Shown piece after piece: positions 1-64,000 of a DNA stretch of 64,000 bases. A model generated the notes under the pieces. That model saw nothing but the letters and a program-made list of their open reading frames with translations. It had not been told where the DNA came from and did not search any database. Positions within the stretch are counted from its first letter, which is position 1; each line of letters opens with the position of its first letter. Made by a program: the position numbers and the translations under genes. The stretch is from Candidatus Undinarchaeales archaeon. Its GTDB lineage: Archaea > SpSt-1190 > JASMDC01. Where the stretch lies: positions 62,001 through 126,000 of the forward strand of contig JASMDC010000001.1 of the NCBI GenBank assembly GCA_030753015.1, written 5' to 3'.

Positions 1-5
1 GAACC

Positions 6-584
6 TTATAGCTTGGGTAGGAGCCTTCCGGTCTTTTCCATGTATTCTTTATAATCGTCTCCGAACTCCTTCATCATCATCTCTTCTTCTCTGGGTATCC
101 TTCGTATGTATAATGGGATGGACGCTAAAAAGAATGTGGGTCCTGCTATCCAGTTCTGTAGTAGCAGTGCCTGTGCGATCCCCCAAATTGAGTGTGCTGT
201 ATACATGGGGTGTCGTATTTTTTTGTATACTCCCGTTGTTACTAGTGTTTGTTCTTCTTTGGTATCTGTTGTCAGTGAGAAGTTCTTTCCAAGATCACTA
301 TGTGATCTCCATAGAAGCCATAGTGCGATCGCAAAGGTTGGTGCTCCAAGCCAGGCGATCCCTAGGGGTAGTTCGTAGTTGGCGAAGTCAAGCCTTTGTG
401 TGAATATGTATAATAGGGGTAATATAAACATGGGGATGGCGACAAGGATCATTAGTGGCCCATCCGGTCCTTTGATGGCCTCCATTTTTTCTTTTTGTGT
501 CATTCCTTTTAGGAAGTATTTTCTTATGATCGAGGCTATAAGTAGTCCAACCAGATATGCTACTTCTAGATTTGTGTCGATCAT
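6..584 (-). CDS. Isoprenylcysteine/phospholipid methyltransferase-like membrane protein
   Basis: A 192-aa polytopic membrane protein of the ICMT/PEMT methyltransferase superfamily, which transfers methyl groups from S-adenosylmethionine to lipids or prenylated thiols at the membrane. The C-terminal half shows the family pattern: LGKNFS near residue 99, then TTGVYKKIRHPMYTA (about 115-130), a hydrophobic stretch, and a cytosolic REEEMMMKEFGDDYKEYMEK segment. Three or four membrane spans precede and separate these motifs. The substrate cannot be told from sequence. The gene is visibly AT-richer in codon third positions than most of the window and stands alone beside a gene-poor tract, which hints at recent acquisition. 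ATG start at 584. Confidence 0.8.
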   Translation of the reverse strand: MIDTNLEVAYLVGLLIASIIRKYFLKGMTQKEKMEAIKGPDGPLMILVAIPMFILPLLYIFTQRLDFANYELPLGIAWLGAPTFAIALWLLWRSHSDLGKNFSLTTDTKEEQTLVTTGVYKKIRHPMYTAHSIWGIAQALLLQNWIAGPTFFLASIPLYIRRIPREEEMMMKEFGDDYKEYMEKTGRLLPKL

Positions 585-733
585 TTTATTGGACTTCCCT
601 TATTTGGTATCTACCTTTCAATCTGGTGTTATTTAATATCATCGAGAATACTTCCTCCTTTCGTCCTTTTTACCTTAAGAGTATCCGTTCAAGATGAATT
701 ATTTTGCGGACCTCATAATGTCGGCTAGCAGGG

Positions 734-880
734 GGTTATGCGGCGTCGCTTTTTCCTCCAGATGACAGTAAGGGGCACATATCAGTTGTCGCCCCTCCCG
801 CCTTAGATAACGTCCATTTGTGAGTCCGAATTGCCCCGATCACCCCACGTCACAATAATGCAGGTTATACGGCGTCGTTT
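734..880. repeat. 18-bp direct repeat pair, spaced about 130 bp
   Basis: The sequence GGTTATGCGGCGTCGCTT at about 734-751 recurs as GGTTATACGGCGTCGTTT at 863-880, with two mismatches. Between the copies lies a small hairpin (771-796). No gene overlaps them. They could be ends of a decayed element or operator sites; nothing in the sequence decides. Confidence 0.45.
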
Positions 881-1322
881 CGGGCGTTCAGGTTGTTGAT
901 TGATCCTAAATGATATCGTATGCAGTTAAAATTCTACAAGACCGCCAATAACTGTTTACTCTATCATAATGAAACACAAGCTCGTATCCACGGTAACTAT
1001 TATCGATTGCTCCATTATCAAGACCGCCCTCTCCGCAATCGAGCTCAACGCTATCTGGCGCCATGACCTGACCGTGGGGGAGGCGGTCAATACGCTGCGT
1101 CCGGAAAAAAGGGCCGCATGAGGGGATCCAATGACCGCTATGTGTGCAGGCCACACCATCCATTAATAGAACGTGTTCGAGCGAGAAATCCCCTGTGTTT
1201 CGACCGTGAGATGAATCGCGTACCACCGACGGTGGGCGAACATGCATACAATAAACAGGCAGCCCCAATAAAAGTGGAAAAATAGTATTATTCTCGGATT
1301 CATATTTCAGTAAAAAATAGAA

Positions 1323-1381
1323 TACTGGCACGCCGCCCCCCTTATGTATATAATGATGAATGACCTACTAATTATTAGGGG
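1323..1381. repeat. Diverged copy of the segment upstream of tnpB
   Basis: This 59-bp stretch starts TACTGGCACGCC, followed by a run of C and then AT-rich sequence, and ends in a GGGG run. The same order of blocks occurs at 8262-8320, directly upstream of tnpB, with roughly three quarters of bases matching by eye. It is followed by GTGGATGTCAAG, similar to the GAGGATGTCACT at the right end of the tnpB element. It may be an internally deleted relic of a related element. Confidence 0.45.
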
Positions 1382-1397
1382 TGGATGTCAAGAATAC

Positions 1398-1853
1398 TCA
1401 CAAGGCCGGATTGTTGTTGTCCTTCGAGATGGAGAGCGCGGTCTCCAGCACGGTCAGGTAGCCACGCCTGGACGCCTCGGGCCGCTGCGGATCGGCAAAG
1501 GCCTCCTTGACCTCGGGAAGCCCGTACCCTGCGACGGCGATCTCGGTGACCAGCTCGATAAGGCCGTCCTCGCACCCGACGTAGTTTAGCGCCACGCCAC
1601 GCTCGACAACGCTGCCGTGCTCGCTCTCCGTGAGGCGCTCGTAGGGCTCCACACGATAGGTGGCGAAGGGCTCCGGGTGGTGCTGGCCAACGGTCTGGGC
1701 TATCAGGACGAGGTCCATGGGGAAGTTTCCGGAGCGCTCGGGCCGCTGATAGGGGGGCGGATCGTCTACACCGGACATCTCCACCTCCTGGACGTACATG
1801 AGGTGGGCGACCGCCCCATTGTCCTGGTTTTCATACGAGTTTTCGATCATCAT
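1398..1853 (-). CDS. Hypothetical protein (151 aa)
   Basis: An unrecognised soluble acidic protein of 151 residues. No membrane span, signal peptide or cofactor motif is visible. The start at 1853 is supported by an AGGAGG ribosome binding site five bases upstream. Codon use is GC-rich in third positions, like the neighbours, so it looks like a real gene. It stands upstream of two tandem paralogous orphans on the same strand but is separated from them by about 130 bp, so co-transcription is not obvious. No function is proposed. Confidence 0.65.
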   Translation of the reverse strand: MMIENSYENQDNGAVAHLMYVQEVEMSGVDDPPPYQRPERSGNFPMDLVLIAQTVGQHHPEPFATYRVEPYERLTESEHGSVVERGVALNYVGCEDGLIELVTEIAVAGYGLPEVKEAFADPQRPEASRRGYLTVLETALSISKDNNNPAL

Positions 1854-1980
1854 AGGGCCTCCTGATACCGCCCAGTATTTAAGTGTTACTAATGGGTATG
1901 GTAAGAATAAGGTCTGTGAAGGGCTATTCCGCGGTCCTAACTAATAACAGATATTATTCGGCAGGGCCGCCGTACAGCGT

Positions 1981-2745
1981 TCACGCTGCCTTGGAGAGAG
2001 TACGGAGCTTGTGGAACGGACCGTCGTACCGCTTCTGGACCTCGGGTGAGACCAGCACCTCGCGCTTCCCGAACGAGAACGACTCCTCGCCCTTGAGCTG
2101 GGGATTTCCCTCCCAGTGGTCCCTTACGGCGTTCACGTAGTCGACTATCTCTGGTTCGTCCTTGTCCATCCACTTGCTGGCGACGTCTGCGAGCTTGATG
2201 TACCGCTGGTGACGGTTCCGTCGGTGGCCGGAGGCGAACGTGTAGTTCGGGTGGCCGCTCTCGAGGTAGTCGCGGAAGAAGTTGCAGGCGTACACGTCGA
2301 CGCGTTCACCATCGGCCAGATCCTCGATGGCCTGTCGGGTCATGGTGCCGACGAAGAAGTCCTCGGTGGGCTCCCACGAGTCGATGATCATGTCGATCTG
2401 GCGGAGAGAGCCGTCCTCCAGCTTCCGCTTGAACGCATCCTGATCCCCGTAGAGGTAGGGTCTGATGTCCTCACCCTTCTCGAACGATGCGACGGCCACA
2501 CGTACGAACCAATCGTCGCCCATCTTGACCTTGTAGGCGTCGTCCACGCAGATGTACATGTCGCGGCGGCCCTCATCATAGGGCTGCTTGATGAGGCGCT
2601 CGATCCAGGCCGGATCGGTCTCGTCGGGGTGAGCTGTTCCGAGGACCTGGGGGAGCACGGGCTCTAGGTAAGCTGATCCCGTGTCCGTCGTGGCGCTCTC
2701 GGCCCCGTCGAGGAGGTAGGTCATCTCGGATGTACCCGTCCGCAC
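1981..2745 (-). CDS. Hypothetical protein, tandem paralog 1 (254 aa)
   Basis: An unrecognised soluble protein, clearly paralogous to the next gene upstream (2820-3587). Shared blocks include YICVDDAYKV (about 65-75), FEKGEDIRPYL (about 88-98), RQIDMIIDSWEPTEDFF, VDVYACNFF and FASGHRRNRHQRYIKLADVA in the middle third, then a shared W-x-GNP-x-(V/L) region near the C-terminus. The many invariant Asp, Glu, His, Arg and Cys residues suggest a catalytic or nucleic-acid-binding fold, but no known family could be assigned. The start is GTG at 2745, chosen because it aligns with the paralog; an ATG at 2724 is the alternative. A TATA-like ACTTAATAGG lies near 2782-2792 on the minus strand, so the copies have separate promoters. 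Confidence 0.7.
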   Translation of the reverse strand: MRTGTSEMTYLLDGAESATTDTGSAYLEPVLPQVLGTAHPDETDPAWIERLIKQPYDEGRRDMYICVDDAYKVKMGDDWFVRVAVASFEKGEDIRPYLYGDQDAFKRKLEDGSLRQIDMIIDSWEPTEDFFVGTMTRQAIEDLADGERVDVYACNFFRDYLESGHPNYTFASGHRRNRHQRYIKLADVASKWMDKDEPEIVDYVNAVRDHWEGNPQLKGEESFSFGKREVLVSPEVQKRYDGPFHKLRTLSKAA

Positions 2746-2819
2746 CGGGAGGTCCCGGATGCAGCGGACGGTGATAGCGCTGCCTATTAAGTGTTGGTTT
2801 TGGGGGACCGGAGGCCCGC

Positions 2820-3587
2820 CTAGGCCGCACGAGCGTGGGCCGGCTCCTCGTTGAGGGAGCGGTAGTGCTTGCGCACCTCATCGGAGACGTGGACGGTGCG
2901 TCCGTGGAGGTCGAAGGTCTCCTGGCCACGAACGCCGGGATTGTCCTGCCAGAACCTGTCCACGTCCTTGACGAACTCGCCCAGGGTTGGCTCGCCGTCG
3001 TCCCTCCACTTCGTGGCCACGTCGGCGGTCTTGACGTATCGCCTGTACTGGTTGCGCCGGTGGCCCGATGCGAACACGATGTCGTCGTGCTGCCCGCCGA
3101 TGTAGGGCTTGAAGAAATTGCATGCGTAGATGTCCACGGCATCGCCGTGCGCCATCTCCGCGATGGCCTTGTTGGTGACGTCGGCGACGAAGTCGTCCTC
3201 GTAGGGCCTCCACGAGTCCATGACGATGTCGATCTGCCTGAACTTGCCCTCCTTCATCTTCTGTCGGAAGGCGTCTCGGTCGCCCTGGAGATAGGGTGTC
3301 ATGTCCTCGCCCTTCTCGAACTCCACGAGGGCGATGCGCAGGTACTTCTCACGGCCGATGTTGACCTTGTAGGCATCATCGATGCAGATGTACCGATCGT
3401 TGTGCCCTACATCGAATGGAGCGGCGAGGACCTCATCTACCTCGGCCGGATCGTCCTCCCACCACGACTCCTTGTAGATGGCGCGGTCGATGTCCCAATC
3501 GACGTAGCCCGGGCCCTTCTCTTGCTCATCATGCTCCGGCCCATTGAACGAATAGCTCAGTTCCGTTGTTCCCACGTCCCCTTTCAA
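2820..3587 (-). CDS. Hypothetical protein, tandem paralog 2 (255 aa)
   Basis: Paralog of the 254-aa protein at 1981-2745, with the same blocks: YICIDDAYKV, FEKGEDMTPYLQGD, RQIDIVMDSWRPYEDDF, VDIYACNFF and FASGHRRNQYRRYVKTADVATKW. The N-terminal 50 residues and the extreme C-terminus differ, so the conserved core spans about residues 60-240. The start is TTG at 3587 with an AGGGG run just before it; a GTG at 3575 is also possible. A minus-strand TATA-like sequence lies near 3617-3630. No membrane span or signal peptide is seen and no function is proposed. It is divergent from the beta-CASP nuclease gene. Confidence 0.7.
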   Translation of the reverse strand: MKGDVGTTELSYSFNGPEHDEQEKGPGYVDWDIDRAIYKESWWEDDPAEVDEVLAAPFDVGHNDRYICIDDAYKVNIGREKYLRIALVEFEKGEDMTPYLQGDRDAFRQKMKEGKFRQIDIVMDSWRPYEDDFVADVTNKAIAEMAHGDAVDIYACNFFKPYIGGQHDDIVFASGHRRNQYRRYVKTADVATKWRDDGEPTLGEFVKDVDRFWQDNPGVRGQETFDLHGRTVHVSDEVRKHYRSLNEEPAHARAA

Positions 3588-3758
3588 TTGTCCCCTTATG
3601 CAGAATAGAGCATGTTATGTCGTTAATAAATGTTGTCCTCAGCCGTCCGCCCGGCGCTCTCCAGGGCTCGTATTCATCGACAGTTCGTCGGGACTTGGGG
3701 GCCACTCTCGCATCTGATCACTCGATGACAACTATTGTCACTACCCTGAAAAGGTAAC

Positions 3759-3767
3759 GTATATAAG
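3759..3767 (+). promoter_or_regulatory. TATA box of the beta-CASP nuclease gene
   Basis: GTATATAAG lies 48 bp before the ATG at 3815, so transcription would begin near 3790 and leave a short leader. Confidence 0.55.
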
Positions 3768-3814
3768 GCGGCTATGGTGCATCTTTTCCTGCGAGCGGGA
3801 CGGACGGTTCTACC

Positions 3815-5620
3815 ATGGCGAAAGTGACCTCTAAAGGTGCTGCGGGCGTCGTAACCGGGTCCGAACATTACCTCGAGGTGGGTGAGGGCGATGACAAGAT
3901 CGAACTGCTCATCGATGCGGGGATGTTCCAGGGCAAGGGTGTCGACAAGATCGATCCGACCAAGAACTGGTTCGAGTCCCAGCTAGAGGGTCCGGACGGC
4001 CACTGGAACGAGACCAACCGCGTGCCCAACGGCGTACCCTACAAGGAGTTGGACGCCGTACTGCTCACTCACGCCCACTTCGACCATAGTGGTAAGTTGG
4101 GCTACCTCGTGCATGAAGGCTTCGAAGGCGAGGTCGTCGGCACGCCTGCGAGCCTGGCACTGGCCAAGGAGATCAACACCGATTCTGCCCGGATCCAGGA
4201 GCAGGAGTGCGAACGGGTGAACGAACTGAGGCCCATCAAGCAGAAGGGCTGGACCAAGGAGCCCATGTACGACGAGCAGGACATCGACACCTTGGCCGGG
4301 CAGTTCCATCCCGTGGACCGCGGCGAGGTCTACACCCTCGAGAAGGGGGACAACCGCGTCACAGCCGTGTTCCAGAACGCCGGCCATATCGGCGGCTCGT
4401 CATCGGTCCAGCTGTTCATCGAGGAGGGCGAGAAGCTCACCTACATGTACGCCACCGGCGACCTGGGGAAGGGGGGCCACCCCATTCTAAAGGACCCGGA
4501 GTACCTACCCCTGCGGCCCGAGGACGTCGGGATCCACAAGGATGTTACCGAGAACATCATGCTTATCGAGTCGACATACGGCGCCCGCGAGCACCAGGAC
4601 AAGTCGGACACGTCCAAGCTCGCAGACGTCATCAACTCCGCCTACCAGCATGCCCAGGACACCAGCGGACGCAGGTCCGTCCTCAAGGCTCATCAGAAGC
4701 ACGTCGACGCACGCCTTGCCGAGATGGAGGAGAAGCTCCGCCATGCTCACGGAGGTCGGGAGCGGCGGGCGATCATAAAGGAATACGGTCCGCAGGCGCT
4801 CGAGGACCAGCAGGAGGTCAGCAAGGACCTTCTCTCGGGACGCGGCGACTACCCTCTTGGGAACGAGAAGGGTCACGTGCTCGTCCCGGTGTTCTCCGTG
4901 GACCGGCTCCAGGAGGTCGCCTGGGACATCATCCGTCTCCAGAAGGATGGCAAGATCCCCAAGGACGTCTCGCTCGTCATCGACTCGTCTCTTGGCGAGG
5001 CGGCCACCGAGATCTACAGCAAGCACAGCGAGGAGTACAACGACCGGACGAACGCGGACCTCAAACGCTTTGGAATGAAGCATATCTTCGACTCGCCCAA
5101 TGTCTATCTGGCGCGCGACATCGACGACAGGAACGGTCCCCCCCGGAACGATGTGAAGATAATCCTTGCAGCGTCGGGCATGATCACGGGGGGGAAGTCC
5201 CCCTTCTATGCATCACGGGTGCTCATGGATCCGGCGGCCACAGTCATAACCGTCGGTTACCAGGGCCACGGCACCCCCGGGCGCTCCCTCCTTGACGAGG
5301 AGGACACGGTCTCGCTCAGGTTCAACAAGCCCACGGGCAACGGCCAGGACATGCAGTACATCAGGGGCACCTACCCCGTCCACAGCGACACGGCCACCCT
5401 CACAGGTCTCTACAGTGGTCATGCGGACATGTCCGACCTGGACGAGCGCGTGGACACGTACGCGGACTTCGTTTCACAGACGTACGGGCAGACCCCCAAC
5501 GTCCACCTCGTGCACGGTGATCCTGACCAGCTCGAGGCGTTCCACGACCGGCTGGCCGCGAACTACGGCGACACCGTGGACGTGGCAATCCAGGAGCGGG
5601 ACGTCAGCTACGAGATCTAG
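3815..5620 (+). CDS. Metallo-beta-lactamase/beta-CASP RNase-like protein
   Basis: A 601-aa zinc-dependent nuclease of the metallo-beta-lactamase/beta-CASP superfamily, whose archaeal members process or degrade RNA. The metal site motif THAHFDHSG is near residues 87-95. It is followed by GHIGGS (about 189), GDLGKGG (about 214) and IESTYG (about 250). The beta-CASP part shows VPVFSVDR (about 355), SGMITGG (about 455), SGHADMSD (about 534) and a final VHGDPDQ (about 566). Between about residues 270 and 345 there is a charged, probably coiled-coil insertion that is not part of the core fold. There are no N-terminal KH domains as in aCPSF1, so it is closer to shorter archaeal beta-CASP proteins. 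The exact substrate is unknown. Confidence 0.88.
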   Translation: MAKVTSKGAAGVVTGSEHYLEVGEGDDKIELLIDAGMFQGKGVDKIDPTKNWFESQLEGPDGHWNETNRVPNGVPYKELDAVLLTHAHFDHSGKLGYLVHEGFEGEVVGTPASLALAKEINTDSARIQEQECERVNELRPIKQKGWTKEPMYDEQDIDTLAGQFHPVDRGEVYTLEKGDNRVTAVFQNAGHIGGSSSVQLFIEEGEKLTYMYATGDLGKGGHPILKDPEYLPLRPEDVGIHKDVTENIMLIESTYGAREHQDKSDTSKLADVINSAYQHAQDTSGRRSVLKAHQKHVDARLAEMEEKLRHAHGGRERRAIIKEYGPQALEDQQEVSKDLLSGRGDYPLGNEKGHVLVPVFSVDRLQEVAWDIIRLQKDGKIPKDVSLVIDSSLGEAATEIYSKHSEEYNDRTNADLKRFGMKHIFDSPNVYLARDIDDRNGPPRNDVKIILAASGMITGGKSPFYASRVLMDPAATVITVGYQGHGTPGRSLLDEEDTVSLRFNKPTGNGQDMQYIRGTYPVHSDTATLTGLYSGHADMSDLDERVDTYADFVSQTYGQTPNVHLVHGDPDQLEAFHDRLAANYGDTVDVAIQERDVSYEI

Positions 5621-5643
5621 GTTTTGCGGGTGTACCGGGCCGC

Positions 5644-5835
5644 TCATTCAACGGAGATAGCGGAAGCTGGACACTGGTCTGCTGCGTCCTCGACACATGG
5701 CAGTGACGTGTCGGCTCCCTCGATGACCTGGGATTTCCCGTCATCACCGAGCTCGAAGACCTCGTCGCACACACTGGTGCAGAGCCCACAGCCTATGCAG
5801 ACGTCCTTGTCGACCGAGACGGACAGAGGGTTCAC
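5644..5835 (-). CDS. Small [4Fe-4S] ferredoxin
   Basis: A 63-aa electron carrier. CIGCGLCTSVC (residues 13-23) and CPASAI near the C-terminus supply the ligands of one [4Fe-4S] cluster; two further Cys may form a disulfide as in monocluster ferredoxins. The GTG start at 5835 overlaps the TGA stop of the thioredoxin gene, so the two are translationally coupled and probably work in one thiol/redox pathway. It may supply electrons to a ferredoxin-dependent thioredoxin reductase, but no such reductase gene is seen nearby. Confidence 0.85.
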   Translation of the reverse strand: MNPLSVSVDKDVCIGCGLCTSVCDEVFELGDDGKSQVIEGADTSLPCVEDAADQCPASAISVE

Positions 5836-6194
5836 CCGAACAGCTTGTCCAGCTTAGCCTCCATCGAGGCCTGGGGGAGCGATCCCACGATGCTGTTGAC
5901 GAACTCGCCGTCCTTGAACACCAGGAACGCGGGGATGGCCATGATGGCGTACTTGGTCGGTACCGCGCTGTTCTTGTCCACGTTGAGCTTGGCGAAGGCG
6001 ATGCTGCCCTTGTGGTCCTCGGCCATCTTATCGATCACGGGGCCCATCATCTTGCAGGGTCCGCACCACTCTGCCCAACAGTCGATGACGACCTTGCCGT
6101 ACGTAGTGATGAACGCGTCGAAGTTATCGTCGGTGAGGTCGGGCACATCCACAGGCCATGCACTCTCCTGCACTGACTCCTCGTCATCTCCCAT
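5832..6194 (-). CDS. trx: Thioredoxin
   Basis: A 120-aa thioredoxin with the active site WCGPC (about residues 43-47), the cis-proline segment AIPAF and the usual length after a short acidic extension. It reduces protein disulfides in the cytosol. The ATG at 6194 is preferred over the in-frame GTG at 6215, because a minus-strand TATA box (ACTTAAAAT, 6216-6224) lies about 22 bp before it and overlaps the longer version. The gene is followed by an overlapping ferredoxin gene. Confidence 0.9.
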   Translation of the reverse strand: MGDDEESVQESAWPVDVPDLTDDNFDAFITTYGKVVIDCWAEWCGPCKMMGPVIDKMAEDHKGSIAFAKLNVDKNSAVPTKYAIMAIPAFLVFKDGEFVNSIVGSLPQASMEAKLDKLFG

Positions 6195-6215
6195 GGGCTC
6201 CCATGAACGGGCCAC

Positions 6216-6224
6216 ATTTTAAGT
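6216..6224 (-). promoter_or_regulatory. TATA box of the trx-ferredoxin operon
   Basis: ACTTAAAAT on the minus strand, 22 bp before the ATG at 6194, which implies a leaderless transcript. Confidence 0.5.
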
Positions 6225-6235
6225 TGCTTTACATT

Positions 6236-6358
6236 TCAGAGGGACGCCAGGCCGTAGTGGAGGCGGTCGTGCCACTCCGCCACCTTCCCGTTGTTCCAGT
6301 TCTGGGTCACGAGCTGCCCGCGTTCGAACACGCTGACGGGAATGATATGGGCGATCAT
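6236..6358 (-). CDS. Possible 40-aa small protein
   Basis: A short minus-strand frame encoding 40 residues (starting MIAHIIPVSVFERGQ, ending GLASL). The bidirectional AT-rich box at 6391-6402 lies about 33 bp before its ATG, and a GGGG run directly precedes the start. It fills the gap between trx and the MarC-like gene, which supports it, but there is no known family and the length is small. It may be a leader or a non-coding transcript. Confidence 0.3.
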   Translation of the reverse strand: MIAHIIPVSVFERGQLVTQNWNNGKVAEWHDRLHYGLASL

Positions 6359-6392
6359 CCCCAAAACAAGTTGGAGGGTCTTCTCGCCCGAA

Positions 6393-6402
6393 ATATTATA
6401 AG
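6393..6402 (+). promoter_or_regulatory. TATA box, possibly bidirectional
   Basis: ATATTATAAG lies 24 bp before the ATG of the MarC-like gene at 6426, fitting leaderless transcription. The reverse complement could also serve the small minus-strand frame ending at 6236. Confidence 0.55.
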
Positions 6403-6425
6403 TCTGAACGCCCGACCGGTCCTCT

Positions 6426-7103
6426 ATGATCCCTGCCCAGTTGCTCGAGCTCCTGGTCATCATCAATCCTCTGGACAAGTTCTTTGTCATGCTGTTCCTG
6501 GGGAAGGACCTGTCCAAGAAGGACATGGGGCGTCTGCTGCACATAACTGCGATCTCATGTGTGCTCATCTCGCTCTTCTTCATCGTCACGGGCCCACTCC
6601 TCCTCGAGCTCTTCCACGTGAAGCTCCCAACCCTTCGGACCGTCGGCGGTATCCTTGTGTTCTACCTGGGCTTCAACGTGGCAACCAAGGGATCCAAGCG
6701 CGTCCTGGACACGAAGGCCGAGGGAGTGGAGACACTATCGACCATGCTGGCATTCCCCCTCTCCACGGGTCCCGGGTTCATCACCGTGCTCCTCACACTG
6801 GTGGCAGATCCCGCCATCGGTCGCAGCACGGTCCTAGGTTACACGCTCGCTGCACTGGCCGTGCTCTTCGTCGTGATGTACGTTGCTACACGGATCGCCC
6901 AAGGGGGCGGCCACAAGAAGGACCGCAAGGGCGGGTTCGTCATCAGCTTTCCCCTCGGGAGTGACAAGGCCTACACTGAGGTGACCTTCGACCTCCATAA
7001 GCTGGAGTTCATTTCCCGGTTCGTCGCTGTGCTCATCTGCTGCATCGGGCTCCAGATGACCCTGGGAGGGCTCCAGGAGCTCGTCCCCGGGCTGTTCAAT
7101 TAA
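6426..7103 (+). CDS. MarC family integral membrane protein
   Basis: A 225-aa polytopic membrane protein of the MarC/UPF0056 family. The N-terminal IINPLDKFFVMLFLG replaces the family's usual NP-x-G-x-x-P pattern, and the PLSTGPGFITVLLTL segment near residues 117-131 matches its second membrane reentrant motif. About six spans are apparent. A hydrophilic loop (about 160-195, with GGGHKKDRKGG) interrupts the C-terminal half, which is longer than usual. Transport substrate is unknown; the historical link of MarC to multiple antibiotic resistance is not established. The next gene, an ion channel, begins 9 bp later and is probably co-transcribed. Confidence 0.75.
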   Translation: MIPAQLLELLVIINPLDKFFVMLFLGKDLSKKDMGRLLHITAISCVLISLFFIVTGPLLLELFHVKLPTLRTVGGILVFYLGFNVATKGSKRVLDTKAEGVETLSTMLAFPLSTGPGFITVLLTLVADPAIGRSTVLGYTLAALAVLFVVMYVATRIAQGGGHKKDRKGGFVISFPLGSDKAYTEVTFDLHKLEFISRFVAVLICCIGLQMTLGGLQELVPGLFN

Positions 7104-7112
7104 GGTGCGATC

Positions 7113-8117
7113 ATGGTGGATGATGACGGTACGGTCGCGTCTGGGGACAAGATGGTCGAGAAGGAGGCCCCCCACACCCTCCGCGAGCGGCTATACAACA
7201 TCATCTTTGAAACGGACACCCGGGCCGGTCAGGTGTTCGACCTCCTGATCATCGCCCTCATCGCCGTGTCCATCTTCTCCATCATCCTCGAAAGCTACGC
7301 CAACATCCATGAGCGATACGAGTGGTACTTCTCCAACTCGGAGATAATCATCGTTGCCATCTTCACCGTGGAGTACCTGCTCAGGTTGTGGCTGTGCGAC
7401 CTCCATGTGAGCAAAGGGACCGAGGTGCGGACCCTGCTGTTCGTGCTCAAGGAGAAGGTTTCCTACATACTCCGCCCCATGCCGCTGATCGACCTGCTGG
7501 CCATCGCCCCATTCTATCTCTATCGGTTGTTCTCGGGGACGGTGATGATCGATCTCCGGCCCATTCGGGTGTTGCGTATGTTCCGGGTGTTTAGGGTGTT
7601 CAAGCTCGCCCGTTACTCCCTGGCCCTGGAGTCACTGGGGATGGTGTTCTTCAAGCGCTACCGGGTGTTCCAGCTGCTGGGATTCCTGGTGTTCGTGGTG
7701 CTCCTGGCATCCTCCTCTATCCTCTACTCGGTGGAGGAGAAGTCGGCGACCTTCGAGAACATCCCCTCTGCCTTTCTCTGGTCCATCTACACCGTCGCCC
7801 AGGTTGGGACAACGACCCAGCCGGCTACATCGATAGGGCAGTTGATCGCCGGTTTCATGGTGATATTCCTGCGCATCGGCATCGTGTGCGTGTTCGGTGG
7901 CGTGTTCGGCGCAATCTTCATCGAACAGATGGTGCACAAGCGCGCCCAGCGATGTACCAATAAAATATGCGGGTACGACCGGATCGACATAACCGCTGAC
8001 TACTGCCCTGTATGCGGTCACCATATCGCCGTCAAACCAAACTGCTGCGAGGACAATCCCCACTGGGCGAAGTTCTGCCGGTTCTGTGGGAAGCGGCTTA
8101 AGCGAAGTAAAGAGTAG
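7113..8117 (+). CDS. Voltage-gated ion channel-like protein with C-terminal zinc ribbons
   Basis: A 334-aa six-span ion channel subunit. S1 to S3 occupy about residues 43-137. S4 is clear at 146-166 (RPIRVLRMFRVFRVFKLAR, Arg/Lys every third position), followed by S5, a pore loop (about 218-238) and S6. Where potassium channels have TVGYGD, this protein reads TVAQVGTTT, so the canonical selectivity filter is missing although the surrounding loop aligns well. After S6 the cytosolic tail carries Cys pairs (CTNKIC, CPVC, then CRFC) that look like two zinc ribbons. The voltage sensor implies voltage gating; ion selectivity is uncertain. It lies directly downstream of the MarC-like gene. Confidence 0.85.
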   Translation: MVDDDGTVASGDKMVEKEAPHTLRERLYNIIFETDTRAGQVFDLLIIALIAVSIFSIILESYANIHERYEWYFSNSEIIIVAIFTVEYLLRLWLCDLHVSKGTEVRTLLFVLKEKVSYILRPMPLIDLLAIAPFYLYRLFSGTVMIDLRPIRVLRMFRVFRVFKLARYSLALESLGMVFFKRYRVFQLLGFLVFVVLLASSSILYSVEEKSATFENIPSAFLWSIYTVAQVGTTTQPATSIGQLIAGFMVIFLRIGIVCVFGGVFGAIFIEQMVHKRAQRCTNKICGYDRIDITADYCPVCGHHIAVKPNCCEDNPHWAKFCRFCGKRLKRSKE

Positions 8118-8190
8118 CCACGTCAATCGAACGTTAAAAAAACGTTAAACGCAATCACTTACAACGGGTTTGAGGCAGAAAGCTCACCTC

Positions 8191-8231
8191 ATTCATGGGT
8201 GGGATGAATGCCGTGTTTCCCCGAGGGAAAC
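8191..8231 (+). other. Left-end hairpin pair of the tnpB element
   Basis: Two perfect stem-loops in tandem, 6 bp with a 7-nt loop (8191-8209) and 7 bp with a 3-nt loop (8215-8231). Subterminal hairpins of this kind are what Y1 transposases recognise in IS200/IS605 elements. Confidence 0.65.
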
Positions 8232-8261
8232 CAAACCCGAAAGGGAATTGATCCATACGAT

Positions 8262-8320
8262 TACTGGCACGCCACCCCCCCTAAGTATATGTTGAATCGC
8301 GATCTACTATTATATGGGGA
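8262..8320. repeat. Segment upstream of tnpB, also found at 1323-1381
   Basis: TACTGGCACGCC, a C run and an AT-rich block with possible TATA boxes (AAGTATATG, TTATATG) lie between the left-end hairpins and tnpB. A diverged copy occurs at 1323-1381. The segment probably contains the tnpB promoter. Confidence 0.5.
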
Positions 8321-8328
8321 GGTGCGCT

Positions 8329-9633
8329 GTGAAGCAGGACGCCGATGATCTGAGTCATGTAAGGACGTCACAGTTATCTTGCCATAGCGCTCGGACGACC
8401 CTGCGGACGTTCAAGTACCGTATCTATCCATCCCGGAAGCAGATAATCAGGCTCGACTATCAGTTCTTGCTCTGCCGCGAGATGTACAACACTCTCCTGA
8501 GAAGGTGTCGGAAGGAGTACAGGACGAGTGGCACCTCTTTCAACCGGAAGGCCGAGCTCTGCCGGATCATCAAGGGGATCAAGGACGAGGATTCGAGATT
8601 CAATGCTGTGTTCTCCCAATCGCTCCAGAACGTCGCCGACAGGCTCGCCAAGGCATACCAGCACTTCTTCCGGAGAGTGAAGGAGAGGAAGGTGGGCAAA
8701 CGGGTGAAGGCTGGGTACCCTCGGGCTAAGAAGCGCGTCACGAGCATCACCTACCCCCAGTTCGGGTTCCGGTTCAAGAGCGAGGACAGGCTCCAGGCCT
8801 CCAAGATCGGCAGCATCCCCATCGTACTCCATCGCGTTCCCCGGGGGAGGATCAAGACGCTCACCATCAAGCGGAACCGGGCAGGCCAGTGGTTCGCGTG
8901 CTTCGCGTGCGAGGTCAATGAGGCGGAGGGTACTCCGGCCGATGGCGAGGTCGGCATCGACGTGGGCATCGAGCACTTCGCCACGCTGTCCGACGGCACC
9001 GTCATCGAGAACCCGCGACATCTGCTCAAGAGCGAGAAACGATTGAAGCGGCTCCAGCGCAGAATGTCCAGGAAGAAGAAGGGTTCCCGGAACCGGAGGA
9101 AGGCCGTTCGTCGGCTCGCAAGACATCACGTCCATGTCGCCGACCAGAGGCGTGAATTTCTTCATCGGACAAGTCGTGCGCTCGTCGACCGGTACGGTCT
9201 CGTCGCCGTCGAGAAGCTCAACGAATCCAACATGCTCAAGAACCATTGTCTCGCCAAGCACATCCAGGACGCATCGTGGGACACCTTCATCGGTATGCTC
9301 CGCTACAAGGCTGTAGCGGCCGGGGCGGAGCTGGTCGAGGTGGACCCGAGGAACACATCACAGATGTGCAACCAGTGCGGGAACATCGTTCTCAAGGCGC
9401 TGAGCGTTCGTGTTCATCGTTGCCCGCACTGTGGGTTCGAGGCGCATAGGGACGTGAACGTCGCTCTGAACATACTCGCAAGAGCTAGGGTCGGACAGAC
9501 CCGAAGTCACGCCTGTGGAGATCTCGCCTCTACTCCCGTCACGGAGGCGGGGGCAAGTGGGGTCATTGAATCAGGAACTATACGCGGTCGTCCGCACGCT
9601 CGTGTGGCCACCGCTGGAAGACCGGGGCTTTAG
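8329..9633 (+). CDS. tnpB: TnpB RNA-guided nuclease (IS605 OrfB family)
   Basis: A 434-aa RuvC-like nuclease encoded by an IS200/IS605-type element. Characterised TnpB proteins use an RNA from the element's 3' end to cut matching DNA. The N-terminal FKYRIYPSRKQ is the family signature. All three catalytic positions are present: Asp in GIDVGIEHF (about 208-216), Glu in VAVEKLNES (about 290-298) and Asp in HRDVNVALNIL (about 372-382). Between the last two, CNQCG and CPHCG form the zinc finger. The protein therefore looks intact. GTG at 8329 is chosen because GGAGGT lies five bases before it; an upstream ATG at 8314 is possible. The stop codon falls in the right-end hairpin loop. Confidence 0.92.
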   Translation: MKQDADDLSHVRTSQLSCHSARTTLRTFKYRIYPSRKQIIRLDYQFLLCREMYNTLLRRCRKEYRTSGTSFNRKAELCRIIKGIKDEDSRFNAVFSQSLQNVADRLAKAYQHFFRRVKERKVGKRVKAGYPRAKKRVTSITYPQFGFRFKSEDRLQASKIGSIPIVLHRVPRGRIKTLTIKRNRAGQWFACFACEVNEAEGTPADGEVGIDVGIEHFATLSDGTVIENPRHLLKSEKRLKRLQRRMSRKKKGSRNRRKAVRRLARHHVHVADQRREFLHRTSRALVDRYGLVAVEKLNESNMLKNHCLAKHIQDASWDTFIGMLRYKAVAAGAELVEVDPRNTSQMCNQCGNIVLKALSVRVHRCPHCGFEAHRDVNVALNILARARVGQTRSHACGDLASTPVTEAGASGVIESGTIRGRPHARVATAGRPGL

Positions 9634-9652
9634 CCTCGGGAGGATGTCACTT
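9480..9652 (+). ncRNA. Putative TnpB guide (omega) RNA and right end
   Basis: In IS200/IS605 elements the guide RNA overlaps the 3' end of tnpB and extends through the right end, with the flanking DNA as guide. Here the region ends in a 7-bp hairpin (9622-9639, one G-U pair) followed by AGGATGTCAC. If active, the guide would be read from the cytidine deaminase 3' end downstream. Only the terminal hairpin is directly visible; the 5' boundary is a guess. Confidence 0.4.
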
Positions 9653-10093
9653 ATCTAGCCACCTGGACCGGTCGACGTCCAGGTCCTCGGGCCCGAACCC
9701 GTGGGGGATGAGCTTGGAGAGGATGAACACCTGGGCCTCGCCAAGCAGGTTAGCGGCGATGACCTCCATGTCACCGCCCGGCGGCTTGAACTCCATCATC
9801 TTCTGTCGGCAGAGACCGCATCCGGGGATGAGCCCCTCCTCGAGCACAACGGCCAAGGAGGTGACCTGGTACTCACCGTGCACCGCCGCTGTATTGATCG
9901 CGTTCATCTCGGCATGGCTGGTGAGTGTGTAATCCGCGGACTCGACGTTGCAGCCAACATGGACGTTCCCCGCGCTCGTGCGGGCGGCGGCCCCTACCCT
10001 GAACCCCGAATAGGGGCAGTAGGAGTTCTGCATGGCGGCGATAGCCGCGTCGACGAGCTCCCGCTGCTCGGGTGTGAGGTCGGCGGTCTTCAT
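9647..10093 (-). CDS. cdd: Cytidine deaminase
   Basis: A 148-aa pyrimidine-salvage enzyme that deaminates cytidine or deoxycytidine to the uridine forms. The zinc site is HAE (residues 60-62, Glu62 as proton shuttle) with Cys92 and Cys95 in PGCGLCRQ. NVESADYTLTSHAE gives the substrate loop, and SYCPYSGFRVGAA is the usual N-terminal block. Using His rather than Cys as first zinc ligand is less common in short tetrameric forms. The start overlaps the stop of the upstream 75-aa gene by four bases. The TGA stop lies within the right-end sequence of the tnpB element, so the last few codons may have been altered by that insertion. Confidence 0.88.
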   Translation of the reverse strand: MKTADLTPEQRELVDAAIAAMQNSYCPYSGFRVGAAARTSAGNVHVGCNVESADYTLTSHAEMNAINTAAVHGEYQVTSLAVVLEEGLIPGCGLCRQKMMEFKPPGGDMEVIAANLLGEAQVFILSKLIPHGFGPEDLDVDRSRWLDK

Positions 10094-10317
10094 GGCCGGA
10101 TCTCGTTGAGGGTCTGGACCAGCTTGATCTTGTTGTTGATAGAGACGTTCTCGATACCGAGAATGCCCATGGCGAGGCTGTCGCTGTTCCTTCCGATCCG
10201 TATAAGGGATACACCACGAGAGTAGAGCTCCACGGCCATCCCCTTGTTCCGTAGGAGGCGGCTGACCTCGTTCAGCTCCTCCTTTGCGTTCAGCAGCTCA
10301 TCGAGCATTGTGGTCAC
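10090..10317 (-). CDS. Hypothetical small protein (75 aa)
   Basis: An unrecognised 75-aa soluble protein with a helical N-terminus (LNAKEELNEVSRLLRNKG) and a beta-rich second half (VELYSRGVSLIRIGRNSDSLA). It overlaps the 67-aa gene upstream and the cdd gene downstream by four bases each, so the three are translated from one message. The tight coupling suggests a shared role, but no function can be assigned. Confidence 0.65.
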   Translation of the reverse strand: MTTMLDELLNAKEELNEVSRLLRNKGMAVELYSRGVSLIRIGRNSDSLAMGILGIENVSINNKIKLVQTLNEIRP

Positions 10318-10517
10318 TTGAGCGACTGCATGATGCGCATGAGGTGGGCGAGCTCTTCAGGATCGCGCAGGTCGACGTCGATCTTCTTGTCAGTGAGCTT
10401 GACGTTGACGAACTCCTTCTTGGACACTTTCAGGTCCACCTCGAGAGGGTGGGCCTTGATGATGTCCAGGACATCGTCGATGAGCTTCTTATCGATCTTG
10501 GGTTTTGCGTCTGTCAT
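10314..10517 (-). CDS. Hypothetical small protein (67 aa)
   Basis: An unrecognised, highly charged 67-aa protein (Lys and Asp rich) with alternating hydrophobic residues such as VDLKVSKKEFVNVKL, suggesting a small beta-sheet domain. It is the first gene of the 67-aa/75-aa/cdd chain joined by four-base overlaps and follows the Hsp20 gene by 14 bp, so it may be read from the Hsp20 promoter. Confidence 0.6.
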   Translation of the reverse strand: MTDAKPKIDKKLIDDVLDIIKAHPLEVDLKVSKKEFVNVKLTDKKIDVDLRDPEELAHLMRIMQSLK

Positions 10518-10531
10518 GTTAGGTCCCTCGC

Positions 10532-11191
10532 TTATTTCAGCTTGATCTCCCGCATGATGACGGCGGGGCTCTTCTTCAGTGTGATTGTGAGGATGCCGTT
10601 CTCGAGCGCGGCCTTTGATCCCTGGGGCACCACGGGGATAGGCAGTTCCACTTCACGCTCGATTAGGCCGAGGGTCCGCTCGGACACGAGCACGTCCTCC
10701 TCAGGCACTTCAGTAGGTCGCTTGACGTTAGCGGCGATACGCAGGTACATCTCGTTGGCCTCGAGAGTGATGTCCTCCTTAACGACACCGGGGAGCTCCA
10801 CCTGGACGATGACCTCCTTGGCGGTCTGGTAGACGTCCACGGGGATGCTGCCGCCCGCCATGCCTTCGGTCACCCGGTCCTTGAGGGACATGAGCTCGGC
10901 GAGCACGTTCTCCTTCATGTCAGGAGAGATGCCCTGGGACGCCATAGCGTTCTTGAAGACCTCGGAGGCTGCGAACTTGAGGAATGTCTTGAGCTTGCTG
11001 GGCTCGCCACAGCTCTCGCCCTCCATCTCGTCCTCAGGGAGGATTCCCTCTTCCTCGATTCCGATATCGCCAGCTGAGAAGGCCGGCATAAGGACGTCGC
11101 GCTTCATGTACGCTTCGGCCGCGAAGGCCAGCGCCACGAAGGGGAGCACGCTGCGGAGCAGTCCGGTCGGTTCATCATCCATCCCGTTCAC
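10532..11191 (-). CDS. Hsp20/alpha-crystallin family protein with N-terminal extension
   Basis: A 219-aa protein whose C-terminal 100 residues form an alpha-crystallin domain: VDVYQTAKEVIVQVELPGV begins it, and KAALENGILTITLKK is the classical A-x-x-x-n-G-v-L end motif. Such proteins hold unfolded clients in the cytosol. The first 110 residues are longer than usual and contain a short hydrophobic helix (SVLPFVALAFAAEAYM) and an acidic linker. There is no C-terminal I-x-I motif, so assembly may differ from typical sHSPs. A minus-strand TATA-like TTTTTATTC near 11212-11220 gives it its own promoter downstream of fen. Confidence 0.75.
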   Translation of the reverse strand: MNGMDDEPTGLLRSVLPFVALAFAAEAYMKRDVLMPAFSAGDIGIEEEGILPEDEMEGESCGEPSKLKTFLKFAASEVFKNAMASQGISPDMKENVLAELMSLKDRVTEGMAGGSIPVDVYQTAKEVIVQVELPGVVKEDITLEANEMYLRIAANVKRPTEVPEEDVLVSERTLGLIEREVELPIPVVPQGSKAALENGILTITLKKSPAVIMREIKLK

Positions 11192-11238
11192 CGGGAGTGC
11201 GTCGCAGGGGCAAGAATAAAAACCCTACGGTCGAGGCC

Positions 11239-12264
11239 TCAGAACCACTGGTCGAGCTTTCCCTGGGTGCCCGATGACTGGTTCTTGGCCATGCGTTTGG
11301 CCGTCCGTTCGATGCGCTCGTCGGAGAAGTCATGCCCATCGGCCATGAACCGAACGATCATGGGGACGTTGGCACGACCCCATGTGGGAGAAACGTCGCC
11401 GTCGGCGTCGGGCTCGAGGAACATTTCCATGATGCGGTCCGGTGCGAGGTCGAACTCCCACGTCACGTTCTCCAAGACGCGCTCAAGTGTTCCCTGCTCC
11501 TTGACGAGCTTGAGCCCCTTCTTGGGCCCGATTCCCTTCACGCCGCCGGGATTGTAGTCCGTACCGATGAGGACGCCGAGCAGCACGAGCTGTTCACGTG
11601 TGATGCCCAGGGTCTCGAGGGTCTCAGCCAGATCAAGGCGCTCGGGGACGACCGGGACGTAGATGTTCCGACCGGGAAGCTTGCGCCGGCCCGAGAGGGT
11701 GACATTGCGGACGAAGGTGGGGGCGCCGAAGAGGAGGGAGTCGTAATCCTGGGACGCAGCAGCGTCTACTGTGCCCTTCGCCGCCATCTGGGCAGCTTGG
11801 GCCTCGCCCTCGGCAGGAGCGTCCACCCAGGGGATGCCCATGTGATCGAGGAGCGTCTTGGCCTCGGCCACCATGTCTTTTGTTAGGAACACGGCCTGCT
11901 GGGAGTACTTTCGCGCATCCTCGATGCGTCCCTCGCGGAGCGCCTTCTCCCACTGGAGCTTGGCCTCCTCCCGCACGGCACGTCGCTCGTCGAGGACAGC
12001 ACGCTTTTCGAGTGGTGGTGGACCGTCGAAAACGTACACAGGCTGTACGCCCTTCTCCACGAGGTTGGCAGTGCGGTAGAACGTACCGGAAAGATGGCTT
12101 GTTATGTTCCCTTTAACGTCGTGGAGCGGGGTGCCGTCCCTCTGGCGGATGCTGGATATGAACTGGTAGAGGGCGTTGTACCCGTCGATAGCGACCTTCA
12201 GGCCGGCGAGGTCAGAGATGGCCAGCTCCCGCGGGGCTAGAAGGTCCCGGAGCTGTACGCCCAT
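11239..12264 (-). CDS. fen: Flap endonuclease 1
   Basis: A 341-aa structure-specific 5' nuclease of DNA replication and repair, which removes Okazaki flaps. Metal-binding acidic residues are in VAIDGYNALY (N domain), VFDGPPP, EGEAQAAQMA and SQDYDSLLFG. The helix-two-turn-helix GTDYNPGGVKGIGPKKG is near residues 232-248. The extreme C-terminus QGKLDQWF is a PIP box for binding the PCNA clamp. Length and domain order match archaeal FEN1. The gene follows EF-1beta by nine bases in an operon whose first gene is a Zn-ribbon protein. Confidence 0.97.
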   Translation of the reverse strand: MGVQLRDLLAPRELAISDLAGLKVAIDGYNALYQFISSIRQRDGTPLHDVKGNITSHLSGTFYRTANLVEKGVQPVYVFDGPPPLEKRAVLDERRAVREEAKLQWEKALREGRIEDARKYSQQAVFLTKDMVAEAKTLLDHMGIPWVDAPAEGEAQAAQMAAKGTVDAAASQDYDSLLFGAPTFVRNVTLSGRRKLPGRNIYVPVVPERLDLAETLETLGITREQLVLLGVLIGTDYNPGGVKGIGPKKGLKLVKEQGTLERVLENVTWEFDLAPDRIMEMFLEPDADGDVSPTWGRANVPMIVRFMADGHDFSDERIERTAKRMAKNQSSGTQGKLDQWF

Positions 12265-12273
12265 GGGCCGTCC

Positions 12274-12543
12274 CTAGAGGGCGCGGCGAACGTCCACCGT
12301 GTCGACCTGACTGACCCCTTCGATGGCCCCGAGAGTGTTCTCTACCTTATCGAGTATGCCCTCTTGCTCGGGGATGACGACCATCACCATGAGCGCCTTG
12401 AGCCCGAAAGCGATAGGCTGCTCGCCGATATTGTGGACCTCTACAAGGGCGCCCACATCCTTCTTGATGGTCTCCTTGAGCCCGTCCAGATCGATCTCGA
12501 GCCCGTCGGGCATAACCTTGAAGGTCGTGATTACTTCTCCCAT
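12274..12543 (-). CDS. ef1b: Translation elongation factor 1-beta
   Basis: An 89-residue archaeal EF-1beta, the guanine-nucleotide exchange factor of EF-1alpha. MGEVITTFKVMPDG at the N-terminus and the final GVSQVDTVDVRRAL are typical, and the length equals the family norm. The ATG at 12543 is chosen: the longer open frame upstream lies over the Zn-ribbon gene and has no EF-1beta homology. The gene starts one base after the stop of the Zn-ribbon gene. Confidence 0.95.
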   Translation of the reverse strand: MGEVITTFKVMPDGLEIDLDGLKETIKKDVGALVEVHNIGEQPIAFGLKALMVMVVIPEQEGILDKVENTLGAIEGVSQVDTVDVRRAL

Positions 12544-12544
12544 T

Positions 12545-12712
12545 CTAAGGCCCCTCGAATCCACATTCCCCGCATTCGTAGGACCTGCCAAGGGCCTTGC
12601 ACCGACCACAGCGAGCGACGGTGGCCTTGCCACAGTTCGGACAGGGAAATATCACAAAATATTGTGCGAGAAGGGAGTTCATCCCGCACGAGGCGCAGGT
12701 GGCTGCTTCCAT
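12545..12712 (-). CDS. Small archaeal zinc-ribbon protein (55 aa)
   Basis: A 55-aa protein read directly from the minus strand. It has four Cys pairs: CASC near residue 6, CPNC near 24, CGRC near 35 and CGEC near 47, ending GFEGP. This is the DUF1610-type two-zinc-finger protein commonly found beside EF-1beta in archaea and thought to act in translation or RNA binding. The minus-strand TATA box at 12741-12750 is about 28 bp before its ATG. It leads the operon with EF-1beta (1 bp gap) and fen. Confidence 0.88.
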   Translation of the reverse strand: MEAATCASCGMNSLLAQYFVIFPCPNCGKATVARCGRCKALGRSYECGECGFEGP

Positions 12713-12740
12713 GATGACCGGGCAAGGAGAGTGAGGATGT

Positions 12741-12750
12741 ATTTTTAAGG
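12741..12750 (-). promoter_or_regulatory. TATA box of the Zn-ribbon/EF-1beta/fen operon
   Basis: CCTTAAAAAT on the minus strand lies about 28 bp before the ATG at 12712. Confidence 0.55.
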
Positions 12751-12919
12751 TTTATCCTCGCCGCGCCCCGCCACCTCCGAACCCTCCTTGGTCGGGACGA
12801 GAGTATCCTGTTCTTCATGCTTTCGGACCGCTAATTACATGGCGATGAATATCGACCTCCTAGGGTCCTTCAGCGACGGAAAAGAGAAGGGGGGGCATGA
12901 GGGGGGAGTCCAGTCCCCC

Positions 12920-13414
12920 TCATACCATGGGAATAAGTTCTATGTAGAGGGGTGTTGTCTTGATGTGTATCTCCTCGTAGGGAGCCTTGATACTAGCGAT
13001 AATCCTGTGGATGTTGTTGTAGAGGTAGGGGAGGAGATGCTTCTCCGGCCCCATTACACCACTGAGAGGGATCCTCCCGGTGCGGATGCCGTCTATGACC
13101 ATCTCCCGAATGGCCAGGTACTCCTCGGGCAGGAGGTGGTCCTTGGAGTTGATGGGTGGTATGCGCTTCTTCAGCTGGCCAGGGATCTCCTCCTGGAGCC
13201 GGTAACGCTTGAGGTTACCCACCTTGCGTGAATAGAGAAGCTTGCGCTTCTCAAGAACACGGAGCTTGCTCGTGAGCGTTCGGTATTCCGGTGTGTCGGA
13301 CCGTGGCTTCATACCATAGACCGACACCATCAGGTCCGCTACTGAGAACTCCTTCTTCTCGAACAACTTTCGCGCAATCTCGATGAACTCCTCGTCTCTC
13401 ATTGTGTTCTCCAT
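12920..13414 (-). CDS. Hypothetical protein, possible winged-helix N-terminus (164 aa)
   Basis: A 164-aa soluble protein. Residues about 8-85 look like a winged helix: FIEIARKLFEKKEFSVADLM, then TLTSKLRVLEKRKLLYSRKV with a basic wing. The C-terminal half is helical and lacks a known motif. A DNA-binding regulator is the simplest reading, but it is an inference from secondary structure. An AT-rich region with a CATAAAAACC box near 13495-13505 serves as promoter on the minus strand. Confidence 0.6.
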   Translation of the reverse strand: MENTMRDEEFIEIARKLFEKKEFSVADLMVSVYGMKPRSDTPEYRTLTSKLRVLEKRKLLYSRKVGNLKRYRLQEEIPGQLKKRIPPINSKDHLLPEEYLAIREMVIDGIRTGRIPLSGVMGPEKHLLPYLYNNIHRIIASIKAPYEEIHIKTTPLYIELIPMV

Positions 13415-13499
13415 GACCGCCCTTCCATCCCAAGTAACTGAAGGTGAACGGAGCGATTTCCTTGCGTTTTACCTCGCTCAAACCCCTTCAGGGCGGTTT

Positions 13500-13659
13500 T
13501 TATGGTCCCGCTCTTCAGTTTTAAAGCTTTGCATACAAAAAAACGATGAAAATCCTTTAAAATCGCGTAACTCGCAATTAACGCCGGTTTTTATCGTATA
13601 ACAAGTATTTAACGTTTAGTAACACAACTTTTTCAAATTAAGGCACATGTGGCCGTTCT
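13500..13659. promoter_or_regulatory. AT-rich divergent intergenic region
   Basis: About 160 bp, much AT-richer than the surroundings, between the winged-helix gene (minus) and the coiled-coil gene (plus). It contains several TTTAAA/TTTTTAT boxes and the repeated GTTTAAC/GTTAAA-type words around 13605-13620. No small gene is supported in it. It probably holds promoters for both genes. Confidence 0.45.
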
Positions 13660-14946
13660 ATGGTCCTCGATTTCCTGCGCTCCTTGCTCGGTGGGCGCGA
13701 GGAAGAGCCCACCCCGCCTCCCGGGCCAATCGAAGTCGAGCTCAACGAGGTGGTTGACCTCGTGCGTGAGCGTACCCGGGGAGAGGCCCGCGACTCGATC
13801 GACCGTGTGAACGAGCTGGCATCAAATATTCGCCGTCGGCTCGAGGCACTTGAACAGCTGGTCGAAGCTCTGGACGAGGAAGAGGTCGATAATGACGAAG
13901 TGGACGTTCGCCTCATCAAGGCAGTAGGCGAATCCCGGCGCCACCTCCAGCGCAAGGTGGCCAAGGCCATGCACAAGGTAGCCTTTCCCCAGGATGAGCG
14001 ATTGGATTCCCTTGCCGAGTTCACCGATTCTCTTGACGCGTCGCTCCGCATGCTCACGAAGGCCAGCCAAGCCCATGTCTACTATCTCTCCGTGGTCTTC
14101 CCCAAGGATACCAAAGCGGTGGGTGAGGAATTGCGAGAGCTGGTCGAGCTCCATAAAGAGCTGTCCAAGGCAATGAAGGGCCTCAGGTCCATTGGTGGCC
14201 TGGACGAGCTTGCCGAACTCGTGGCAGACGCTCAGGAGGCGGACGTGATAGGGCAGCGGATGGACGAAGAGACGGAGCGGCTCCAAGACCGCCTTGAGGT
14301 GCTGGAGGGTGAGGTCACGTCGTTGGGGGCAGAACGTCAGGCCACGGAGGGTGAACTGACCGAGGTGGAAAAAGAGCTAGAGGACGCACGTGAGCAACTA
14401 CACGAGGCCGGACGCCGTATCGAGACGACGCTCGGAGGCGTTAAGAAAGCGTTAAAAAAGTATCAGAAAACGCTAGACTCGGGCGATGAGTCCCAGGTGG
14501 CCGCGGCATATCTTAAACGGCCAGTGGCCACTCTGGTCGCCGAGGGTCCACAACACCCCCAGTTCTCCAGGCTACTTGATGGGCTAACAACTGCCTGTGA
14601 TAGCCGGTCCTTGGGAATCAAGAAGGACAAGGCCACCAAGACCAAAGCGGCCTTGAAGCAACTCCAGGACGGCGCATTAGCACCCCACATAACGTCCTAT
14701 ACGGCACTGGCCGAGGAGGTCCAGAAGAAGGAGCGCAATCTCGCCGAGCATCCAGTGGTCCAACGCGCCCACGAGCAGGACGCGCGGTTGAGGGAGATGG
14801 AGCGCGAGACCGAGAAGATGTGCCGTGAGCTCAAGTCCCTTGAGCGTGAAGCGGACATCGTCGTGCGCCGGAGGGACACTGACCTAGCGAATATCGGACG
14901 GATAGCGACATCCCTTGTCGGATCCAGGGTGCGCGTAGTCACTTGA
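13660..14946 (+). CDS. Coiled-coil protein (428 aa)
   Basis: An unrecognised cytosolic protein, largely helical. After a short head and a Pro/Glu-rich linker (EEEPTPPPGPIEVEL) comes a helical region of about residues 25-200, then heptad coiled coil at about 200-280 and again near 365-410. The middle (about 285-360) is less charged and may be a small globular domain. Such architecture suggests a structural or scaffolding role, perhaps in membrane or chromosome organisation. It lies upstream of a tRNA and a MoxR-VWA pair, but is not clearly in an operon with them. Confidence 0.75.
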   Translation: MVLDFLRSLLGGREEEPTPPPGPIEVELNEVVDLVRERTRGEARDSIDRVNELASNIRRRLEALEQLVEALDEEEVDNDEVDVRLIKAVGESRRHLQRKVAKAMHKVAFPQDERLDSLAEFTDSLDASLRMLTKASQAHVYYLSVVFPKDTKAVGEELRELVELHKELSKAMKGLRSIGGLDELAELVADAQEADVIGQRMDEETERLQDRLEVLEGEVTSLGAERQATEGELTEVEKELEDAREQLHEAGRRIETTLGGVKKALKKYQKTLDSGDESQVAAAYLKRPVATLVAEGPQHPQFSRLLDGLTTACDSRSLGIKKDKATKTKAALKQLQDGALAPHITSYTALAEEVQKKERNLAEHPVVQRAHEQDARLREMERETEKMCRELKSLEREADIVVRRRDTDLANIGRIATSLVGSRVRVVT

Positions 14947-15043
14947 GGATTGATCCCCGAATTCACAGGTATTAACGTCCGCTATCTTCAATGGCATACG
15001 AATAGGCTCCCGTATCGCGGTCCGCTGCTGCTTTTTCAAAAGG

Positions 15044-15053
15044 TTTTAATGTA
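15044..15053 (+). promoter_or_regulatory. TATA box of tRNA-Gly
   Basis: TTTTAATGTA ends 20 bp before the tRNA 5' end, the spacing expected for an archaeal tRNA promoter. Confidence 0.6.
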
Positions 15054-15073
15054 TTCATCGAATGGTGAGGGTT

Positions 15074-15148
15074 GCGACTGTGGTCCAGTCTGGTCTAGGA
15101 CTCAGGCTTCCCAAGCCTGCTGCCCGGGTTCAAATCCCGGCAGTCGCA
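15074..15148 (+). tRNA. tRNA-Gly (anticodon CCC)
   Basis: A complete cloverleaf of 75 nt. The acceptor stem GCGACTG pairs with CAGTCGC, with discriminator A. The D stem is GTCC/GGAC. The anticodon arm is CAGGC-TTCCCAA-GCCTG, giving anticodon CCC, which reads the glycine codon GGG. The T arm is CCGGG-TTCAAAT-CCCGG. No intron and no encoded CCA are present. Confidence 0.96.
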
Positions 15149-15194
15149 TTCATTCTCGCCCCCGCACGCGGGGGCAGAACCTACAGGAAAGAGA

Positions 15195-15563
15195 TCACTT
15201 TTCATCCGCGAACTCGGCGCCCAGCTCCTTCACATTCCGGGAGAGGCTCTCGACGCGCTTTTCCATGAGCTCGGCGATGAGGGACTCGTACTCGGACTGT
15301 TTTCCCTCCAGCAGCCTCAGCTGTTTTTCGAGCTCGTGGATCCGTTCGATTTCCAGAGCACGTCGCCCCTCTGACTCTGCAAGCTTGGACTCAATGTCCT
15401 CCGTCGACACGGTCGCGGCCGAGCGACGCACATCAGCGTCGATCCGTCGTGCTTCGGCCTCGCGGAGCTTGGCCGTGAGCTTATCGTTCTCAGCCTTGAG
15501 GGTCTCGATACGGTCGTTGAGCTCGGCGATCTTGGCCTTGAAGTACAGGGTCCCCGTGGGCAC
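15195..15563 (-). CDS. Coiled-coil protein (122 aa)
   Basis: A small, almost entirely helical protein with continuous heptads from about residue 10 to the end (KAKIAELNDRIETLKAEN, then ERIHELEKQLRLLEGKQ). No ATG is in frame; GTG at 15563 is the best start because further upstream codons overlap the start of the divergent MoxR gene. It shares a 52-bp promoter region with that gene, so it may be co-regulated with the MoxR-VWA pair. Function unknown. Confidence 0.6.
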   Translation of the reverse strand: MPTGTLYFKAKIAELNDRIETLKAENDKLTAKLREAEARRIDADVRRSAATVSTEDIESKLAESEGRRALEIERIHELEKQLRLLEGKQSEYESLIAELMEKRVESLSRNVKELGAEFADEK

Positions 15564-15615
15564 GGAATGGCTAGTGTTCCCAAGCTTTATCAACTTTAGT
15601 CCCCTGGGCACACTC
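15564..15615. promoter_or_regulatory. Divergent promoter of coiled-coil and MoxR genes
   Basis: AAGCTTTATCAA at about 15579-15590 lies roughly 27 bp before the GTG of the MoxR gene; its complement could serve the minus-strand coiled-coil gene. Confidence 0.4.
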
Positions 15616-16644
15616 GTGGACGAGCTCCTAACGGCCCTGCGGGAACGGACGCGGGACGAGGGTATCGACATACCCGGGATCATCGGCCAGAATGGGACCA
15701 AGCGCGATGTGCTCTCCGCGATCCTTGCTGGCCGCCATATTATCATCAAAGGTTATCCGGGTGTCGGAAAGACCACGCTCGCCCGTACGATAGCGGAGCT
15801 CCTGCCTTCGGTGAAAGCGGTTGAGGGCTGTCCCTATCATTGCGATCCCAAACGGCCCGTGTGCCCGTTGTGCCGCTCACGAGAGGGGAAGGCGACAGTG
15901 AATACGGTCACTGGCGCCCAGCGGTTCATCCGTGTCCAGGGGAGCCCGGACCTCCAGGCCGAGGACCTTCTTGGTGATATCGATCCCGTGAAAGCCATGA
16001 AGTACGGCCCCTCTAATCCGCGGGCGTTCACTCCCGGCAAGCTTTTGAAGGCCAACCGCGGAGTTCTCTTCTTCGACGAGCTCAACCGGTGCCCAGAGCG
16101 GCTCCAGAACGCGCTGCTCCAGGTGCTGGAGGAGGGGATCGCGACCTTGGGAGGGTACGACGTCGACTACCCCGCCCGTTTCATCCTCATCGCAACCATG
16201 AACCCGTCCGAGTACGTGGGTACCGAGAAGCTCTCTGAGGTACTGCTGGACCGGTTCGACACCACGACCATGACCTACCCTGCTACGACCGAGGACGAGC
16301 GAACCATCGTTCAGGAGCGGAGTAAGGTCGTGGAGGGGGTTGCGGTCCCGGATGACCTGCTCGCCCTCATGATCGCCATCGTTCGTGCCACACGCGACCA
16401 CAAGGACATCGAGCGACCTGCCGGTGTCCGCGCTTCTATTGGATTGTACGAGCGGACACAGACGAACGCCATGCTCCAAGGCCGCGACAAGGTCATACAG
16501 CAGGACGTGCTGGATGTCGTTGAATCCGTGCTTGCCCATCGCATCCATCTTTCGGGCCGTGTGAGCCATGTCAAGAGCCCCGAGGACGTCCTCAGGGACA
16601 TAGTGGACACCGCTCTCCGCGAAGCAAAAAAAAAACAAGCGTGA
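15616..16644 (+). CDS. MoxR/ChlI-type AAA+ ATPase
   Basis: A 342-aa AAA+ ATPase of the MoxR/magnesium-chelatase-I branch. Walker A is GYPGVGKTT (about residue 47), Walker B is GVLFFDELNR (about 150), and sensor 1 is LIATMNPSEY. A four-Cys segment (CPYHC and CPLC, about 73-87) matches the Cys-containing insertion of ChlI-like proteins. GTG at 15616 is chosen because it follows a TATA-like box and everything upstream lies in the tRNA and coiled-coil region. The stop overlaps the start of the VWA gene, the standard MoxR-VWA chaperone pair, which remodels or matures partner complexes or inserts metals. The client is unknown. Confidence 0.88.
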   Translation: MDELLTALRERTRDEGIDIPGIIGQNGTKRDVLSAILAGRHIIIKGYPGVGKTTLARTIAELLPSVKAVEGCPYHCDPKRPVCPLCRSREGKATVNTVTGAQRFIRVQGSPDLQAEDLLGDIDPVKAMKYGPSNPRAFTPGKLLKANRGVLFFDELNRCPERLQNALLQVLEEGIATLGGYDVDYPARFILIATMNPSEYVGTEKLSEVLLDRFDTTTMTYPATTEDERTIVQERSKVVEGVAVPDDLLALMIAIVRATRDHKDIERPAGVRASIGLYERTQTNAMLQGRDKVIQQDVLDVVESVLAHRIHLSGRVSHVKSPEDVLRDIVDTALREAKKKQA

Positions 16645-17909
16645 GCGATGAGCCGGAGGATGCTCCCCCTGACGGGGAAAAGGGCGGTGGGGCCAATCCG
16701 CCGACGGATATCGACCTTTCCTATTTCGATGAGCTCGAGCCTAAGGAGAGGCAGAGCCTCCTGGACGCTGCCAGCAAGGAGAGCCAGGACGCCCAGGTCC
16801 TGCGCACCATGATGAACCGGGGCGTCTCATCCTTCGATCCGTCCCATCTCGCCCGCCTCCTCACCTCCAATACGAAAGCGGCCGTGGGCGTGTACGGGGA
16901 ACCGTTCCTGGAGGCGATGACCGGGCTTATGCTGCTGGACTTCGATGCGTACGAGGGCCATCCCGATCGCAAGGGCGAGCTGACCAAACGCATCGATAAG
17001 CAGGTGGGTGCCATGATGCGGGCCGGCTACTTCACGGCACGTGAGGGCGAGGGATTCGAGATCAGCGAGCAGGGAGAAGAGCTGGCCGCCGTGAGCCTTC
17101 TCATCGACGAGCTGGAAGGCCTCTCCCGGATGGGTCGCGGCGATCACGCGATCCATACCTTGGGGGAGCGTGAGCACGGGTATCCCATGTCCCTCCGCCC
17201 CTACCGAAAGGGTGACTCCTATAGGGATATCTCCGTTCGCCAGAGCCTCAAGCGCGCGGTTGTGCGGGGACGCGACTTCCCACGTACCGAGGACCTTCGT
17301 GTGTATGAGCGCACGCGCAGCGTCTCCTTGGACATCGTGTACGCCCTGGACATCTCGGGGAGCATGCATGGGGACAAGCTCGATGCAGGCAAGAAGGCCG
17401 CAGTCGGGCTCGCGTTCACGGGCACGAAGGCCGGTGACCGCGTGGGAGTCGTGGCGTTCAATGTCAGGCCTACCCGGGTCGTGGAGCCAACAGCGCAGGT
17501 GGAGCAGGTTGCCCGGGAGGTGACGGCCCTCAGCCCTGCCCTGGGTACCGATATCGCGGCCGCTATCAGAGCTGGCCGGGAGATGCTCATTGACGCGTCA
17601 ACACCGCATCGGGGCCGCCACATCATCGTGATCTCCGACGCCATCCCCACAACCGGGGACGAGGATCCGGTGGAACGGTCCTACGAGGAGGCCTCCATCA
17701 CCGCTGCCGCCGACATAACCATCTCGCTTGTTGGCATCGACCTATCTGAGGAAGGGGAGGACATCGGTCGCACGCTCACCCGTATCGCTGGAGGACGCTT
17801 CTACCATATATCCAATCCTCACGACCTACACAACGTGGTGCTTGAGGAGCGGAACGAGGCGCGGATGGGCCTGATGTCCAACCGCCCTCAGCGGACCCGG
17901 TGGGGTTGA
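16641..17909 (+). CDS. VWA domain protein, MoxR partner
   Basis: A 422-aa protein with a C-terminal von Willebrand A domain (about residues 230-410). The MIDAS motif is DISGS (about 237-241), with later TDIAAAI and the ISDAIPTTGD segment. The N-terminal 200 residues are helical and acidic, with a Pro/Gly-rich start. It resembles the ChlD-like partner of MoxR ATPases: the VWA protein is thought to bring the ATPase to its client through metal-dependent binding. The GTG start overlaps the TGA of the ATPase gene (GTGA), so the two are translationally coupled. Confidence 0.85.
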   Translation: MSDEPEDAPPDGEKGGGANPPTDIDLSYFDELEPKERQSLLDAASKESQDAQVLRTMMNRGVSSFDPSHLARLLTSNTKAAVGVYGEPFLEAMTGLMLLDFDAYEGHPDRKGELTKRIDKQVGAMMRAGYFTAREGEGFEISEQGEELAAVSLLIDELEGLSRMGRGDHAIHTLGEREHGYPMSLRPYRKGDSYRDISVRQSLKRAVVRGRDFPRTEDLRVYERTRSVSLDIVYALDISGSMHGDKLDAGKKAAVGLAFTGTKAGDRVGVVAFNVRPTRVVEPTAQVEQVAREVTALSPALGTDIAAAIRAGREMLIDASTPHRGRHIIVISDAIPTTGDEDPVERSYEEASITAAADITISLVGIDLSEEGEDIGRTLTRIAGGRFYHISNPHDLHNVVLEERNEARMGLMSNRPQRTRWG

Positions 17910-17912
17910 CCA

Positions 17913-19244
17913 TCAGAGGCCACGGGCCTTGCGGTAGCACTCCTCTGCATGACCATGGTCGTACTGCTTCTTGTAGAGGTCGCCGAGGAACTCCCAGGCC
18001 TCCCGGTCGTCAGGCCATCGTTCCAAGAGATGTCGTGCGGCGATGATCGCCCGCTCGTTGTCCTGGTTATGCCCGTGGCAGAGGGCGAGGTTGAACCAGT
18101 ATTTGCGCACCCTGTCGTTGATCTTGATTGCCTCAGAGTAGGCGCCTGATCCAAGGCCGTACTCATGGCGGAGATAGTGGACGTACGCGAGGCGGCCCCA
18201 CGCCTGATGGTTCCTCTTATCCGAGGCCACAGCGTTCTTGAAGCAGCGCAAGGCCCGATTACCGTCCCCGGGCCCCTCAAGCCACAGCTCGCCCAGGTCG
18301 GTCCAGGCGGGCGAGCAGTGCGGATCAATCTTCACCGCCCGCTCGAAGAGCTTGATGGCCGTGGGGATGTCCCCGAGCTGGTGGTAGGCGTTGCCGGCAT
18401 GGGCGAAGTAGTCGGCGCTCGTCTTCTTGGTGGTCGCGGCGTTCTCCCAGGCGGGTGCCGCCTTGTCCCAGCGGCCGCGCTTGCCCTGGAGGAGGCCGAG
18501 CTTGGCCCACGCTCGGTGGAAGGATTTATCGGCCATGACCGCCCGTTCGTAGTAGTGGACGGCCTTCCCAGTCTCGTTCTGACGTTCGTATCCCTCGGCT
18601 AGATTATAGTAGAGCATGGGATCGTCGACCTTTCCGACGGTCTCCACCCGCTGAACGAGCACGTCCACTTTCTTGGGATCGGAGCGCCCCTCCTTCAGCA
18701 TCTCCTTGATCTTGCGCAGATCGGCCTTGATGTCCTTGTGGTCATCTTTCATCTCGCGATGGTCGTCGGCAAGGCCGTCCAGCCGACGGTTCACTGAGGA
18801 GAGCATGGCTGCCAGCTGCCGGTCGGTCATCACCGAGAGCTTGGCGACCAACTCACGCTTCACCTTTTCTCCGCGGTCCCGGCTCCGCTTGTCGAGGAAG
18901 GAGAAGAACTTGGTACTCTGACGGTCGATGAACCTCAGCACCGAGTCCGAGTCACGGCCGGCCCGTTTCTGCGTATCACGCACTTCGGAGCGCATCCGTG
19001 TGATAATATCCTCCACGTCCTCGGGGGACATCCCCTCCCGGTCCAGTTCCTCCCGGACGATCCTGGTCACGTTCCTCCAGTTTTCCGGTGAAAGGGGCTT
19101 GGTGTGGAATCGGCTGTCAAGGGAGCGCTTGAACAACCGGGGGGACAACTTTTTCGCTGCCTTCGCTCCGAGACGGGCCATCACAGCTTCCACGGTGAGC
19201 GAGAGCGCGCAGTGGAGCACTATCGTACTCAGTGGATCGACCAT
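17913..19244 (-). CDS. TPR protein with N-terminal helical domain (443 aa)
   Basis: A 443-aa protein. The C-terminal 240 residues are at least six tetratricopeptide repeats (for example PMLYYNLAEGYERQNETGKA and WEFLGDLYKKQYDHGHAEEC), a protein-protein interaction scaffold. The first 190 residues are unrelated: a hydrophobic N-terminus, a helical middle, and a Lys/Asp-rich coiled coil (DDHREMKDDHKDIKADLRK). No catalytic motif is visible. It is convergent with the VWA gene and may interact with the MoxR-VWA system, but this is only inferred from position. Confidence 0.75.
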   Translation of the reverse strand: MVDPLSTIVLHCALSLTVEAVMARLGAKAAKKLSPRLFKRSLDSRFHTKPLSPENWRNVTRIVREELDREGMSPEDVEDIITRMRSEVRDTQKRAGRDSDSVLRFIDRQSTKFFSFLDKRSRDRGEKVKRELVAKLSVMTDRQLAAMLSSVNRRLDGLADDHREMKDDHKDIKADLRKIKEMLKEGRSDPKKVDVLVQRVETVGKVDDPMLYYNLAEGYERQNETGKAVHYYERAVMADKSFHRAWAKLGLLQGKRGRWDKAAPAWENAATTKKTSADYFAHAGNAYHQLGDIPTAIKLFERAVKIDPHCSPAWTDLGELWLEGPGDGNRALRCFKNAVASDKRNHQAWGRLAYVHYLRHEYGLGSGAYSEAIKINDRVRKYWFNLALCHGHNQDNERAIIAARHLLERWPDDREAWEFLGDLYKKQYDHGHAEECYRKARGL

Positions 19245-19331
19245 TCAACCACTTCCAGGAGTATTAAACGTTTTAACTTGGGCCTATGGGACGTGACTTC
19301 CGTCCCGCAGTCGACTGTGATCGGCCGCCTC

Positions 19332-20465
19332 TTATTCGATCCTCTCGGTGAACACAACGCCACGCTTCGTGAGCTCGGCAAGTACGAGCTGGAAGAGCTC
19401 GTGGTCGCGTCCGAGGAACTCGGGCGGGAACACTCCCTTATCGGTGACGCGGCCGGCAAGGACCTGGCGAGCCACAATGGCCGCCGGGAAGCCCGTTGTC
19501 CGTGACATCGATGAGAACCCCGTGTCCTCATCGTACCGGTCCATCAGGTCGTAAGTATATGTCACCTGCTTGTCGTTCTTGAGACCCGCGACCTCGACAC
19601 GCATCACCGTGAACTCGCGGTCCTCGGGCCCGAGCTTCCACATTGGGAATAGGAGGCGCGTTGTGAGGTCGAGCGGTTTGACCTGCGTCCCGTTCTTGAG
19701 CTCGATCTTCTCCTGGGAGAAGAAACCGGTCTCCCGCAGCACACGCATGAGCTCGATGTGTCCGGGGTAACGCATTGTCTTCTCCTTCATGTTCGGTGCG
19801 TCGATCGTGGTGATGAGTGAGCGCAGGCCATCGGTGTTGAACGCCTCGAGCGTTCCGATGTCGGGGAAGTCCACCAGCTCGGGCTCAGAGAGCGCCGGGA
19901 GGACGACCACCTTGCCGTCGCGAACGAGCCGCGCAGGGCGTGTGTACTCCTCGAGCACGTCGATCGGAGAGAAGGGCGCCTTGTATTCGTAGGGCCAGCT
20001 GCGCTCCTTGGGGAGGCCGCCGACCATGATTGTGAGGTCGGTCGTCTTGTCAAGGATGGAGTCGACGTACCCCGGGATCATATTGCTCATCCCGGGCGCC
20101 ACACCACAGTCCACCACCGCGGTGACACCGTGCTCCTTGGCCAGCCCGTCCAGTGCCATGGCGTCCTCGGGCATGAACGAGATGTCCACGATGTTCTTGC
20201 CAGCGCGGATGACCGTCTCGAGGTTCTTGAAACCCAGGAAACCGGGCAATGAGCCGATGACGAGGTCGTACCCCTGGATGAGCTGTGTGATGGTGTCCGC
20301 GTCCGAGAGGTCGGCCTGGACGAACTCTATACCATGTGGTGTGAGCTGTTCCTTTAGAGCGGGATTGAGGTCCGCCACGGTAACGTCGATGTCCTTGTCC
20401 GCGGCGAGGTCACGGGCCATGACCTGGCCAACGAGCCCGCCACCGAGCACGATAATTTTTATCAT
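19332..20465 (-). CDS. Saccharopine dehydrogenase family protein (lysine 6-dehydrogenase-like)
   Basis: A 377-aa NAD(P)-dependent oxidoreductase. The Rossmann motif is VLGGGLVGQVMARDLA (residues 5-20). DISFMPEDA and VVDCGVAPGMSNM (about 119-131) are typical of the saccharopine dehydrogenase/lysine 6-dehydrogenase group, as are GGLPKER and the YEYKAPFSP region. It probably acts on a lysine-derived or similar amino acid; the substrate cannot be fixed. It stands alone upstream of a TrmB gene on the same strand, with a TATA-like ACTTTAATG of its own, so it is likely monocistronic. Confidence 0.85.
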   Translation of the reverse strand: MIKIIVLGGGLVGQVMARDLAADKDIDVTVADLNPALKEQLTPHGIEFVQADLSDADTITQLIQGYDLVIGSLPGFLGFKNLETVIRAGKNIVDISFMPEDAMALDGLAKEHGVTAVVDCGVAPGMSNMIPGYVDSILDKTTDLTIMVGGLPKERSWPYEYKAPFSPIDVLEEYTRPARLVRDGKVVVLPALSEPELVDFPDIGTLEAFNTDGLRSLITTIDAPNMKEKTMRYPGHIELMRVLRETGFFSQEKIELKNGTQVKPLDLTTRLLFPMWKLGPEDREFTVMRVEVAGLKNDKQVTYTYDLMDRYDEDTGFSSMSRTTGFPAAIVARQVLAGRVTDKGVFPPEFLGRDHELFQLVLAELTKRGVVFTERIE

Positions 20466-20520
20466 GATACTGCCCGGGCTGGTGGGGAGAACATTAAAGT
20501 CTTTCGTGGAGGGCGCGTCC

Positions 20521-21408
20521 CTAGATCGGGTTTACCACCGCGTCCTTCCGACTGGCGGCCTTCTCGGAGGCCTTCAGCTTGTCGTCGAGCTTCTTGATGG
20601 CCTTCTCGCCGTGCTCCCAGAACTCGTAGGCGTGCTCGAATAGGTCGGTGAGCGCCTGGGCGAAGAAGGAGGACCGCAGCCAGATGCCCGTGTCGTAGGA
20701 GGGGTGCACGGCGTTCTCTGGCACCACCATGAACATGACCTCATCGTTATCGATCACGTAGATACGGGCGTGGATATCCTCTGAGTGGCGTACCTTCGCA
20801 ATGGTCAGGAGGAGCTTGGCGTCCGTCCTGTTTGTCTCGTTGAGGTGGGCGGCCATCTTGATGATGGCACCGTTCTTGCTTGCCTTCTTCAAGGCTTCGA
20901 TATGCTCCTGAGCCAGATAGGTGATGCCGTCGGAGGTCGTGAGGATGATGATGGAGGTCTTGGCGTCCCGGATCATCAGGTCGAGATGGTCACGCATGTT
21001 GGTCTGTCCGCGTACGGCGCCCGATTCCTCGGGGGGTGCGATGAACTCGGACCCTTGGGAGTAGAGGTTCTTGAGCTTGCCCAGAACGTTGCTCTTCTCG
21101 ATGCGCTCGACCTCATCGAGGTGCTTAACGCGCTCGGTCTCGGTGTAGTCCTTGACGGCCGTGATGATGTCCTTGGGCGGCACGACAACGTACTTTATGG
21201 GCTTGCCCGGTTTCTGTGAGATGAACTTCTTTGACTCGAGGCTCTCGAGCACGTCGTAGGTGCGGGAGCGCGGGACGTTGGAAATGTCCGCAAGCTCTCC
21301 GGCAGTAGCACTCCCTTTCGACAGAAGGGCGAGCCATACCTTCGTCTCGTAGAGGTTGAGGCCGAACCGGCGGCGAATCTCACTGACAAGCTCTTGGTCG
21401 TGGATCAT
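20521..21408 (-). CDS. TrmB family transcriptional regulator
   Basis: A 295-aa archaeal regulator. The N-terminal winged helix (about residues 5-75) contains LYETKVWLALLSKGSATAGE and NVPRSRTYDVLESLESKKF. After a coiled-coil linker, a phospholipase-D-like effector domain (about 135-260) includes DAKTSIIILTTSD and the ARIYVIDNDEVMF strand. TrmB proteins usually respond to sugars, but this one has no clear sugar-binding C-terminal domain. A TATA box (ATTTAAAAAAC, near 21439-21450 on the minus strand) precedes it by about 31 bp. Its target is not evident; the adjacent dehydrogenase is the obvious candidate. Confidence 0.85.
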   Translation of the reverse strand: MIHDQELVSEIRRRFGLNLYETKVWLALLSKGSATAGELADISNVPRSRTYDVLESLESKKFISQKPGKPIKYVVVPPKDIITAVKDYTETERVKHLDEVERIEKSNVLGKLKNLYSQGSEFIAPPEESGAVRGQTNMRDHLDLMIRDAKTSIIILTTSDGITYLAQEHIEALKKASKNGAIIKMAAHLNETNRTDAKLLLTIAKVRHSEDIHARIYVIDNDEVMFMVVPENAVHPSYDTGIWLRSSFFAQALTDLFEHAYEFWEHGEKAIKKLDDKLKASEKAASRKDAVVNPI

Positions 21409-21451
21409 TAATGGACACCGCAGACGACGACGCGGCTATGTTTTTTAAATG

Positions 21452-22483
21452 CTATGCTTCGGCAGCGTTCCCGATTCGCTCTCGCCATGCGGCTGCGCGG
21501 CGCTCGTCACCGTACGCCGCATAGAGCTCGGCCAGTCGCTGTACAACCTCCGCGTCGTCCGGTCGCAGCCGTGCCGTCGCCTCGTGGAGCATGATGTCCC
21601 TATAGAGTCGTTCCCTTGAGAAGCAGCGTCGGGCCCGGGCGGTCTCGCCACGTCCTTCAAGGAGCATACCCGCTGTAGCCCAGGCGTCAGGGACGTTCTC
21701 TGGAGCGAGCATACCACACGCTTCCTCATGGAGGATAGCGAGGTCAGGCCGTCCAGTTGCCTCGAGCACCAGGGCCATGCCCCGGTTGGCCTTCTCGTGG
21801 TCCCGATCGAGCTTCAATGCGCGACGCAGGTGCTCTTCTGCAGAGGAGGGCTTGGTCTGACGGAAGGCCACTATCCCAAGGCCGGCCCAGCCCAGTACGC
21901 TCTTCGGATCGCGTTCAACGAGCTCGCGGTACACGACCTCCGCTTCGTCGAACGCCTCCCGTGCGATGAGTGCCTCCCCCAGCCGCTCGGCCGCCTCGGG
22001 CCGTCCCAGCTCAAGGGACAGGACGCGTCGAAAGCATTTCTCGGCTCCTTCTCCAGTACCGCCGAGGGCCACCCCGAGATCGATCCAGATATCAGGATTG
22101 TCAGGAGCTACAAGGGTCAGGGACTCGAGGGTCCGGACCCACAGGGCCCGATGGTCGTCCCTTCCCTTCTCGAAAACAAGACGTTCGAGAGCGGTGGCGA
22201 GGTTCAGGAGCGTCTCGGGTCGTGTTGCGTCCACCTCGAGCGCTTCGGAGAAAGCACGGACCGCATCCTCGAAACGACCTGCCCGCACAAGACATGAGCC
22301 GAGGTTGTTGAGCGCCGTTGGATCATCTGGGTCCCGGGACAGGACATCTTTGAACCGCTCGATGGCCACACCGACGCGGCCTTCCTCGAAAGCATCCTTT
22401 CCCTGACGGAGCAGTTCCTCTATGTCCGTCGTGGATTCGCCCATGGTGGGTGTGATGGCGGCCATCCTATAAGAATAACTCAC
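21452..22483 (-). CDS. TPR repeat protein (343 aa)
   Basis: A protein of about eight tetratricopeptide repeats, such as RVGVAIERFKDVLSRDPDDP, TALNNLGSCLVRAGRFEDAV and VLGWAGLGIVAFRQTKPSSA. It is soluble and has no extra domain. The GTG start at 22483 directly adjoins the stop of the AEC transporter; an ATG at 22465 or 22441 could be the true start, since TTCTTATAG just upstream might be a promoter. The neighbourhood gives no clue to partners. Confidence 0.8.
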   Translation of the reverse strand: MSYSYRMAAITPTMGESTTDIEELLRQGKDAFEEGRVGVAIERFKDVLSRDPDDPTALNNLGSCLVRAGRFEDAVRAFSEALEVDATRPETLLNLATALERLVFEKGRDDHRALWVRTLESLTLVAPDNPDIWIDLGVALGGTGEGAEKCFRRVLSLELGRPEAAERLGEALIAREAFDEAEVVYRELVERDPKSVLGWAGLGIVAFRQTKPSSAEEHLRRALKLDRDHEKANRGMALVLEATGRPDLAILHEEACGMLAPENVPDAWATAGMLLEGRGETARARRCFSRERLYRDIMLHEATARLRPDDAEVVQRLAELYAAYGDERRAAAWRERIGNAAEA

Positions 22484-23395
22484 CTAGACGAGGGCGAGCA
22501 CGATCGGGATGGTCAGGGTTGAGAGCATTGTGGTGAAGAACACCGCGCGGGCCCCCACCTCGGCATCCAGCCCGAGCCGTTCGATGAGGATGACGTTCAC
22601 CGTGGCACTGGCGCTGCCGAACTCCACGGCGACACAGGTACGCCACGCGAGAGGGAGGTCCACCAGACGGGACACTGTGACTCCTAGGATCCCGCCGACG
22701 ACCAGACGCAGCCCGACTACTAATGCCGTAACTCTGTCCATCTTGAAACCATCAGAATCCGGCCGAAGACTTGCGCCCACGACGAACAGGGCCAAGGGGC
22801 CCGTTACGGTATCCATGCGGGAGATTACGGGGAACGCGAGGCGTACGAGCATGTCCGGGGGAGAGCCCGGCATGAGAACGATAACCACCGCCAGTGCCAT
22901 GGCGGCCAGGAGGGGCCAGAACTGGGCGTACACCGTGCGGGGATCGAAGGTGTCCCGGTCCATGAACAGCGGCGTCAGGAGCAGGAACGTGAGGAAGTAC
23001 GCTTGCGAGTAGAACACCGCGGCCAGTGCCCCCGCTTCCCCGGCAGCCGAACGGATGAAGGGGAGGGGGATGAAGATACCGTTGTGGTGTGCCACGAGGA
23101 ACACGAGCGTATCCCGGGAAGGGCCCGAGAGCCCGAACCAACGAGCGGTGGCCAACGTAAGCCCCATGAACACGATGTACTGGCCCACCGCAACCAGCCC
23201 GAGACGCCAGAGCGAGCGGGCCACGTCCCGCTCGAGCCCAGCGGCACCGGTGAGCACCGACGCGGGGATGAACACGAAGAACAGTACCAATAGCGCCCGC
23301 CGGACCAGCTCCTCCGAGAGAATCCCTTTCCTGCGAAGAAGATGGCCTGCGGCCACCAGCCCGAGGAACGTGGCGTATGTCTGGAGGGGGAGCAT
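22484..23395 (-). CDS. AEC family transporter (auxin efflux carrier-like permease)
   Basis: A 303-aa membrane permease with about nine or ten spans. The first span, YATFLGLVAAGHLLRRKGIL, followed by a second strongly hydrophobic span, is typical of AEC proteins, as are the central VFLVAHHNGIFIPLPFI and the final VAVEFGSASATVNVILIERL. Family members export small carboxylates or amphipathic compounds. ATG at 23395 is chosen over the longer frame, because a divergent TATA box (23425-23437) lies 30 bp before it. It adjoins the TPR gene downstream. Confidence 0.78.
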   Translation of the reverse strand: MLPLQTYATFLGLVAAGHLLRRKGILSEELVRRALLVLFFVFIPASVLTGAAGLERDVARSLWRLGLVAVGQYIVFMGLTLATARWFGLSGPSRDTLVFLVAHHNGIFIPLPFIRSAAGEAGALAAVFYSQAYFLTFLLLTPLFMDRDTFDPRTVYAQFWPLLAAMALAVVIVLMPGSPPDMLVRLAFPVISRMDTVTGPLALFVVGASLRPDSDGFKMDRVTALVVGLRLVVGGILGVTVSRLVDLPLAWRTCVAVEFGSASATVNVILIERLGLDAEVGARAVFFTTMLSTLTIPIVLALV

Positions 23396-23424
23396 GGTAG
23401 CAGCTCTCCGCAGCCCTATCCATG

Positions 23425-23437
23425 TTTTTATATACTT
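23425..23437. promoter_or_regulatory. Shared divergent TATA box
   Basis: TTTTTATATACTT lies 30 bp from the AEC gene ATG (minus) and 40 bp from the surface-protein ATG (plus). One near-palindromic AT box seems to serve both directions. Confidence 0.55.
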
Positions 23438-23476
23438 TGGTCGCCCTTTTTCGAAGGGTACCCCCCGGTGAGTCCA

Positions 23477-26023
23477 ATGGCCCGTCATATCCCCACGCTC
23501 ATTCTGCTCGTAACGCTCCTGCTGTCCGCTCCCGCGGTAGCGGTGACGTACGCCGAGGTATGGAGCGTGGACGGTGACCTGTTCACTGTAGGTGACGCCG
23601 ATAATGACGGGAAGGACGAGATCGTCGTACTTCCGTGCGATGTGTACAGCTGTTCTGCTGCAGGATGCAAGCGGGATTACTCATGTGGCGCCTCCGCTTC
23701 GGACGTATGGTCGGTGGCAGTGGGCGATGGCGATGGCGACGGGAACAACGAGATCTATCTGGGGAAAACGGGTGGCTTCTCCGTATACCGGTGCGACAAC
23801 TCCCGGTGCGTCGAGGCAGGCCAGGGTGAGACCCTTTACAACGGCCGAGCGGTCGGGTTCGCTGCGGGCGATGTGAACAACGATGGCACCAATATCCTCA
23901 TGGTGGGCACCAATCCCGTCAAGGAATGCGGTGCCGGTCGCGTCACGGGTACGTGCACCGATGGCACGAAGAGCTGGGGTCTGCTCATCAGCTACACTTG
24001 CGACGCCGATGGGTGCGTGGACCAATGGTTCTACGAAATGAAGGGCACCGTCGACGACATCGATATCGTGGACGTGGACAATGACGGGAAGAACGAGGTC
24101 CTCGCCGCCCGCAACGTGCTCGCCTGCGATAACAACCGGTGCGACAAGACGAACGACGGGAGCTCCGTCGATCCCGAGGACATCCAGGATGGGGACTTCC
24201 TCGGTACCTACACGGCCGTCGGCGACCTGGACGGCGATGGGAAGAGCGAGCTGGTGACAAGAAGCGAGACCAACCTCTACGTCTACAGCTGTGACACCTC
24301 CTCGTGCGAGCGGATGAGCGTCGAGACACCGGCCTCGAGCGCGTTCGATGTCGGGACGCTCAACGAATCCCACCCCTCCCTGTTATCGGGCAACGCCACA
24401 GACAGCTCGCTCGTCGAGAGCATCATCGTCGACGGCAAGCTCTCATCGTCACCTCTGTACATATCCTCCGGAGGTGCGGGCGCGACCCAGCTGAAGGTCG
24501 TGCATTCCAACGGCGATCGCATGGTAGCGGTGCGTCTGGGTACAAAGGTACGCCTCTTCGCCGCCCGTCTGGATCTGGACGAATCGTGCGAGCGCGATAA
24601 CCAGTGTGGTTCCGGGATCTGCGCGGGGGGTGTGTGCAGCGATGGATCGTACGGTGCCGTTTGCGAGGCGGCCAACGACTGCGACTCGGGCAACTGCCTG
24701 AACGATATCTGCTGCGAGTCGGGCAAGGAATGCTGCCTTGAGGACAACCAGTGCTCCAAGGGCGTGTGCGACGTGGGCTCCTACGCGTGTCACGTCCGGG
24801 CCGAGGGCGATATCTGCACCCAGGACGCCGAGTGCGACACCGTCACGTGCACGAACGGCGTGTGCTGTACTGTCGGGAAGGCATGCTGTACGAAGGACGA
24901 CCAGTGCGCGGAGGGTGAGGTGTGCTGCGCTGCCGGCGAGTGCAAGCCCATCTACGATGTGGTCAAGATATATCCCCCTAACAGTACTGCCGTAGCACCC
25001 GGCACCGAGATCTTCGTGACCGGCGACAGCGGGGGACCGCCCCGCGAGGGCGCGGTGTGCTACACCGCAGCCCTGGAGCCGGGTCAGACCTATCAGCTTG
25101 CCTGGAGCTTCCCGGAGGGCTTGGGGATTACCGCGGAAGACTCCAGCATCTCCCGACTGAAGGGGCCGGACGCTGCCGTTATCAACCTCGACTGGAAGGT
25201 TGTGGGCGATGGCGAGCTCACAGCCGACTTTACCGTGCTGGAAGCGGGTGACTGGGATCTGGTCATGAGCGCCCTGGGTAACGGAGTTGGGTACAAGTAC
25301 ACGTTCTCGGCCACCGAAGCAACGACCGGGCTCGTACCGACGCCCGAGGCTGTCGTGCAGGAGACCACCCCCGAGCCCGAAGCGGCCGCGACCGAGGCCA
25401 CACCCGAGCCCACGGCGGACGCACGCGTGGAGAATCCGCCTGCCGTTACCCCGGCTCCCGAGGCCATCGCCGCCGCTCCGCCCGCCGCGACTCCGACACC
25501 CGCACCGGCTACGCCTGCACAATCCCCGCCCGCGACAGGGATCACTTCTGCCTTGGGCGACACCACGACCCTTCTGGTGGCAGGATGTCTTCTGCTCGCG
25601 CTCCTGTTTACCTACCTCAAGCGGGCTCCTATCGCTCGTGCCGTGGATGGTAGTGTTATGGGCATCACAGTGGCCGACGCGGAGAATCCCGCAGGGTTCG
25701 ATTCGCTGAAGCTCTCTGTGTACCGCACATACACCACGAGCATCCGGCCTTCCATCAGCCACTTCCTGGAAGGGGCCGCGGCCACGACCGATGCAGATGT
25801 GGTTCCGGCCGCAGCCTCTGCTGGAGCCGCAGTGCCCGCCACCCTCCAGGACTCGGGTAGTCCCTACTCGCGCCAGGCCGTGTCACAGGCGGTCCGGTAC
25901 GAGACCATCGACCGCAAGGAACTGATGGAGAAGCTCAAGACACTCAAGGAGCTCCTGGACAACGGCCTTATCACGCCGGATGACTACAACCGCAAGAAGG
26001 AAGAGTACCTGGCCAGGTTCTAG
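23477..26023 (+). CDS. Secreted VCBS/FG-GAP and Cys-rich protein with membrane anchor and SHOCT domain (848 aa)
   Basis: A surface protein. Signal peptide: residues 1-22 (LILLVTLLLSAPAVAV). The next 300 residues carry FG-GAP/VCBS-type calcium loops: DADNDGKDE, DGDGDGNNE, DVNNDGTN, DVDNDGKNE and DLDGDGKSE, suggesting a beta-propeller. Then comes a Cys-rich region (about 370-490; CERDNQCGSGIC, CCLEDNQCSKGVC), a beta domain, a Pro/Ala/Glu/Thr-rich stalk, and a membrane span (TLLVAGCLLLALLFTYL). The cytosolic tail ends in a SHOCT domain (KLKTLKELLDNGLITPDDYN). ATG at 23477 is chosen for the signal peptide and the TATA distance. It may sense or bind external ligands; no catalytic site is seen. Confidence 0.8.
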   Translation: MARHIPTLILLVTLLLSAPAVAVTYAEVWSVDGDLFTVGDADNDGKDEIVVLPCDVYSCSAAGCKRDYSCGASASDVWSVAVGDGDGDGNNEIYLGKTGGFSVYRCDNSRCVEAGQGETLYNGRAVGFAAGDVNNDGTNILMVGTNPVKECGAGRVTGTCTDGTKSWGLLISYTCDADGCVDQWFYEMKGTVDDIDIVDVDNDGKNEVLAARNVLACDNNRCDKTNDGSSVDPEDIQDGDFLGTYTAVGDLDGDGKSELVTRSETNLYVYSCDTSSCERMSVETPASSAFDVGTLNESHPSLLSGNATDSSLVESIIVDGKLSSSPLYISSGGAGATQLKVVHSNGDRMVAVRLGTKVRLFAARLDLDESCERDNQCGSGICAGGVCSDGSYGAVCEAANDCDSGNCLNDICCESGKECCLEDNQCSKGVCDVGSYACHVRAEGDICTQDAECDTVTCTNGVCCTVGKACCTKDDQCAEGEVCCAAGECKPIYDVVKIYPPNSTAVAPGTEIFVTGDSGGPPREGAVCYTAALEPGQTYQLAWSFPEGLGITAEDSSISRLKGPDAAVINLDWKVVGDGELTADFTVLEAGDWDLVMSALGNGVGYKYTFSATEATTGLVPTPEAVVQETTPEPEAAATEATPEPTADARVENPPAVTPAPEAIAAAPPAATPTPAPATPAQSPPATGITSALGDTTTLLVAGCLLLALLFTYLKRAPIARAVDGSVMGITVADAENPAGFDSLKLSVYRTYTTSIRPSISHFLEGAAATTDADVVPAAASAGAAVPATLQDSGSPYSRQAVSQAVRYETIDRKELMEKLKTLKELLDNGLITPDDYNRKKEEYLARF

Positions 26024-26080
26024 TCGCTCTGTTCGCAGCCATACGAACAGGCCACGAGCATCAGATGGGGTGGGCGGGCC

Positions 26081-26530
26081 CTAAGGTTGATCTCTTTCGA
26101 TGCCGACGACTTCTTCGCCAGCTCGAAGGTATTCCTCGATCCGCTCAGCAACATCGTCGATGAGATATCGCCTGGTGAACGAGAACGCCTCGACAGGGCT
26201 TACGCCCTCAGTGAAACGGTACCGGTTCTTCGACCGCTCGACCAGATGAAGGGCCGCCAGCCGTCTGAGGTGGCGACGCAGGTTCGAGGCGGCCAGACCT
26301 TCGGTCACACCCATGGTCTTCAGCTCGTTCACGAGCTCCTCCAATGTGGATTGTTCCCCCCTGGCATGGGTCCGGAACAGGGCATGGAGGACATCCACGA
26401 TGGTGTCACGCCGGTCGTTGGGCTGGAGAACGCCGAGGGAGAGGCAGATGCGGCGGAAGAGCTCCCGTTCCTGAGTAGACCGGGGGCGCTCGTACTTGCG
26501 TAGTGTGATCTCCTTGAGGGGCGCGGCCAT
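26081..26530 (-). CDS. Winged-helix transcriptional regulator-like protein (149 aa)
   Basis: A 149-aa protein with a probable winged helix at about residues 40-115: DTIVDVLHALFRTHARGEQS, then SNLRRHLRRLAALHLVERSK and a short wing RYRFTEG. The C-terminus is a helix (LIDDVAERIEEYLRAGEE) that may dimerise. ATG at 26530 is used because the longer frame runs into the geranylgeranyl reductase gene. It is adjacent to that gene on the same strand but 64 bp downstream; its target is unknown. Confidence 0.7.
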   Translation of the reverse strand: MAAPLKEITLRKYERPRSTQERELFRRICLSLGVLQPNDRRDTIVDVLHALFRTHARGEQSTLEELVNELKTMGVTEGLAASNLRRHLRRLAALHLVERSKNRYRFTEGVSPVEAFSFTRRYLIDDVAERIEEYLRAGEEVVGIERDQP

Positions 26531-26594
26531 ACCGGTGATAAGATGCGCTTGAGAATTAAAACCTGTCGGAATGGGCGAGATGATATAGTCGCTC

Positions 26595-27767
26595 TCAGTA
26601 CAGGAACACTTTAAGCAGCGACGGGCGACGTGCGAAGAGCCGAGCAGCTCGGGTGAAACCCTTGCCCGCGAGGAAGTCCACGACGTCCTTGGGAGTGATC
26701 TTGGTGATGAGGTAGTCGAGGTCCTCGTCGGAGAGCGAGTGGACCGCGCGTCTGGCACGAACGAGGCTATTCTGGAAGGCGCCGTACCCCTTGCTCCACC
26801 GCTCTTCGTACTCCTTGAGGGACTTCTTTGATGTGTCACCACGACCTATGGCCTTGGCAGCGGTCTCGCCGGCGAACCTCCCGGCTTCCATGGCCTCACA
26901 GATACCTCCGGCATGGATGGGATTGACCTGGCGGGCCGCATCACCGGCGACCATGATACCATCGGCCACAAAGTGACTGATCGACTCACCTACAGGGATG
27001 GTCCCAGCGTTCACCTCAAGGACACTCCCTTGGGCCAGCCCTGGTTCAGAGGCTATGAACCGCTTGAGGTAAGTGATAGAATTCTCCTCGTCAGAACCGA
27101 GGACCGTGACACCTACATTGGCAACATCATCGCCCTTCGGGAATACCCATGCATAACCGCCACCAGCGGTCCTCCGGCCGGTCCAGCAGGTGACCATGGT
27201 GGGATCGGGGATGTCGATACCTGCCATTTCGAACTGGACACCGGAGCTCAGATTCTTTGGCTGGACTGGTTCGGTAAGTCCCAGCGACCGGGCCATGGTG
27301 GCGTCCACACCGCCACAGCAGATGACGATGGCCGCCTCCTCCTCCCAAGTCCGGCCCGCGGAAGAGAGGGTGACTCGTGTAGTATCTCCGTCTCGCACCA
27401 CCGACTCTGCGCGAGTCCAGGCCTGGACATTCGCGCCATCGCGCACGGCGAGGGTGGCCAAGTATTTATCGAACAACTTCCGCTCCACAACCACACCGAC
27501 CACGTGGTCCTCCCGGGCAGATACCCTGCGGCCATTGGGCGCAACGAATGTGAGGCCATGGATGCGTTGAGCGATCCACCGCTCATCCTCGGGTACCATG
27601 TCACGCTTCAAGACCTCGAGCACCACTCCTTCGGCACACCGTTTGGGAGCGCCAATCTCCTGGCGCTGGTCCACAGCGAGCACATCAAGGCCTTCGCGGG
27701 CAGCAAATCGTGCAGCGTTCGCCCCTGCGGGGCCTACACCGATAACGATGACGTCAGGCACGTACAA
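26595..27767 (-). CDS. Geranylgeranyl reductase family flavoprotein
   Basis: A 390-aa FAD-dependent reductase of the digeranylgeranylglycerophospholipid reductase family, which saturates the isoprenoid chains of archaeal lipids. The FAD-binding GVGPAGANAARFAA is at the N-terminus. RCAEGVV (about 42-48) is the family's conserved Cys/Glu motif, and VMVAGDAARQVNPIHAGGI is the second FAD motif. The ferredoxin gene directly upstream (one base away) is the likely electron donor. The start is TTG at 27767 or GTG at 27761; no ATG is available. AspRS lies upstream in the same direction. Confidence 0.88.
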   Translation of the reverse strand: MYVPDVIVIGVGPAGANAARFAAREGLDVLAVDQRQEIGAPKRCAEGVVLEVLKRDMVPEDERWIAQRIHGLTFVAPNGRRVSAREDHVVGVVVERKLFDKYLATLAVRDGANVQAWTRAESVVRDGDTTRVTLSSAGRTWEEEAAIVICCGGVDATMARSLGLTEPVQPKNLSSGVQFEMAGIDIPDPTMVTCWTGRRTAGGGYAWVFPKGDDVANVGVTVLGSDEENSITYLKRFIASEPGLAQGSVLEVNAGTIPVGESISHFVADGIMVAGDAARQVNPIHAGGICEAMEAGRFAGETAAKAIGRGDTSKKSLKEYEERWSKGYGAFQNSLVRARRAVHSLSDEDLDYLITKITPKDVVDFLAGKGFTRAARLFARRPSLLKVFLY

Positions 27768-27768
27768 T

Positions 27769-27942
27769 TCACTCCAGAGATATAGCGCCCGTGGGACATA
27801 CCGCTACGCACGCCCCACAGGAGACACATTCCTTATCGTCGATGATGATGATAGGATCATGGAACACGCTCGCGTCCACGGGACATGTCACGATACAGCC
27901 GCCGCAATGCAGGCATAGGTCCTCGTTCACGACAGCGACCAC
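27769..27942 (-). CDS. 2[4Fe-4S] ferredoxin (57 aa)
   Basis: A short ferredoxin read from the minus strand, with two complete cluster motifs: CLHCGGCIVTCP and CVSCGACVAVCP, followed by TGAISLE. The GTG start at 27942 has AAGGTGA seven bases upstream. It ends one base before the geranylgeranyl reductase gene and so is most likely its reductant. It follows AspRS by about 12 bp, which puts all three in one operon. Confidence 0.85.
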   Translation of the reverse strand: MVAVVNEDLCLHCGGCIVTCPVDASVFHDPIIIIDDKECVSCGACVAVCPTGAISLE

Positions 27943-27954
27943 GACTCTATCACC

Positions 27955-29274
27955 TTATGGTACGAGACGGGATCGGTCACGGGGGAAGAGCACGGTCTCC
28001 CGGATGTTCTTGACGTCCAGGATGATCTGGACCACGCGCTCGATTCCCAGACCCAGGCCACCGTGGGGGGGCATCCCGAACCGGAAAGCGTCCAAGTAGA
28101 ATGTGAAGTCGCTCGTGTCCAGACCCTGTTCCTTCATCCGATTGATAAGAACGTCGTGCCGGTGCTCGCGCTGGCCGCCCGAGGTGATCTCCATCCCGCT
28201 GAACTCCAGGTCGAAAGCGCGGCATACTTCGGGACGCTCGTCGTTGACCATGATATAGAAGGGCTTGATACGCGAGGGGTATTCTGTGATGAAGTAGAGG
28301 TCATGGCCCTTCTCGGCCATGATCTTGCCGAGGACCTTCTCTGCCTCGGTCGAGAGGTCCTCGCCCCATTCGACCTCTGTCTCACTGGATGCGTTGATGA
28401 GCTCGACAGCTTCAGAGTAGGTCACCCGGGGGAAGGGTATACTGACCTCAGGTAGCTCCACACCCATCTCTTCGAGCTGGAGGGAGCAGGAGGTCCTGAC
28501 ATGCTCGAGCGCATGGGCGAGCACTCGTTCGAGCATTCCCATGACGTCCTCCTCGCTCTCGATGAAGGCCATCTCCATGTCGATCGAGATGAACTCGGAC
28601 AGGTGACGGATGGTATCCGATTTTTCAGCCCGCCAGGCCGGGGCGATCTCCAGGATCCGGTCGAGCCCGGATCCCATGAGCATCTGCTTGTAGAGTTGCG
28701 GTGACTGGGCAAGGTAGGCCTCCCGATCGAAGTAGGCGATCGGGAAGAGCGTGGAGCCTCCTTCAGCACCGGCTGCAACGATCTTGGGGGTGTGCACTTC
28801 CACGAATCCCTCATCGTCACACTTCCGGCGGAACTCCGCGAGCAAGGCGTCCTTGATAATGAACACACGGGTGACGTTCTGCCGACGAAGGTCGACGACT
28901 CGGTTGTCCAGACGCGTGTCCAGCTCGGCGTGGACCTTTCCCGTCACGTCAAGGGGGAGGGGAGTATCGGCGGGATTGAGCACCGTGACCGTTTCCGGAA
29001 TGATCTCCACGCCATGGGGGGCCTGGTTGTTCTTTTTGACCTGCCCCGAAACCGATACGACCGACTCCTTTGAGAGTGATGCGATCGTGGCGAAGAGCTC
29101 AGGCTCAAGCTTCTTCTTGATAGCGGTGACCTGGATAATCCCGGTCTTGTCCCTCAGGAGAAGGAACCTGATCCCGCCCAGATTTCTCTTACTGTGCACC
29201 CAGCCAGCTACGTTCACTGCCTTGCCGTCGAGGGCCTCGGTCAGCTCACAGGTCCACTTTGTTCTCAATACCAT
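27955..29274 (-). CDS. aspS: Aspartyl-tRNA synthetase (archaeal type)
   Basis: A 439-aa class II synthetase that charges tRNA-Asp, and possibly tRNA-Asn if non-discriminating. The OB-fold anticodon domain covers residues 1-110 (NVAGWVHSKRNLGGIRFLLL). The catalytic core shows QSPQLYKQMLM, motif 2 (APAWRAEKSDTIRHLSEF) and motif 3 (GGLGLGIERVVQIIL). Length and the absence of the bacterial GAD insertion mark it as archaeal. The ATG at 29274 is chosen; the longer frame overlaps a membrane protein gene. Confidence 0.96.
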   Translation of the reverse strand: MVLRTKWTCELTEALDGKAVNVAGWVHSKRNLGGIRFLLLRDKTGIIQVTAIKKKLEPELFATIASLSKESVVSVSGQVKKNNQAPHGVEIIPETVTVLNPADTPLPLDVTGKVHAELDTRLDNRVVDLRRQNVTRVFIIKDALLAEFRRKCDDEGFVEVHTPKIVAAGAEGGSTLFPIAYFDREAYLAQSPQLYKQMLMGSGLDRILEIAPAWRAEKSDTIRHLSEFISIDMEMAFIESEEDVMGMLERVLAHALEHVRTSCSLQLEEMGVELPEVSIPFPRVTYSEAVELINASSETEVEWGEDLSTEAEKVLGKIMAEKGHDLYFITEYPSRIKPFYIMVNDERPEVCRAFDLEFSGMEITSGGQREHRHDVLINRMKEQGLDTSDFTFYLDAFRFGMPPHGGLGLGIERVVQIILDVKNIRETVLFPRDRSRLVP

Positions 29275-29296
29275 GATGCTACACGTCCGTTGGATC

Positions 29297-29533
29297 TCAC
29301 AAGTACATGTTGTGGAAGAGCGTCCACACCACTCCCCAGACGAAGGCGAACGATGCCACCCACCCACCGGCCCCCTTGGTCGGTACGAGGCGCTTGGCGG
29401 CGAGCACTACGGCCGCAAGCAGAGGAAGTACCACGACATAAGCCATGATCTGTTCTTCCTGCTGGGACGAGAGGTATCCCGCAATCATCGCAAGCGCCAC
29501 GGTGAAGAGCGTGACAACCGTGTTCGTCGTCAT
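29297..29533 (-). CDS. Small membrane protein (78 aa)
   Basis: An unrecognised protein with three predicted membrane spans: TNTVVTLFTVALAMIAGYL, AYVVVLPLLAAVVLAA and ASFAFVWGVVWTLFH. ATG at 29533 lies 24 bp from a divergent AT box (29557-29565), so it is preferred; an upstream ATG at 29578 would add 15 residues but sits on the promoter. It is 22 bp upstream of aspS. Confidence 0.6.
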   Translation of the reverse strand: MTTNTVVTLFTVALAMIAGYLSSQQEEQIMAYVVVLPLLAAVVLAAKRLVPTKGAGGWVASFAFVWGVVWTLFHNMYL

Positions 29534-29556
29534 CGCTGGGTTCCGGACCGACAAGA

Positions 29557-29565
29557 GTTTTAATT
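29557..29565. promoter_or_regulatory. Shared divergent TATA box
   Basis: GTTTTAATT is 22-24 bp from the start codons on both sides (GTG 29587 plus, ATG 29533 minus), so both transcripts would be leaderless. Confidence 0.5.
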
Positions 29566-29586
29566 CTTTCCACCACATCGCGGCCA

Positions 29587-30552
29587 GTGACCCCGCAGGA
29601 GCTCGCGACACTTCGTCCCCGAAAGCGGACGTTGGTCCTGGCATTGGTGGTCAGCGCTCTCATATTCGTTCTGCTCCTCCTTATGGAGGAACGAGAGGTC
29701 CTGCTCACGACACTGGGGGACGCGGACATCACGTATATCGCTTTCGCTGTGCTCGCCGACATACTGGTCATAGTACTGGTCACGTGGCGCTGGCATGTGC
29801 TCCTTGAGCGCCAGGGCGTGCGGGTCCCATTCGCGCCCGAACTCGACATGGTGGCGGGCTCCATCGCGCTCAACAATGTCCTCCCTTCAGGCCGCATCGC
29901 GGGTGATCTGGTCCGCCCCATCCTCCTTGAGAAGGGATTCGGCGTCCGAAAACGACAGGGGTACGCCAGTGTTTTCGTCGACAAGGCCTTCGACTTCGGC
30001 TTCGCCTTCCTCCTCACCACCGTCTTCCTCGCGTACCTTGCGGTCTCAAGGGGTCTGGTGGGATGGTACGTCGTTGCCGTGTCGATTGTGCCGCTCCTCG
30101 TGCTCGTGGCGGTTGTGCGCAACCTCGACCTGCTCGAAGGCATCGCTCTCGGCAGGCTCGGGCGTGAACACCGGGAGGTGGTCGAGGACGTGTTCATCGA
30201 GCTCCGCACCCTGCTCCACGATCCATCCACCCTGACCGTATGCGTGCTCTGCACCATCCTCTCCATCGTGTTCCTCACCATCCGCACATGGTTCATCCTG
30301 GCAGGGCTGGGCGTGGAGAACGTGGGAATGGTGGTCTGCTGCATGATCGCCATCCTAGAGACCATGCTCTCGTCCGTCCCCATCACGCCTGGAGGTCTGG
30401 GTTTCGTGGAGGGTGGCCTCGTCACCTTCACCGCAGTGCTGGACATCGCCCGGGGACCGACCTTCACCGTCGTGGATAGGTTTATATCATATTGGCTTCG
30501 AACCGTGTTCGGGCTCTCACTCCTGGGGAGGTTCAGCAACAAATGGACCTGA
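29587..30552 (+). CDS. Lysylphosphatidylglycerol synthase TM/UPF0104-like membrane protein
   Basis: A 321-aa polytopic protein of the LPG_synthase_TM (UPF0104/flippase-like) family. Seven or eight spans are visible. The family motifs are present: LNNVLPSGRIAGDLVRPILL (about 96-115), FVDKAFDFG, and near the C-terminus SVPITPGGLGFVEGGL. Archaeal members are membrane proteins of uncertain role, often near glycosyltransferases. The GTG start at 29587 follows a TATA box. Its last four codons overlap the rfcS start, so both genes are co-transcribed. Confidence 0.8.
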   Translation: MTPQELATLRPRKRTLVLALVVSALIFVLLLLMEEREVLLTTLGDADITYIAFAVLADILVIVLVTWRWHVLLERQGVRVPFAPELDMVAGSIALNNVLPSGRIAGDLVRPILLEKGFGVRKRQGYASVFVDKAFDFGFAFLLTTVFLAYLAVSRGLVGWYVVAVSIVPLLVLVAVVRNLDLLEGIALGRLGREHREVVEDVFIELRTLLHDPSTLTVCVLCTILSIVFLTIRTWFILAGLGVENVGMVVCCMIAILETMLSSVPITPGGLGFVEGGLVTFTAVLDIARGPTFTVVDRFISYWLRTVFGLSLLGRFSNKWT

Positions 30553-31502
30553 GCGAGGTTTGGACAGAAAAATATAGGCCACGGTCACTGAGCGATGTGG
30601 TAGGGCACGCCGAGATAGTCGCCCGCCTCAGAGGATTCGTAGAATCTGGATCGATACCGCATATGCTCTTCGCAGGGCCTGCTGGAACGGGTAAGACCAC
30701 GACAGCCATCGCCGTGTCTCGCGAGCTCTTCGGCGACCAGTGGCGCTATAACTTCCTCGAGAAGAACGCGTCCGACGAGCGCGGCATCGACGTGGTCCGC
30801 TCCACCATCAAGAACTTCGCCCGCACGAAGGCCATCGGCACCGCCTTCAAGATAATCTTTCTGGACGAGTGCGACGCCCTCACAAGGGACGCCCAGAACG
30901 CTCTCCGGCGTACTATGGAGAATTACTCGCTCACCTGCAGGTTCATCCTGTCCTGCAACTACTCCAGCCGCATCATCGATCCCATCCAGTCGCGGTGCGC
31001 CGTCTTCCGCTTCGCAAGGCTCACCCCCGACGGCGTCAAGAAGATGGCCGAGCGCATCCGCGACGGCGAGAACCTGAAGATGGGCGATAAGGCTATGGCG
31101 GCCGTCGTCGACCTATCTCGGGGCGACCTGCGTCGGACCGTGAACGTGCTCCAGGCATCTGCCGCCCTGGGTAAGGAGATCACCGAGGACGAGGTCTATC
31201 AGATTACCTCGGAACTGAAGGGTGGCGAGGTGCGAGACGTGCTGACGACCGCCCTAGAAGGCGATTTCCTGGTGGCACGGGGCAAGCTCCAGGACCTGAT
31301 GATAACGCGCGGCATGGCGGGGGAGGATGTTGTGCGCGCCATACATCGGGCCGTCCTTGTGCTGGATGTCGCCGAGGAGACTAAGGTCACCATCCTTGAC
31401 CGGCTCGGCGAGTACGAGTTCCGCATGGCCGAGGGGGCTAACGAGTACATCCAGCTCGATGCTCTCCTGGCGAACCTCACCATCCTCGGGAAGCGTTCGT
31501 GA
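30543..31502 (+). CDS. rfcS: Replication factor C small subunit
   Basis: A 319-aa AAA+ clamp-loader subunit that places PCNA on DNA. The N-terminal WTEKYRPRSL is the RFC box. Walker A is GPAGTGKTT (about residues 44-52), Walker B FLDECDAL (about 108), and the SRC motif is in DPIQSRC (about 145). ATG at 30543 is chosen because it begins the conserved region; the longer frame lies within the upstream gene. The TGA overlaps the GTG start of the large surface-protein gene, an odd pairing of replication and cell-surface genes. The large subunit (RfcL) is not in the window. Confidence 0.96.
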   Translation: MDLSEVWTEKYRPRSLSDVVGHAEIVARLRGFVESGSIPHMLFAGPAGTGKTTTAIAVSRELFGDQWRYNFLEKNASDERGIDVVRSTIKNFARTKAIGTAFKIIFLDECDALTRDAQNALRRTMENYSLTCRFILSCNYSSRIIDPIQSRCAVFRFARLTPDGVKKMAERIRDGENLKMGDKAMAAVVDLSRGDLRRTVNVLQASAALGKEITEDEVYQITSELKGGEVRDVLTTALEGDFLVARGKLQDLMITRGMAGEDVVRAIHRAVLVLDVAEETKVTILDRLGEYEFRMAEGANEYIQLDALLANLTILGKRS

Positions 31503-34500
31503 CCATGACCCGCGCGACCCTCTTCGTGGTCCTGCTCCTTCTTACGGTAGGGCAGGCAGCGACCGTGACCATCGAGTCGGCGGATGCCTTCGCGCTCCCC
31601 TCGGCGACCGCACTCTTCATCAACGCCTCGCTCGAGGGCTTCCTCGCGTTCACTCCGTCCCTCACACGTCTGAGCTGTGGCGGCTCGCAGGTGCGGACCG
31701 TCTTCTTCCTCACGCCGCCGGTGGCCGGGATACCGAGCCGGCTCAAGGCCGCGGCAGTCATCCCGGGGACACCGCCGGGCCAGCTGGCGTGCCACCTGAC
31801 CGTGGGCTCGCCGGGCCTCCAGGGATCGGTCGATATCGATGCGGTCGTCTCTGCTCCGGGAGGGGGATTGAGCCTCACTCCCATCCTCCTATTCGACAAC
31901 ACCACCGGTTCCGCAAAGCTTACTCCCGGCACGTCCGCCCCCGATGTGTACACCGGTCTGTACAAAGAAGGGGAGACTGCACCGTTCAAGGGGCTCTTCG
32001 ACTACACATACCATTGTGGGAAGCTCGGTGTCGCCGCCATACCGTGCAATGAGGAGATCGCGTGGTCAGCGGTGAGCCGGGAGGACGCCAAGGGACTGGA
32101 GGCTGTCGTGCTCGCGCGCTCTGGAACTGCTGTTGGGTACGCCCGGGCACGGATGCTCTATCGGGGGATCATCGTATCCCTCAACGCCGAGCTCATGTCA
32201 CGGTCCCTGGTAGCTGACACCGAGCGCATGGTGGAGGAGGTGACCTACGAGGACAGGGTGTATGGTAGGCGCCAGCTCAACCTGACCATCCTTCCCTACA
32301 TGGACGACACACTCACTCTGGTGACTGAGCTGCCTTCGGGGACACGAACGGACAGCGTCACCGTACACACAGGCCGGCCCCTCATCATCGGCACCGTGAT
32401 CGAGACCGACCAGCCGGGCGACGTCCACTACTCCATAGAGTCGACCACCTATCGGTACGTGTGGAACGCCACACTCACCTATACCGCGGGTAGGTCCTTT
32501 GAGGTCGAGGCACCGGACCCGGTGACCATCTACCCGGGAGAGCGAACAGGGCTCAGGTTCAATGTCAAGAACCTACGGTCCGTCCCGGGACTGCGCGTAT
32601 GCGCCGAAGCGGACGGGTTCAACGCGACTGTGTCGGGTGCGACATGCCATGGATGGGACCTCGCGCCGGGGAAGGACATGGAGGTCGAGGTGGTCGTCGG
32701 GTACGACCGGGGTCCAGGTGGGAACGTCACGGTCTCCTTTCAGCCCCCCGAGTCACCCGAGGGTGCCGTCTCCATCGCTCTCGATATAAATCCTGGTGAC
32801 TTCCGGGATTATGAAGGTACGATCGGCTGCGAATGGCTACTGGGGCGTGTGCGATGCCTGTTCGATATAGCACCCTCGGGCACGCTCGAGGACCGATTCT
32901 ACTACACGATCGCACCTGCTGCAATGAGCTCAGAGCCCATGTTCATGTCCAAGACGCTCAGCGGGCCTGCAGACAAGGATTTACTGCTCTACGATATCGC
33001 AGCCGACGACCGCGAGCTGGCACAGGACGTGGACCTGCTCCACTTCTACGTATCCCTGGCAAAGACGGAGCCCCTCTTCACAGAGACCCCGGAGTTCACC
33101 GACGTGCTCGCTCTCGCGGACAGTGTGCGGGGCGACATCGACCGGTACAATATCGATCCCGCCGTCAAGGAGCCCGTCTACCAGGCGCTCGCCAGAGCGG
33201 TCGCGCGGGAGACACCCCTGACCGATGTTCTCGAGCCGTTGACCAGCTTCCGCAAGGAGATGCTCAACGCTTCGGTCACGATGCTCGCAAAGCGCCTGGA
33301 CGTGTCCGTCAAGGTCGTGATGTGCAACCGTCCCTATAAACGGGCCGGCGCGGCGATCGTGCGCTGCATCGCCAACGAGACGATCCTGGACGCCCGTGCA
33401 TCGGTCGATTTCACGGTGACGGCGCCAGCGTCCGTCTTTGCCCGCCAGGGTAGAGAGATCGATATCCCGGTCACTGTGATCAGCTCGCTCGCCAATCCCG
33501 CACCATTCGTCGTGCGCCTCTCCTCTGCCTCCCGTGAAGCCATGGAGAAGGAAGGGACGGTGGACGGGTCCCGGACCTTCACATTCAAGGTGACCGAGAG
33601 TGAGCTCGGGGACGTCCAGTTCCATGCCTCCGCCTTCCCGTCGGGACAGGACGGAGTGGGTCGGACGACGACCGTGCTCCTACACGTCTCGGACGAGCGT
33701 TACATCGCGCTTGAGACGATCGAGGAGATAGGGTGCACCATCCGTTCTGGTTCTTGCGAAGTTCAGGTCCCGGTCACCAACCGGGGCACAGATGAACAGC
33801 AGGTGAACATGGACATCGCACCGGGAAGCGGGGCCGAGCTTGCAGCGGTCCCTCCCGAAGTGCTCGAAGTGGGGGAGACGATGAACCTCACCGCATCGAT
33901 CTCGGGTTTCAACAAGACCGGGGAACAAACGTGCGTGCTCCTTGTTGTACCGGTGGGCAACGAATCCCTCGCTAACCGCGTCACCGTGCGCGCCCGCCCG
34001 GTGCGGTCAGAGGTGGACGTGCTCATGCCCGAGGAAGTGAGCGATGGTGCCTACATCACGATCCGCAACAAAGGTGAAGCTCGTGAGGATATCGAGATAC
34101 TTGTACCGGACGAGGCCTATTCGTGCGTCTACCTAAGCAAGGATGGCGAGTTCACCATGGAGCCCAACCGTGACGAGCGCGTGAAGCTCGCACCGGGCGA
34201 GTCCTGTCTGTCCGATACCATCAAGCTTACCGTGATGGTGAGCGGTCAGGCCCGTAACTTCACGGTGAAGGTACCGGGCGTAGCAATCCGTCCGCCGGAG
34301 GACGATGATGATGGTAACGATACGAATGATAGCGATGAGGAAGGGGGCACATGGGTTCCACAGCCACCACCTTCTACAGAGGATGAAGGTAGCAGCAGCC
34401 TGAGCTATCTCATCATCTTCTTGCTACTGGTGGCAGGGGGTGCCGGTTACCTCAAGCTCCATCAGGCCAAGGCCACCGCTACGACCAGCCTCACACCGGC

Positions 34501-34609
34501 TCCCGGTGGCAAGGCCGAGACGGCAACGGCCGCGCGGGCGGCAGGGCCAAAGTCCTACTACACCAAGGCCTATAGGACGTACTACACGTACCGGCCCCCT
34601 CCGCTCTAG
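31499..34609 (+). CDS. Large secreted membrane-anchored protein (about 1036 aa)
   Basis: A surface protein with an N-terminal signal (TLFVVLLLLTVGQAATV), many beta-rich segments with N-glycosylation-type NxS/T sites, and CARDB/NEW3-like domains (for example VTNRGTDEQQVNMDIAPGSG, about residues 760-780). The C-terminus has an acidic stalk (DDDDGNDTNDSDEEGG), one membrane span (LSYLIIFLLLVAGGAGYL) and a short cytosolic tail rich in Tyr (YRTYYTYRPPP). GTG at 31499 overlaps the rfcS stop; an ATG at 31505 is equally likely. No enzyme motif was found. It may form part of the cell envelope or bind external material. Confidence 0.75.
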   Translation: MTMTRATLFVVLLLLTVGQAATVTIESADAFALPSATALFINASLEGFLAFTPSLTRLSCGGSQVRTVFFLTPPVAGIPSRLKAAAVIPGTPPGQLACHLTVGSPGLQGSVDIDAVVSAPGGGLSLTPILLFDNTTGSAKLTPGTSAPDVYTGLYKEGETAPFKGLFDYTYHCGKLGVAAIPCNEEIAWSAVSREDAKGLEAVVLARSGTAVGYARARMLYRGIIVSLNAELMSRSLVADTERMVEEVTYEDRVYGRRQLNLTILPYMDDTLTLVTELPSGTRTDSVTVHTGRPLIIGTVIETDQPGDVHYSIESTTYRYVWNATLTYTAGRSFEVEAPDPVTIYPGERTGLRFNVKNLRSVPGLRVCAEADGFNATVSGATCHGWDLAPGKDMEVEVVVGYDRGPGGNVTVSFQPPESPEGAVSIALDINPGDFRDYEGTIGCEWLLGRVRCLFDIAPSGTLEDRFYYTIAPAAMSSEPMFMSKTLSGPADKDLLLYDIAADDRELAQDVDLLHFYVSLAKTEPLFTETPEFTDVLALADSVRGDIDRYNIDPAVKEPVYQALARAVARETPLTDVLEPLTSFRKEMLNASVTMLAKRLDVSVKVVMCNRPYKRAGAAIVRCIANETILDARASVDFTVTAPASVFARQGREIDIPVTVISSLANPAPFVVRLSSASREAMEKEGTVDGSRTFTFKVTESELGDVQFHASAFPSGQDGVGRTTTVLLHVSDERYIALETIEEIGCTIRSGSCEVQVPVTNRGTDEQQVNMDIAPGSGAELAAVPPEVLEVGETMNLTASISGFNKTGEQTCVLLVVPVGNESLANRVTVRARPVRSEVDVLMPEEVSDGAYITIRNKGEAREDIEILVPDEAYSCVYLSKDGEFTMEPNRDERVKLAPGESCLSDTIKLTVMVSGQARNFTVKVPGVAIRPPEDDDDGNDTNDSDEEGGTWVPQPPPSTEDEGSSSLSYLIIFLLLVAGGAGYLKLHQAKATATTSLTPAPGGKAETATAARAAGPKSYYTKAYRTYYTYRPPPL

Positions 34610-34613
34610 CGTA

Positions 34614-35480
34614 TCAGAGGCACTTCACGACCAGGCACCCTCTCGGCACTCCTAGTGCTCTCGCGACCGGAGCGCATTTAGCCTTGAGGAGGTAGACTAG
34701 CCGCCCCTCCACCCTTTCATGGAACTCGCTCATGGTCTCGAAGTTACCCATGCCCTTGGCCACGATGACGTCGGCCTCGTCCAGCGCCTCGATGAAGGCA
34801 GGGTCGGCCTCGTCCAGGTTGACGCCCACCGAGTCGCCGTCGGACACCACTTCGGGGAATCCCATGGCGCGGGCTTCAGCTACGGTCACGTCGTTGAGGA
34901 TGGGGACGCCCTTGGCGACGGTCGTCACGCGTATTCCCGCTTCCACTAGGCGCTTGGCCAGGAGCAGATCGAACACACACTCACCGTGGTTGTCCAGGAT
35001 CAGCAGCACCCACTGGGCCTCATCGAGCCTCTCGAACAGCTCGTCCGTGTCGTCCACACCGAAGGGGGTCGTGAGGAGCTCTCGAAAACCCCCGGCAAAG
35101 TCGTTGACATCGAAGGCGTAATCGGCGACACCGAAGTCCATGGCATTGCCGGCGCACAACACGCGCACCAGAGCTCGCCGCTCGTCCTCGGACCTGCCAA
35201 TGAATGAACGTGCCTCGGGGAGGAGCGTTTCTGCCACCTCGTCCGAGCGTGCCTTCAGTTCTCGGAACGGGTCGGGACAACCAGAGAGCCGGACCACGGT
35301 GCGGAACCGGTGAGTGCCCACTTCGGCGGCCACCTTACTGCCGACCTGGGCATTGTCCCGGGCCCAATGACCGAACTCCTCCTGGCACCTGCGATGGACA
35401 TCCTCATCGTCCGAGGCCAAGCGCGCCTCAAACACAGCCCGGTCCATGAGACAGGGGATGCACTCATCGGCCAGCTTCAT
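34614..35480 (-). CDS. DUF89/ARMT1-like damage-control phosphatase
   Basis: A 288-aa metal-dependent phosphatase of the DUF89 family, whose members remove phosphate from damaged or excess sugar phosphates and phosphopantetheine. Family motifs: ECIPCLMD at the N-terminus, AGNAMDFGVADYAFD (about 109-123), LILDNHGECVFDLLL (about 155-169), with DN and E as metal and phosphate ligands, and AKGMGNFE near residue 240. The ECIPC Cys motif is typical of the archaeal and bacterial subfamily. It is convergent with the surface-protein gene and 45 bp downstream of the end of the giant Cys-rich gene. Confidence 0.88.
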   Translation of the reverse strand: MKLADECIPCLMDRAVFEARLASDDEDVHRRCQEEFGHWARDNAQVGSKVAAEVGTHRFRTVVRLSGCPDPFRELKARSDEVAETLLPEARSFIGRSEDERRALVRVLCAGNAMDFGVADYAFDVNDFAGGFRELLTTPFGVDDTDELFERLDEAQWVLLILDNHGECVFDLLLAKRLVEAGIRVTTVAKGVPILNDVTVAEARAMGFPEVVSDGDSVGVNLDEADPAFIEALDEADVIVAKGMGNFETMSEFHERVEGRLVYLLKAKCAPVARALGVPRGCLVVKCL

Positions 35481-35525
35481 GCGGCCGGGTGAACGAACCG
35501 CAGGTTAAATGGATTACGGTAGCGA

Positions 35526-38500
35526 TCAACCGGCCGACGGTTGGCCAGTTACCGGAGTCTGTGCCGTCCCATTCTGCTGTGCCTGACCTGTACCGGCCTG
35601 AGGTGTTCGGGCAACGTTCGATTGGGAACCATATGAACCGTAGTACCGATTGGCATAGTAGGAAGAGCGCATGGCCTTAGTGATCTCCACGACAAGGTCG
35701 GACAGCAGCCCTGTCCCCATGGCGGGTTCCTCAGCCCTGGCCACGAGATTCATGTTCCACCCGGTGGTGGCCTGGTACACGGACACTTCCAGTGAGACCC
35801 GCTTCTTGGAGAACTTGCCCCGACCGGCCCATATGGCCTTCCCGCTGAACATGCTCGATGCTTCACGGACGACATAGAGTGGAGTGGTCCTCGCCTCGAT
35901 TGCAGCCCAGGCCACCCGCCAGTCCGAACCCAGGTTCACCGCGTGTGAGAACGACTTGTACTTCCCGAACACGCTATCGTACTTATCGGGTTCCACCTCA
36001 TAGCCCTCCAGAACGGGGCAGACCGAGGACACCTTCACCGGCTTGACGTTCTGGGATTTCATCCTGCCCCGGTCGTCCTTGTAGGTCACGACCCCGGAGA
36101 TCTCACCCGACACGCACCGGAGCGGGTACATCTTGAAGATGGCCGACTGGAGGTCCCCGCTCTCAAGGTCGCCGAGCATGTAGACGTTGGACTCGGGCTC
36201 GAGGTATGCCAGGGCCGCAGGTGAGGTCAGTTCGACCTTAACGTCCCGGAGCGGGAACGTGGAGCCGTTCTCCACCTTGACGAATATCTTGAGGAGGGCC
36301 CCTTCCCGGTCCATGCCCCGTTTCACTACGACCCTCTCTTCGCCCAATGTCTTTCGCTTCACCACGAGGAAGAGACCAATGAACAGCGAAGCTCCGATAA
36401 TGACGAGCTCGACATGGTCCTTGATCTCCTCGACGAACTTGATCCAGTCGATGTGGTCGATGCAGGACCTTGAGATGCTGGTGATGCAGGTCTGGAGGCA
36501 GGGGATGGTCCCCAAGCTACAGATATGGGTCGTTGATAGTTCCAGGGCCAGGGTATTACCTCGTTCCATGGCAACCGCGTCCTCGCCTCCAAGGGAACGG
36601 GAGATGTGAGTGAGGTTCTCCACAAGGACCGTGCGCTCGTCGAAGTCCATCTTGTCCAGCTTGCGATGGTTCACGAGGGTGCTGTAGAGCTCCTTGAGCA
36701 TGGTGCGTGTCTCATCTTCCGACGTAGCAATCGAACTGAGGAGGAGCTTGTCGATGTTCTCTGCGCTCACACGCCGACATACCTCGAACTTCTGGGCGAA
36801 TTCGCACCGGTCGCAGAACACCGCCTCTCCCTGGAAGCAGCCACGTGTCTTCTCGTCGTACCCATAGCATCGTATCTCCTGGGTACGGCAGCAGTCCTCG
36901 ATGCACCGTCGCTGTGGAGCATCCTCGTACCGCTCGCAGAAACCGTCGCCGCACTCGGGGCATCGGGTTATCCCCATGAGGAACCGATCCTCGCAGCACA
37001 CGCCCTTCTGCATGATGCAGGAGCCCGCGCAGAGCACACCACCCCGTTCCACCTCACATGTAACTTGTGAGCAACTTGCCATGCCCTGGGACCAGGTGTT
37101 GTTGCAGCATGCGCCCAGCTGGGGGGGGAAGCACTGACCGCCGCAGCAGATCTCACCCTCACCGCACTCGCCATCGTCGCCGCAAGAACGGCAGACGTTA
37201 TCATCGCACATGGGCAGGGTCCGTGTGCAGTTGGCCGAATTGCAGCACTGGCCTTGCTCGATCCACGAGTTGTCGCAGCATACCCCCTGGCCGAGCCAGC
37301 ACTGGTCGCCGCAGAAGGAGAACCTGCCCTTGCATACCTTGGAGCATTGATGGTTGTCGCACAGGAACGTACCACAGTCGTTGTCATTGCAGCAGTCGGA
37401 ACCCTCGATCCACGTATCGTCACAGCAGTTGCCCTCTGCGGTGTACCACTTCTCGTCGCAGCACGTGCCCTCTCCCTCCTCGCACCGTCTCCCGCAGGGG
37501 GTGAATCCTTCCTGGCACTCGATGGCCGAGCATCTGTGGCCGCTCACGAAGCAGGTCGTACCCTCGGTACAGTCCACGTCACCGCAGCATACGTCGTCAC
37601 CGGTGTACCAGGAGTCATCGCAGCACAGCCCCTGCCCACCGTAGCATTTACCTCCGCAGCACTCGCTATCGGGTCCGCACTCGATGGACGCCGTGCAGGA
37701 ACGGCAGATGGAGATGTCACCATCACAGACAGGACGGTCGTGCGGGCAGTCCTGGTCGCCGCAGCATGCGCCGCTCTTGATCCAGGTCGAGTTGCAGCAC
37801 ACCCCGTCGCCCATGAAGCAATTCCCGCCGCATCCCTTGAACCCGAAGCGGCATGTTCGCGAGCAGGTGAAGTCCTCTTGGCAGGTATAGTTACCGATGC
37901 ACTCAGCGTCCGAGCAGCAGTTCCCCCCGGCAGTGAACGCGCCAGCGCAGCAAACACCGGAGGTCGAGTTCCAGCGCTCCAGGATGTCGTCACCGCAGCA
38001 TTGCTCATCGACCCATCGAGCGTTGATGCCTCCCTTGCACTGGCAGGAGAACGGATCCCCATCACCCTCCGGATTGGCGCACGCAGAGCACCATACCTTG
38101 CTGCCCTGGGTGCACGTGGTACCGTCGCAGAAGGTGGTGCAGTTCCCGAACAGACAGGCCTCGCACTCCTCGCACAGGTCCCGCTGTACGAGCCCCTTGA
38201 GGCAGCGAGCAGTGGCACCGCACCAATTGTCCTTCTCCTTATCGTCCCCACAGCATCGCCCGTCGATCCACTCGCCCCCGTCGCATTCACAGCTGCGGGC
38301 ATCGTTGTCCCCGTCCTTGCTGCATAGGCTGCACCAGGCATCGCCCCGACAGTTGGTTGCTTCACATTCGAGGGAGTACAGGCACATCTTCGATGGGCAC
38401 TCGTCGGAGGTGCACACGCACTGGCTGTTCGTGCAGACGTCATAGGGTGATTTGGTGCAGCTATCGCTAGTGAGACAGGGCTCGTCGCTGACGCCCCACC

Positions 38501-41500
38501 GGCCGTCGAGACAGAGTCCACCGACACCGGTCCAATCCTCGCCCTTATCGTCACCACAGCACATCTCCTTCTGGTCGGCGGTCGAGATGTGCCAGCTCCC
38601 TATCTTGCATGAGCACGAGTCCTCGTTGGCGTCCCCGTCGGAGCTGGAGCATGCAGTGCACCAGTCGTCCGTATCTATGGCACAGGCATTGCCGGTGCAC
38701 ACCCGGTCGTAGGAGCAGCGGTTTGCCGTGCAGCTCTCCGATGTGCACGACGCGTACGGGCGCTCGAGACAGTCGCTCACGAGGCAGCAGTTCCCACCGT
38801 CGGCCCAGGTGTTGTTGCAGCAGACACCCGTACCAACCTGGAACTCGCCACCGCAGCAAACGCCCTCTGTGCTGTTCCAGTACTCGGTGGCGCCGTCATC
38901 ACCGCAGCATTGTCCGTCCGCCCACGTGGCCTTTGTCAGGCAGTTCGAGCAGAAGTGCTGGTCATCGTCCGGGTCGGTGACCGCGGCCCATGCACCTGCG
39001 CTGCAGTATCCTCCAGCACCGCACCACTCCTCGTCGGGATCATCCCCGCAGCACGCAGCGGTCCGATCCGCAGTCGAGAACTGCCAGGTCCCGCTCTTGC
39101 ACGTCCGGCAGTACTCTGCGTCCAAGTCGGCGTTCCCATCCTTGACGGCGATCCAGCTATCGGTCTGACAGTACCCGGTCACCCCGCACCAGGCCTCATC
39201 GGGGTCATCCCCGCAACAGCGGTTCTCCCGCCACGCGAAGGATGAGCATACCTCGCAAAAGCGTGCGTTGTTGTCGGGATCGCTCCCTGCGACCATAGTC
39301 CAGGCACCTGCATGGCAATAACCGGTGAGACCGCACCATTCCTCGTCAGGATCGTCACCGCAGCACTGGTTCTCCCTCCATTCCTCTTTCGCGCACATCA
39401 CGCACGAGTAATAGTTGGTGTCCCCGTTCGAGGAAGCGCACACGGAGCATTCCATATCGGAGCAGCTTTCGCCGGTGGAACCGAGCACGTCGATCTCGCA
39501 CTGCGAGTAATCGCATGTGGACCATCCTCCTTCCTCGCAATCCGTGAATCCGCTGAAGTGGCACTTGAGCGCCTGGGCATCGATGTAGTTATCACAAAGG
39601 GGGTGGCTTGAGCTGGATTCCTTGTACTCGCAGGGGCGGGTCCAACCACCTACGGCGCACCCGGTGAGACCGCTGAAGTAGCAATTGTTATCGACGGCCT
39701 TTGGCAGACAGGGGGGTTTTGTCGGATCCGAGCTCGCGAAGGCACAGGAGGCCCAGCCGTCCTTGGTGCAGGAGGTTGAGCCGTCGAACTGGCAGGTACC
39801 CCCGACGGCGAGGGGCGGGCATGAGGATTTGTCACCGGTCTCCTGGGCGTACTTACATGCGGACCATCCGTCGTTCGTGCACAAGGTACCGCCACCGAAG
39901 TAGCATAAGCCGGCCTCCTCATAGTGACCGCAGGCCGGTCTTTCGGTGTCTTCGTTATAGTCACATGTGGACCATCCGGAGCTTGAGCATGACGTGGTGC
40001 CCCGGTAGTTACAGGTCCGGCCCGAGGAGTAGTGGGGGCAAGCTGGCTTCGATGTGTCGATGGTGTACTTGCAGTCCGACCAACCGTCCGTTATGCATGT
40101 AGCAGTGCCACTGTGACGGCAGTTCGTGCCAGATGCCTCGGATTCGCAGGCAGGTCTGCTCGCATCCTGCTTGTTGAAGGTGCAAGCAGCCCAACCGGAT
40201 GCGGTGCATTGGGTCGAGCCATCGAACTGACATACGTCCACCTGGGCCACGGGGCCACAGTCAGGCTTGTTAGGTTCTTGGGATGTAAATGTGCAGCTAC
40301 CCCAGCCCGATTCAGTGCATGCGGGCGAGCCCCCGAACTTACAGGTGTTCCCGTCCTCATCGGGCGGGCATGCTGGTCGCTGGTGGTCGGAGCTCGTATA
40401 TGTGCACTCGGACCACCCATCGGCCCCGCACTGTGGCGTCCCGCCATAATAGCAGATGTTACCGTCCGTGTACGGAGCGCACGCGGACCGCTGGGTATCG
40501 CTCGATGTGTATGCGCAGGCGCCCCAGCCCGATCCCGTGCACGAGGGTGCACCACCAAACTTGCATGTGTTGCCCTCGGGCTTGGGCGGGCATGCTGGTC
40601 GCTGGGAGTCGGACCCGCTGAAACTGCATTCTGTCCATCCACCGCTCCCGCACGAGGAGCTGCCCTGGTAGTAACAGTAGGTGCCCTCCGTTCGAGGAGA
40701 GCAGTCAGGGGGGTTCGTGTCGGAGTAGTCGAAGGCACACGCCTCCCATCCGCCGATCCCGCATGTAGCGTGCCCGCTGTATCGGCACGTGTTGTCCAAG
40801 GGAGAGGGATTGCATGTAGGCTTGTTCGTGTCGGTCAGCGAGTAGGTACAGCTCGACCACCCGGATGTCGTGCACTGTGCGTTTCCGCCATAGCTACAGG
40901 TGTTCCCCTCGTCCTTTGGCCCGCAGTCGGGTTTGCCGGCATCCTGGTGCGCGAACTCGCAGCCAGACCATCCCGTGGTGGAGCATGAGGTGGATCCCGC
41001 ATAGCTACATGTGTTCCCGACCGCCTTGGGGTCACAGTTCGGTGGATTACGGTCCGTGTTGTCCGAGCAGGACGTCCATCCTGAGGTGCCGCACTCACTT
41101 ATACCGCCGTAATGGCAAGCGTCCCCGTCAGCGGTGGGGGTGCAGGTGGGGCGTGAAGCGTCCGATGCCGAGAATGTGCAGCTTCCCCATCCGCTCGTGG
41201 TACAATCCGTGGTGCCCTGGTACTGGCAGGTGTCACCCACGGGCTTTGGACCGCACGCTGGCTTGACGCTGTCCTGAAGGCTGAAGAGACAACCGGTCCA
41301 GCCCGATTCGCTGCAGGAGGTGCTGCCCGAGTATCGGCAGGTGTCCCCCACGGGATCGGGACCGCACAAAGGTTTGTTGGTGTCTTGGTACGTATGGGTG
41401 CACTCGCTCCACCCGCTGGAACCGCACCGCGTGTATCTCCCGTAATAACATGTGTCGCCCGAGGCGATGGGATTGCAGACCGGTTTTATTAAATCGGAGG

Positions 41501-42932
41501 AGTGGGAGCATTGGGACCAGCCAGATGATGTGCAGGAGGTGGTGCCGCCATAGTCACAGGTATCACCTATCTCTCTGGGGCTGCAGTCGGGCTTCGTCGT
41601 GTCGCTCTGGTAATTACATGACGCCCACCCGCTCTCCGTGCAGTCCGTCTCCCCCGAATAGCGGCAGGTATCACCGTCCGGTTGAGGTCCGCAATCGGGC
41701 TTGTTGGTATCCTGGTACGCGAAGGAACACGCCTCCCAACCTGTTGACATGCAGGACGTGCTCCCGCCATACTTGCAGAGACGGTCACTGGCCGCAGCCG
41801 AGCAATCGGGCTTCGATCCCATCTGATAGTTGCAGTCCGACCATCCTCCAGCCTGGCACTGGGGATTGGCCGTGTGGTAGCAGGAGTTCCCATCGGGGTA
41901 ATTGTCGCATGTGGGCCGGGTCTCGCTCTCGAAAGAGCAGCTGGACCATCCCGACGCCGTGCAGTCGCTGGATCCCGAGTGCTTGCAGATGCTACCATCT
42001 ATATAGGATCCACAGGAAGGCTTGGTCCCGGTCTGGTAGCTGCACTCCCATCCTGAGGCAGTGCACTGTGCCGTGCCTGAATGGTAGCATGTGTTCCCGT
42101 TCGCGTAATTTCCGCAAGCGGGCTTTGTCTCGGTCTGGTAGCTGCACTCCCATCCTGAGGCGGTGCACTGCGCCGTGCCCGAATGGTAACATGTGTTCCC
42201 GTTCGCGTAGTTACCACATGCGGGCTTTGTCTCGGTCTGGTAGCTGCATTCCCAACCTGTCGCCTTGCACAGTGATGTTCCGGAGTGATAGCATGTGTTC
42301 CCGTTCGCGTAATTTCCGCAGGCGGGCTTTGTCTCGGTCTGGAACGCACAGGTCGACCATCCCGTCGCCGAGCACTGGGTCGATCCCGAGTGGTAGCATG
42401 TGTTCCCGTTGGCATAGTTCGTGCATGCGGGCTTGCTGTCGCTCTGGAACTCACATGTCGACCATCCCGATGCGGTGCATCCGGTCGTACCGGAATGATA
42501 GCATGTGTTCCCGTCCGGGTACTGGGTACATGCCGGTTTCGAGGTGCTCTGATAGGAACATTCCCAACCGCCGGCGGTACACTGCGCGCTGCCCGAGTAA
42601 TAGCAGATGTTCCCGTCCGCGTACAAGCCGCACGCGGGCTGGTTCGCATCCTGATACGAGTAGGAGCAGGTCGACCAGCCGGTGGACGTGCACGATGTGC
42701 TCCCACCGTACTTACAGGTAGTGCCACTGATGGTCTGAGAGCATGAGGGCTTGGAATTCCGGTAGCTGAAGCAGCATTTCGGATATTGATAGTACCCGCT
42801 GTAATAGCAGTAACTGCCACTTGTCTTGGGCAGGCAGCTCGTGGTAGATGTGCTGAAGCACCAGGCACTCCAGCCGAGGCTCATGACAAGGACCATTACC
42901 AGCAACAGGGTGCGTCGGTGGGCACCTATCAT
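35526..42932 (-). CDS. Giant Cys-rich repeat surface protein (2468 aa)
   Basis: Domain order: signal peptide (about 1-25); then about 30 tandem four-Cys repeats of 32-38 residues (about 65-1150), each roughly G-x-x-C-x-Y-x-G-x4-C-x3-GW-x2-C-x(9-11)-P-x-C; then a second Cys-rich zone (about 1150-2010) with repeated CCGDD and VCC(N/D)xxW...CC.D.DC units; a helical region; one membrane span (VIIGASLFIGLFLVV, about 2170); and a cytosolic tail of about 280 residues with a beta-sandwich-like part, ending in a Gln/Thr/Gly/Pro-rich stretch. The even Cys spacing suggests many disulfides and a long, stiff extracellular fibre. The family is not known to me. Repeats 5 to 7 are nearly identical at DNA level. 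Confidence 0.85.
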   Translation of the reverse strand: MIGAHRRTLLLVMVLVMSLGWSAWCFSTSTTSCLPKTSGSYCYYSGYYQYPKCCFSYRNSKPSCSQTISGTTCKYGGSTSCTSTGWSTCSYSYQDANQPACGLYADGNICYYSGSAQCTAGGWECSYQSTSKPACTQYPDGNTCYHSGTTGCTASGWSTCEFQSDSKPACTNYANGNTCYHSGSTQCSATGWSTCAFQTETKPACGNYANGNTCYHSGTSLCKATGWECSYQTETKPACGNYANGNTCYHSGTAQCTASGWECSYQTETKPACGNYANGNTCYHSGTAQCTASGWECSYQTGTKPSCGSYIDGSICKHSGSSDCTASGWSSCSFESETRPTCDNYPDGNSCYHTANPQCQAGGWSDCNYQMGSKPDCSAAASDRLCKYGGSTSCMSTGWEACSFAYQDTNKPDCGPQPDGDTCRYSGETDCTESGWASCNYQSDTTKPDCSPREIGDTCDYGGTTSCTSSGWSQCSHSSDLIKPVCNPIASGDTCYYGRYTRCGSSGWSECTHTYQDTNKPLCGPDPVGDTCRYSGSTSCSESGWTGCLFSLQDSVKPACGPKPVGDTCQYQGTTDCTTSGWGSCTFSASDASRPTCTPTADGDACHYGGISECGTSGWTSCSDNTDRNPPNCDPKAVGNTCSYAGSTSCSTTGWSGCEFAHQDAGKPDCGPKDEGNTCSYGGNAQCTTSGWSSCTYSLTDTNKPTCNPSPLDNTCRYSGHATCGIGGWEACAFDYSDTNPPDCSPRTEGTYCYYQGSSSCGSGGWTECSFSGSDSQRPACPPKPEGNTCKFGGAPSCTGSGWGACAYTSSDTQRSACAPYTDGNICYYGGTPQCGADGWSECTYTSSDHQRPACPPDEDGNTCKFGGSPACTESGWGSCTFTSQEPNKPDCGPVAQVDVCQFDGSTQCTASGWAACTFNKQDASRPACESEASGTNCRHSGTATCITDGWSDCKYTIDTSKPACPHYSSGRTCNYRGTTSCSSSGWSTCDYNEDTERPACGHYEEAGLCYFGGGTLCTNDGWSACKYAQETGDKSSCPPLAVGGTCQFDGSTSCTKDGWASCAFASSDPTKPPCLPKAVDNNCYFSGLTGCAVGGWTRPCEYKESSSSHPLCDNYIDAQALKCHFSGFTDCEEGGWSTCDYSQCEIDVLGSTGESCSDMECSVCASSNGDTNYYSCVMCAKEEWRENQCCGDDPDEEWCGLTGYCHAGAWTMVAGSDPDNNARFCEVCSSFAWRENRCCGDDPDEAWCGVTGYCQTDSWIAVKDGNADLDAEYCRTCKSGTWQFSTADRTAACCGDDPDEEWCGAGGYCSAGAWAAVTDPDDDQHFCSNCLTKATWADGQCCGDDGATEYWNSTEGVCCGGEFQVGTGVCCNNTWADGGNCCLVSDCLERPYASCTSESCTANRCSYDRVCTGNACAIDTDDWCTACSSSDGDANEDSCSCKIGSWHISTADQKEMCCGDDKGEDWTGVGGLCLDGRWGVSDEPCLTSDSCTKSPYDVCTNSQCVCTSDECPSKMCLYSLECEATNCRGDAWCSLCSKDGDNDARSCECDGGEWIDGRCCGDDKEKDNWCGATARCLKGLVQRDLCEECEACLFGNCTTFCDGTTCTQGSKVWCSACANPEGDGDPFSCQCKGGINARWVDEQCCGDDILERWNSTSGVCCAGAFTAGGNCCSDAECIGNYTCQEDFTCSRTCRFGFKGCGGNCFMGDGVCCNSTWIKSGACCGDQDCPHDRPVCDGDISICRSCTASIECGPDSECCGGKCYGGQGLCCDDSWYTGDDVCCGDVDCTEGTTCFVSGHRCSAIECQEGFTPCGRRCEEGEGTCCDEKWYTAEGNCCDDTWIEGSDCCNDNDCGTFLCDNHQCSKVCKGRFSFCGDQCWLGQGVCCDNSWIEQGQCCNSANCTRTLPMCDDNVCRSCGDDGECGEGEICCGGQCFPPQLGACCNNTWSQGMASCSQVTCEVERGGVLCAGSCIMQKGVCCEDRFLMGITRCPECGDGFCERYEDAPQRRCIEDCCRTQEIRCYGYDEKTRGCFQGEAVFCDRCEFAQKFEVCRRVSAENIDKLLLSSIATSEDETRTMLKELYSTLVNHRKLDKMDFDERTVLVENLTHISRSLGGEDAVAMERGNTLALELSTTHICSLGTIPCLQTCITSISRSCIDHIDWIKFVEEIKDHVELVIIGASLFIGLFLVVKRKTLGEERVVVKRGMDREGALLKIFVKVENGSTFPLRDVKVELTSPAALAYLEPESNVYMLGDLESGDLQSAIFKMYPLRCVSGEISGVVTYKDDRGRMKSQNVKPVKVSSVCPVLEGYEVEPDKYDSVFGKYKSFSHAVNLGSDWRVAWAAIEARTTPLYVVREASSMFSGKAIWAGRGKFSKKRVSLEVSVYQATTGWNMNLVARAEEPAMGTGLLSDLVVEITKAMRSSYYANRYYGSYGSQSNVARTPQAGTGQAQQNGTAQTPVTGQPSAG
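39480..42745 (-). repeat. About 30 tandem coding repeats of the Cys-rich protein
   Basis: The units encode about 34-38 residues each, with four Cys at fixed spacing. The copies around 42010-42310 differ at only a few bases, so they are recent; those near 39500-40500 differ widely and include variants such as CQFDGSTQC and CYFSGLTGC. The array has no non-coding spacers, so it is not a CRISPR array. Confidence 0.85.
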
Positions 42933-43058
42933 TCCACAAACCTACCTCTAACTACCAATCCAAGATTTTGAGTTCTTGTTTTATTAAGCTTGGGAAATGT
43001 CGCCGAGTCCGAGCTCTGGCTCAACCGGAAAGTGCCTTGCCCACCCGCATTACTGGAC

Positions 43059-43718
43059 CTATGGCATCAGTAGTCTGCGGAAGGAGAACTTCTGGCCGAA
43101 CATGTTGAAGTAGACACGGTCCGGAGCGTACCGGTGCTTGGTCCACTTCAGGAAGTGCATGAAGAATGTCGGGCCGAACCAGTTGCCAGCGAAGCCGACC
43201 ATGTAGTTCTTGATCTTGTCCAGCTTCACGATGGCGTAGATGTCGCGGTTGAGGTAGTCCAGACCGGGGTGCTTGACCTGCATGGTGCCCCCGAAGTAAT
43301 TGACGAGGGGCTCAGGGAAGCCCTTTGTGATGAGGACGTCGAACGTGTTGGGCCCATGCTCGTCAGCGTCATACTGGAACTGGACCTTGAGCACGCTGTG
43401 CTCATCCGGGCTGAAGTCCGATACCTCACGGGGAGCGCGTTCTTTGCACGTCATCTGGAGGGAGAGCTCCATCTTCGAGCATTGGCACAGTTCCGCCAGG
43501 GTGCCGTCGTCGAGATTGCGCCTGTAGAGGTTCATCTCTGCACCGTAGGGATTGAAGTAGGTGAGCGTCAGGTGATCGGGAGGATTGAAGTCGAGATTCT
43601 TGGAGACATCACCCATAAGCGCATTGGAGATATTGCGGATAAGGTCCATAACCTTGGTCTTGGTATGCTGGTCCACGTTCCCGCAACCCAGGGTGAGATG
43701 ATAGGTTATAGCTCCCAT
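43059..43718 (-). CDS. Hypothetical protein (219 aa)
   Basis: An unrecognised soluble protein with mixed alpha/beta pattern. N-terminal AITYHLTLGCGNVDQHTKTK and the later PPDHLTLTYFNPYG look structured, and the C-terminus has FGPTFFMHFLKWTKHRY with many aromatics. Only four Cys are present, unlike its giant neighbour. ATG at 43718 is chosen since it is close to a TATA-like AATAGTTAAAC on the minus strand. It is upstream of the giant Cys-rich gene but with a 126-bp gap and a separate promoter. Confidence 0.65.
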   Translation of the reverse strand: MGAITYHLTLGCGNVDQHTKTKVMDLIRNISNALMGDVSKNLDFNPPDHLTLTYFNPYGAEMNLYRRNLDDGTLAELCQCSKMELSLQMTCKERAPREVSDFSPDEHSVLKVQFQYDADEHGPNTFDVLITKGFPEPLVNYFGGTMQVKHPGLDYLNRDIYAIVKLDKIKNYMVGFAGNWFGPTFFMHFLKWTKHRYAPDRVYFNMFGQKFSFRRLLMP

Positions 43719-43838
43719 CAACGGAATATGACACGCTCCGAGTTTAACTATTTTTCGGTAGTGTCGCCTTTTCACTCGACGACCCTCCTCACAGCCTCCG
43801 ACAACCTTAAATAAGAGGGAATGCCGCCACAAAGTCGG

Positions 43839-44543
43839 ATGGGTTCCAAGCAAAAGCTCGCCAAGCTCATGGCGGGGGAGATCGTGCTCTCTGAGCAACC
43901 GGGCTCTACTATCAGGAAGTGGAGGGAGCAGTTCAAGATTTCGCAGAAGGAGCTAGCAGAGAACCTCAAGGTCTCATCTTCAGTGATTAGCGACTATGAG
44001 GGAGGACGGAGGAAGTCGCCCGGTATCAATGTTATTCATCGCATCATTGACACATTGATCGCCGTGGACGAGGAGCGTGGTAGTCCTATGATCACGAGGT
44101 TCGGTTCGCTCCTCACGGGGGAGAGCTGGGGCGAGATCGTGCACGATATCCGGGAGCTGATGACGCCGATCAATGCCATGGACTTCTGTGATAAGCTCAA
44201 AGCGGATGTCATCGCTTGCGAGGAGCTCATCGATCGTGAGCTCTACGGATACACCGTGGTGGACAGCCTCAAGGCGATCCTTGAGTTCTCGCCCTTGGAA
44301 CTCGCCCGTATCTACGGTTCCACCACCCAGCGAGCCGTCGTGTTCTCCCGCGTTTCTACGGGGCGTTCCCCCATGGTGGCCATCCGCGTGACGAACCTCA
44401 AGCCGAGCATCGTTGTGATCCACGGTACGGACATCGAGGATCCGGTGGCGGTAAAACTGGCCGAGGTCGAGCGAATACCGTTGGCGATCTCTCGGCTGGG
44501 GAGCCTGGACGAAATACTCCAAACCCTTCGGACAATAGAGTAG
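43839..44543 (+). CDS. Xre-type HTH transcriptional regulator
   Basis: A 234-aa archaeal regulator (COG1709-like). The helix-turn-helix at about residues 25-70 contains KISQKELAENLKVSSSVISD followed by YEGGRRKSPG. The C-terminal 160 residues form a conserved archaeal domain of unknown ligand, with PSIVVIHGTD and VERIPLAIS in its final beta-strands. ATG at 43839 is favoured over 43821 because the TATA box CCTTAAATAAG (43805-43815) lies 24 bp before it. Its targets are unknown; two tandem small genes lie just downstream in the opposite direction. Confidence 0.82.
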   Translation: MGSKQKLAKLMAGEIVLSEQPGSTIRKWREQFKISQKELAENLKVSSSVISDYEGGRRKSPGINVIHRIIDTLIAVDEERGSPMITRFGSLLTGESWGEIVHDIRELMTPINAMDFCDKLKADVIACEELIDRELYGYTVVDSLKAILEFSPLELARIYGSTTQRAVVFSRVSTGRSPMVAIRVTNLKPSIVVIHGTDIEDPVAVKLAEVERIPLAISRLGSLDEILQTLRTIE

Positions 44544-44560
44544 ATCCGAGCCCCCTTCGT

Positions 44561-44737
44561 CTAGGGTTCGTTATAGGTGATGAAGACACGGAGCGTACCG
44601 GTCGTGCCGATATAATTGTAGCTGATCCCGATGATGTTCTCACGACCGATGCTGTTGAGGAACTTCTCGGCCTCAGCTAGTGTCTTATCGTTGGCGCCCG
44701 GGAGGATGCTCCCACCGAATCCTTTTATCTTGATCAT
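44561..44737 (-). CDS. 58-aa small protein, tandem paralog 2
   Basis: A small protein read directly from the minus strand (starts MIKIKGFGGSILPGANDKTL, ends GTLRVFITYNEP). It aligns without gaps to the 58-aa protein encoded just upstream. Shared positions: FGGS-x-LPG, KTL, FLNS, NII, YIGT and GTLRVF. The pattern suggests a compact alpha/beta domain, perhaps a dimer. No known family. Start ATG at 44737. Confidence 0.8.
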   Translation of the reverse strand: MIKIKGFGGSILPGANDKTLAEAEKFLNSIGRENIIGISYNYIGTTGTLRVFITYNEP

Positions 44738-44761
44738 GGTACAACCTTCCAGTTCGTGCCC

Positions 44762-44938
44762 TCAAGGCGAGTCGTAAGTCAGAAAGACCCTGAGGGTCCC
44801 TGAGGTCCCGATGTAGCAGTATTTAACATCGATGATATTGGCCCGTGTGACCGAATTAAGGAATGACTCCGATTCCCGAAGCGTCTTCTCATTGGAGCCA
44901 GGGAGCAAGCTTCCGCCGAACGTCTTGATTCGTATCAT
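44762..44938 (-). CDS. 58-aa small protein, tandem paralog 1
   Basis: A 58-residue protein (starts MIRIKTFGGSLLPGSNEKTL, ends GTLRVFLTYDSP) that is the tandem paralog of the next gene, 24 bp downstream. More than half of positions are identical, including FGGS, LPG, KTL, FLNS, NII, YIGT and GTLRVF. ATG at 44938 is chosen rather than an ATG nine bases upstream, because the paralog begins there. The two probably form a pair of subunits. Confidence 0.82.
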   Translation of the reverse strand: MIRIKTFGGSLLPGSNEKTLRESESFLNSVTRANIIDVKYCYIGTSGTLRVFLTYDSP

Positions 44939-45046
44939 CGCCGCCACCTTCGATTTCTCATAAGGGGGGAAAACAATAAATAGGTTAGTCGGGCGTCGAG
45001 AACCTAACTCCGGTACTCTTCCCTGTTGCCGGTTGCGAAGGCGGTT

Positions 45047-46270
45047 GTGTTGCTCAAGGTCGTGAAGTTCGGAGGCTCGAGTGTTGCTTCGGGCGAGAAG
45101 GTGGCGCGTGCAGCAAAAGCTATCGTCCAGGACGTGAAGCGTGGGAACCGTATCGTGGTCGTGGTATCGGCCATGGGCGATTCTACGAACCGCCTGCTTA
45201 CCATCGCAAATGGTGCTTGTGGGGGATCTCCGGCGCCGGAGGACCTTGATGAGATTCTTGCCATGGGCGAGCGGATATCTATACGTATGTTCGCGGCCGC
45301 GCTCCGTTCCCTGGGAGCGGAACCCGTTTTGGTGGATCCTCAGACATCGCTCTGGCCCGTCATCACTGACTCCACTCCCGGGAGCGCCAAGCCGGACCTA
45401 GCCAAGACAGCGGTCCGGGCGCGAGAGACCATGCTGCCGTTGCTTGAGGAAGGGAAGATCCCTGTCGTGGCCGGATTCATTGGAATCGACGGAGCGAACC
45501 GCATTACCACCATCGGCAGAGGAGGTGGGGATACGAGCGCATCCCTCATGGGAAACGTGCTCCATGCTGATGAGGTCGTCATCGTGACCGATGTGGACGG
45601 CATCCTCTCCGCCGATCCCCGGGAGATCCCTGATGCCCGGATTCTGAACTGCATCACTGTCCAGGAACTGTGGGATCTGGCAGTGAACGGTGCGGGTGTC
45701 ATGCATCACCTCTCTCTGAGGTACAAACGGAAGGGAACCGTCATCAGGGTAGTGAACAATGAGAAGGGAGATATAATGACAAAGGGAACAGAGATAACCG
45801 GTGAGCTCGAAAGTGTTGGATTCCTCGTGGGGCTGGGCAAGGAGCCGAAAGCAGCAGTGACCGTCGTGGGCGACCAGATGGACCAACGCCGTGGACTCCT
45901 CTACAGGTTCTCCCGGCAACTGTCCGAGGCGGACGTCACCATCTACTCAATCTCAGCATCTACCTACTCCATCACGTTCTATGTGGACGAGAAAATGGAG
46001 CGCACTGCGGTGGCCAGCCTCCACGAACTCGTTGTCGAGGACGACAAGCTCAAAGCGGTCACATCCCGGGGCGGCATCGGGCTCATTACCGTAGCGGCCC
46101 AGGGCCTTCAGGACAAGGCGTCGATGCTCTCTCGCATCGGTACCCTTCTAGAGGAGCAGGGGCACCAGCTAATCGGAGTAAACACTTCAACGGCCGAGCT
46201 CACCCTCCTTGTTGAATGGGAAGACGCAGAGGCATGTCGGGACGTCCTACACTCAGGTCTCGCATCATAG
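45047..46270 (+). CDS. lysC: Aspartate kinase
   Basis: A 407-aa kinase that phosphorylates aspartate, the first step toward lysine, threonine and methionine. The N-terminal KFGGSSVA is the kinase signature; TIGRGGGDTSASLM (about 160) and VTDVDGI complete the amino acid kinase fold. Two ACT-like regulatory domains follow (about 265-405), as in feedback-inhibited enzymes. No ATG is available; GTG at 45047 or TTG at 45050 begins the conserved region, and a TTG at 45026 is possible. A TATA-like AATAAATAG is near 44975. Confidence 0.93.
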   Translation: MLLKVVKFGGSSVASGEKVARAAKAIVQDVKRGNRIVVVVSAMGDSTNRLLTIANGACGGSPAPEDLDEILAMGERISIRMFAAALRSLGAEPVLVDPQTSLWPVITDSTPGSAKPDLAKTAVRARETMLPLLEEGKIPVVAGFIGIDGANRITTIGRGGGDTSASLMGNVLHADEVVIVTDVDGILSADPREIPDARILNCITVQELWDLAVNGAGVMHHLSLRYKRKGTVIRVVNNEKGDIMTKGTEITGELESVGFLVGLGKEPKAAVTVVGDQMDQRRGLLYRFSRQLSEADVTIYSISASTYSITFYVDEKMERTAVASLHELVVEDDKLKAVTSRGGIGLITVAAQGLQDKASMLSRIGTLLEEQGHQLIGVNTSTAELTLLVEWEDAEACRDVLHSGLAS

Positions 46271-46315
46271 GCGGGCTCTAAGCTTATTATAGGTGTGGGG
46301 AGTACCGAGGCACGC

Positions 46316-48100
46316 ATGTCGCGCTCTGTAGGGCCTTTGGTGGCCGCCCTCATCATCTTGGTACTCGCCTTCGATGTACTCTCTATCCTCTCCCTTGAAC
46401 CTCGTCTCCCACTGCCACACGACGGCGCGTTCACGATACTCGCCGTCCATGGGGACGTGAACGCAGATGGAAGAATGGACACATTCCATGTCAGATCATC
46501 ATACTCCGGAAGCGGAGAACAACCGGTCCTTTTCCAGACTCTGCAGCTCTACACCTATAATTTCACGATACGGTCGTTGGCCCTCGACAGGATCGACTGG
46601 AGGAAGCTAGAGGGCGCCAATGACACGATGTATCGGAATGGGGATGTGGTGGAACACTTCCTTCAGGTCCCGGCCAGTCATGCACTGGACGGTGCAATGA
46701 TGCTGACCGTATCCTTTGATCCCGATCCGCGTAGGGGATTCTCCAGCGTCAACGCCACCTTTCGCCTCCCCCCCTCGCTTGAGCACGGGGCCACGATCGA
46801 TATCACTCAGGCACGTCTGAAGGATATCGTGGTCCTGGAACAGGACAACTTCTCCACCAACACCGACGAGACGCGGAACACTACGTCGATGATGCAGGCG
46901 GAGGGTCTGGCGGTCCCGGTCATGCTCATGATCCTCATTGCTCTTCTCGTCCATGCAGTGCGACGGGACCGGCCTTGGCTACGCTCCCTTGGACGGAGCT
47001 GGTGGGTATCTATGGTACTCATCCTCATCGCAGCCCTCTTTCTGCGTGTGTGGTACGGGGATCTATTCCAGCGTACACAGATCGTCAATAATATGCGCAA
47101 CGTACGGTTCGCCCAGCACTTGTTAGGGGGATCGACGATCTTCTGGTCTTTCGGTTCAGGACATCCCTATATCCTGTCCATAGTGTATGCCGCTTCAGGG
47201 ACGGGTGTATCTGCCTGGGGTGCCGAAGGGACAGCCATGGCCGTGTCACTCGCCGTATCACTGGTCCACGTGCTCGCTCTCGGTCTCCTCGGTGCCGCGT
47301 TCCTCAGTCCGCGCGCAGGCCTGGCCGCAGCAGCCCTTCTTACTACTCTCCCTCTCGATCTCCTTTACGCCACGACAGTCCGGCGGGACGGGCTGGCGAG
47401 CCTCTTCATGACCGTCTCCTTATTCCTCATGGTGCGTGGCTCCCGGTCGAGCTCCCGCTCCCACCTGTATGCGGGTGCTGCTGCCATGGGGATGGCCCTG
47501 TTCACTGTTCGACCCCTCTTGGTCATCCTGGTCCCCTGGTTGGCTTTCCTCATCCTGGCGTGCGACCTTCCTCCCCGCCGGCTCAAAGGCCCGCTCGTCT
47601 TCCTGCTCCTGGCCGCGGCCCTACCCGCACTGGCCCTTATGTTCGAGGCCATGACCTATATTGACGGAACACCCATCTTGGGCGGGATGATCCTCACTCC
47701 GGAATACCTGACGGCCAATGCCGGATGGATGGTATTCTACCTGTTCGGGGGCGACCACCATGCATCGCTCATCACACTTCTGGCCATAGTGGGCGTGCTC
47801 TCCCTGAGACGTCGAGGTCCCGGGAAAGCAGCGTCGTTGGCGGCATTCCCTATCATGATGTCTCTCTTCTTCATCGTCCACCGCGTCCCCATCGCCTATT
47901 GCACCTCGCACCGCCACCTGATCTTCCTCTATCCGACCCTCCTTCTGATGTCGAGCGAGGGTGTTGCCGAGGTGTGGAAACGCTGGCGGGAGCGGTACGG
48001 GAGCGAACCATTGTTAATCTTAGCGTTGGCAGCGCTCTACATCATAGGTGTGCACGCTGGTTATCTGGATGGAGTGCTCGCTCTCAGGCGGTGCATCTGA
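46316..48100 (+). CDS. Polytopic membrane protein, GT39/PMT-like glycosyltransferase (594 aa)
   Basis: A large membrane protein with about ten spans. After an N-terminal anchor there is an external domain of about 170 residues containing DVNADGRMDTF, a calcium-loop-like motif, then a run of spans including the NMRNVRFAQHLLGG loop and TVRRDGLASLFMTVSLFLMV. This layout and the short loops after span 2 resemble the GT39/ArnT-type enzymes, which use polyprenyl-phosphate sugars for protein glycosylation, but the classical DE or DxD motif near the first loop is not clear. The many surface proteins nearby would be natural substrates. ATG at 46316 is preferred to 46295. Confidence 0.6.
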   Translation: MSRSVGPLVAALIILVLAFDVLSILSLEPRLPLPHDGAFTILAVHGDVNADGRMDTFHVRSSYSGSGEQPVLFQTLQLYTYNFTIRSLALDRIDWRKLEGANDTMYRNGDVVEHFLQVPASHALDGAMMLTVSFDPDPRRGFSSVNATFRLPPSLEHGATIDITQARLKDIVVLEQDNFSTNTDETRNTTSMMQAEGLAVPVMLMILIALLVHAVRRDRPWLRSLGRSWWVSMVLILIAALFLRVWYGDLFQRTQIVNNMRNVRFAQHLLGGSTIFWSFGSGHPYILSIVYAASGTGVSAWGAEGTAMAVSLAVSLVHVLALGLLGAAFLSPRAGLAAAALLTTLPLDLLYATTVRRDGLASLFMTVSLFLMVRGSRSSSRSHLYAGAAAMGMALFTVRPLLVILVPWLAFLILACDLPPRRLKGPLVFLLLAAALPALALMFEAMTYIDGTPILGGMILTPEYLTANAGWMVFYLFGGDHHASLITLLAIVGVLSLRRRGPGKAASLAAFPIMMSLFFIVHRVPIAYCTSHRHLIFLYPTLLLMSSEGVAEVWKRWRERYGSEPLLILALAALYIIGVHAGYLDGVLALRRCI

Positions 48101-48316
48101 GCCCTGACAGCAGGAATCCCTCTCTATGGTCGACCCTCCTTCTGCATGCGCTGGTACGGGAAATCCGAGCCCTCCAGGCGATAAAGCCGTGTGTTAGGGG
48201 AAGTATATTATGTGTAATTCTTACCTAATTTATTACTCCCTTTCGTCTTCGTGACCTTTCTCCACTTTCTTGCTGCGGGTGAGTGTGTGGTCGCAGTCAA
48301 TAGCAGCGCGTGAGGC
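48101..48316. other. Intergenic region, no gene seen
   Basis: About 215 bp between convergent genes. It has an AT-rich stretch (48195-48240), which may help end transcription of both. No RNA gene or repeat was recognised. Confidence 0.4.
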
Positions 48317-48736
48317 CTACTCACCGATGACCTGGCATATGAGACTTCGACGCCTTGAGCGGGTATCGAGTTCAACGAACACGGCCTGCTGCCATGTGCC
48401 GAGAACGAGCTCACCCTTGCGGAAGGGGATGGTAAGGCTTGGTCCAAGGAACGCAGCTCTGACGTGGGAAGAGCCGTTATCGTCGTTCCATGTCATATGG
48501 TGTGCGTAGTCCGCGTTCCGTGGAGCTATTATCTCGAGAGCCCTTGGGATATCCTTGAGGAGCCCGGGTTCGTACTCGATGGTTGTGAGAGCACCTGTAG
48601 ATCCGGGGACGAACACGCATACAACGCCATTATCCAGCCCGGACGAGCGTACAATGTCGGCGACCTTGCTGCTGATATCGACGATGTGGACGGCTCCCTT
48701 GGTCTTGATAGTGAAGTCCTCCGCATGGACGGCCAT
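48317..48736 (-). CDS. YjbQ/UPF0047 family protein
   Basis: A 139-aa protein of the YjbQ (UPF0047) family, small beta-rich proteins with metal-binding residues; E. coli YjbQ has weak thiamine-phosphate synthase activity. Family motifs are GSTGALTTIEYEPGLLKD and, later, HMTWNDDNGSSHVRA with its conserved His and Asn, then LGTWQQAVFVELD at the end. ATG at 48736 fits a TATA box (48759-48768) 23 bp upstream, giving a leaderless transcript. Confidence 0.88.
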   Translation of the reverse strand: MAVHAEDFTIKTKGAVHIVDISSKVADIVRSSGLDNGVVCVFVPGSTGALTTIEYEPGLLKDIPRALEIIAPRNADYAHHMTWNDDNGSSHVRAAFLGPSLTIPFRKGELVLGTWQQAVFVELDTRSRRRSLICQVIGE

Positions 48737-48784
48737 GTCCGGCCCGATGCGCACGGGTGTTTAAATATCGATGGGCGCCCCTAC

Positions 48785-50053
48785 CTATCCAATGGGCATG
48801 TAGTACAGCTGCCCCTCCGAGTCGCGCATGAAGTAGGCGTCGAAGGTCCCGGCGTCCACCGCAGTTGCCTTCTGTACCTCCTCGCCCTCCATGTAGAACA
48901 CGTTGAACGTCACGTTGTGCTGGAATGTGTGGAGTGCTTGCTGAAGGGAGTGGGGCGTTATAGGCTGGTAGAGGGTATTGGGCAGTCGCTCGGGTGCGTT
49001 CTCCGTGATGTAGGTCAGCATGGCCTTCGGATCCCGCTCGGCCAGATCGTCATCAAGGACATAACGGTTCTGTCCCGTGAGCTCGTTCTCATCCCTCTCA
49101 TACGTCCGCTCAAGCTCCTTCCATGAGAGAGAGCCGTCCATGCGCTGTCTTGCAAGCCCGCCCAGCTCTTTTGCTAGCGTTCCTGCATCGCGGGCGATGT
49201 CATCTATGTGGTCGGGTATATTGTCGATCCCATACGCTTTGTCGAGGCGGTTGAGCACGTGGAATCCGGCCTTCGCATATGGGCATTTGAAGCCCTCGTT
49301 CACAGTAGTAGTCCACCGCAGCAGGTCCCTTATGAGGAGCGAGCGCACGTTGGGACCAGCGCCGTCACGCTCCGCGAGCTCGAGGCCCTTGACCGTCGCG
49401 TAAGCTTCGCTCAGACCTATATCCTCATAACTACGCAGGAAGTCATTGGCCGTCGAGGCATCAAGATCCGCCACGAGGTCAGCATGACCGAGCTCGTGGT
49501 ATTTGGTTGCAGCCTTGTACTCGTCCCGGCTCATATCATCTTGATGGATCCCTGTAATCACTTCATTGACCTTCTGTACGAATTCTTGGGGCAGGTGGGT
49601 CGATTCAATGGTGTCCTGCTCCCGGTATGTGCTCATACCATGATCGATGAGAGAATCATCCTTGAGGAGGACGGTCGTCCCGTCAGGGTGGCGTTCTGTG
49701 AGCCCAGTAGTGCCCTGCCGCCCATCGCTCTCTGCTAGAGTCGCGACCTCATAGATATCGATCCCTCGGGCATCGTCGCGCTCATGACCTTTGACGTGGT
49801 ACACGCCGAGCGAACTTCCACCGACATCGAGTAGGGTGTCCCCTGAGCGGACGGAGAATGAACCAAGGTCATTATACACTTCGTCCATATGCTTCGCGAG
49901 AGTGTTCACTGCCTCCTTTGCTGACGAAGCGGACGCCACCTCATTGAGATAGTCCGGGGCGTCATCTGGTAGTGTCGCTGCTGGCGTGTCCTCGAAGTAT
50001 GACGCGATGGCGGTGCCAAGGAGCTCACGGAGCTCGCCAACATCACTACTCAA
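48785..50053 (-). CDS. Hypothetical protein with HELGH zincin-like motif (422 aa)
   Basis: An unrecognised soluble acidic protein. Near residue 190, KYHELGHADLVADLD contains HExxH, the zinc-binding motif of metallopeptidases, and a Glu or His further on could be the third ligand. The rest is helical and without known domains. No ATG is in frame at the start; TTG at 50053 lies 25 bp after a minus-strand TATA box (50078-50087) and is the best start. It is divergent from the redox operon, sharing a 90-bp promoter region with it. The peptidase role is only an inference from the motif. Confidence 0.6.
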   Translation of the reverse strand: MSSDVGELRELLGTAIASYFEDTPAATLPDDAPDYLNEVASASSAKEAVNTLAKHMDEVYNDLGSFSVRSGDTLLDVGGSSLGVYHVKGHERDDARGIDIYEVATLAESDGRQGTTGLTERHPDGTTVLLKDDSLIDHGMSTYREQDTIESTHLPQEFVQKVNEVITGIHQDDMSRDEYKAATKYHELGHADLVADLDASTANDFLRSYEDIGLSEAYATVKGLELAERDGAGPNVRSLLIRDLLRWTTTVNEGFKCPYAKAGFHVLNRLDKAYGIDNIPDHIDDIARDAGTLAKELGGLARQRMDGSLSWKELERTYERDENELTGQNRYVLDDDLAERDPKAMLTYITENAPERLPNTLYQPITPHSLQQALHTFQHNVTFNVFYMEGEEVQKATAVDAGTFDAYFMRDSEGQLYYMPIG

Positions 50054-50077
50054 TAGTAGTAATAATACATTCCTGCA

Positions 50078-50087
50078 ATTTAAGTAT
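50078..50087 (-). promoter_or_regulatory. TATA box of the HELGH gene
   Basis: ATACTTAAAT on the minus strand, 25 bp before the TTG at 50053. Confidence 0.5.
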
Positions 50088-50110
50088 TTCGGTTTAACTC
50101 CGTGGGTGAA

Positions 50111-50120
50111 TACATTTAAG
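50111..50120 (+). promoter_or_regulatory. TATA box of the redox operon
   Basis: TACATTTAAG lies 24 bp before the ATG at 50144; all nine following genes are read from it, with no larger gap downstream. Confidence 0.55.
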
Positions 50121-50143
50121 CATGAGGCACCGCTCGCATCCCG

Positions 50144-50935
50144 ATGGTCTCCTTTCTCCCGGGAGGGCCTATAGCACTGCACGGGGGCGTCGCACTCCTC
50201 CTGATGACTGTACCAACCCTTCTTATCCTCTCGGCCATCGTACGCGAGGTCTCAAGGACCTTGTTGTGCACGGACTGCCGCCAATGTACTGCGGTATGTC
50301 CTGTCGTGACCATCGCACGGGAGCTAGATAACAAGGAGGGGGACGGTAGGGCCACATTCATCGGACCCGCTGAGGTCATGCGGTCGCTCCGTGCTGGAGA
50401 TGACAAGCGGATCATAGAGGGGGGACTTCATATCTGCTCGACATGCCGTAATTGCGTGGAACGATGCCCTCGTGGACTGGATGCAGAGGCAATGGTGCTC
50501 GCGGGAAGGAGCATCCGATTCCGAAGGGAAGGCGCTACTGATGGTCAGGTCAAGCTCCTTGAGCGGCTCGACAAGGCAAGAAATGTCCTTGGTGAGACCA
50601 AGAGCCGACCCGATCCTGCCTCGCAGGCCCGGTCCATTCTAAAGAGTGCCAAGCAGCTTGAGCGGCACCTCGAAGATAAGGAAAACGAGATATCGTCAGA
50701 AGACGGTCCGGATCAGATCCTAGATAAGAATGTGGATGGGACTGACGATACGAAAGTCATGAAGGCGGATACTGAACCTGAACGTATACCTAAGGTAAAA
50801 AAGACCGTGAAGCCGAACAAGGATTCAAAGAGCAATCGGTCAAAGAAGCTGGTGAAAACGAAGGCCTCGAAAAGATCTGCGAAGAAGGACGCCGGAGGGC
50901 GGAAGCGATCGACAGGGCCATCGGAGGGATCGTAA
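50144..50935 (+). CDS. HdrC-like membrane Fe-S protein with basic tail
   Basis: A 263-aa protein and first gene of the redox operon. Residues 12-35 are a membrane span. Two [4Fe-4S] motifs follow: CTDCRQCTAVCP (about 42-53) and CSTCRNCVERCP (about 98-109), the arrangement of HdrC, which passes electrons to HdrB. The rest (about 165-263) is a charged, probably disordered tail rich in Lys, Ser and Arg (KKLVKTKASKRSAKKD), not present in usual HdrC. The tail may bind a partner or acidic lipid surfaces. Its stop overlaps the start of the HdrB-like gene. Confidence 0.85.
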   Translation: MVSFLPGGPIALHGGVALLLMTVPTLLILSAIVREVSRTLLCTDCRQCTAVCPVVTIARELDNKEGDGRATFIGPAEVMRSLRAGDDKRIIEGGLHICSTCRNCVERCPRGLDAEAMVLAGRSIRFRREGATDGQVKLLERLDKARNVLGETKSRPDPASQARSILKSAKQLERHLEDKENEISSEDGPDQILDKNVDGTDDTKVMKADTEPERIPKVKKTVKPNKDSKSNRSKKLVKTKASKRSAKKDAGGRKRSTGPSEGS

Positions 50936-51768
50936 TGCACCGCATGGTCTTCGACGGTTGCTTATACGGACTACAGCTACTTGACACAAGATATGCGGTG
51001 CGATACCTTCTGAAGAAGCTCGGGATCGAGGTGACTGAACCCACAAGGGACATCTGCTGTGGGAGACCGTCATCGTTCATCGGCGACATGGCAGGAAAGG
51101 ACAAGCTCATCAACATCTCCGTCAGCGGCTGGGGTCGCACGCAAGGTTCTGTGGACGAGGTTCTGGTGTCATGTCCGGGTTGCGGGACTGCGCTCATGGA
51201 TTCTGCCGATGTGGCACGAAGGGGCATCGAGGTGACCCACTTCATCGAACTCCTTCCCGAGAAGATGGAGTTCCTCCGCAAGAGCGGGCTCGGAGAGGTG
51301 AACGCTCGAGTGACCGTTCATTTCCCTTGCCATCTCAGCCGGGGGATGGGTGTGGACAATGCGGTCATGGTGGATGTCCTTAACGCGATTCGTGGCCTTG
51401 AGATAATCGAAATGGAGGAGGCTGGCTCGTGCTGCGGTGGCTCGGGCGGCCTCAGAGCGAGTGATCCCGCGGTGGCTAAAGTCTTACGCTACCGCAAGAT
51501 ATGTAATGCCCTGGCAACCAAGGCCGACCTAATCGTGACAGCGTGCCCCCGATGCGAAATCTCCCTGAGCGAGGCCCTCGCGGAGGTGGCCGCCGACGAG
51601 GACGCGGATCCCGCCCTGCGCAAGACTGCTGCAAACATGAAGGTCGTATCCTTAGCCTTCCTGGTGGCATTTGGTATGGACGACTTCACAAAGAACCTAG
51701 AGCGTGTGCTTACCGAAGCCAAGGAGCGACTTGCCGCTCGGAAAGCGGCCGAGGAGGGGATGATCTGA
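50935..51768 (+). CDS. HdrB-like CCG-domain protein
   Basis: A 277-aa protein with two CCG domains, the hallmark of heterodisulfide reductase subunit B and related succinate, glycolate and lactate oxidoreductase subunits. Domain 1: GCLYG, ICCGRPS and CPGCGTAL. Domain 2: PCHLSRGMG (about 126), GSCCGGSGG (about 163) and CPRCEISL. In HdrB these bind non-cubane [4Fe-4S] clusters that reduce disulfides or handle thiyl chemistry. No FAD subunit (HdrA) lies nearby, so it is not a complete HdrABC. ATG at 50935 overlaps the previous stop by one base; it is coupled with the HdrC-like gene. Confidence 0.85.
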   Translation: MHRMVFDGCLYGLQLLDTRYAVRYLLKKLGIEVTEPTRDICCGRPSSFIGDMAGKDKLINISVSGWGRTQGSVDEVLVSCPGCGTALMDSADVARRGIEVTHFIELLPEKMEFLRKSGLGEVNARVTVHFPCHLSRGMGVDNAVMVDVLNAIRGLEIIEMEEAGSCCGGSGGLRASDPAVAKVLRYRKICNALATKADLIVTACPRCEISLSEALAEVAADEDADPALRKTAANMKVVSLAFLVAFGMDDFTKNLERVLTEAKERLAARKAAEEGMI

Positions 51769-52451
51769 TCATCGGATACCTTGCGCTCGCACTGTTCCTC
51801 GCGACCATCGTTCTCTCACTGAAGGGTGTCATCCCCCAGGACCGTATCCCAATTCAGACGGCGCTGCTCGGTGTGACACTCCTCATAGTGCTCATATCCG
51901 TGATCGGTGCTCGTCAGGGACTGGCGCGCACTATCACTCCCACGGACCTCTTGGCTTCCATTCAGATCCATCCCATCACGGCTCTGATCGCTGGATTCTT
52001 GGCCGTCGGTGGGCTGGAAGCGGCTGGTGCCTTCGAGGCACTGGTGGATGCCCTCGACAGGCTCGCCTTGTTCAAGATCGGTGGGATTGAAGTATTTGGT
52101 CTTCCGGGGGTCGTGGTCCTGCTCGTCAATACACCCGCCATCCTCGCCCTCCCCTGTGGCCGTATACTTGGTGCCGCGCTGCTCCCGGCAGCCCTCTTCC
52201 TTGGACGGGCCGTGGCCGAACGACAGGACGACAATCGCTTGGTGGCGGTAGTTGTGTTCGCTTTCACGGTCAATGCCGCAGCATCATGCGCGCCCTCGCT
52301 CCTTGGAGGTCTCGGAATGATAGGTGAAGGTATGACGGGTCAGCCGTTCGGCACTTTCTCGAACCCTCTACGGGCGGGCATCATGGCTGGGACCGCCTTT
52401 ACGGCAGTGGTCCTCGGACGGCTGGCGCCCCTGAAGGTAGGAGGGCGATAA
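51765..52451 (+). CDS. Novel polytopic membrane protein A (paralog of B)
   Basis: A 228-aa protein with six or seven spans, of a family I do not recognise. It is a clear paralog of the next gene. Conserved elements in both are a His in (I/L)HPI (about residue 65), a Pro/Cys motif LPCGRI (about 127), and NAAASCAPS-x-LGG (about 170). The His and two Cys lie at helix ends and could bind a cofactor or a quinone. The only available start is CTG at 51765, which overlaps the HdrB stop (CTGA) just as ATGA and GTGA do elsewhere; no in-frame ATG, GTG or TTG exists between 51765 and the first span. Confidence 0.75.
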   Translation: MIIGYLALALFLATIVLSLKGVIPQDRIPIQTALLGVTLLIVLISVIGARQGLARTITPTDLLASIQIHPITALIAGFLAVGGLEAAGAFEALVDALDRLALFKIGGIEVFGLPGVVVLLVNTPAILALPCGRILGAALLPAALFLGRAVAERQDDNRLVAVVVFAFTVNAAASCAPSLLGGLGMIGEGMTGQPFGTFSNPLRAGIMAGTAFTAVVLGRLAPLKVGGR

Positions 52452-52455
52452 GATC

Positions 52456-53196
52456 ATGGAGCTCTCCCTTCCTTTGATCGGGGCCGCCGTCTGGATCGCT
52501 GTGGCTCTCTTGGTCATTCGTTCCCGCATCGACGATAAGCACCTCAGGACCGGTTACATATGTCTGTTGGTGTTCGTGACGACGCTCGCTTACACCCAGG
52601 TGGCACCACCTCCGATACCCATACAGACCGTTCTGGTGGCACTAGCAGTGTTCATGCTGGTGGTCTCGGAGGCGACACTTGCCGAGCTCCTGGCAGGGAT
52701 CATGCTCCACCCAATCATGGCCATGACCGCAGGCTTCATGGCCGCAGGCGCGCTGGGATTCGCAGGGGGATATGATGCGATGGTCGAGATATTCGAGAGG
52801 CTCGCGATGACGACCCCTCTTGGACTTGTCGGGACGGCCGTGCTTGTGGCGAATATCCCTGCGCTCATTCCGTTGCCGTGTGGCCGGATCACCGCGGCGG
52901 CCTTCCTGCCGGGCGTTGTGAGGTTCGGTAACGAGGTGCTCGCGCCAGGTATCGCTGCCACAGGAGCTGCTGACCACGCTCCGTTCGCGACCCATGTGCT
53001 CGTGGCCGCGTTCATCGTCAACGCCGCAGCATCCTGTGCCCCCTCGCGCCTGGGTGGGATCGCTACCGTCGGCGAGGGTGAACTGGGGCTCGAACCTGGT
53101 ACCAGTGCTAGGGCCCAGCAGGCGGGCATCCTGGTTATGACCGCCGTGACTGCCCTCATAATGCTTCTCATATCCAATGGAACCCTTTCGGGGTGA
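52456..53196 (+). CDS. Novel polytopic membrane protein B (paralog of A)
   Basis: A 246-aa membrane protein, paralogous to protein A and starting four bases after it. About seven spans. It keeps LHPIMAMTAGFMAAGAL (about 88-104), LIPLPCGRITAAAFLP (about 136-151) and NAAASCAPSRLGG (about 193-205), while the loops differ. Paired membrane paralogs often form a heterodimer. The proteins do not look like NapH, NrfD, HdrE or antiporter-type Complex I subunits. Comparison with Eha and Ehb hydrogenase membrane subunits would be the first test. The conserved Cys and His suggest a cofactor. Confidence 0.75.
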   Translation: MELSLPLIGAAVWIAVALLVIRSRIDDKHLRTGYICLLVFVTTLAYTQVAPPPIPIQTVLVALAVFMLVVSEATLAELLAGIMLHPIMAMTAGFMAAGALGFAGGYDAMVEIFERLAMTTPLGLVGTAVLVANIPALIPLPCGRITAAAFLPGVVRFGNEVLAPGIAATGAADHAPFATHVLVAAFIVNAAASCAPSRLGGIATVGEGELGLEPGTSARAQQAGILVMTAVTALIMLLISNGTLSG

Positions 53197-53202
53197 TACG
53201 CT

Positions 53203-53346
53203 ATGAACACGAGACTCTTGCTGACGATGGTCGGGATTGGCGCCCTCTGCGGCGCAACGTTCAACCATGCCCTGGGCTATGCGATCTACAAGCCCGGAGG
53301 CATCATGGGCGGCCTTGTGACCGGGCTGCTGATGTTCCTACTCTAG
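53203..53346 (+). CDS. Small membrane peptide (47 aa)
   Basis: Read directly from the sequence: 47 residues, ATG at 53203, TAG at 53344. Two hydrophobic stretches (LLLTMVGIGALCGATF and IMGGLVTGLLMFLL) flank a YAIYKPGG turn, so it is probably a two-span hairpin. It is placed six bases after protein B and directly before the next Fe-S gene, whose GTG follows its stop, so it belongs to the operon and is likely a small subunit of the complex. Confidence 0.75.
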   Translation: MNTRLLLTMVGIGALCGATFNHALGYAIYKPGGIMGGLVTGLLMFLL

Positions 53347-53799
53347 GTGCTTCACGTCATGGAACCTGTCATCATCACGGTGCTGCTGGCGGCGAGCGTG
53401 GGAGTGGCAGGTCTAATTAGAGGTCGAGCCCGACGGACCGTCGCCATGCCCGTTGACGAGGTCAGGCGTAACGTCATGGCCTCGCTGGCTCTCGCAGTCC
53501 TCCTCGGCAGCAACGCTGTGAAGGCATTGCGCACACGTCACCTGTGGACCCTCACCTGCTACGAGTGCCAGGCATGCCAGCCTGTGTGCCCTCGCGGGCT
53601 CGATCCTGCACGGTTCGTGGTCGCAGCGCGCACGAACAATCCGGACCTTCCTAGTCAAGTGGACGGTACGCATGACGTACCCGTGCGCGAAGCGGCCCGT
53701 TTGTGCGTCAGGTGTGGGCTCTGTGAGCAGGCGTGCCCCCTCCGGCTCCCCATCATGAGTGCGATCGATGATCTGAAGAACGATGGGAGGTTTGTGTGA
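53347..53799 (+). CDS. Membrane-anchored double [4Fe-4S] protein (HdrC-like)
   Basis: A protein of 146-150 residues. An N-terminal span (EPVIITVLLAASVGVAGLI) is followed by a hydrophobic segment and two cluster motifs: CYECQACQPVCP (about 75) and CVRCGLCEQACP (about 120). The layout resembles the first gene of the operon, so the operon contains two HdrC-like anchors, one at each end. GTG at 53347 or ATG at 53359 is the start. The stop is one base from the next ATG. Confidence 0.82.
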   Translation: MLHVMEPVIITVLLAASVGVAGLIRGRARRTVAMPVDEVRRNVMASLALAVLLGSNAVKALRTRHLWTLTCYECQACQPVCPRGLDPARFVVAARTNNPDLPSQVDGTHDVPVREAARLCVRCGLCEQACPLRLPIMSAIDDLKNDGRFV

Positions 53800-53800
53800 G

Positions 53801-54430
53801 ATGGTCGAGCGGCGCGACTTCCTGCGGAACGCTCTCGGGTACGGAGCAGCGCTGGTGGCAGCGCTCTCCCTCGCGCCACCCACGGGCAATGGTGCAGTGG
53901 TCCGTCCGCCCGGTGCCGTGGACCCGCGCCAGTTCAAACTCCTCTGTCTTAGGTGCGACCAGTGCGCTCAGGTCTGTCCGACCGAGGCCATCGAGATAAT
54001 ATCCACCGGTCCGATAGAAGAGATCGGTCTGCCACGCGTTACGGGCCAACCGGGTCCGTGCACCTTCTGCTATGAGTGCAATAAGATCTGTCCGACCCAG
54101 GTGCTCGACCTCGGGACCGTGACCGATCTCCAGCAGAGCGGTAGGCAACCGAAGCTAGGCACCGCATCCCTCGCCCATCCCGAGCGGTGTATCAGATGCG
54201 ACCGATGTGACGAGGCCTGCCCCTACATAGTCGTCGAGAACGACCTTACCGGGGAGGGAGAGCAGGTAATGCGCTACCGAAAGCTTCTGGAGCCCATCTC
54301 TGAGGGGGCGTTGCAGCGTGAGATGGCCCGCCTCGAGGATTACTGCAGGGGATGCGGCCATTGCGTGAACGCCTGTCCGACGGACGTGCTCGTTCTCAAG
54401 CCGAGTGCTCGTAAGGTGGTGCGCTCATGA
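53801..54430 (+). CDS. NapG-like Tat-exported polyferredoxin
   Basis: A 209-aa ferredoxin-type protein with four [4Fe-4S] motifs: CLRCDQCAQVCP, CTFCYECNKICP, CIRCDRCDEACP and CRGCGHCVNACP. The N-terminus is a twin-arginine signal (ERRDFLRNALGYGA followed by ALVAALSLAPP), so the folded protein is exported and works outside the membrane, as NapG does with NapH in nitrate reduction. No nitrate reductase is nearby. ATG at 53801 fits the signal start. It overlaps the next gene (ATGA). Confidence 0.88.
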   Translation: MVERRDFLRNALGYGAALVAALSLAPPTGNGAVVRPPGAVDPRQFKLLCLRCDQCAQVCPTEAIEIISTGPIEEIGLPRVTGQPGPCTFCYECNKICPTQVLDLGTVTDLQQSGRQPKLGTASLAHPERCIRCDRCDEACPYIVVENDLTGEGEQVMRYRKLLEPISEGALQREMARLEDYCRGCGHCVNACPTDVLVLKPSARKVVRS

Positions 54431-55215
54431 GCGTCCAGACATACCGCCGGCCGGTCCAGGCGATATTCCTTATCATATCCATCATCCTTCTCGGCGGGAT
54501 CGCACGGTACTGTCCGTTCATCGGTGTTCAGCAGATTGCTGGCGCTATCGGTTCCGGTCTAATCGACGAGGCCTTTGATGCGGGAACAATCCGCGGCTTC
54601 TCTCGCCTCACTATAGTCGTGGGTGGATTCACGCTCTTCGTCATCGTGTTCGGGCGTGTGTGGTGTGGATGGATTTGCCCGTTCGGAACCATCCTGAGCG
54701 CGGCGAACGCGCTCAAGCTCCCTGTCCAGGAGCGCAGTCCTCCACGCATCCTCCAAGGGTATTCCTTCAAGTACGAGCTCTTAGCAGTCTTTATCGGCGC
54801 GACCATGATCTTCGGATACCCCGTGTTCTGCCAAGTGTGCCCGGTCGGCGCCCTCTACAGGACAGCGGGCTTCCAGACGTTCGACCTTGCCGTAATCCCC
54901 GGTTTGACCGTCGTCTTCATATCCGTGCTCTTCGTGTTAATCTATCATCGTCGGTTCTGGTGCAAGTCAATCTGTCCGCTCGGTGCGCTGACGGCTATCT
55001 TGGACAAGGTAAGCGCGTTCCGAGTCCTAGTGGACGAGGATACGTGCATCGAGTGCATGGTTTGCCAGCGCGAGTGCCCCATGGACATCCTCGTCATTGA
55101 GGATTCTATCCGCCGTGGCCATCGAACAGTGCCCACGGGGGAGTGCTTTCGCTGCGGACGGTGCATCGACGTGTGCCCCAAGGATGCCCTCTCCTTCAGC
55201 TTCAAGTACGGGTGA
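54427..55215 (+). CDS. NapH-like membrane Fe-S protein
   Basis: A 262-aa protein with four spans, CxxxCP motifs in CGWICPFGT, CQVCPVGA and CKSICPLGA, and two C-terminal [4Fe-4S] motifs (CIECMVCQRECP, CFRCGRCIDVCP). The family takes electrons from a quinol or passes them across the membrane to NapG. ATG overlaps the NapG-like stop. Together the two form a membrane electron conduit; the partner on the inside is probably the HdrBC-like pair. Confidence 0.9.
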   Translation: MSVQTYRRPVQAIFLIISIILLGGIARYCPFIGVQQIAGAIGSGLIDEAFDAGTIRGFSRLTIVVGGFTLFVIVFGRVWCGWICPFGTILSAANALKLPVQERSPPRILQGYSFKYELLAVFIGATMIFGYPVFCQVCPVGALYRTAGFQTFDLAVIPGLTVVFISVLFVLIYHRRFWCKSICPLGALTAILDKVSAFRVLVDEDTCIECMVCQRECPMDILVIEDSIRRGHRTVPTGECFRCGRCIDVCPKDALSFSFKYG

Positions 55216-55219
55216 TATC

Positions 55220-55672
55220 ATGGTCCACATGCGTGAGCATTTCATACTGGTGATCCTGGTGATCGGGATCGTTGCCCTTGTAGTCATGGGCTCCACTCGG
55301 CTCACTCCGTCCTCTACCACATCGGTGAACGCCCGTCTTCTCAACCGGCCCAATCCTGCTGGAGAGGGGATCTATCGCACAACGCTCGAGCTCTCCTGGG
55401 AAGGAAGCCCGGTCGCCAGGCGATGTGCGATACTTGTGCTGGCGTTCGATCGGAACGACCGGGATGACGCGTGGCATGTGTCGGTCCTGAAGGACATCGA
55501 AGCCTCTCCCTATGGGCAGAACCTGTGGGCGGACATCCCTCCTGACAAACCCGAAGGGAAAGCGGTCCTCACCGCCGACCTCCTGTTCGAGAGCATAGGG
55601 GCGGGAGAGGTAGTGGAGGCGCTCCTCCTGTGCGATGGTGAGGTCGTCGCACGGGACGAGGTTCTTATCTAA
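55220..55672 (+). CDS. Membrane-anchored extracytoplasmic protein (150 aa)
   Basis: Last gene of the operon. An N-terminal anchor (FILVILVIGIVALVVMGS, about residues 9-26) precedes a beta-rich domain of about 115 residues with no Cys-cluster motif; its only Cys residues are in ARRCAILV and LLLCDGE. It would sit outside the membrane near the NapG-like protein and may be a structural or redox partner. The stop overlaps the carbamoyltransferase gene on the other strand by four bases. Confidence 0.7.
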   Translation: MVHMREHFILVILVIGIVALVVMGSTRLTPSSTTSVNARLLNRPNPAGEGIYRTTLELSWEGSPVARRCAILVLAFDRNDRDDAWHVSVLKDIEASPYGQNLWADIPPDKPEGKAVLTADLLFESIGAGEVVEALLLCDGEVVARDEVLI

Positions 55673-57960
55673 GCCTTGTTCCGTCGGACAACGAAGCCCT
55701 CTATCACGAGGACGTCCACTCCACGCCGGACCAGAACCGAGAGCGCATCCCTAGGTGTGCACACGATCGGTTCACCATGGATGTTGAAGGATGTGTTGAG
55801 CACGACGGGAACTCCCGTGTGGGACTCAAGCTCGGTAAGCACCCTGTGGTAGGCAGGCTGGAGCTCCCGCCGCACCGTCTGAGGTCGGGTCGTGCCATCG
55901 ACATGGACGACGGCCGGGATCTCACCACGCTTCTCCGCGGGCACATCGTAGGCCTCGATCATGAACGGGGCCTCCCGCCCTTCCACAAGGTACTCTTCCG
56001 CCCGCTCCAAGGGGAGGCTCGGACAAAACGGTTGGTACCACTCCCTGCCCTTGAGGAGGAGGTTGATTCGGTCCTTGGTTGAAGTGTTGGAGGGATCGGC
56101 GAGCACCGAGCGGTTGCCTAGGGCGCGAGGGCCGAACTCCATGCGTCCCTCGAACCAGCCGACGATAGCACCTCCTGCAGCAAGGTCCGCGGCAGTACCC
56201 GCCATATCGTCAGTGGCATCCCACGTGATCCCCCGTGTCCCTCGGAGGGCGGTCAGCACGTCGTCCTCGGTATAGGAGGGGCCGAGGGACACGCTCTCGA
56301 AGCGATGGGACGTAGGTCTGCGTCCCTCCTCGCGACATCGGTGATGCCATACATACAGCGCAGCACCCACACACGTTCCTGCATCGCTGGCAGCAGGCTG
56401 GATGAACAGGTCCTCGACACAGTCCAGCCGACGTATGTTCATGTTGGCCAGCACATTGAGGAAAACCCCTCCCGCTGTGGCGACCTTTGCCTGCCCCGTG
56501 AGCTCGACCGCTTGGGTCGCCAGCGACGTGAGCACCTTCTCCAGTCTACGCTGGAGTGCCTTGGACACGGCGGGCCGCGTTGTGTTCTCAAGGAGCCCTC
56601 TTCGGACCGCGGCGTACACGGGGGCGTCAATGAATGTGCCTTTGTGCTTCCCAAGAGGGGGTTTCTCCACCGCACGCGCGTCGTACCAGGTCCGGAACGC
56701 CTCGATGGCCCTTTCCGCGAATCCTTCCACATCGGGTGCGTCGGCCGGGTTACCCCCTGTCCACAGAGTGCGGCAGAGGGGGGAGAACTCCACGAGCTCC
56801 CGTACATCACGCTCATCCATATCGAGCATCTCCGCGATGCTCGTCGTCGTCCGTGTCCCATCGCATAGGGAGTATACGGCGTGGTCGCGCTCGATGAGCC
56901 TGAGCGACAGGCCCCCGCTCATGGAAGCAGAGTATACTCCTTGGCGCTCGTGCAGCTCGACATTGGGTAGGAGGCAGGCCCAAATATCCTCGTCCTGTAT
57001 CCCAATGAGGGGTGCGGCCAGCTGGACGACCTCATCCACGTGTGCCGAGGGGGAGCGGCGGAGAACATACCATAGTGCTCGGAACTCCTCGTCCTCAAGC
57101 GGTTCTACCGACAAGGGATTGCCGGAGTGGGGCCGTAACCGGTACCCTTCCGTCGTCCGCTCCGGCCGCCACTTGGGTGAGGGTCGGACCACTTCCGATC
57201 CATGGAGGGTGTTACGCAGGTCCCTGGAAGGGACGGGTTTAATATCAAGGAGCCCGAGGAGGGCCTCCGCCGTTGGTTGCAGCTCAGCCTCCTTTGGAAG
57301 GGGCATGAGGGCCTCATACAGTTGTTCGATCCCATCGGGGACTTCTCCCGGGAACGAGCTCATGGCGGTGACCTTGCCCTCATCGTACCATATGGATAGC
57401 CCGAGGAGGAGCGTTGTCAATCCGTATACGAGCCCGACGGAAGAGCGCAGGGGGGAGGATGCGACGAGCTCTAAGGAACCGTCAGCCCATCGGCCAACGG
57501 CGGCCGAGCGGTCATCCCCGTACCCGTCCACCGCCAAGGCAGTGCATCCATCGAATCCCGAGCACAGAGCCGCCGAGGCCAAGTGGGCCGTCTCGTGGTC
57601 GACGGCGGCCACCTCTACAGGCGTGGAGCGCTCGCCCGCAAAGAATGTACGGATCCGGTCCACTTCCTCCTGATTGCGAAGACGAACGTTCGTGGAGAAC
57701 AATGACGCGAGCTGGGCCCGGGACCTACGGTGTGGCGGTTCGATGGGGCGTGCCCCCTCGCCTCCGTATGCGACAAGGTCGATATCATCAGGAGTGAGCC
57801 TTGCCAAGCGTAATACCTCGAAGATGGAGTCCCGGGGGAAGTGGCCGGTGTGCTTGTCCCTATTGAGCCGCTCCTCCTCCACCGCGGCCACCACCTGACC
57901 GTCGCGGACGATGCATGCCGATCGGTCATGGGCCTTGAAGGACACCCCGAGGATGTTCAC
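55669..57960 (-). CDS. NodU/TobZ-type carbamoyltransferase with PqqD-like insertion
   Basis: A 763-aa enzyme of the NodU/CmcH family, which transfers carbamoyl groups from carbamoyl phosphate to hydroxyls of natural products through a carbamoyl-adenylate. The start NILGVSFKAHDRSAC and the VDHETAHLASA and DGYGDD motifs form the Kae1-like domain; EFGPRALGNRSVLADP and NTSFNIHGEP belong to the C-terminal carbamoyl domain. Usual length is 550-600 aa. Here an insertion of about 185 residues (about 250-435) contains a PqqD-like stretch (YSLCDGTRTTTSIAEML, then ERDVRELVEF). GTG at 57960 suits the family start and a TATA box (57981-57990) 21 bp upstream. The target is unknown. Confidence 0.85.
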   Translation of the reverse strand: MNILGVSFKAHDRSACIVRDGQVVAAVEEERLNRDKHTGHFPRDSIFEVLRLARLTPDDIDLVAYGGEGARPIEPPHRRSRAQLASLFSTNVRLRNQEEVDRIRTFFAGERSTPVEVAAVDHETAHLASAALCSGFDGCTALAVDGYGDDRSAAVGRWADGSLELVASSPLRSSVGLVYGLTTLLLGLSIWYDEGKVTAMSSFPGEVPDGIEQLYEALMPLPKEAELQPTAEALLGLLDIKPVPSRDLRNTLHGSEVVRPSPKWRPERTTEGYRLRPHSGNPLSVEPLEDEEFRALWYVLRRSPSAHVDEVVQLAAPLIGIQDEDIWACLLPNVELHERQGVYSASMSGGLSLRLIERDHAVYSLCDGTRTTTSIAEMLDMDERDVRELVEFSPLCRTLWTGGNPADAPDVEGFAERAIEAFRTWYDARAVEKPPLGKHKGTFIDAPVYAAVRRGLLENTTRPAVSKALQRRLEKVLTSLATQAVELTGQAKVATAGGVFLNVLANMNIRRLDCVEDLFIQPAASDAGTCVGAALYVWHHRCREEGRRPTSHRFESVSLGPSYTEDDVLTALRGTRGITWDATDDMAGTAADLAAGGAIVGWFEGRMEFGPRALGNRSVLADPSNTSTKDRINLLLKGREWYQPFCPSLPLERAEEYLVEGREAPFMIEAYDVPAEKRGEIPAVVHVDGTTRPQTVRRELQPAYHRVLTELESHTGVPVVLNTSFNIHGEPIVCTPRDALSVLVRRGVDVLVIEGFVVRRNKA

Positions 57961-57980
57961 GCTGCTGGCCGTGTGCGTCA

Positions 57981-57990
57981 AGGTTTAAAG
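57981..57990 (-). promoter_or_regulatory. TATA box of the carbamoyltransferase gene
   Basis: CTTTAAACCT on the minus strand, 21 bp before the GTG at 57960. Confidence 0.5.
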
Positions 57991-58020
57991 GGATTGGGGT
58001 GAGGTGTCCGAAGAGGGCTT

Positions 58021-58767
58021 TTACCTCACGGAGCGGAATATCCGGTCGAGGTTCCCTGCGAGCACTAGACGGCGAGCTCGACCACGAGGGACAGCGGCCA
58101 GCACCTTGGCAAGCTCCACCCGAGCGTCAAGGTAGGGATGGTCCGAGCCGTAGAGCACCCTCCGCGGTGATGCTCGCACAGCTTCTGCGATCACCCTGAC
58201 GCTCGCGTTCGACGTATCAGCGTACACATTTCGCTTCTTGAGCAGGGGCAGGCAACCCCGCGAGAGATGGCAGAGGATGAGTGGTGTTGGACCGCCAGCG
58301 AGCTTGTTCAAGTACTTGGGCGATGCGAATCCGGCTCCCGTATGGAATACCAGCGCCAAGCCGAGGTCCCGGGCACGCTCGAAGACGTCCGCAAGCTCCG
58401 GGTGGTCGGGACGGAAGCACTCGACGACCGGGTGTAGCTTGATACCCACTAGCCCGAGCCGTCCTACCTCCTCCACATGCGCAACGGCGTCTGGGTGGCG
58501 CGGATCCACCCTGCCGAACGGGATGAGGTCATCGCGTTCACGGGCGGTACGCGCGAGCTCGCGGTTACGCTCGGGGTAGGAGTGTGTGGACGGATTTGGG
58601 AACACGAGGGCCCGCTGCGTTCCTAAGGCGGAAAGAGTGGCGTCCATGTCGGTAAGGGAACTGGAAGGATCGAGCTCGGGCACCCATGGGTCCGAAGGAC
58701 CAATATGGACATGCGCATCGCACAGTCTGCCTGCAAGGGGGGCCAGAGCGGCGGCGAGCTCGTCCAT
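58021..58767 (-). CDS. Amidohydrolase family protein (TIM-barrel metal-dependent hydrolase)
   Basis: A 248-aa hydrolase. Metal site motifs: DAHVHIG (about residues 17-23), GIKLHP (about 108-113, the central Lys-x-His), FHTGAG, CHLSRG (about 173) and YGSDHPY (about 205). This fits the amidohydrolase-2/TatD-like group; the substrate is unclear. ATG at 58767 is chosen; the longer frame lies in the tmk gene. It follows tmk by one base and precedes the carbamoyltransferase. Confidence 0.78.
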   Translation of the reverse strand: MDELAAALAPLAGRLCDAHVHIGPSDPWVPELDPSSSLTDMDATLSALGTQRALVFPNPSTHSYPERNRELARTARERDDLIPFGRVDPRHPDAVAHVEEVGRLGLVGIKLHPVVECFRPDHPELADVFERARDLGLALVFHTGAGFASPKYLNKLAGGPTPLILCHLSRGCLPLLKKRNVYADTSNASVRVIAEAVRASPRRVLYGSDHPYLDARVELAKVLAAVPRGRARRLVLAGNLDRIFRSVR

Positions 58768-58768
58768 G

Positions 58769-59410
58769 CTACTCTTCGTCCACGAACCTGGCGATATCCG
58801 TCTGGACCGACTTGGCGTCGTAGCGCTCCTTGAAGATTCGCCAGATTTCCTCGTGCACGACCATCTCGTCACGATCGCCGTCCACGATGACCATGTGATG
58901 GCGGCGCGCAAGCTCATGGTACTTCTTCCGAACTCCCGTGAGGAACTCCACGTTCTCGAACTTCTCGCCTTCGTAGTGGAGGACCTGTTCCTTCCGCTTC
59001 ATGGTCACCTCGGGAGATACGTCGATGAGGATGGTGAGGTCGGGCATGAGCGCGAACTCGTGCATGCTGCGGATGAGCGTCTCGTCCACACCCTTCATGG
59101 TCTGGTAGGCGATGGACGAGAACAGATAGCGCTCGCACAGAACAACCTTGTTCTCATTCAGAGCGGGGAGAATGAGCTTGTCCACGTGCTCGGCACGGTC
59201 CGCCGCGAAGAGGAAGCAGTCGGTAAGGGGGTGGATGTCCCCCATCTTGAGGACGATCTTGAGGAAATATCCCGTAAGTGTTTGAGTGGGCTCGCGGGTC
59301 GCGAGTATCTCGAAACCCTCCTTACGCATGCGTCGTTCCATGAGCCAGAGCTGAGTACCCTTTCCGGATCCGTCGATACCCTCGAGCACGCAGAAGAACG
59401 GCTTGCCCAT
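58769..59410 (-). CDS. tmk: Thymidylate kinase
   Basis: A 213-aa dTMP kinase for dTTP synthesis. The P-loop is EGIDGSGKGTQ (about residues 10-20), REPT follows at about 39, and the CERYLFSSIAYQ segment (about 93-104) corresponds to the DR(Y/H) motif, with Glu replacing Asp. The lid region near 150 (KRKEQVLHYEGEKF) is longer and more charged than in bacterial enzymes. ATG at 59410. It leads the amidohydrolase in a two-gene operon. Confidence 0.88.
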   Translation of the reverse strand: MGKPFFCVLEGIDGSGKGTQLWLMERRMRKEGFEILATREPTQTLTGYFLKIVLKMGDIHPLTDCFLFAADRAEHVDKLILPALNENKVVLCERYLFSSIAYQTMKGVDETLIRSMHEFALMPDLTILIDVSPEVTMKRKEQVLHYEGEKFENVEFLTGVRKKYHELARRHHMVIVDGDRDEMVVHEEIWRIFKERYDAKSVQTDIARFVDEE

Positions 59411-59509
59411 GGCGGGGGAGGGATGGGCAAAGAAATAAAAATCCGCCGTCAGGGTTCGTTGAGGTCGTCTGCGAACGATTTAAAAATCTTGGGCCGGTAG
59501 CCGAACACG

Positions 59510-60817
59510 ATGGAGGCTCTTTACGTTCAGCAGTTTGCCGATACCCGCAAGCATCTCGAGACCAGTACCCGCATCATCCCCACGATGGTCGTCGGGTGCG
59601 AGTCCACGAGGGACGTGTGGATCAACTTCTCAAGCCTTGACGAGATCAAGCGGTTCTCGAACAGGTACGAGGGCAAGCTCAAACCGTACCTCGACCTCGC
59701 CCATATGTGGATCTCCAAGGGCAAGGGGGACGAGCGCGTCATCGATGGCAACTCACAGGAGGCAGACGAGCTTATCCGGGAGCTGCGCGACAGGGGAGTG
59801 AAAATCAAGAACTCGCTGGGCGGGAACGGCGCCCTGGAGTCCTCGGCCCTCAAGGCACTTGGGGCCAACGTAGTCTTCGTCGGGAACATATTCCCCAAGG
59901 TGCTCAAGCGGCTCCCCAATCGTTCCAAGAAATACTTCGAGTTCGTCGACTTCGATTTCGCCATCACTCTTGACGAGCTCGATCCCAAGTCGCTCATTAT
60001 CCAGGCCGGCGGAACTGACCGCTTTATCCTCTGCGACGGAGAGGGCCGACGCTGGGAACACCTTCGGGACTACGTTGACAGCATCCCTAATATCGTCGAG
60101 GAGGTCAGCGAGACATACGGCATCATCGACTCGGTCAATCTCGTGGGCTGGCATGTCGTGTTCGCTACCGACAAGAACGGCCTTGACAAGGTATCCGACC
60201 TCGTTGACAAGGTGCGTGGGAACACGCGGTTCCTCTTCACCGATACTGGAGCGCTCACCAAGACCTCCAACATGGACCGGAAGTTCCTATTCGAAAAGGT
60301 CTACGACAAGTTCGACGTACTCTCGGTGAACGAGATCGAGCTCGAGCAGCTCCACGAGGCCCTCTTCCCTCGGAAGGGCGACCAAGTGACCCAGATGGCA
60401 GATATACTCGGCGCTGCCAAGAACCTCAAGGCCATCTGGCTCCACACGAGGACACACCACGTCTGTGTTAAAAAGAAGGACTTCCTCACCCTGGATACCA
60501 TCATCAAGGCGCAGAACTTCGCTGCGATAGCCGGTGTGCTCAGGGTGGAGACCGGTCGGTATCCCCGAATGGACGAGATGATCGATCGGTTCAACACCCT
60601 CAATTTCTCCGAGGAGGGTATCTCTGCCGCTGAGAAGATAGTAGAACAGTACGGGGCGGAGTCGAAGGACGGTACTTTCACCGTCGGGGGAATGGAAGGA
60701 AGCATCGTGCCCGGCCTGGAATGCCTGGACTTCGAGTCCGAAGTGGGTGCCGGCGACGCTTCGTCCTCTGCGTTCACTTACATGCTCTCGGTGCTGGGAC
60801 GGAAAAGTGGAGTTTGA
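59510..60817 (+). CDS. ADP-dependent phosphofructokinase/glucokinase family protein
   Basis: A 435-aa ribokinase-fold kinase that uses ADP as phosphoryl donor, part of the modified glycolysis of many euryarchaea. The catalytic GAGD is in EVGAGDASSSAF near residue 415, NSLGGNGALESSAL (about 102-115) is the sugar-binding motif, and VLSVNEIELEQL (about 270) is the NxxE-like metal motif. Whether it prefers fructose 6-phosphate or glucose cannot be told. ATG at 59510 follows a TATA-like GATTTAAAAAT at about 59477. The stop overlaps the start of the AI-2E-family gene. Confidence 0.85.
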   Translation: MEALYVQQFADTRKHLETSTRIIPTMVVGCESTRDVWINFSSLDEIKRFSNRYEGKLKPYLDLAHMWISKGKGDERVIDGNSQEADELIRELRDRGVKIKNSLGGNGALESSALKALGANVVFVGNIFPKVLKRLPNRSKKYFEFVDFDFAITLDELDPKSLIIQAGGTDRFILCDGEGRRWEHLRDYVDSIPNIVEEVSETYGIIDSVNLVGWHVVFATDKNGLDKVSDLVDKVRGNTRFLFTDTGALTKTSNMDRKFLFEKVYDKFDVLSVNEIELEQLHEALFPRKGDQVTQMADILGAAKNLKAIWLHTRTHHVCVKKKDFLTLDTIIKAQNFAAIAGVLRVETGRYPRMDEMIDRFNTLNFSEEGISAAEKIVEQYGAESKDGTFTVGGMEGSIVPGLECLDFESEVGAGDASSSAFTYMLSVLGRKSGV

Positions 60818-61844
60818 TAAGTCGTGGGACACTGGCGTAAAGATAGCCGGTGCCCTGCTCGTTATCCTCACGCTGTACCTCTTCTCGCCCTTCATCGGGG
60901 ATATCGTGTTCGCCCTTCTGCTCGCATACATAGCGCTCCCGCTGCGACGTTCTGTTAAGGGGCACGTGGCCAACCGTGACTTGATGGCCTTCATCACGAC
61001 GACACTCATCATACTCGGTATAGTGCTCCCTGCACTGCTCGGGTTGCGCTTCATGCAGGGCAAGATAGTCGTAGGAATGCAATATCTTGTGGACCAGGGC
61101 ATCTTCTCACATGAACATCCGCTTGTACAGCTCATATTCCAGGAATGGGAGCAGTTCCAGGAGATGACCACACTCCTCAATGCCGTGTTCGACGAACCCT
61201 ACATTGGTCCCGTGCTCGACCAATTCGCTCTGCTCATAGCCACGCTCCCGGAACGCGTCATCCATCTATTCATGTTCCTCGTGTTCCTATTCTACTTCAT
61301 CCGGGACGGCCCGGAGTTCCACGATAAAGTCCTCGATTATCTTCCGAAGAAGCAACGGACGCGGGTGGAGGAATACCTCCACGTGGCCGATATAGCGATC
61401 TATGCCACCATCTTCGGACGGTTCATCACGGGAATCGTCTGTGCGTTCGCCTCCGCCTCTGGGCTCTATATACTAGGTGTCCCCAACGCTACCCTGTTGG
61501 GAGTGGCCGCAGGCATAATCTTCATCATTCCCCAAATAGGTGTGTGGATCCTCTACATCCCCCTTTCGGCCTACTGGGCTTCCATGGGCCAGCTGGGACT
61601 GGGGGGGCTCATCCTCTTCCTGGGCATCACGATCGGTCTGTTGGACAATGTGGCCTACTCGCTAATCGTGGGTGACCGGATGCGCCAGCATGGTGTGCAT
61701 CCTATATTCACACTTGTGGGTCTGATGGGAGGCCTTCTGGTGTGGGGATTCAAGGGGCTTGTGCTCGGACCTATCGTCGTAGCCCTTTCAATCAGCTTTA
61801 TCCGGACGATGATCGTCCCCGCTCCCACGCCCCGCAAGAAGTGA
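60807..61844 (+). CDS. AI-2E family membrane protein
   Basis: A 345-aa polytopic protein of the AI-2E/PerM family. Around eight spans are seen, with the long loop after the third span (VVGMQYLVDQGIFSHEHP to about residue 160) and the family's C-terminal glycine-rich helices (LGVAAGIIFIIPQIGVWILY and LMGGLLVWGFKGLVLGPIV). Members export small molecules or work as cation/proton antiporters. GTG at 60807 overlaps the kinase stop, so it is translated with that gene. The C-terminus overlaps the dephospho-CoA kinase gene on the opposite strand by 57 bp. Confidence 0.85.
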   Translation: MEFDKSWDTGVKIAGALLVILTLYLFSPFIGDIVFALLLAYIALPLRRSVKGHVANRDLMAFITTTLIILGIVLPALLGLRFMQGKIVVGMQYLVDQGIFSHEHPLVQLIFQEWEQFQEMTTLLNAVFDEPYIGPVLDQFALLIATLPERVIHLFMFLVFLFYFIRDGPEFHDKVLDYLPKKQRTRVEEYLHVADIAIYATIFGRFITGIVCAFASASGLYILGVPNATLLGVAAGIIFIIPQIGVWILYIPLSAYWASMGQLGLGGLILFLGITIGLLDNVAYSLIVGDRMRQHGVHPIFTLVGLMGGLLVWGFKGLVLGPIVVALSISFIRTMIVPAPTPRKK

Positions 61845-62324
61845 GCTCACGGCTCGTTTGTGCCCTTCATTGATCGCGTAAGCGACCATCCCTCGTCCGG
61901 GCATCCCGTAGACGACAACGGAACCGAGGGGCGCCAGCATCGTGACTGGGATAGCGGCGAGGTCCTCCTCTCCGGATACCACTACTCGTGCCGGTGGTTC
62001 ACGGAGGCCTTCGGACACGGCGTCCCACAGTGCCTGTGTGACCACGCCTGCTGGATTCTCGCATTTCAGTTCACGGGACTCGTAATCCAGGGCCCGTCGA
62101 TGTTCCTCGATAATAGGATGGCGACGCTCCATCATGTCGATGATGGCAAGATCTGGTACGATACCAAGTGAGATGAGTGTGAACGTAACGCGGTCACCAA
62201 TGCTCACGACGGGATCCTTCCGCTCATCGAGCCAGACGACGAATGAGCTGCCATCCTCGAACAACTTCCCATGGACCATGCGGAGCACATCGAGATCATC
62301 CTCTCGTAGCTCGTAAATGACCAT
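61788..62324 (-). CDS. GTP-dependent dephospho-CoA kinase (DUF359)
   Basis: A 178-aa archaeal enzyme that phosphorylates dephospho-CoA with GTP, the last step of CoA synthesis. Motifs: GDRVTFTLISLGIVPDLAIID (split as SIGDRVT and GIVPDLAIID), KCENPAGVVTQ (about 102-112) and VVSGEEDLAAIP (about 131-142), then VVYGMPGRGMV. ATG at 62324 is supported by a TATA box (62349-62356) 25 bp upstream; the longer frame covers AT-rich intergenic DNA. The last residues overlap the convergent AI-2E gene. Confidence 0.9.
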   Translation of the reverse strand: MVIYELREDDLDVLRMVHGKLFEDGSSFVVWLDERKDPVVSIGDRVTFTLISLGIVPDLAIIDMMERRHPIIEEHRRALDYESRELKCENPAGVVTQALWDAVSEGLREPPARVVVSGEEDLAAIPVTMLAPLGSVVVYGMPGRGMVAYAINEGHKRAVSSLLAGRGSGDDHRPDKAD

Positions 62325-62348
62325 GGCGGGATGGGCTCGACGGGAAAG

Positions 62349-62356
62349 GTATAAGA
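62349..62356 (-). promoter_or_regulatory. TATA box of the dephospho-CoA kinase gene
   Basis: TTCTTATAC on the minus strand, 25 bp before the ATG at 62324. Confidence 0.55.
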
Positions 62357-62492
62357 ACCTTGCCGGAAGGGGGCGCGGTGACCTTCCGGGAAGTGGTGGA
62401 AATGCGGCACGAAAACATGTGCGGTGTTTATTTTGTTTAATAATAAAACATAAATATACACACGTATTGCGCAAAATTCTGAATAAACAAGT

Positions 62493-62672
62493 TCATTCTG
62501 TGAGGCCCTCACTTTCCTCGTGAGCGTCCTCAAGGGCCTCCACGATCGCCTTGGCGGGATTGCGCTCTTTCTCAATTTCCTCCTGCTCCAAGCTCTCAAT
62601 TTCTTCTTGTTCCTGGTCCAGAAGCTTCTCTGCGCTCTTAATATCTTGCTCCACATCCTCAAGAAGTCCCAT
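62493..62672 (-). CDS. Small acidic coiled-coil protein (59 aa)
   Basis: A short, very acidic, fully helical protein (LLDQEQEEIESLEQEEIEKE in the middle). No cofactor or DNA-binding motif. ATG at 62672 is used; a minus-strand TATA-like TTCTTAAGG lies near 62692-62700. It follows the Lhr helicase gene on the same strand but seems to have its own promoter. Function unknown. Confidence 0.6.
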   Translation of the reverse strand: MGLLEDVEQDIKSAEKLLDQEQEEIESLEQEEIEKERNPAKAIVEALEDAHEESEGLTE

Positions 62673-62705
62673 TGAACACAAAGAGCCGTCCATTCCTTAA
62701 GAACC

Positions 62706-64000
62706 TTATCCCCAGAACCGCTTCGTGCGGAAGAACGTCCTCTCTCCTTCCATGATGTCACGAAGAAGTTCGTTCTCGTTGTCGTGAGGGCGCCCAAGGA
62801 CGCGGGCCGCAGTGCGGGGGCCGATGCCCTTTCCGGCAAGGACCAGTAGAGCTCGTGGTCCATACGAGATGAATAGGTCAGCTGATAGCCTAAGGGACCG
62901 CACTCGGCGTCCATCCTTGGCACCCAGTTTCTCACCGCGGGCATCCCGCTTGAGGAGTGCATCGTCGTCGGATCCCACGGTGGCAAGCAGACGGGCACCG
63001 CAGTTCCCGCATTCCAGGTCATCTGGCACCGTCTTTACCATGAGCGAGGTATCCCATGCGTTGCAGTGCATACAGAAAAGATGGATACGGGTAGAGAGGA
63101 GGCGTTCGCGGAAAATGCGCATGATTTCGGCATCGGGGCGTTCGGGGGACACCACCGTCCGCTTCGGGTGCTCGATGATAGACCGCGCAAGGGGTGAGCA
63201 TCCGCTGGCGTGACCGACTGATAGAGTTCCGTCGGCAATCATTCCGATGACCTCGTTCGTGTGGGGGATGTCGAGCTTCTCGGTGAACACCTCGTTGCGG
63301 GTCTCGCGGGCGAGAAGTGTGCCTGCATAGGCCTCCACGATGCGTTTGAAACTGATGCGTGCATGGTCGGCGTCCTTCTTGATGGCACCAAAGCGTCGGG
63401 CCACGTGCAAGAAGCGCCAGCGATAGAGGGCACTGTCCTCCACGATACGTGTGAGGTCACGCATGAGATGCTCGGTGCCGAGGTTGAGTATCAATCGCTC
63501 CACAAGTTCAGTGTCGGGGGCCCCGGAGAACTCGAGTAGGATTCGGTACGGGTCGGAGCGCATGGTCACGGCGCTGCCATGGTGCAGGGTAATGTAGGAT
63601 GAGAGCAGGAGACCCAGAGTGGCGTTCACTCGCGAACCGAAGCAGGCGTGGACCACCACCGCCGAACCTACGAGCTCGATGACGATGCACCGCTGGTCCG
63701 CCACGAACGGTGTGTCCCGGACCGCTTTGAGCACGGCCTGTGCTCCTGCCTTGTCGAGGGGGTACTCGCTGGTGAGAATGCTCAGCGCGTCCTTGTCATG
63801 AGTTGCCGCTAGCCTGCAGCGCAGCGTCCCGACCTCCTGGGCGACCTCCCACTCCACAGGGATGAGCTCGCCCTCCCATCGGGGGATCGTTCCAACGGAG
63901 CGCCCCACGCGTTCAACGAAGAGGGCATCCTCGTCCATCCCGACGGTCCGCCATGGTCGGCCCCTGCAGATGAATACCGAACCAGGTTCCACGTTCTGGA
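62706..64000 (-). CDS. lhr: Lhr-type ATP-dependent helicase, C-terminal part (truncated by window)
   Basis: The frame is open to the window edge, so the N-terminal helicase core lies outside. The visible 431 residues start near the end of the family's winged-helix region: EPGSVFICRGRPWRTVG, then RWEGELIPVEWEVAQEVG, both typical of Lhr/Lhr-like DNA helicases in repair. Further on, YITLHHGSAVTMRSDPYRIL is in the C-terminal domain. Near residue 305, CMHCN and CGNCG form a zinc ribbon, followed by a basic helical end. The GTG at 63992 is internal and not the real start. Confidence 0.82.
   Translation of the reverse strand, partial: QNVEPGSVFICRGRPWRTVGMDEDALFVERVGRSVGTIPRWEGELIPVEWEVAQEVGTLRCRLAATHDKDALSILTSEYPLDKAGAQAVLKAVRDTPFVADQRCIVIELVGSAVVVHACFGSRVNATLGLLLSSYITLHHGSAVTMRSDPYRILLEFSGAPDTELVERLILNLGTEHLMRDLTRIVEDSALYRWRFLHVARRFGAIKKDADHARISFKRIVEAYAGTLLARETRNEVFTEKLDIPHTNEVIGMIADGTLSVGHASGCSPLARSIIEHPKRTVVSPERPDAEIMRIFRERLLSTRIHLFCMHCNAWDTSLMVKTVPDDLECGNCGARLLATVGSDDDALLKRDARGEKLGAKDGRRVRSLRLSADLFISYGPRALLVLAGKGIGPRTAARVLGRPHDNENELLRDIMEGERTFFRTKRFWG

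Follow-up and report, generated by a model that had tools for sequence, protein, structure and literature searches.

What do membrane proteins do when they are encoded in one operon with a series of Fe-S proteins, and is the resulting apparatus a known one? The question is raised by a locus in the window, a stretch of 64,000 nucleotides from a Candidatus Undinarchaeales archaeon. Known couplings of electron flow to ion movement are few: quinone loops, the complex I-type antiporters, Rnf/Nqr and the haem-copper pumps. The present analysis suggests that the locus adds a mechanism not known before, in which transmembrane transport is coupled to the flow of electrons.

Gene organization and redox proteins

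The nine ORFs of the locus (Table 1) are all open and lie on the forward strand as tightly as originally described, with junctions of -1, -4, +4, +6, 0, +1, -4 and +4 bases in gene order. At the start of memA that is supported by homology there is no ATG, GTG or TTG, and the fitting start is a CTG that overlaps the stop of the CCG gene by 4 bases. A motif count predicts some ten cubane clusters and two of the non-cubane kind in the nine proteins. The locus has no gene for HdrA or hydrogenase, as had been stated; HdrA homologues are found at three other places in the same genome.

Table 1. Features of the operon and its upstream region (positions in the window)
Feature	Position	Strand	Remarks
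A+T-rich, TATA-like stretch 5' of the operon	50078..50120	+	by eye, weak
HdrC-like membrane-anchored protein	50144..50935	+	one TM, then two [4Fe-4S] motifs, Lys-rich tail
HdrB/TfrB-like CCG protein	50935..51768	+	two complete CCG (non-cubane cluster) motifs
memA, N-terminal half of IT-superfamily-like protein	51765..52451	+	PCGR and SCAPS cysteines; CTG start; fold inferred from fused relative
memB, C-terminal half of the same protein	52456..53196	+	one extra N-terminal TM; PCGR and SCAPS cysteines
47-aa peptide, two TM	53203..53346	+	homologues beside memAB
FeS2, membrane-anchored two-cluster Fe-S protein	53347..53799	+	clusters predicted outside
NapG-like ferredoxin, Tat signal, four clusters	53801..54430	+	predicted outside
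NapH-like membrane protein	54427..55215	+	CX2-3CP motifs and two C-terminal [4Fe-4S] motifs
Anchored external domain, one TM	55220..55672	+	no family match

The redox proteins resemble known families at a distance. The HdrC-like protein, whose C-terminus is predicted to be cytosolic, scores 31.6 bits against the equivalog TIGR03290 (cut-off 160). The CCG protein carries the motifs CX31CCX37CXXC and CX33CCX36CXXC and matches the CCG domain with an E-value of 7.1e-27; it remains below the cut-offs for HdrB (60.8 of 345 bits) and TfrB (C-half, 130.8 bits; cut-off 385). The NapG-like protein, which begins with a twin-arginine, reaches 75.3 of the 269 bits set for the NapG equivalog/subfamily, and the NapH-like protein, with three CX2-3CP motifs in the membrane, 124.3 of 213 bits (TIGR02163) and 123.6 of 234. 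Against the DsrK, QmoC and TmcB equivalogs the best scores are 20.9 of 400, 19.1 of 300 and 25.7 of 735, and profile searches of the nine proteins for Eha/Ehb gave no match to a hydrogenase subunit. The curated Hdr, Nap, Dsr, Qmo and Tmc cut-offs are missed, the operon recurs across genomes, and its description as an unassigned membrane redox operon is upheld.

The membrane pair

The products of memA and memB are 43% identical to each other and correspond to the N- and C-terminal halves of a single protein, which is fused in most relatives. Sequence searches of Pfam, NCBIfam and the PDB with memA and memB returned nothing usable (CitMHS, E 2.6). The model of a fused relative from Altiarchaeota (L015; pLDDT 78.5, pTM 0.81) matches DASS/SLC13 carriers over its full length (Z 23.9, 413 residues, 4.5 A), as well as ArsB (Z 22.9) and TRAP SiaQM (Z 19.0); 62 chains match at Z 8 or more, and Foldseek places VcINDY at E 6e-7. 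The model displays the two inverted repeats, scaffold helices, hairpin and broken helix of the ion-transporter (IT) superfamily, and the Pfam CitMHS profile scores the Altiarchaeota protein just below its cut-off (E 1.8e-7). It is on the structure match and this profile that the case for the IT fold rests, not on HHalign, in which memAB and five CitMHS-type proteins of Altiarchaeota (with one unrelated protein among the input) align collinearly and weakly (probability 21%, E 0.001). The isolated memB model of the window is poor (pLDDT 72.8) and gives weak fold matches (best Z 8.6). From the 44-48% identity of memA and memB to the matching halves of the fused proteins, we infer that the window pair shares the IT-elevator fold.

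The original prediction had seen the pair as two paralogues that might move ions. The paralogy and the likely role as the ion- or solute-moving part stand; the two proteins are now halves of one, and their fold and the four cysteines described below had escaped notice. The listed matches to the predicted fold of the fused relative are IT elevators, and not the Eha, Qrc, Dsr or Rnf subunits that would have undone the claim of novelty. Homology of memAB to RnfA/E was considered and found no support, the fold search having given DASS, ArsB and TRAP and its list of matches naming no Rnf/Nqr structure.

Four cysteines are invariant in 24 fused and five split homologues (the window pair included). 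They are kept even where the identity between fused proteins falls to 32%, and in seven members they are the only cysteines. One lies in each hairpin tip (PCGR) and one in each broken helix (SCGPS), C142 and C194 of memB marking the two points at which helices are broken in the memB model. DASS carriers have SNT at the hairpin tips, where two sodium ions and the substrate are bound. No member of the present family has SNT there, the tips reading PCGR (or S/A-C-S/A-R) in all. The four cysteine sites match by homology the DASS sites for the two sodium ions and the substrate, and the cysteines probably serve as ligands of an Fe-S cluster or else as two dithiol pairs. Against this stands the invariant arginine of the PCGR tips, which would be as suitable for an anionic substrate as for a cofactor.

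Occurrence and varying partners

About 30 genomes of several archaeal and bacterial phyla, including Altiarchaeota, Thermoplasmata-related archaea and Coatesbacteria, carry the memAB cluster, a rare set that is distributed sporadically as a unit and is always accompanied by membrane-anchored Fe-S proteins. As the set of genes is found again in other phyla, it is not a chance array. Gene order differs among several archaeal and bacterial groups, across which the association of memAB with Fe-S proteins persists. From the memAB tree, in which the window and L016 have long branches, only the division between archaea and bacteria was used; a tblastn search of plasmids gave no memAB relatives.

The constant parts are memAB, the small peptide and the anchored Fe-S proteins, and the cytosolic module changes around them. 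Homologues of the 47-aa peptide occur throughout, as one or two copies beside memAB in archaea and as a similar stretch fused to the C-terminus of memAB in bacteria. The cytosolic partner is HdrC/CCG, a GltD-like flavoprotein fused to the NapH homologue (three archaea: L021, L025 and L027) or FrdAB-like; in L015 an HdrA-hydrogenase adjoins the cluster. An external domain stands at the N-terminus of memA in L020 and L021, in place of the separate anchored gene. Coatesbacteria add a flavinylated FMN_bind domain with the motif DVDAVSGATYTSDG, as in RnfG/NqrC, and one of their subgroups has its Fe-S/FMN genes at a distance of several kb from memAB. The proposed electron path from a cytosolic thiol/disulfide couple to an external or quinone partner therefore describes one version, that with HdrC/CCG, other relatives using NAD(P)H-type flavoproteins or fumarate reductase-like proteins; nothing in this analysis points to a quinone site.

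Comparison with known systems

The DASS/SLC13, ArsB and TRAP-M carriers resemble the fused relative in the full-length predicted fold with two repeats, and memAB in the hairpin tips and broken helices that line a central site. Unlike them, memAB has PCGR for SNT and four invariant cysteines in the pocket, is often encoded by two genes, and is found with Fe-S proteins and a peptide of about 50 residues. RnfA and RnfE are inverted paralogues with cysteine-bearing half-helices and alternating access (PMC12174285). The Rnf/Na+-NQR core (RnfA/E, NqrD/E) shares with memAB two paralogous inverted halves and one cysteine per broken helix, and with the cluster a membrane-spanning electron chain; in Rnf/Nqr an intramembrane [2Fe-2S] cluster is bound by four cysteines from the two halves, and four invariant cysteines are also present in memAB; the FMN_bind partner of Coatesbacteria and the NAD(P)H-type flavoprotein of some archaea are also Rnf/Nqr-like. 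The cluster differs in lacking RnfD/NqrB, and neither memA, memB nor the fused protein matches the Pfam Rnf-Nqr family PF02508.

NapGH/NosR-type modules have in common with the cluster NapH and NapG homologues, Tat export and CX3CP motifs, whereas the cluster scores below their cut-offs, lacks NapA, NosZ and any further terminal reductase, and ties NapH to memAB. HdrBC/HdrDE, TfrB, DsrMK, QmoC and TmcB share the HdrC-like dicluster protein and the two-motif CCG protein; the cluster stays below these equivalogs and has no HdrA, DsrM or cytochrome b partner, and its HdrC-like protein has its own TM anchor. A survey of flavinylation names five other classes of membrane apparatus (PMC8238504), and in the literature searched, mostly open-access, no redox complex with an IT elevator is described.

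Possible functions

The favoured reading, to which we give nearly even chances, is that the memAB elevator and the transmembrane electron chain form a complex for redox-coupled transport, an analogue in function of RnfA/E-NqrD/E with an IT elevator at its base. In the presumed physical complex, cytosolic Fe-S proteins (HdrC and CCG in the window) would feed or drain electrons, and on the outside FeS2 and NapG, with the membrane polyferredoxin NapH, would carry them on and back. A redox change at the four-cysteine site would drive, or be driven by, inward and outward movement of the elevator, which could be coupled to the passage of Na+, H+ or another ion. The stronger version is possible though rather doubtful: a new class of redox-driven pump, of an origin independent of Rnf/Nqr, in which an IT elevator with an Fe-S cluster on the four cysteines of the former Na+/substrate pocket passes electrons to and fro between Fe-S/flavin partners in the cytosol and outside, moving ions in the process. 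Rnf-family subunits and an ApbE-like gene are encoded elsewhere in the genome of the window organism, and this counts against redox-coupled transport by memAB, a second Rnf-like pump being not obviously needed. If true, the use of a secondary-transporter fold at the heart of a redox complex would be one more mode of coupling, would link secondary with primary transport in their evolution, and would account in part for how several uncultured lineages (Altiarchaeota, Thermoplasmata-related archaea and Coatesbacteria) gain energy; the claim is directly testable via the four residues.

The fold of memAB, shared with the DASS, ArsB and TRAP carriers, and the conserved arginine and cysteines at the substrate loops would also fit a true carrier of an oxyanion, dicarboxylate, sulfur species or metalloid, whose cysteines would bind the substrate or reduce it, with the Fe-S chain reducing or oxidising it as it is taken up. 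Bacterial clusters with FrdA/FrdB-like proteins, the fumarase and malic-enzyme-like genes adjoining the L078 cluster and a fumarase subunit in L088 agree with this. However, SNT, the motif that binds carboxylates, has given way to another, the archaeal clusters showed no fumarate or dicarboxylate genes, no binding protein is conserved, and one core is combined with very different cytosolic partners; a solute carrier seems rather unlikely. A DsbD_2/CcdA-like gene in or near the cluster of L014, L015, L016, L017, L021 and L028, a methionine sulfoxide reductase (SelR) adjoining L025 and a thioredoxin-reductase-like gene near L014 raise another possibility, that reducing power leaves the cell: H2, NAD(P)H or thiols would supply electrons to CcdA/DsbD-like proteins and envelope thiols outside, memAB carrying a dithiol across with no ion pumping. 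This we regard as unlikely: no CcdA-like gene is present in the window or in the clusters read from Coatesbacteria and the deltaproteobacterial phylum, the cysteines are single residues in four loops rather than CXXC pairs, and the many Fe-S clusters would be superfluous for a thiol relay. Finally, memAB might be an ordinary transporter merely co-transcribed with an independent NapGH/Hdr-type redox complex, as the distant Fe-S/FMN genes of the Coatesbacteria subgroup could indicate; this is very improbable, given that the association is kept across several archaeal and bacterial groups with differing gene orders, that the genes are distributed as a unit, and that the four cysteines are strictly conserved.

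Predicted fold and invariant cysteines of the paired membrane proteins

The nine genes of the operon are separated by junctions of -4 to +6 bases, and their domain content agrees with the original prediction: an HdrC-like protein, an HdrB-like protein with non-cubane cluster motifs (CCG), two paralogous membrane proteins (memA and memB), a 47-aa peptide, a second membrane-anchored two-cluster Fe-S protein (FeS2), a Tat-signal four-cluster NapG-like protein, a NapH-like protein and an anchored external domain. At the start position of memA demanded by homology there is no common start codon; a CTG fits and seems to be the start, its CTGA overlap with the preceding stop resembling the usual ATGA coupling.

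A memA/memB profile finds two Altiarchaeota genomes in which memA and memB make up the two parts of a single 440-460-aa chain (memAB). The AlphaFold2 model of the fusion from Altiarchaeota locus L015 (pLDDT 78.5, pTM 0.81) matches carriers of the ion-transporter (IT) superfamily over the full length, namely NaS1 (Z 23.9), NaCT (23.2), ArsB (22.9), VcINDY (~21) and TRAP SiaQM (19.0), with a Foldseek E of 6e-7. Independently, the Pfam CitMHS profile matches the Altiarchaeota protein of genome G122 (E 1.8e-7, 2 bits under the cut-off). Each half carries the motifs MPCGRI and NAAASCGPSPxGGIGxxGEG at its two helix breaks. Their cysteines are invariant in 24 fused proteins (pairwise identity down to 32%) as well as in four split pairs and in the window's own pair, and seven members have no other cysteine. 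In VcINDY, the tips of HPin and HPout and the loops L5ab and L10ab form two Na+ clamshells; the SNT motifs join them in making up the site for the substrate (PMC9098524). By our reading of helix order and motif, the cysteine motifs of memAB correspond to these tips and loops. The memA N-terminus is placed outside because memA carries an external N-terminal domain at loci L020 and L021, and the charges following TM1 agree.

Distribution and gene content

Searched across 84,980 species, an alignment including the Altiarchaeota fusions matched 15 loci. Their hosts are Altiarchaeota, Thermoplasmata/'Euryarchaeota' MAGs (with complete chromosomes for two of these loci), Coatesbacteria, one deltaproteobacterial MAG and one Planctomycetota MAG. 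By whole-genome profile searches, the system is present in 4/29 Altiarchaeota genomes, 10/14 of the Coatesbacteria phylum, 4/389 of the phylum of bin33 and 8/395 of the phylum of the deltaproteobacterial MAG. It is patchy yet old, the bacterial and archaeal versions being well separated. The single deltaproteobacterial MAG, L016, clusters with Altiarchaeota, which suggests gene transfer, although its branch is long.

In Altiarchaeota, the order is a Cys-containing one-TM protein, memAB, two ~50-aa peptides, FeS2, an external Fe-S protein, an anchored ferredoxin, NapH, HdrC, CCG and a CcdA-like protein. The Thermoplasmata-like order is HdrC, CCG, the Cys protein, memA/memB, peptide(s) and NapH, often with FeS2 and two NapG-like proteins upstream. 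The window follows this latter order with HdrC, CCG, memA, memB and the peptide, but lacks the Cys protein. At nearly all loci memAB adjoins a small one-TM protein whose conserved motif contains CxxC and reads SPCxxC in archaea; none was found beside memA/memB in the window. The 47-aa peptide occurs in one or two copies among relatives, and in bacteria the C-terminus of memAB bears a fused stretch that resembles it.

L021, L025 and L027 (the last by length and position) encode NapH as a fusion with a GltD-type flavoprotein (Fer4_20/Pyr_redox_2). At L015, genes for HdrA, hydrogenase and HdrBC are transcribed divergently from the memAB cluster, and at L018 memAB comes after a Complex-I/Mrp-type cluster. 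The Coatesbacteria partner has an FMN_bind domain, whose flavinylation motif reads DVDAVSGATYTSDG or DVDAVTGATYTSY, then a dicluster domain. In the deltaproteobacterial phylum (L078, L082, L083, L084), a Tat/NHL-repeat protein precedes memAB, and after it come multihaem cytochromes, proteins resembling FrdB and FrdA (FAD_binding_2 in the latter) and an NrfD-like gene (by eye); together they make a conserved, respiratory-looking operon. Across loci, the membrane core is thus constant, while cytosolic donors and acceptors vary.

Features of the window, of related loci and of the host genome
Location	Coordinates	Strand	Feature
Window	8314-9633		TnpB-like (IS605/IS200-type) ORF, zinc-finger CXXC motifs (by eye)
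Window	35526-42932		2468-aa protein, secreted-looking, many Cys-rich repeats
Window	48785-50182	-	HELGH metallopeptidase-like motif protein, no Pfam match, divergent from operon
Window	50144-55672	+	Nine-gene operon
Window	51765-51767	+	CTG, apparent memA start
Window	55669-57981	-	Carbamoyltransferase-like gene, convergent with operon (by eye)
L015	8019-8480		Small CxxC one-TM protein
L025	8609-8950		Small CxxC one-TM protein
L028	7846-8262		Small CxxC one-TM protein
L107	C41:1-6000		Rnf-family subunits and ApbE-like gene, contig edge of host genome

Possible function

From charge bias and Tat signals, HdrC, CCG and the NapH tail are predicted inside, and FeS2 and NapG outside, so electrons could be carried on both membrane faces. 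The four-cysteine pocket would lie between the inner and outer carriers. In RnfA/E and NqrD/E, a pair of inverted paralogues whose broken helices bear a Cys on each half-helix can hold a [2Fe-2S] cluster and undergo alternating access (PMC12174285). The analogy is strengthened by the FMN_bind partner, which resembles RnfG/NqrC, and by the NapH-fused flavoprotein of NAD(P)H type, whose role would parallel that of RnfC; redox-coupled ion transport is therefore favoured. This reading is tentative, at somewhat under an even chance; a cluster in the pocket, pumping, electron direction and physical association are all inferred. Less likely is that memAB is a substrate carrier with redox chemistry, and slightly less likely again that the complex passes reducing power outwards to thiols of the envelope.

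The curated cut-offs were not reached for any named complex, and an IT-type elevator within an Fe-S redox complex is not described in the literature searched. No type of redox complex is known to use the IT fold, so the system would be of a new kind, though not if memAB is a plain neighbour of the redox genes.

Host genome

The window has RFC, FEN1 and ADP-dependent kinase-like genes (by eye), which indicate that the host is an archaeon. None of the nine other genomes available for its phylum has the system. The host genome, with 5% contamination, is 3.85 Mb, versus 0.6-1.1 Mb in those nine; the lineage may be a remarkable one, or else its placement or bin is odd. Since Rnf-family subunits with an ApbE-like gene, and HdrA homologues, are encoded elsewhere in this genome, one of the latter adjoining genes resembling formylmethanofuran dehydrogenase, the window system is additional to them.
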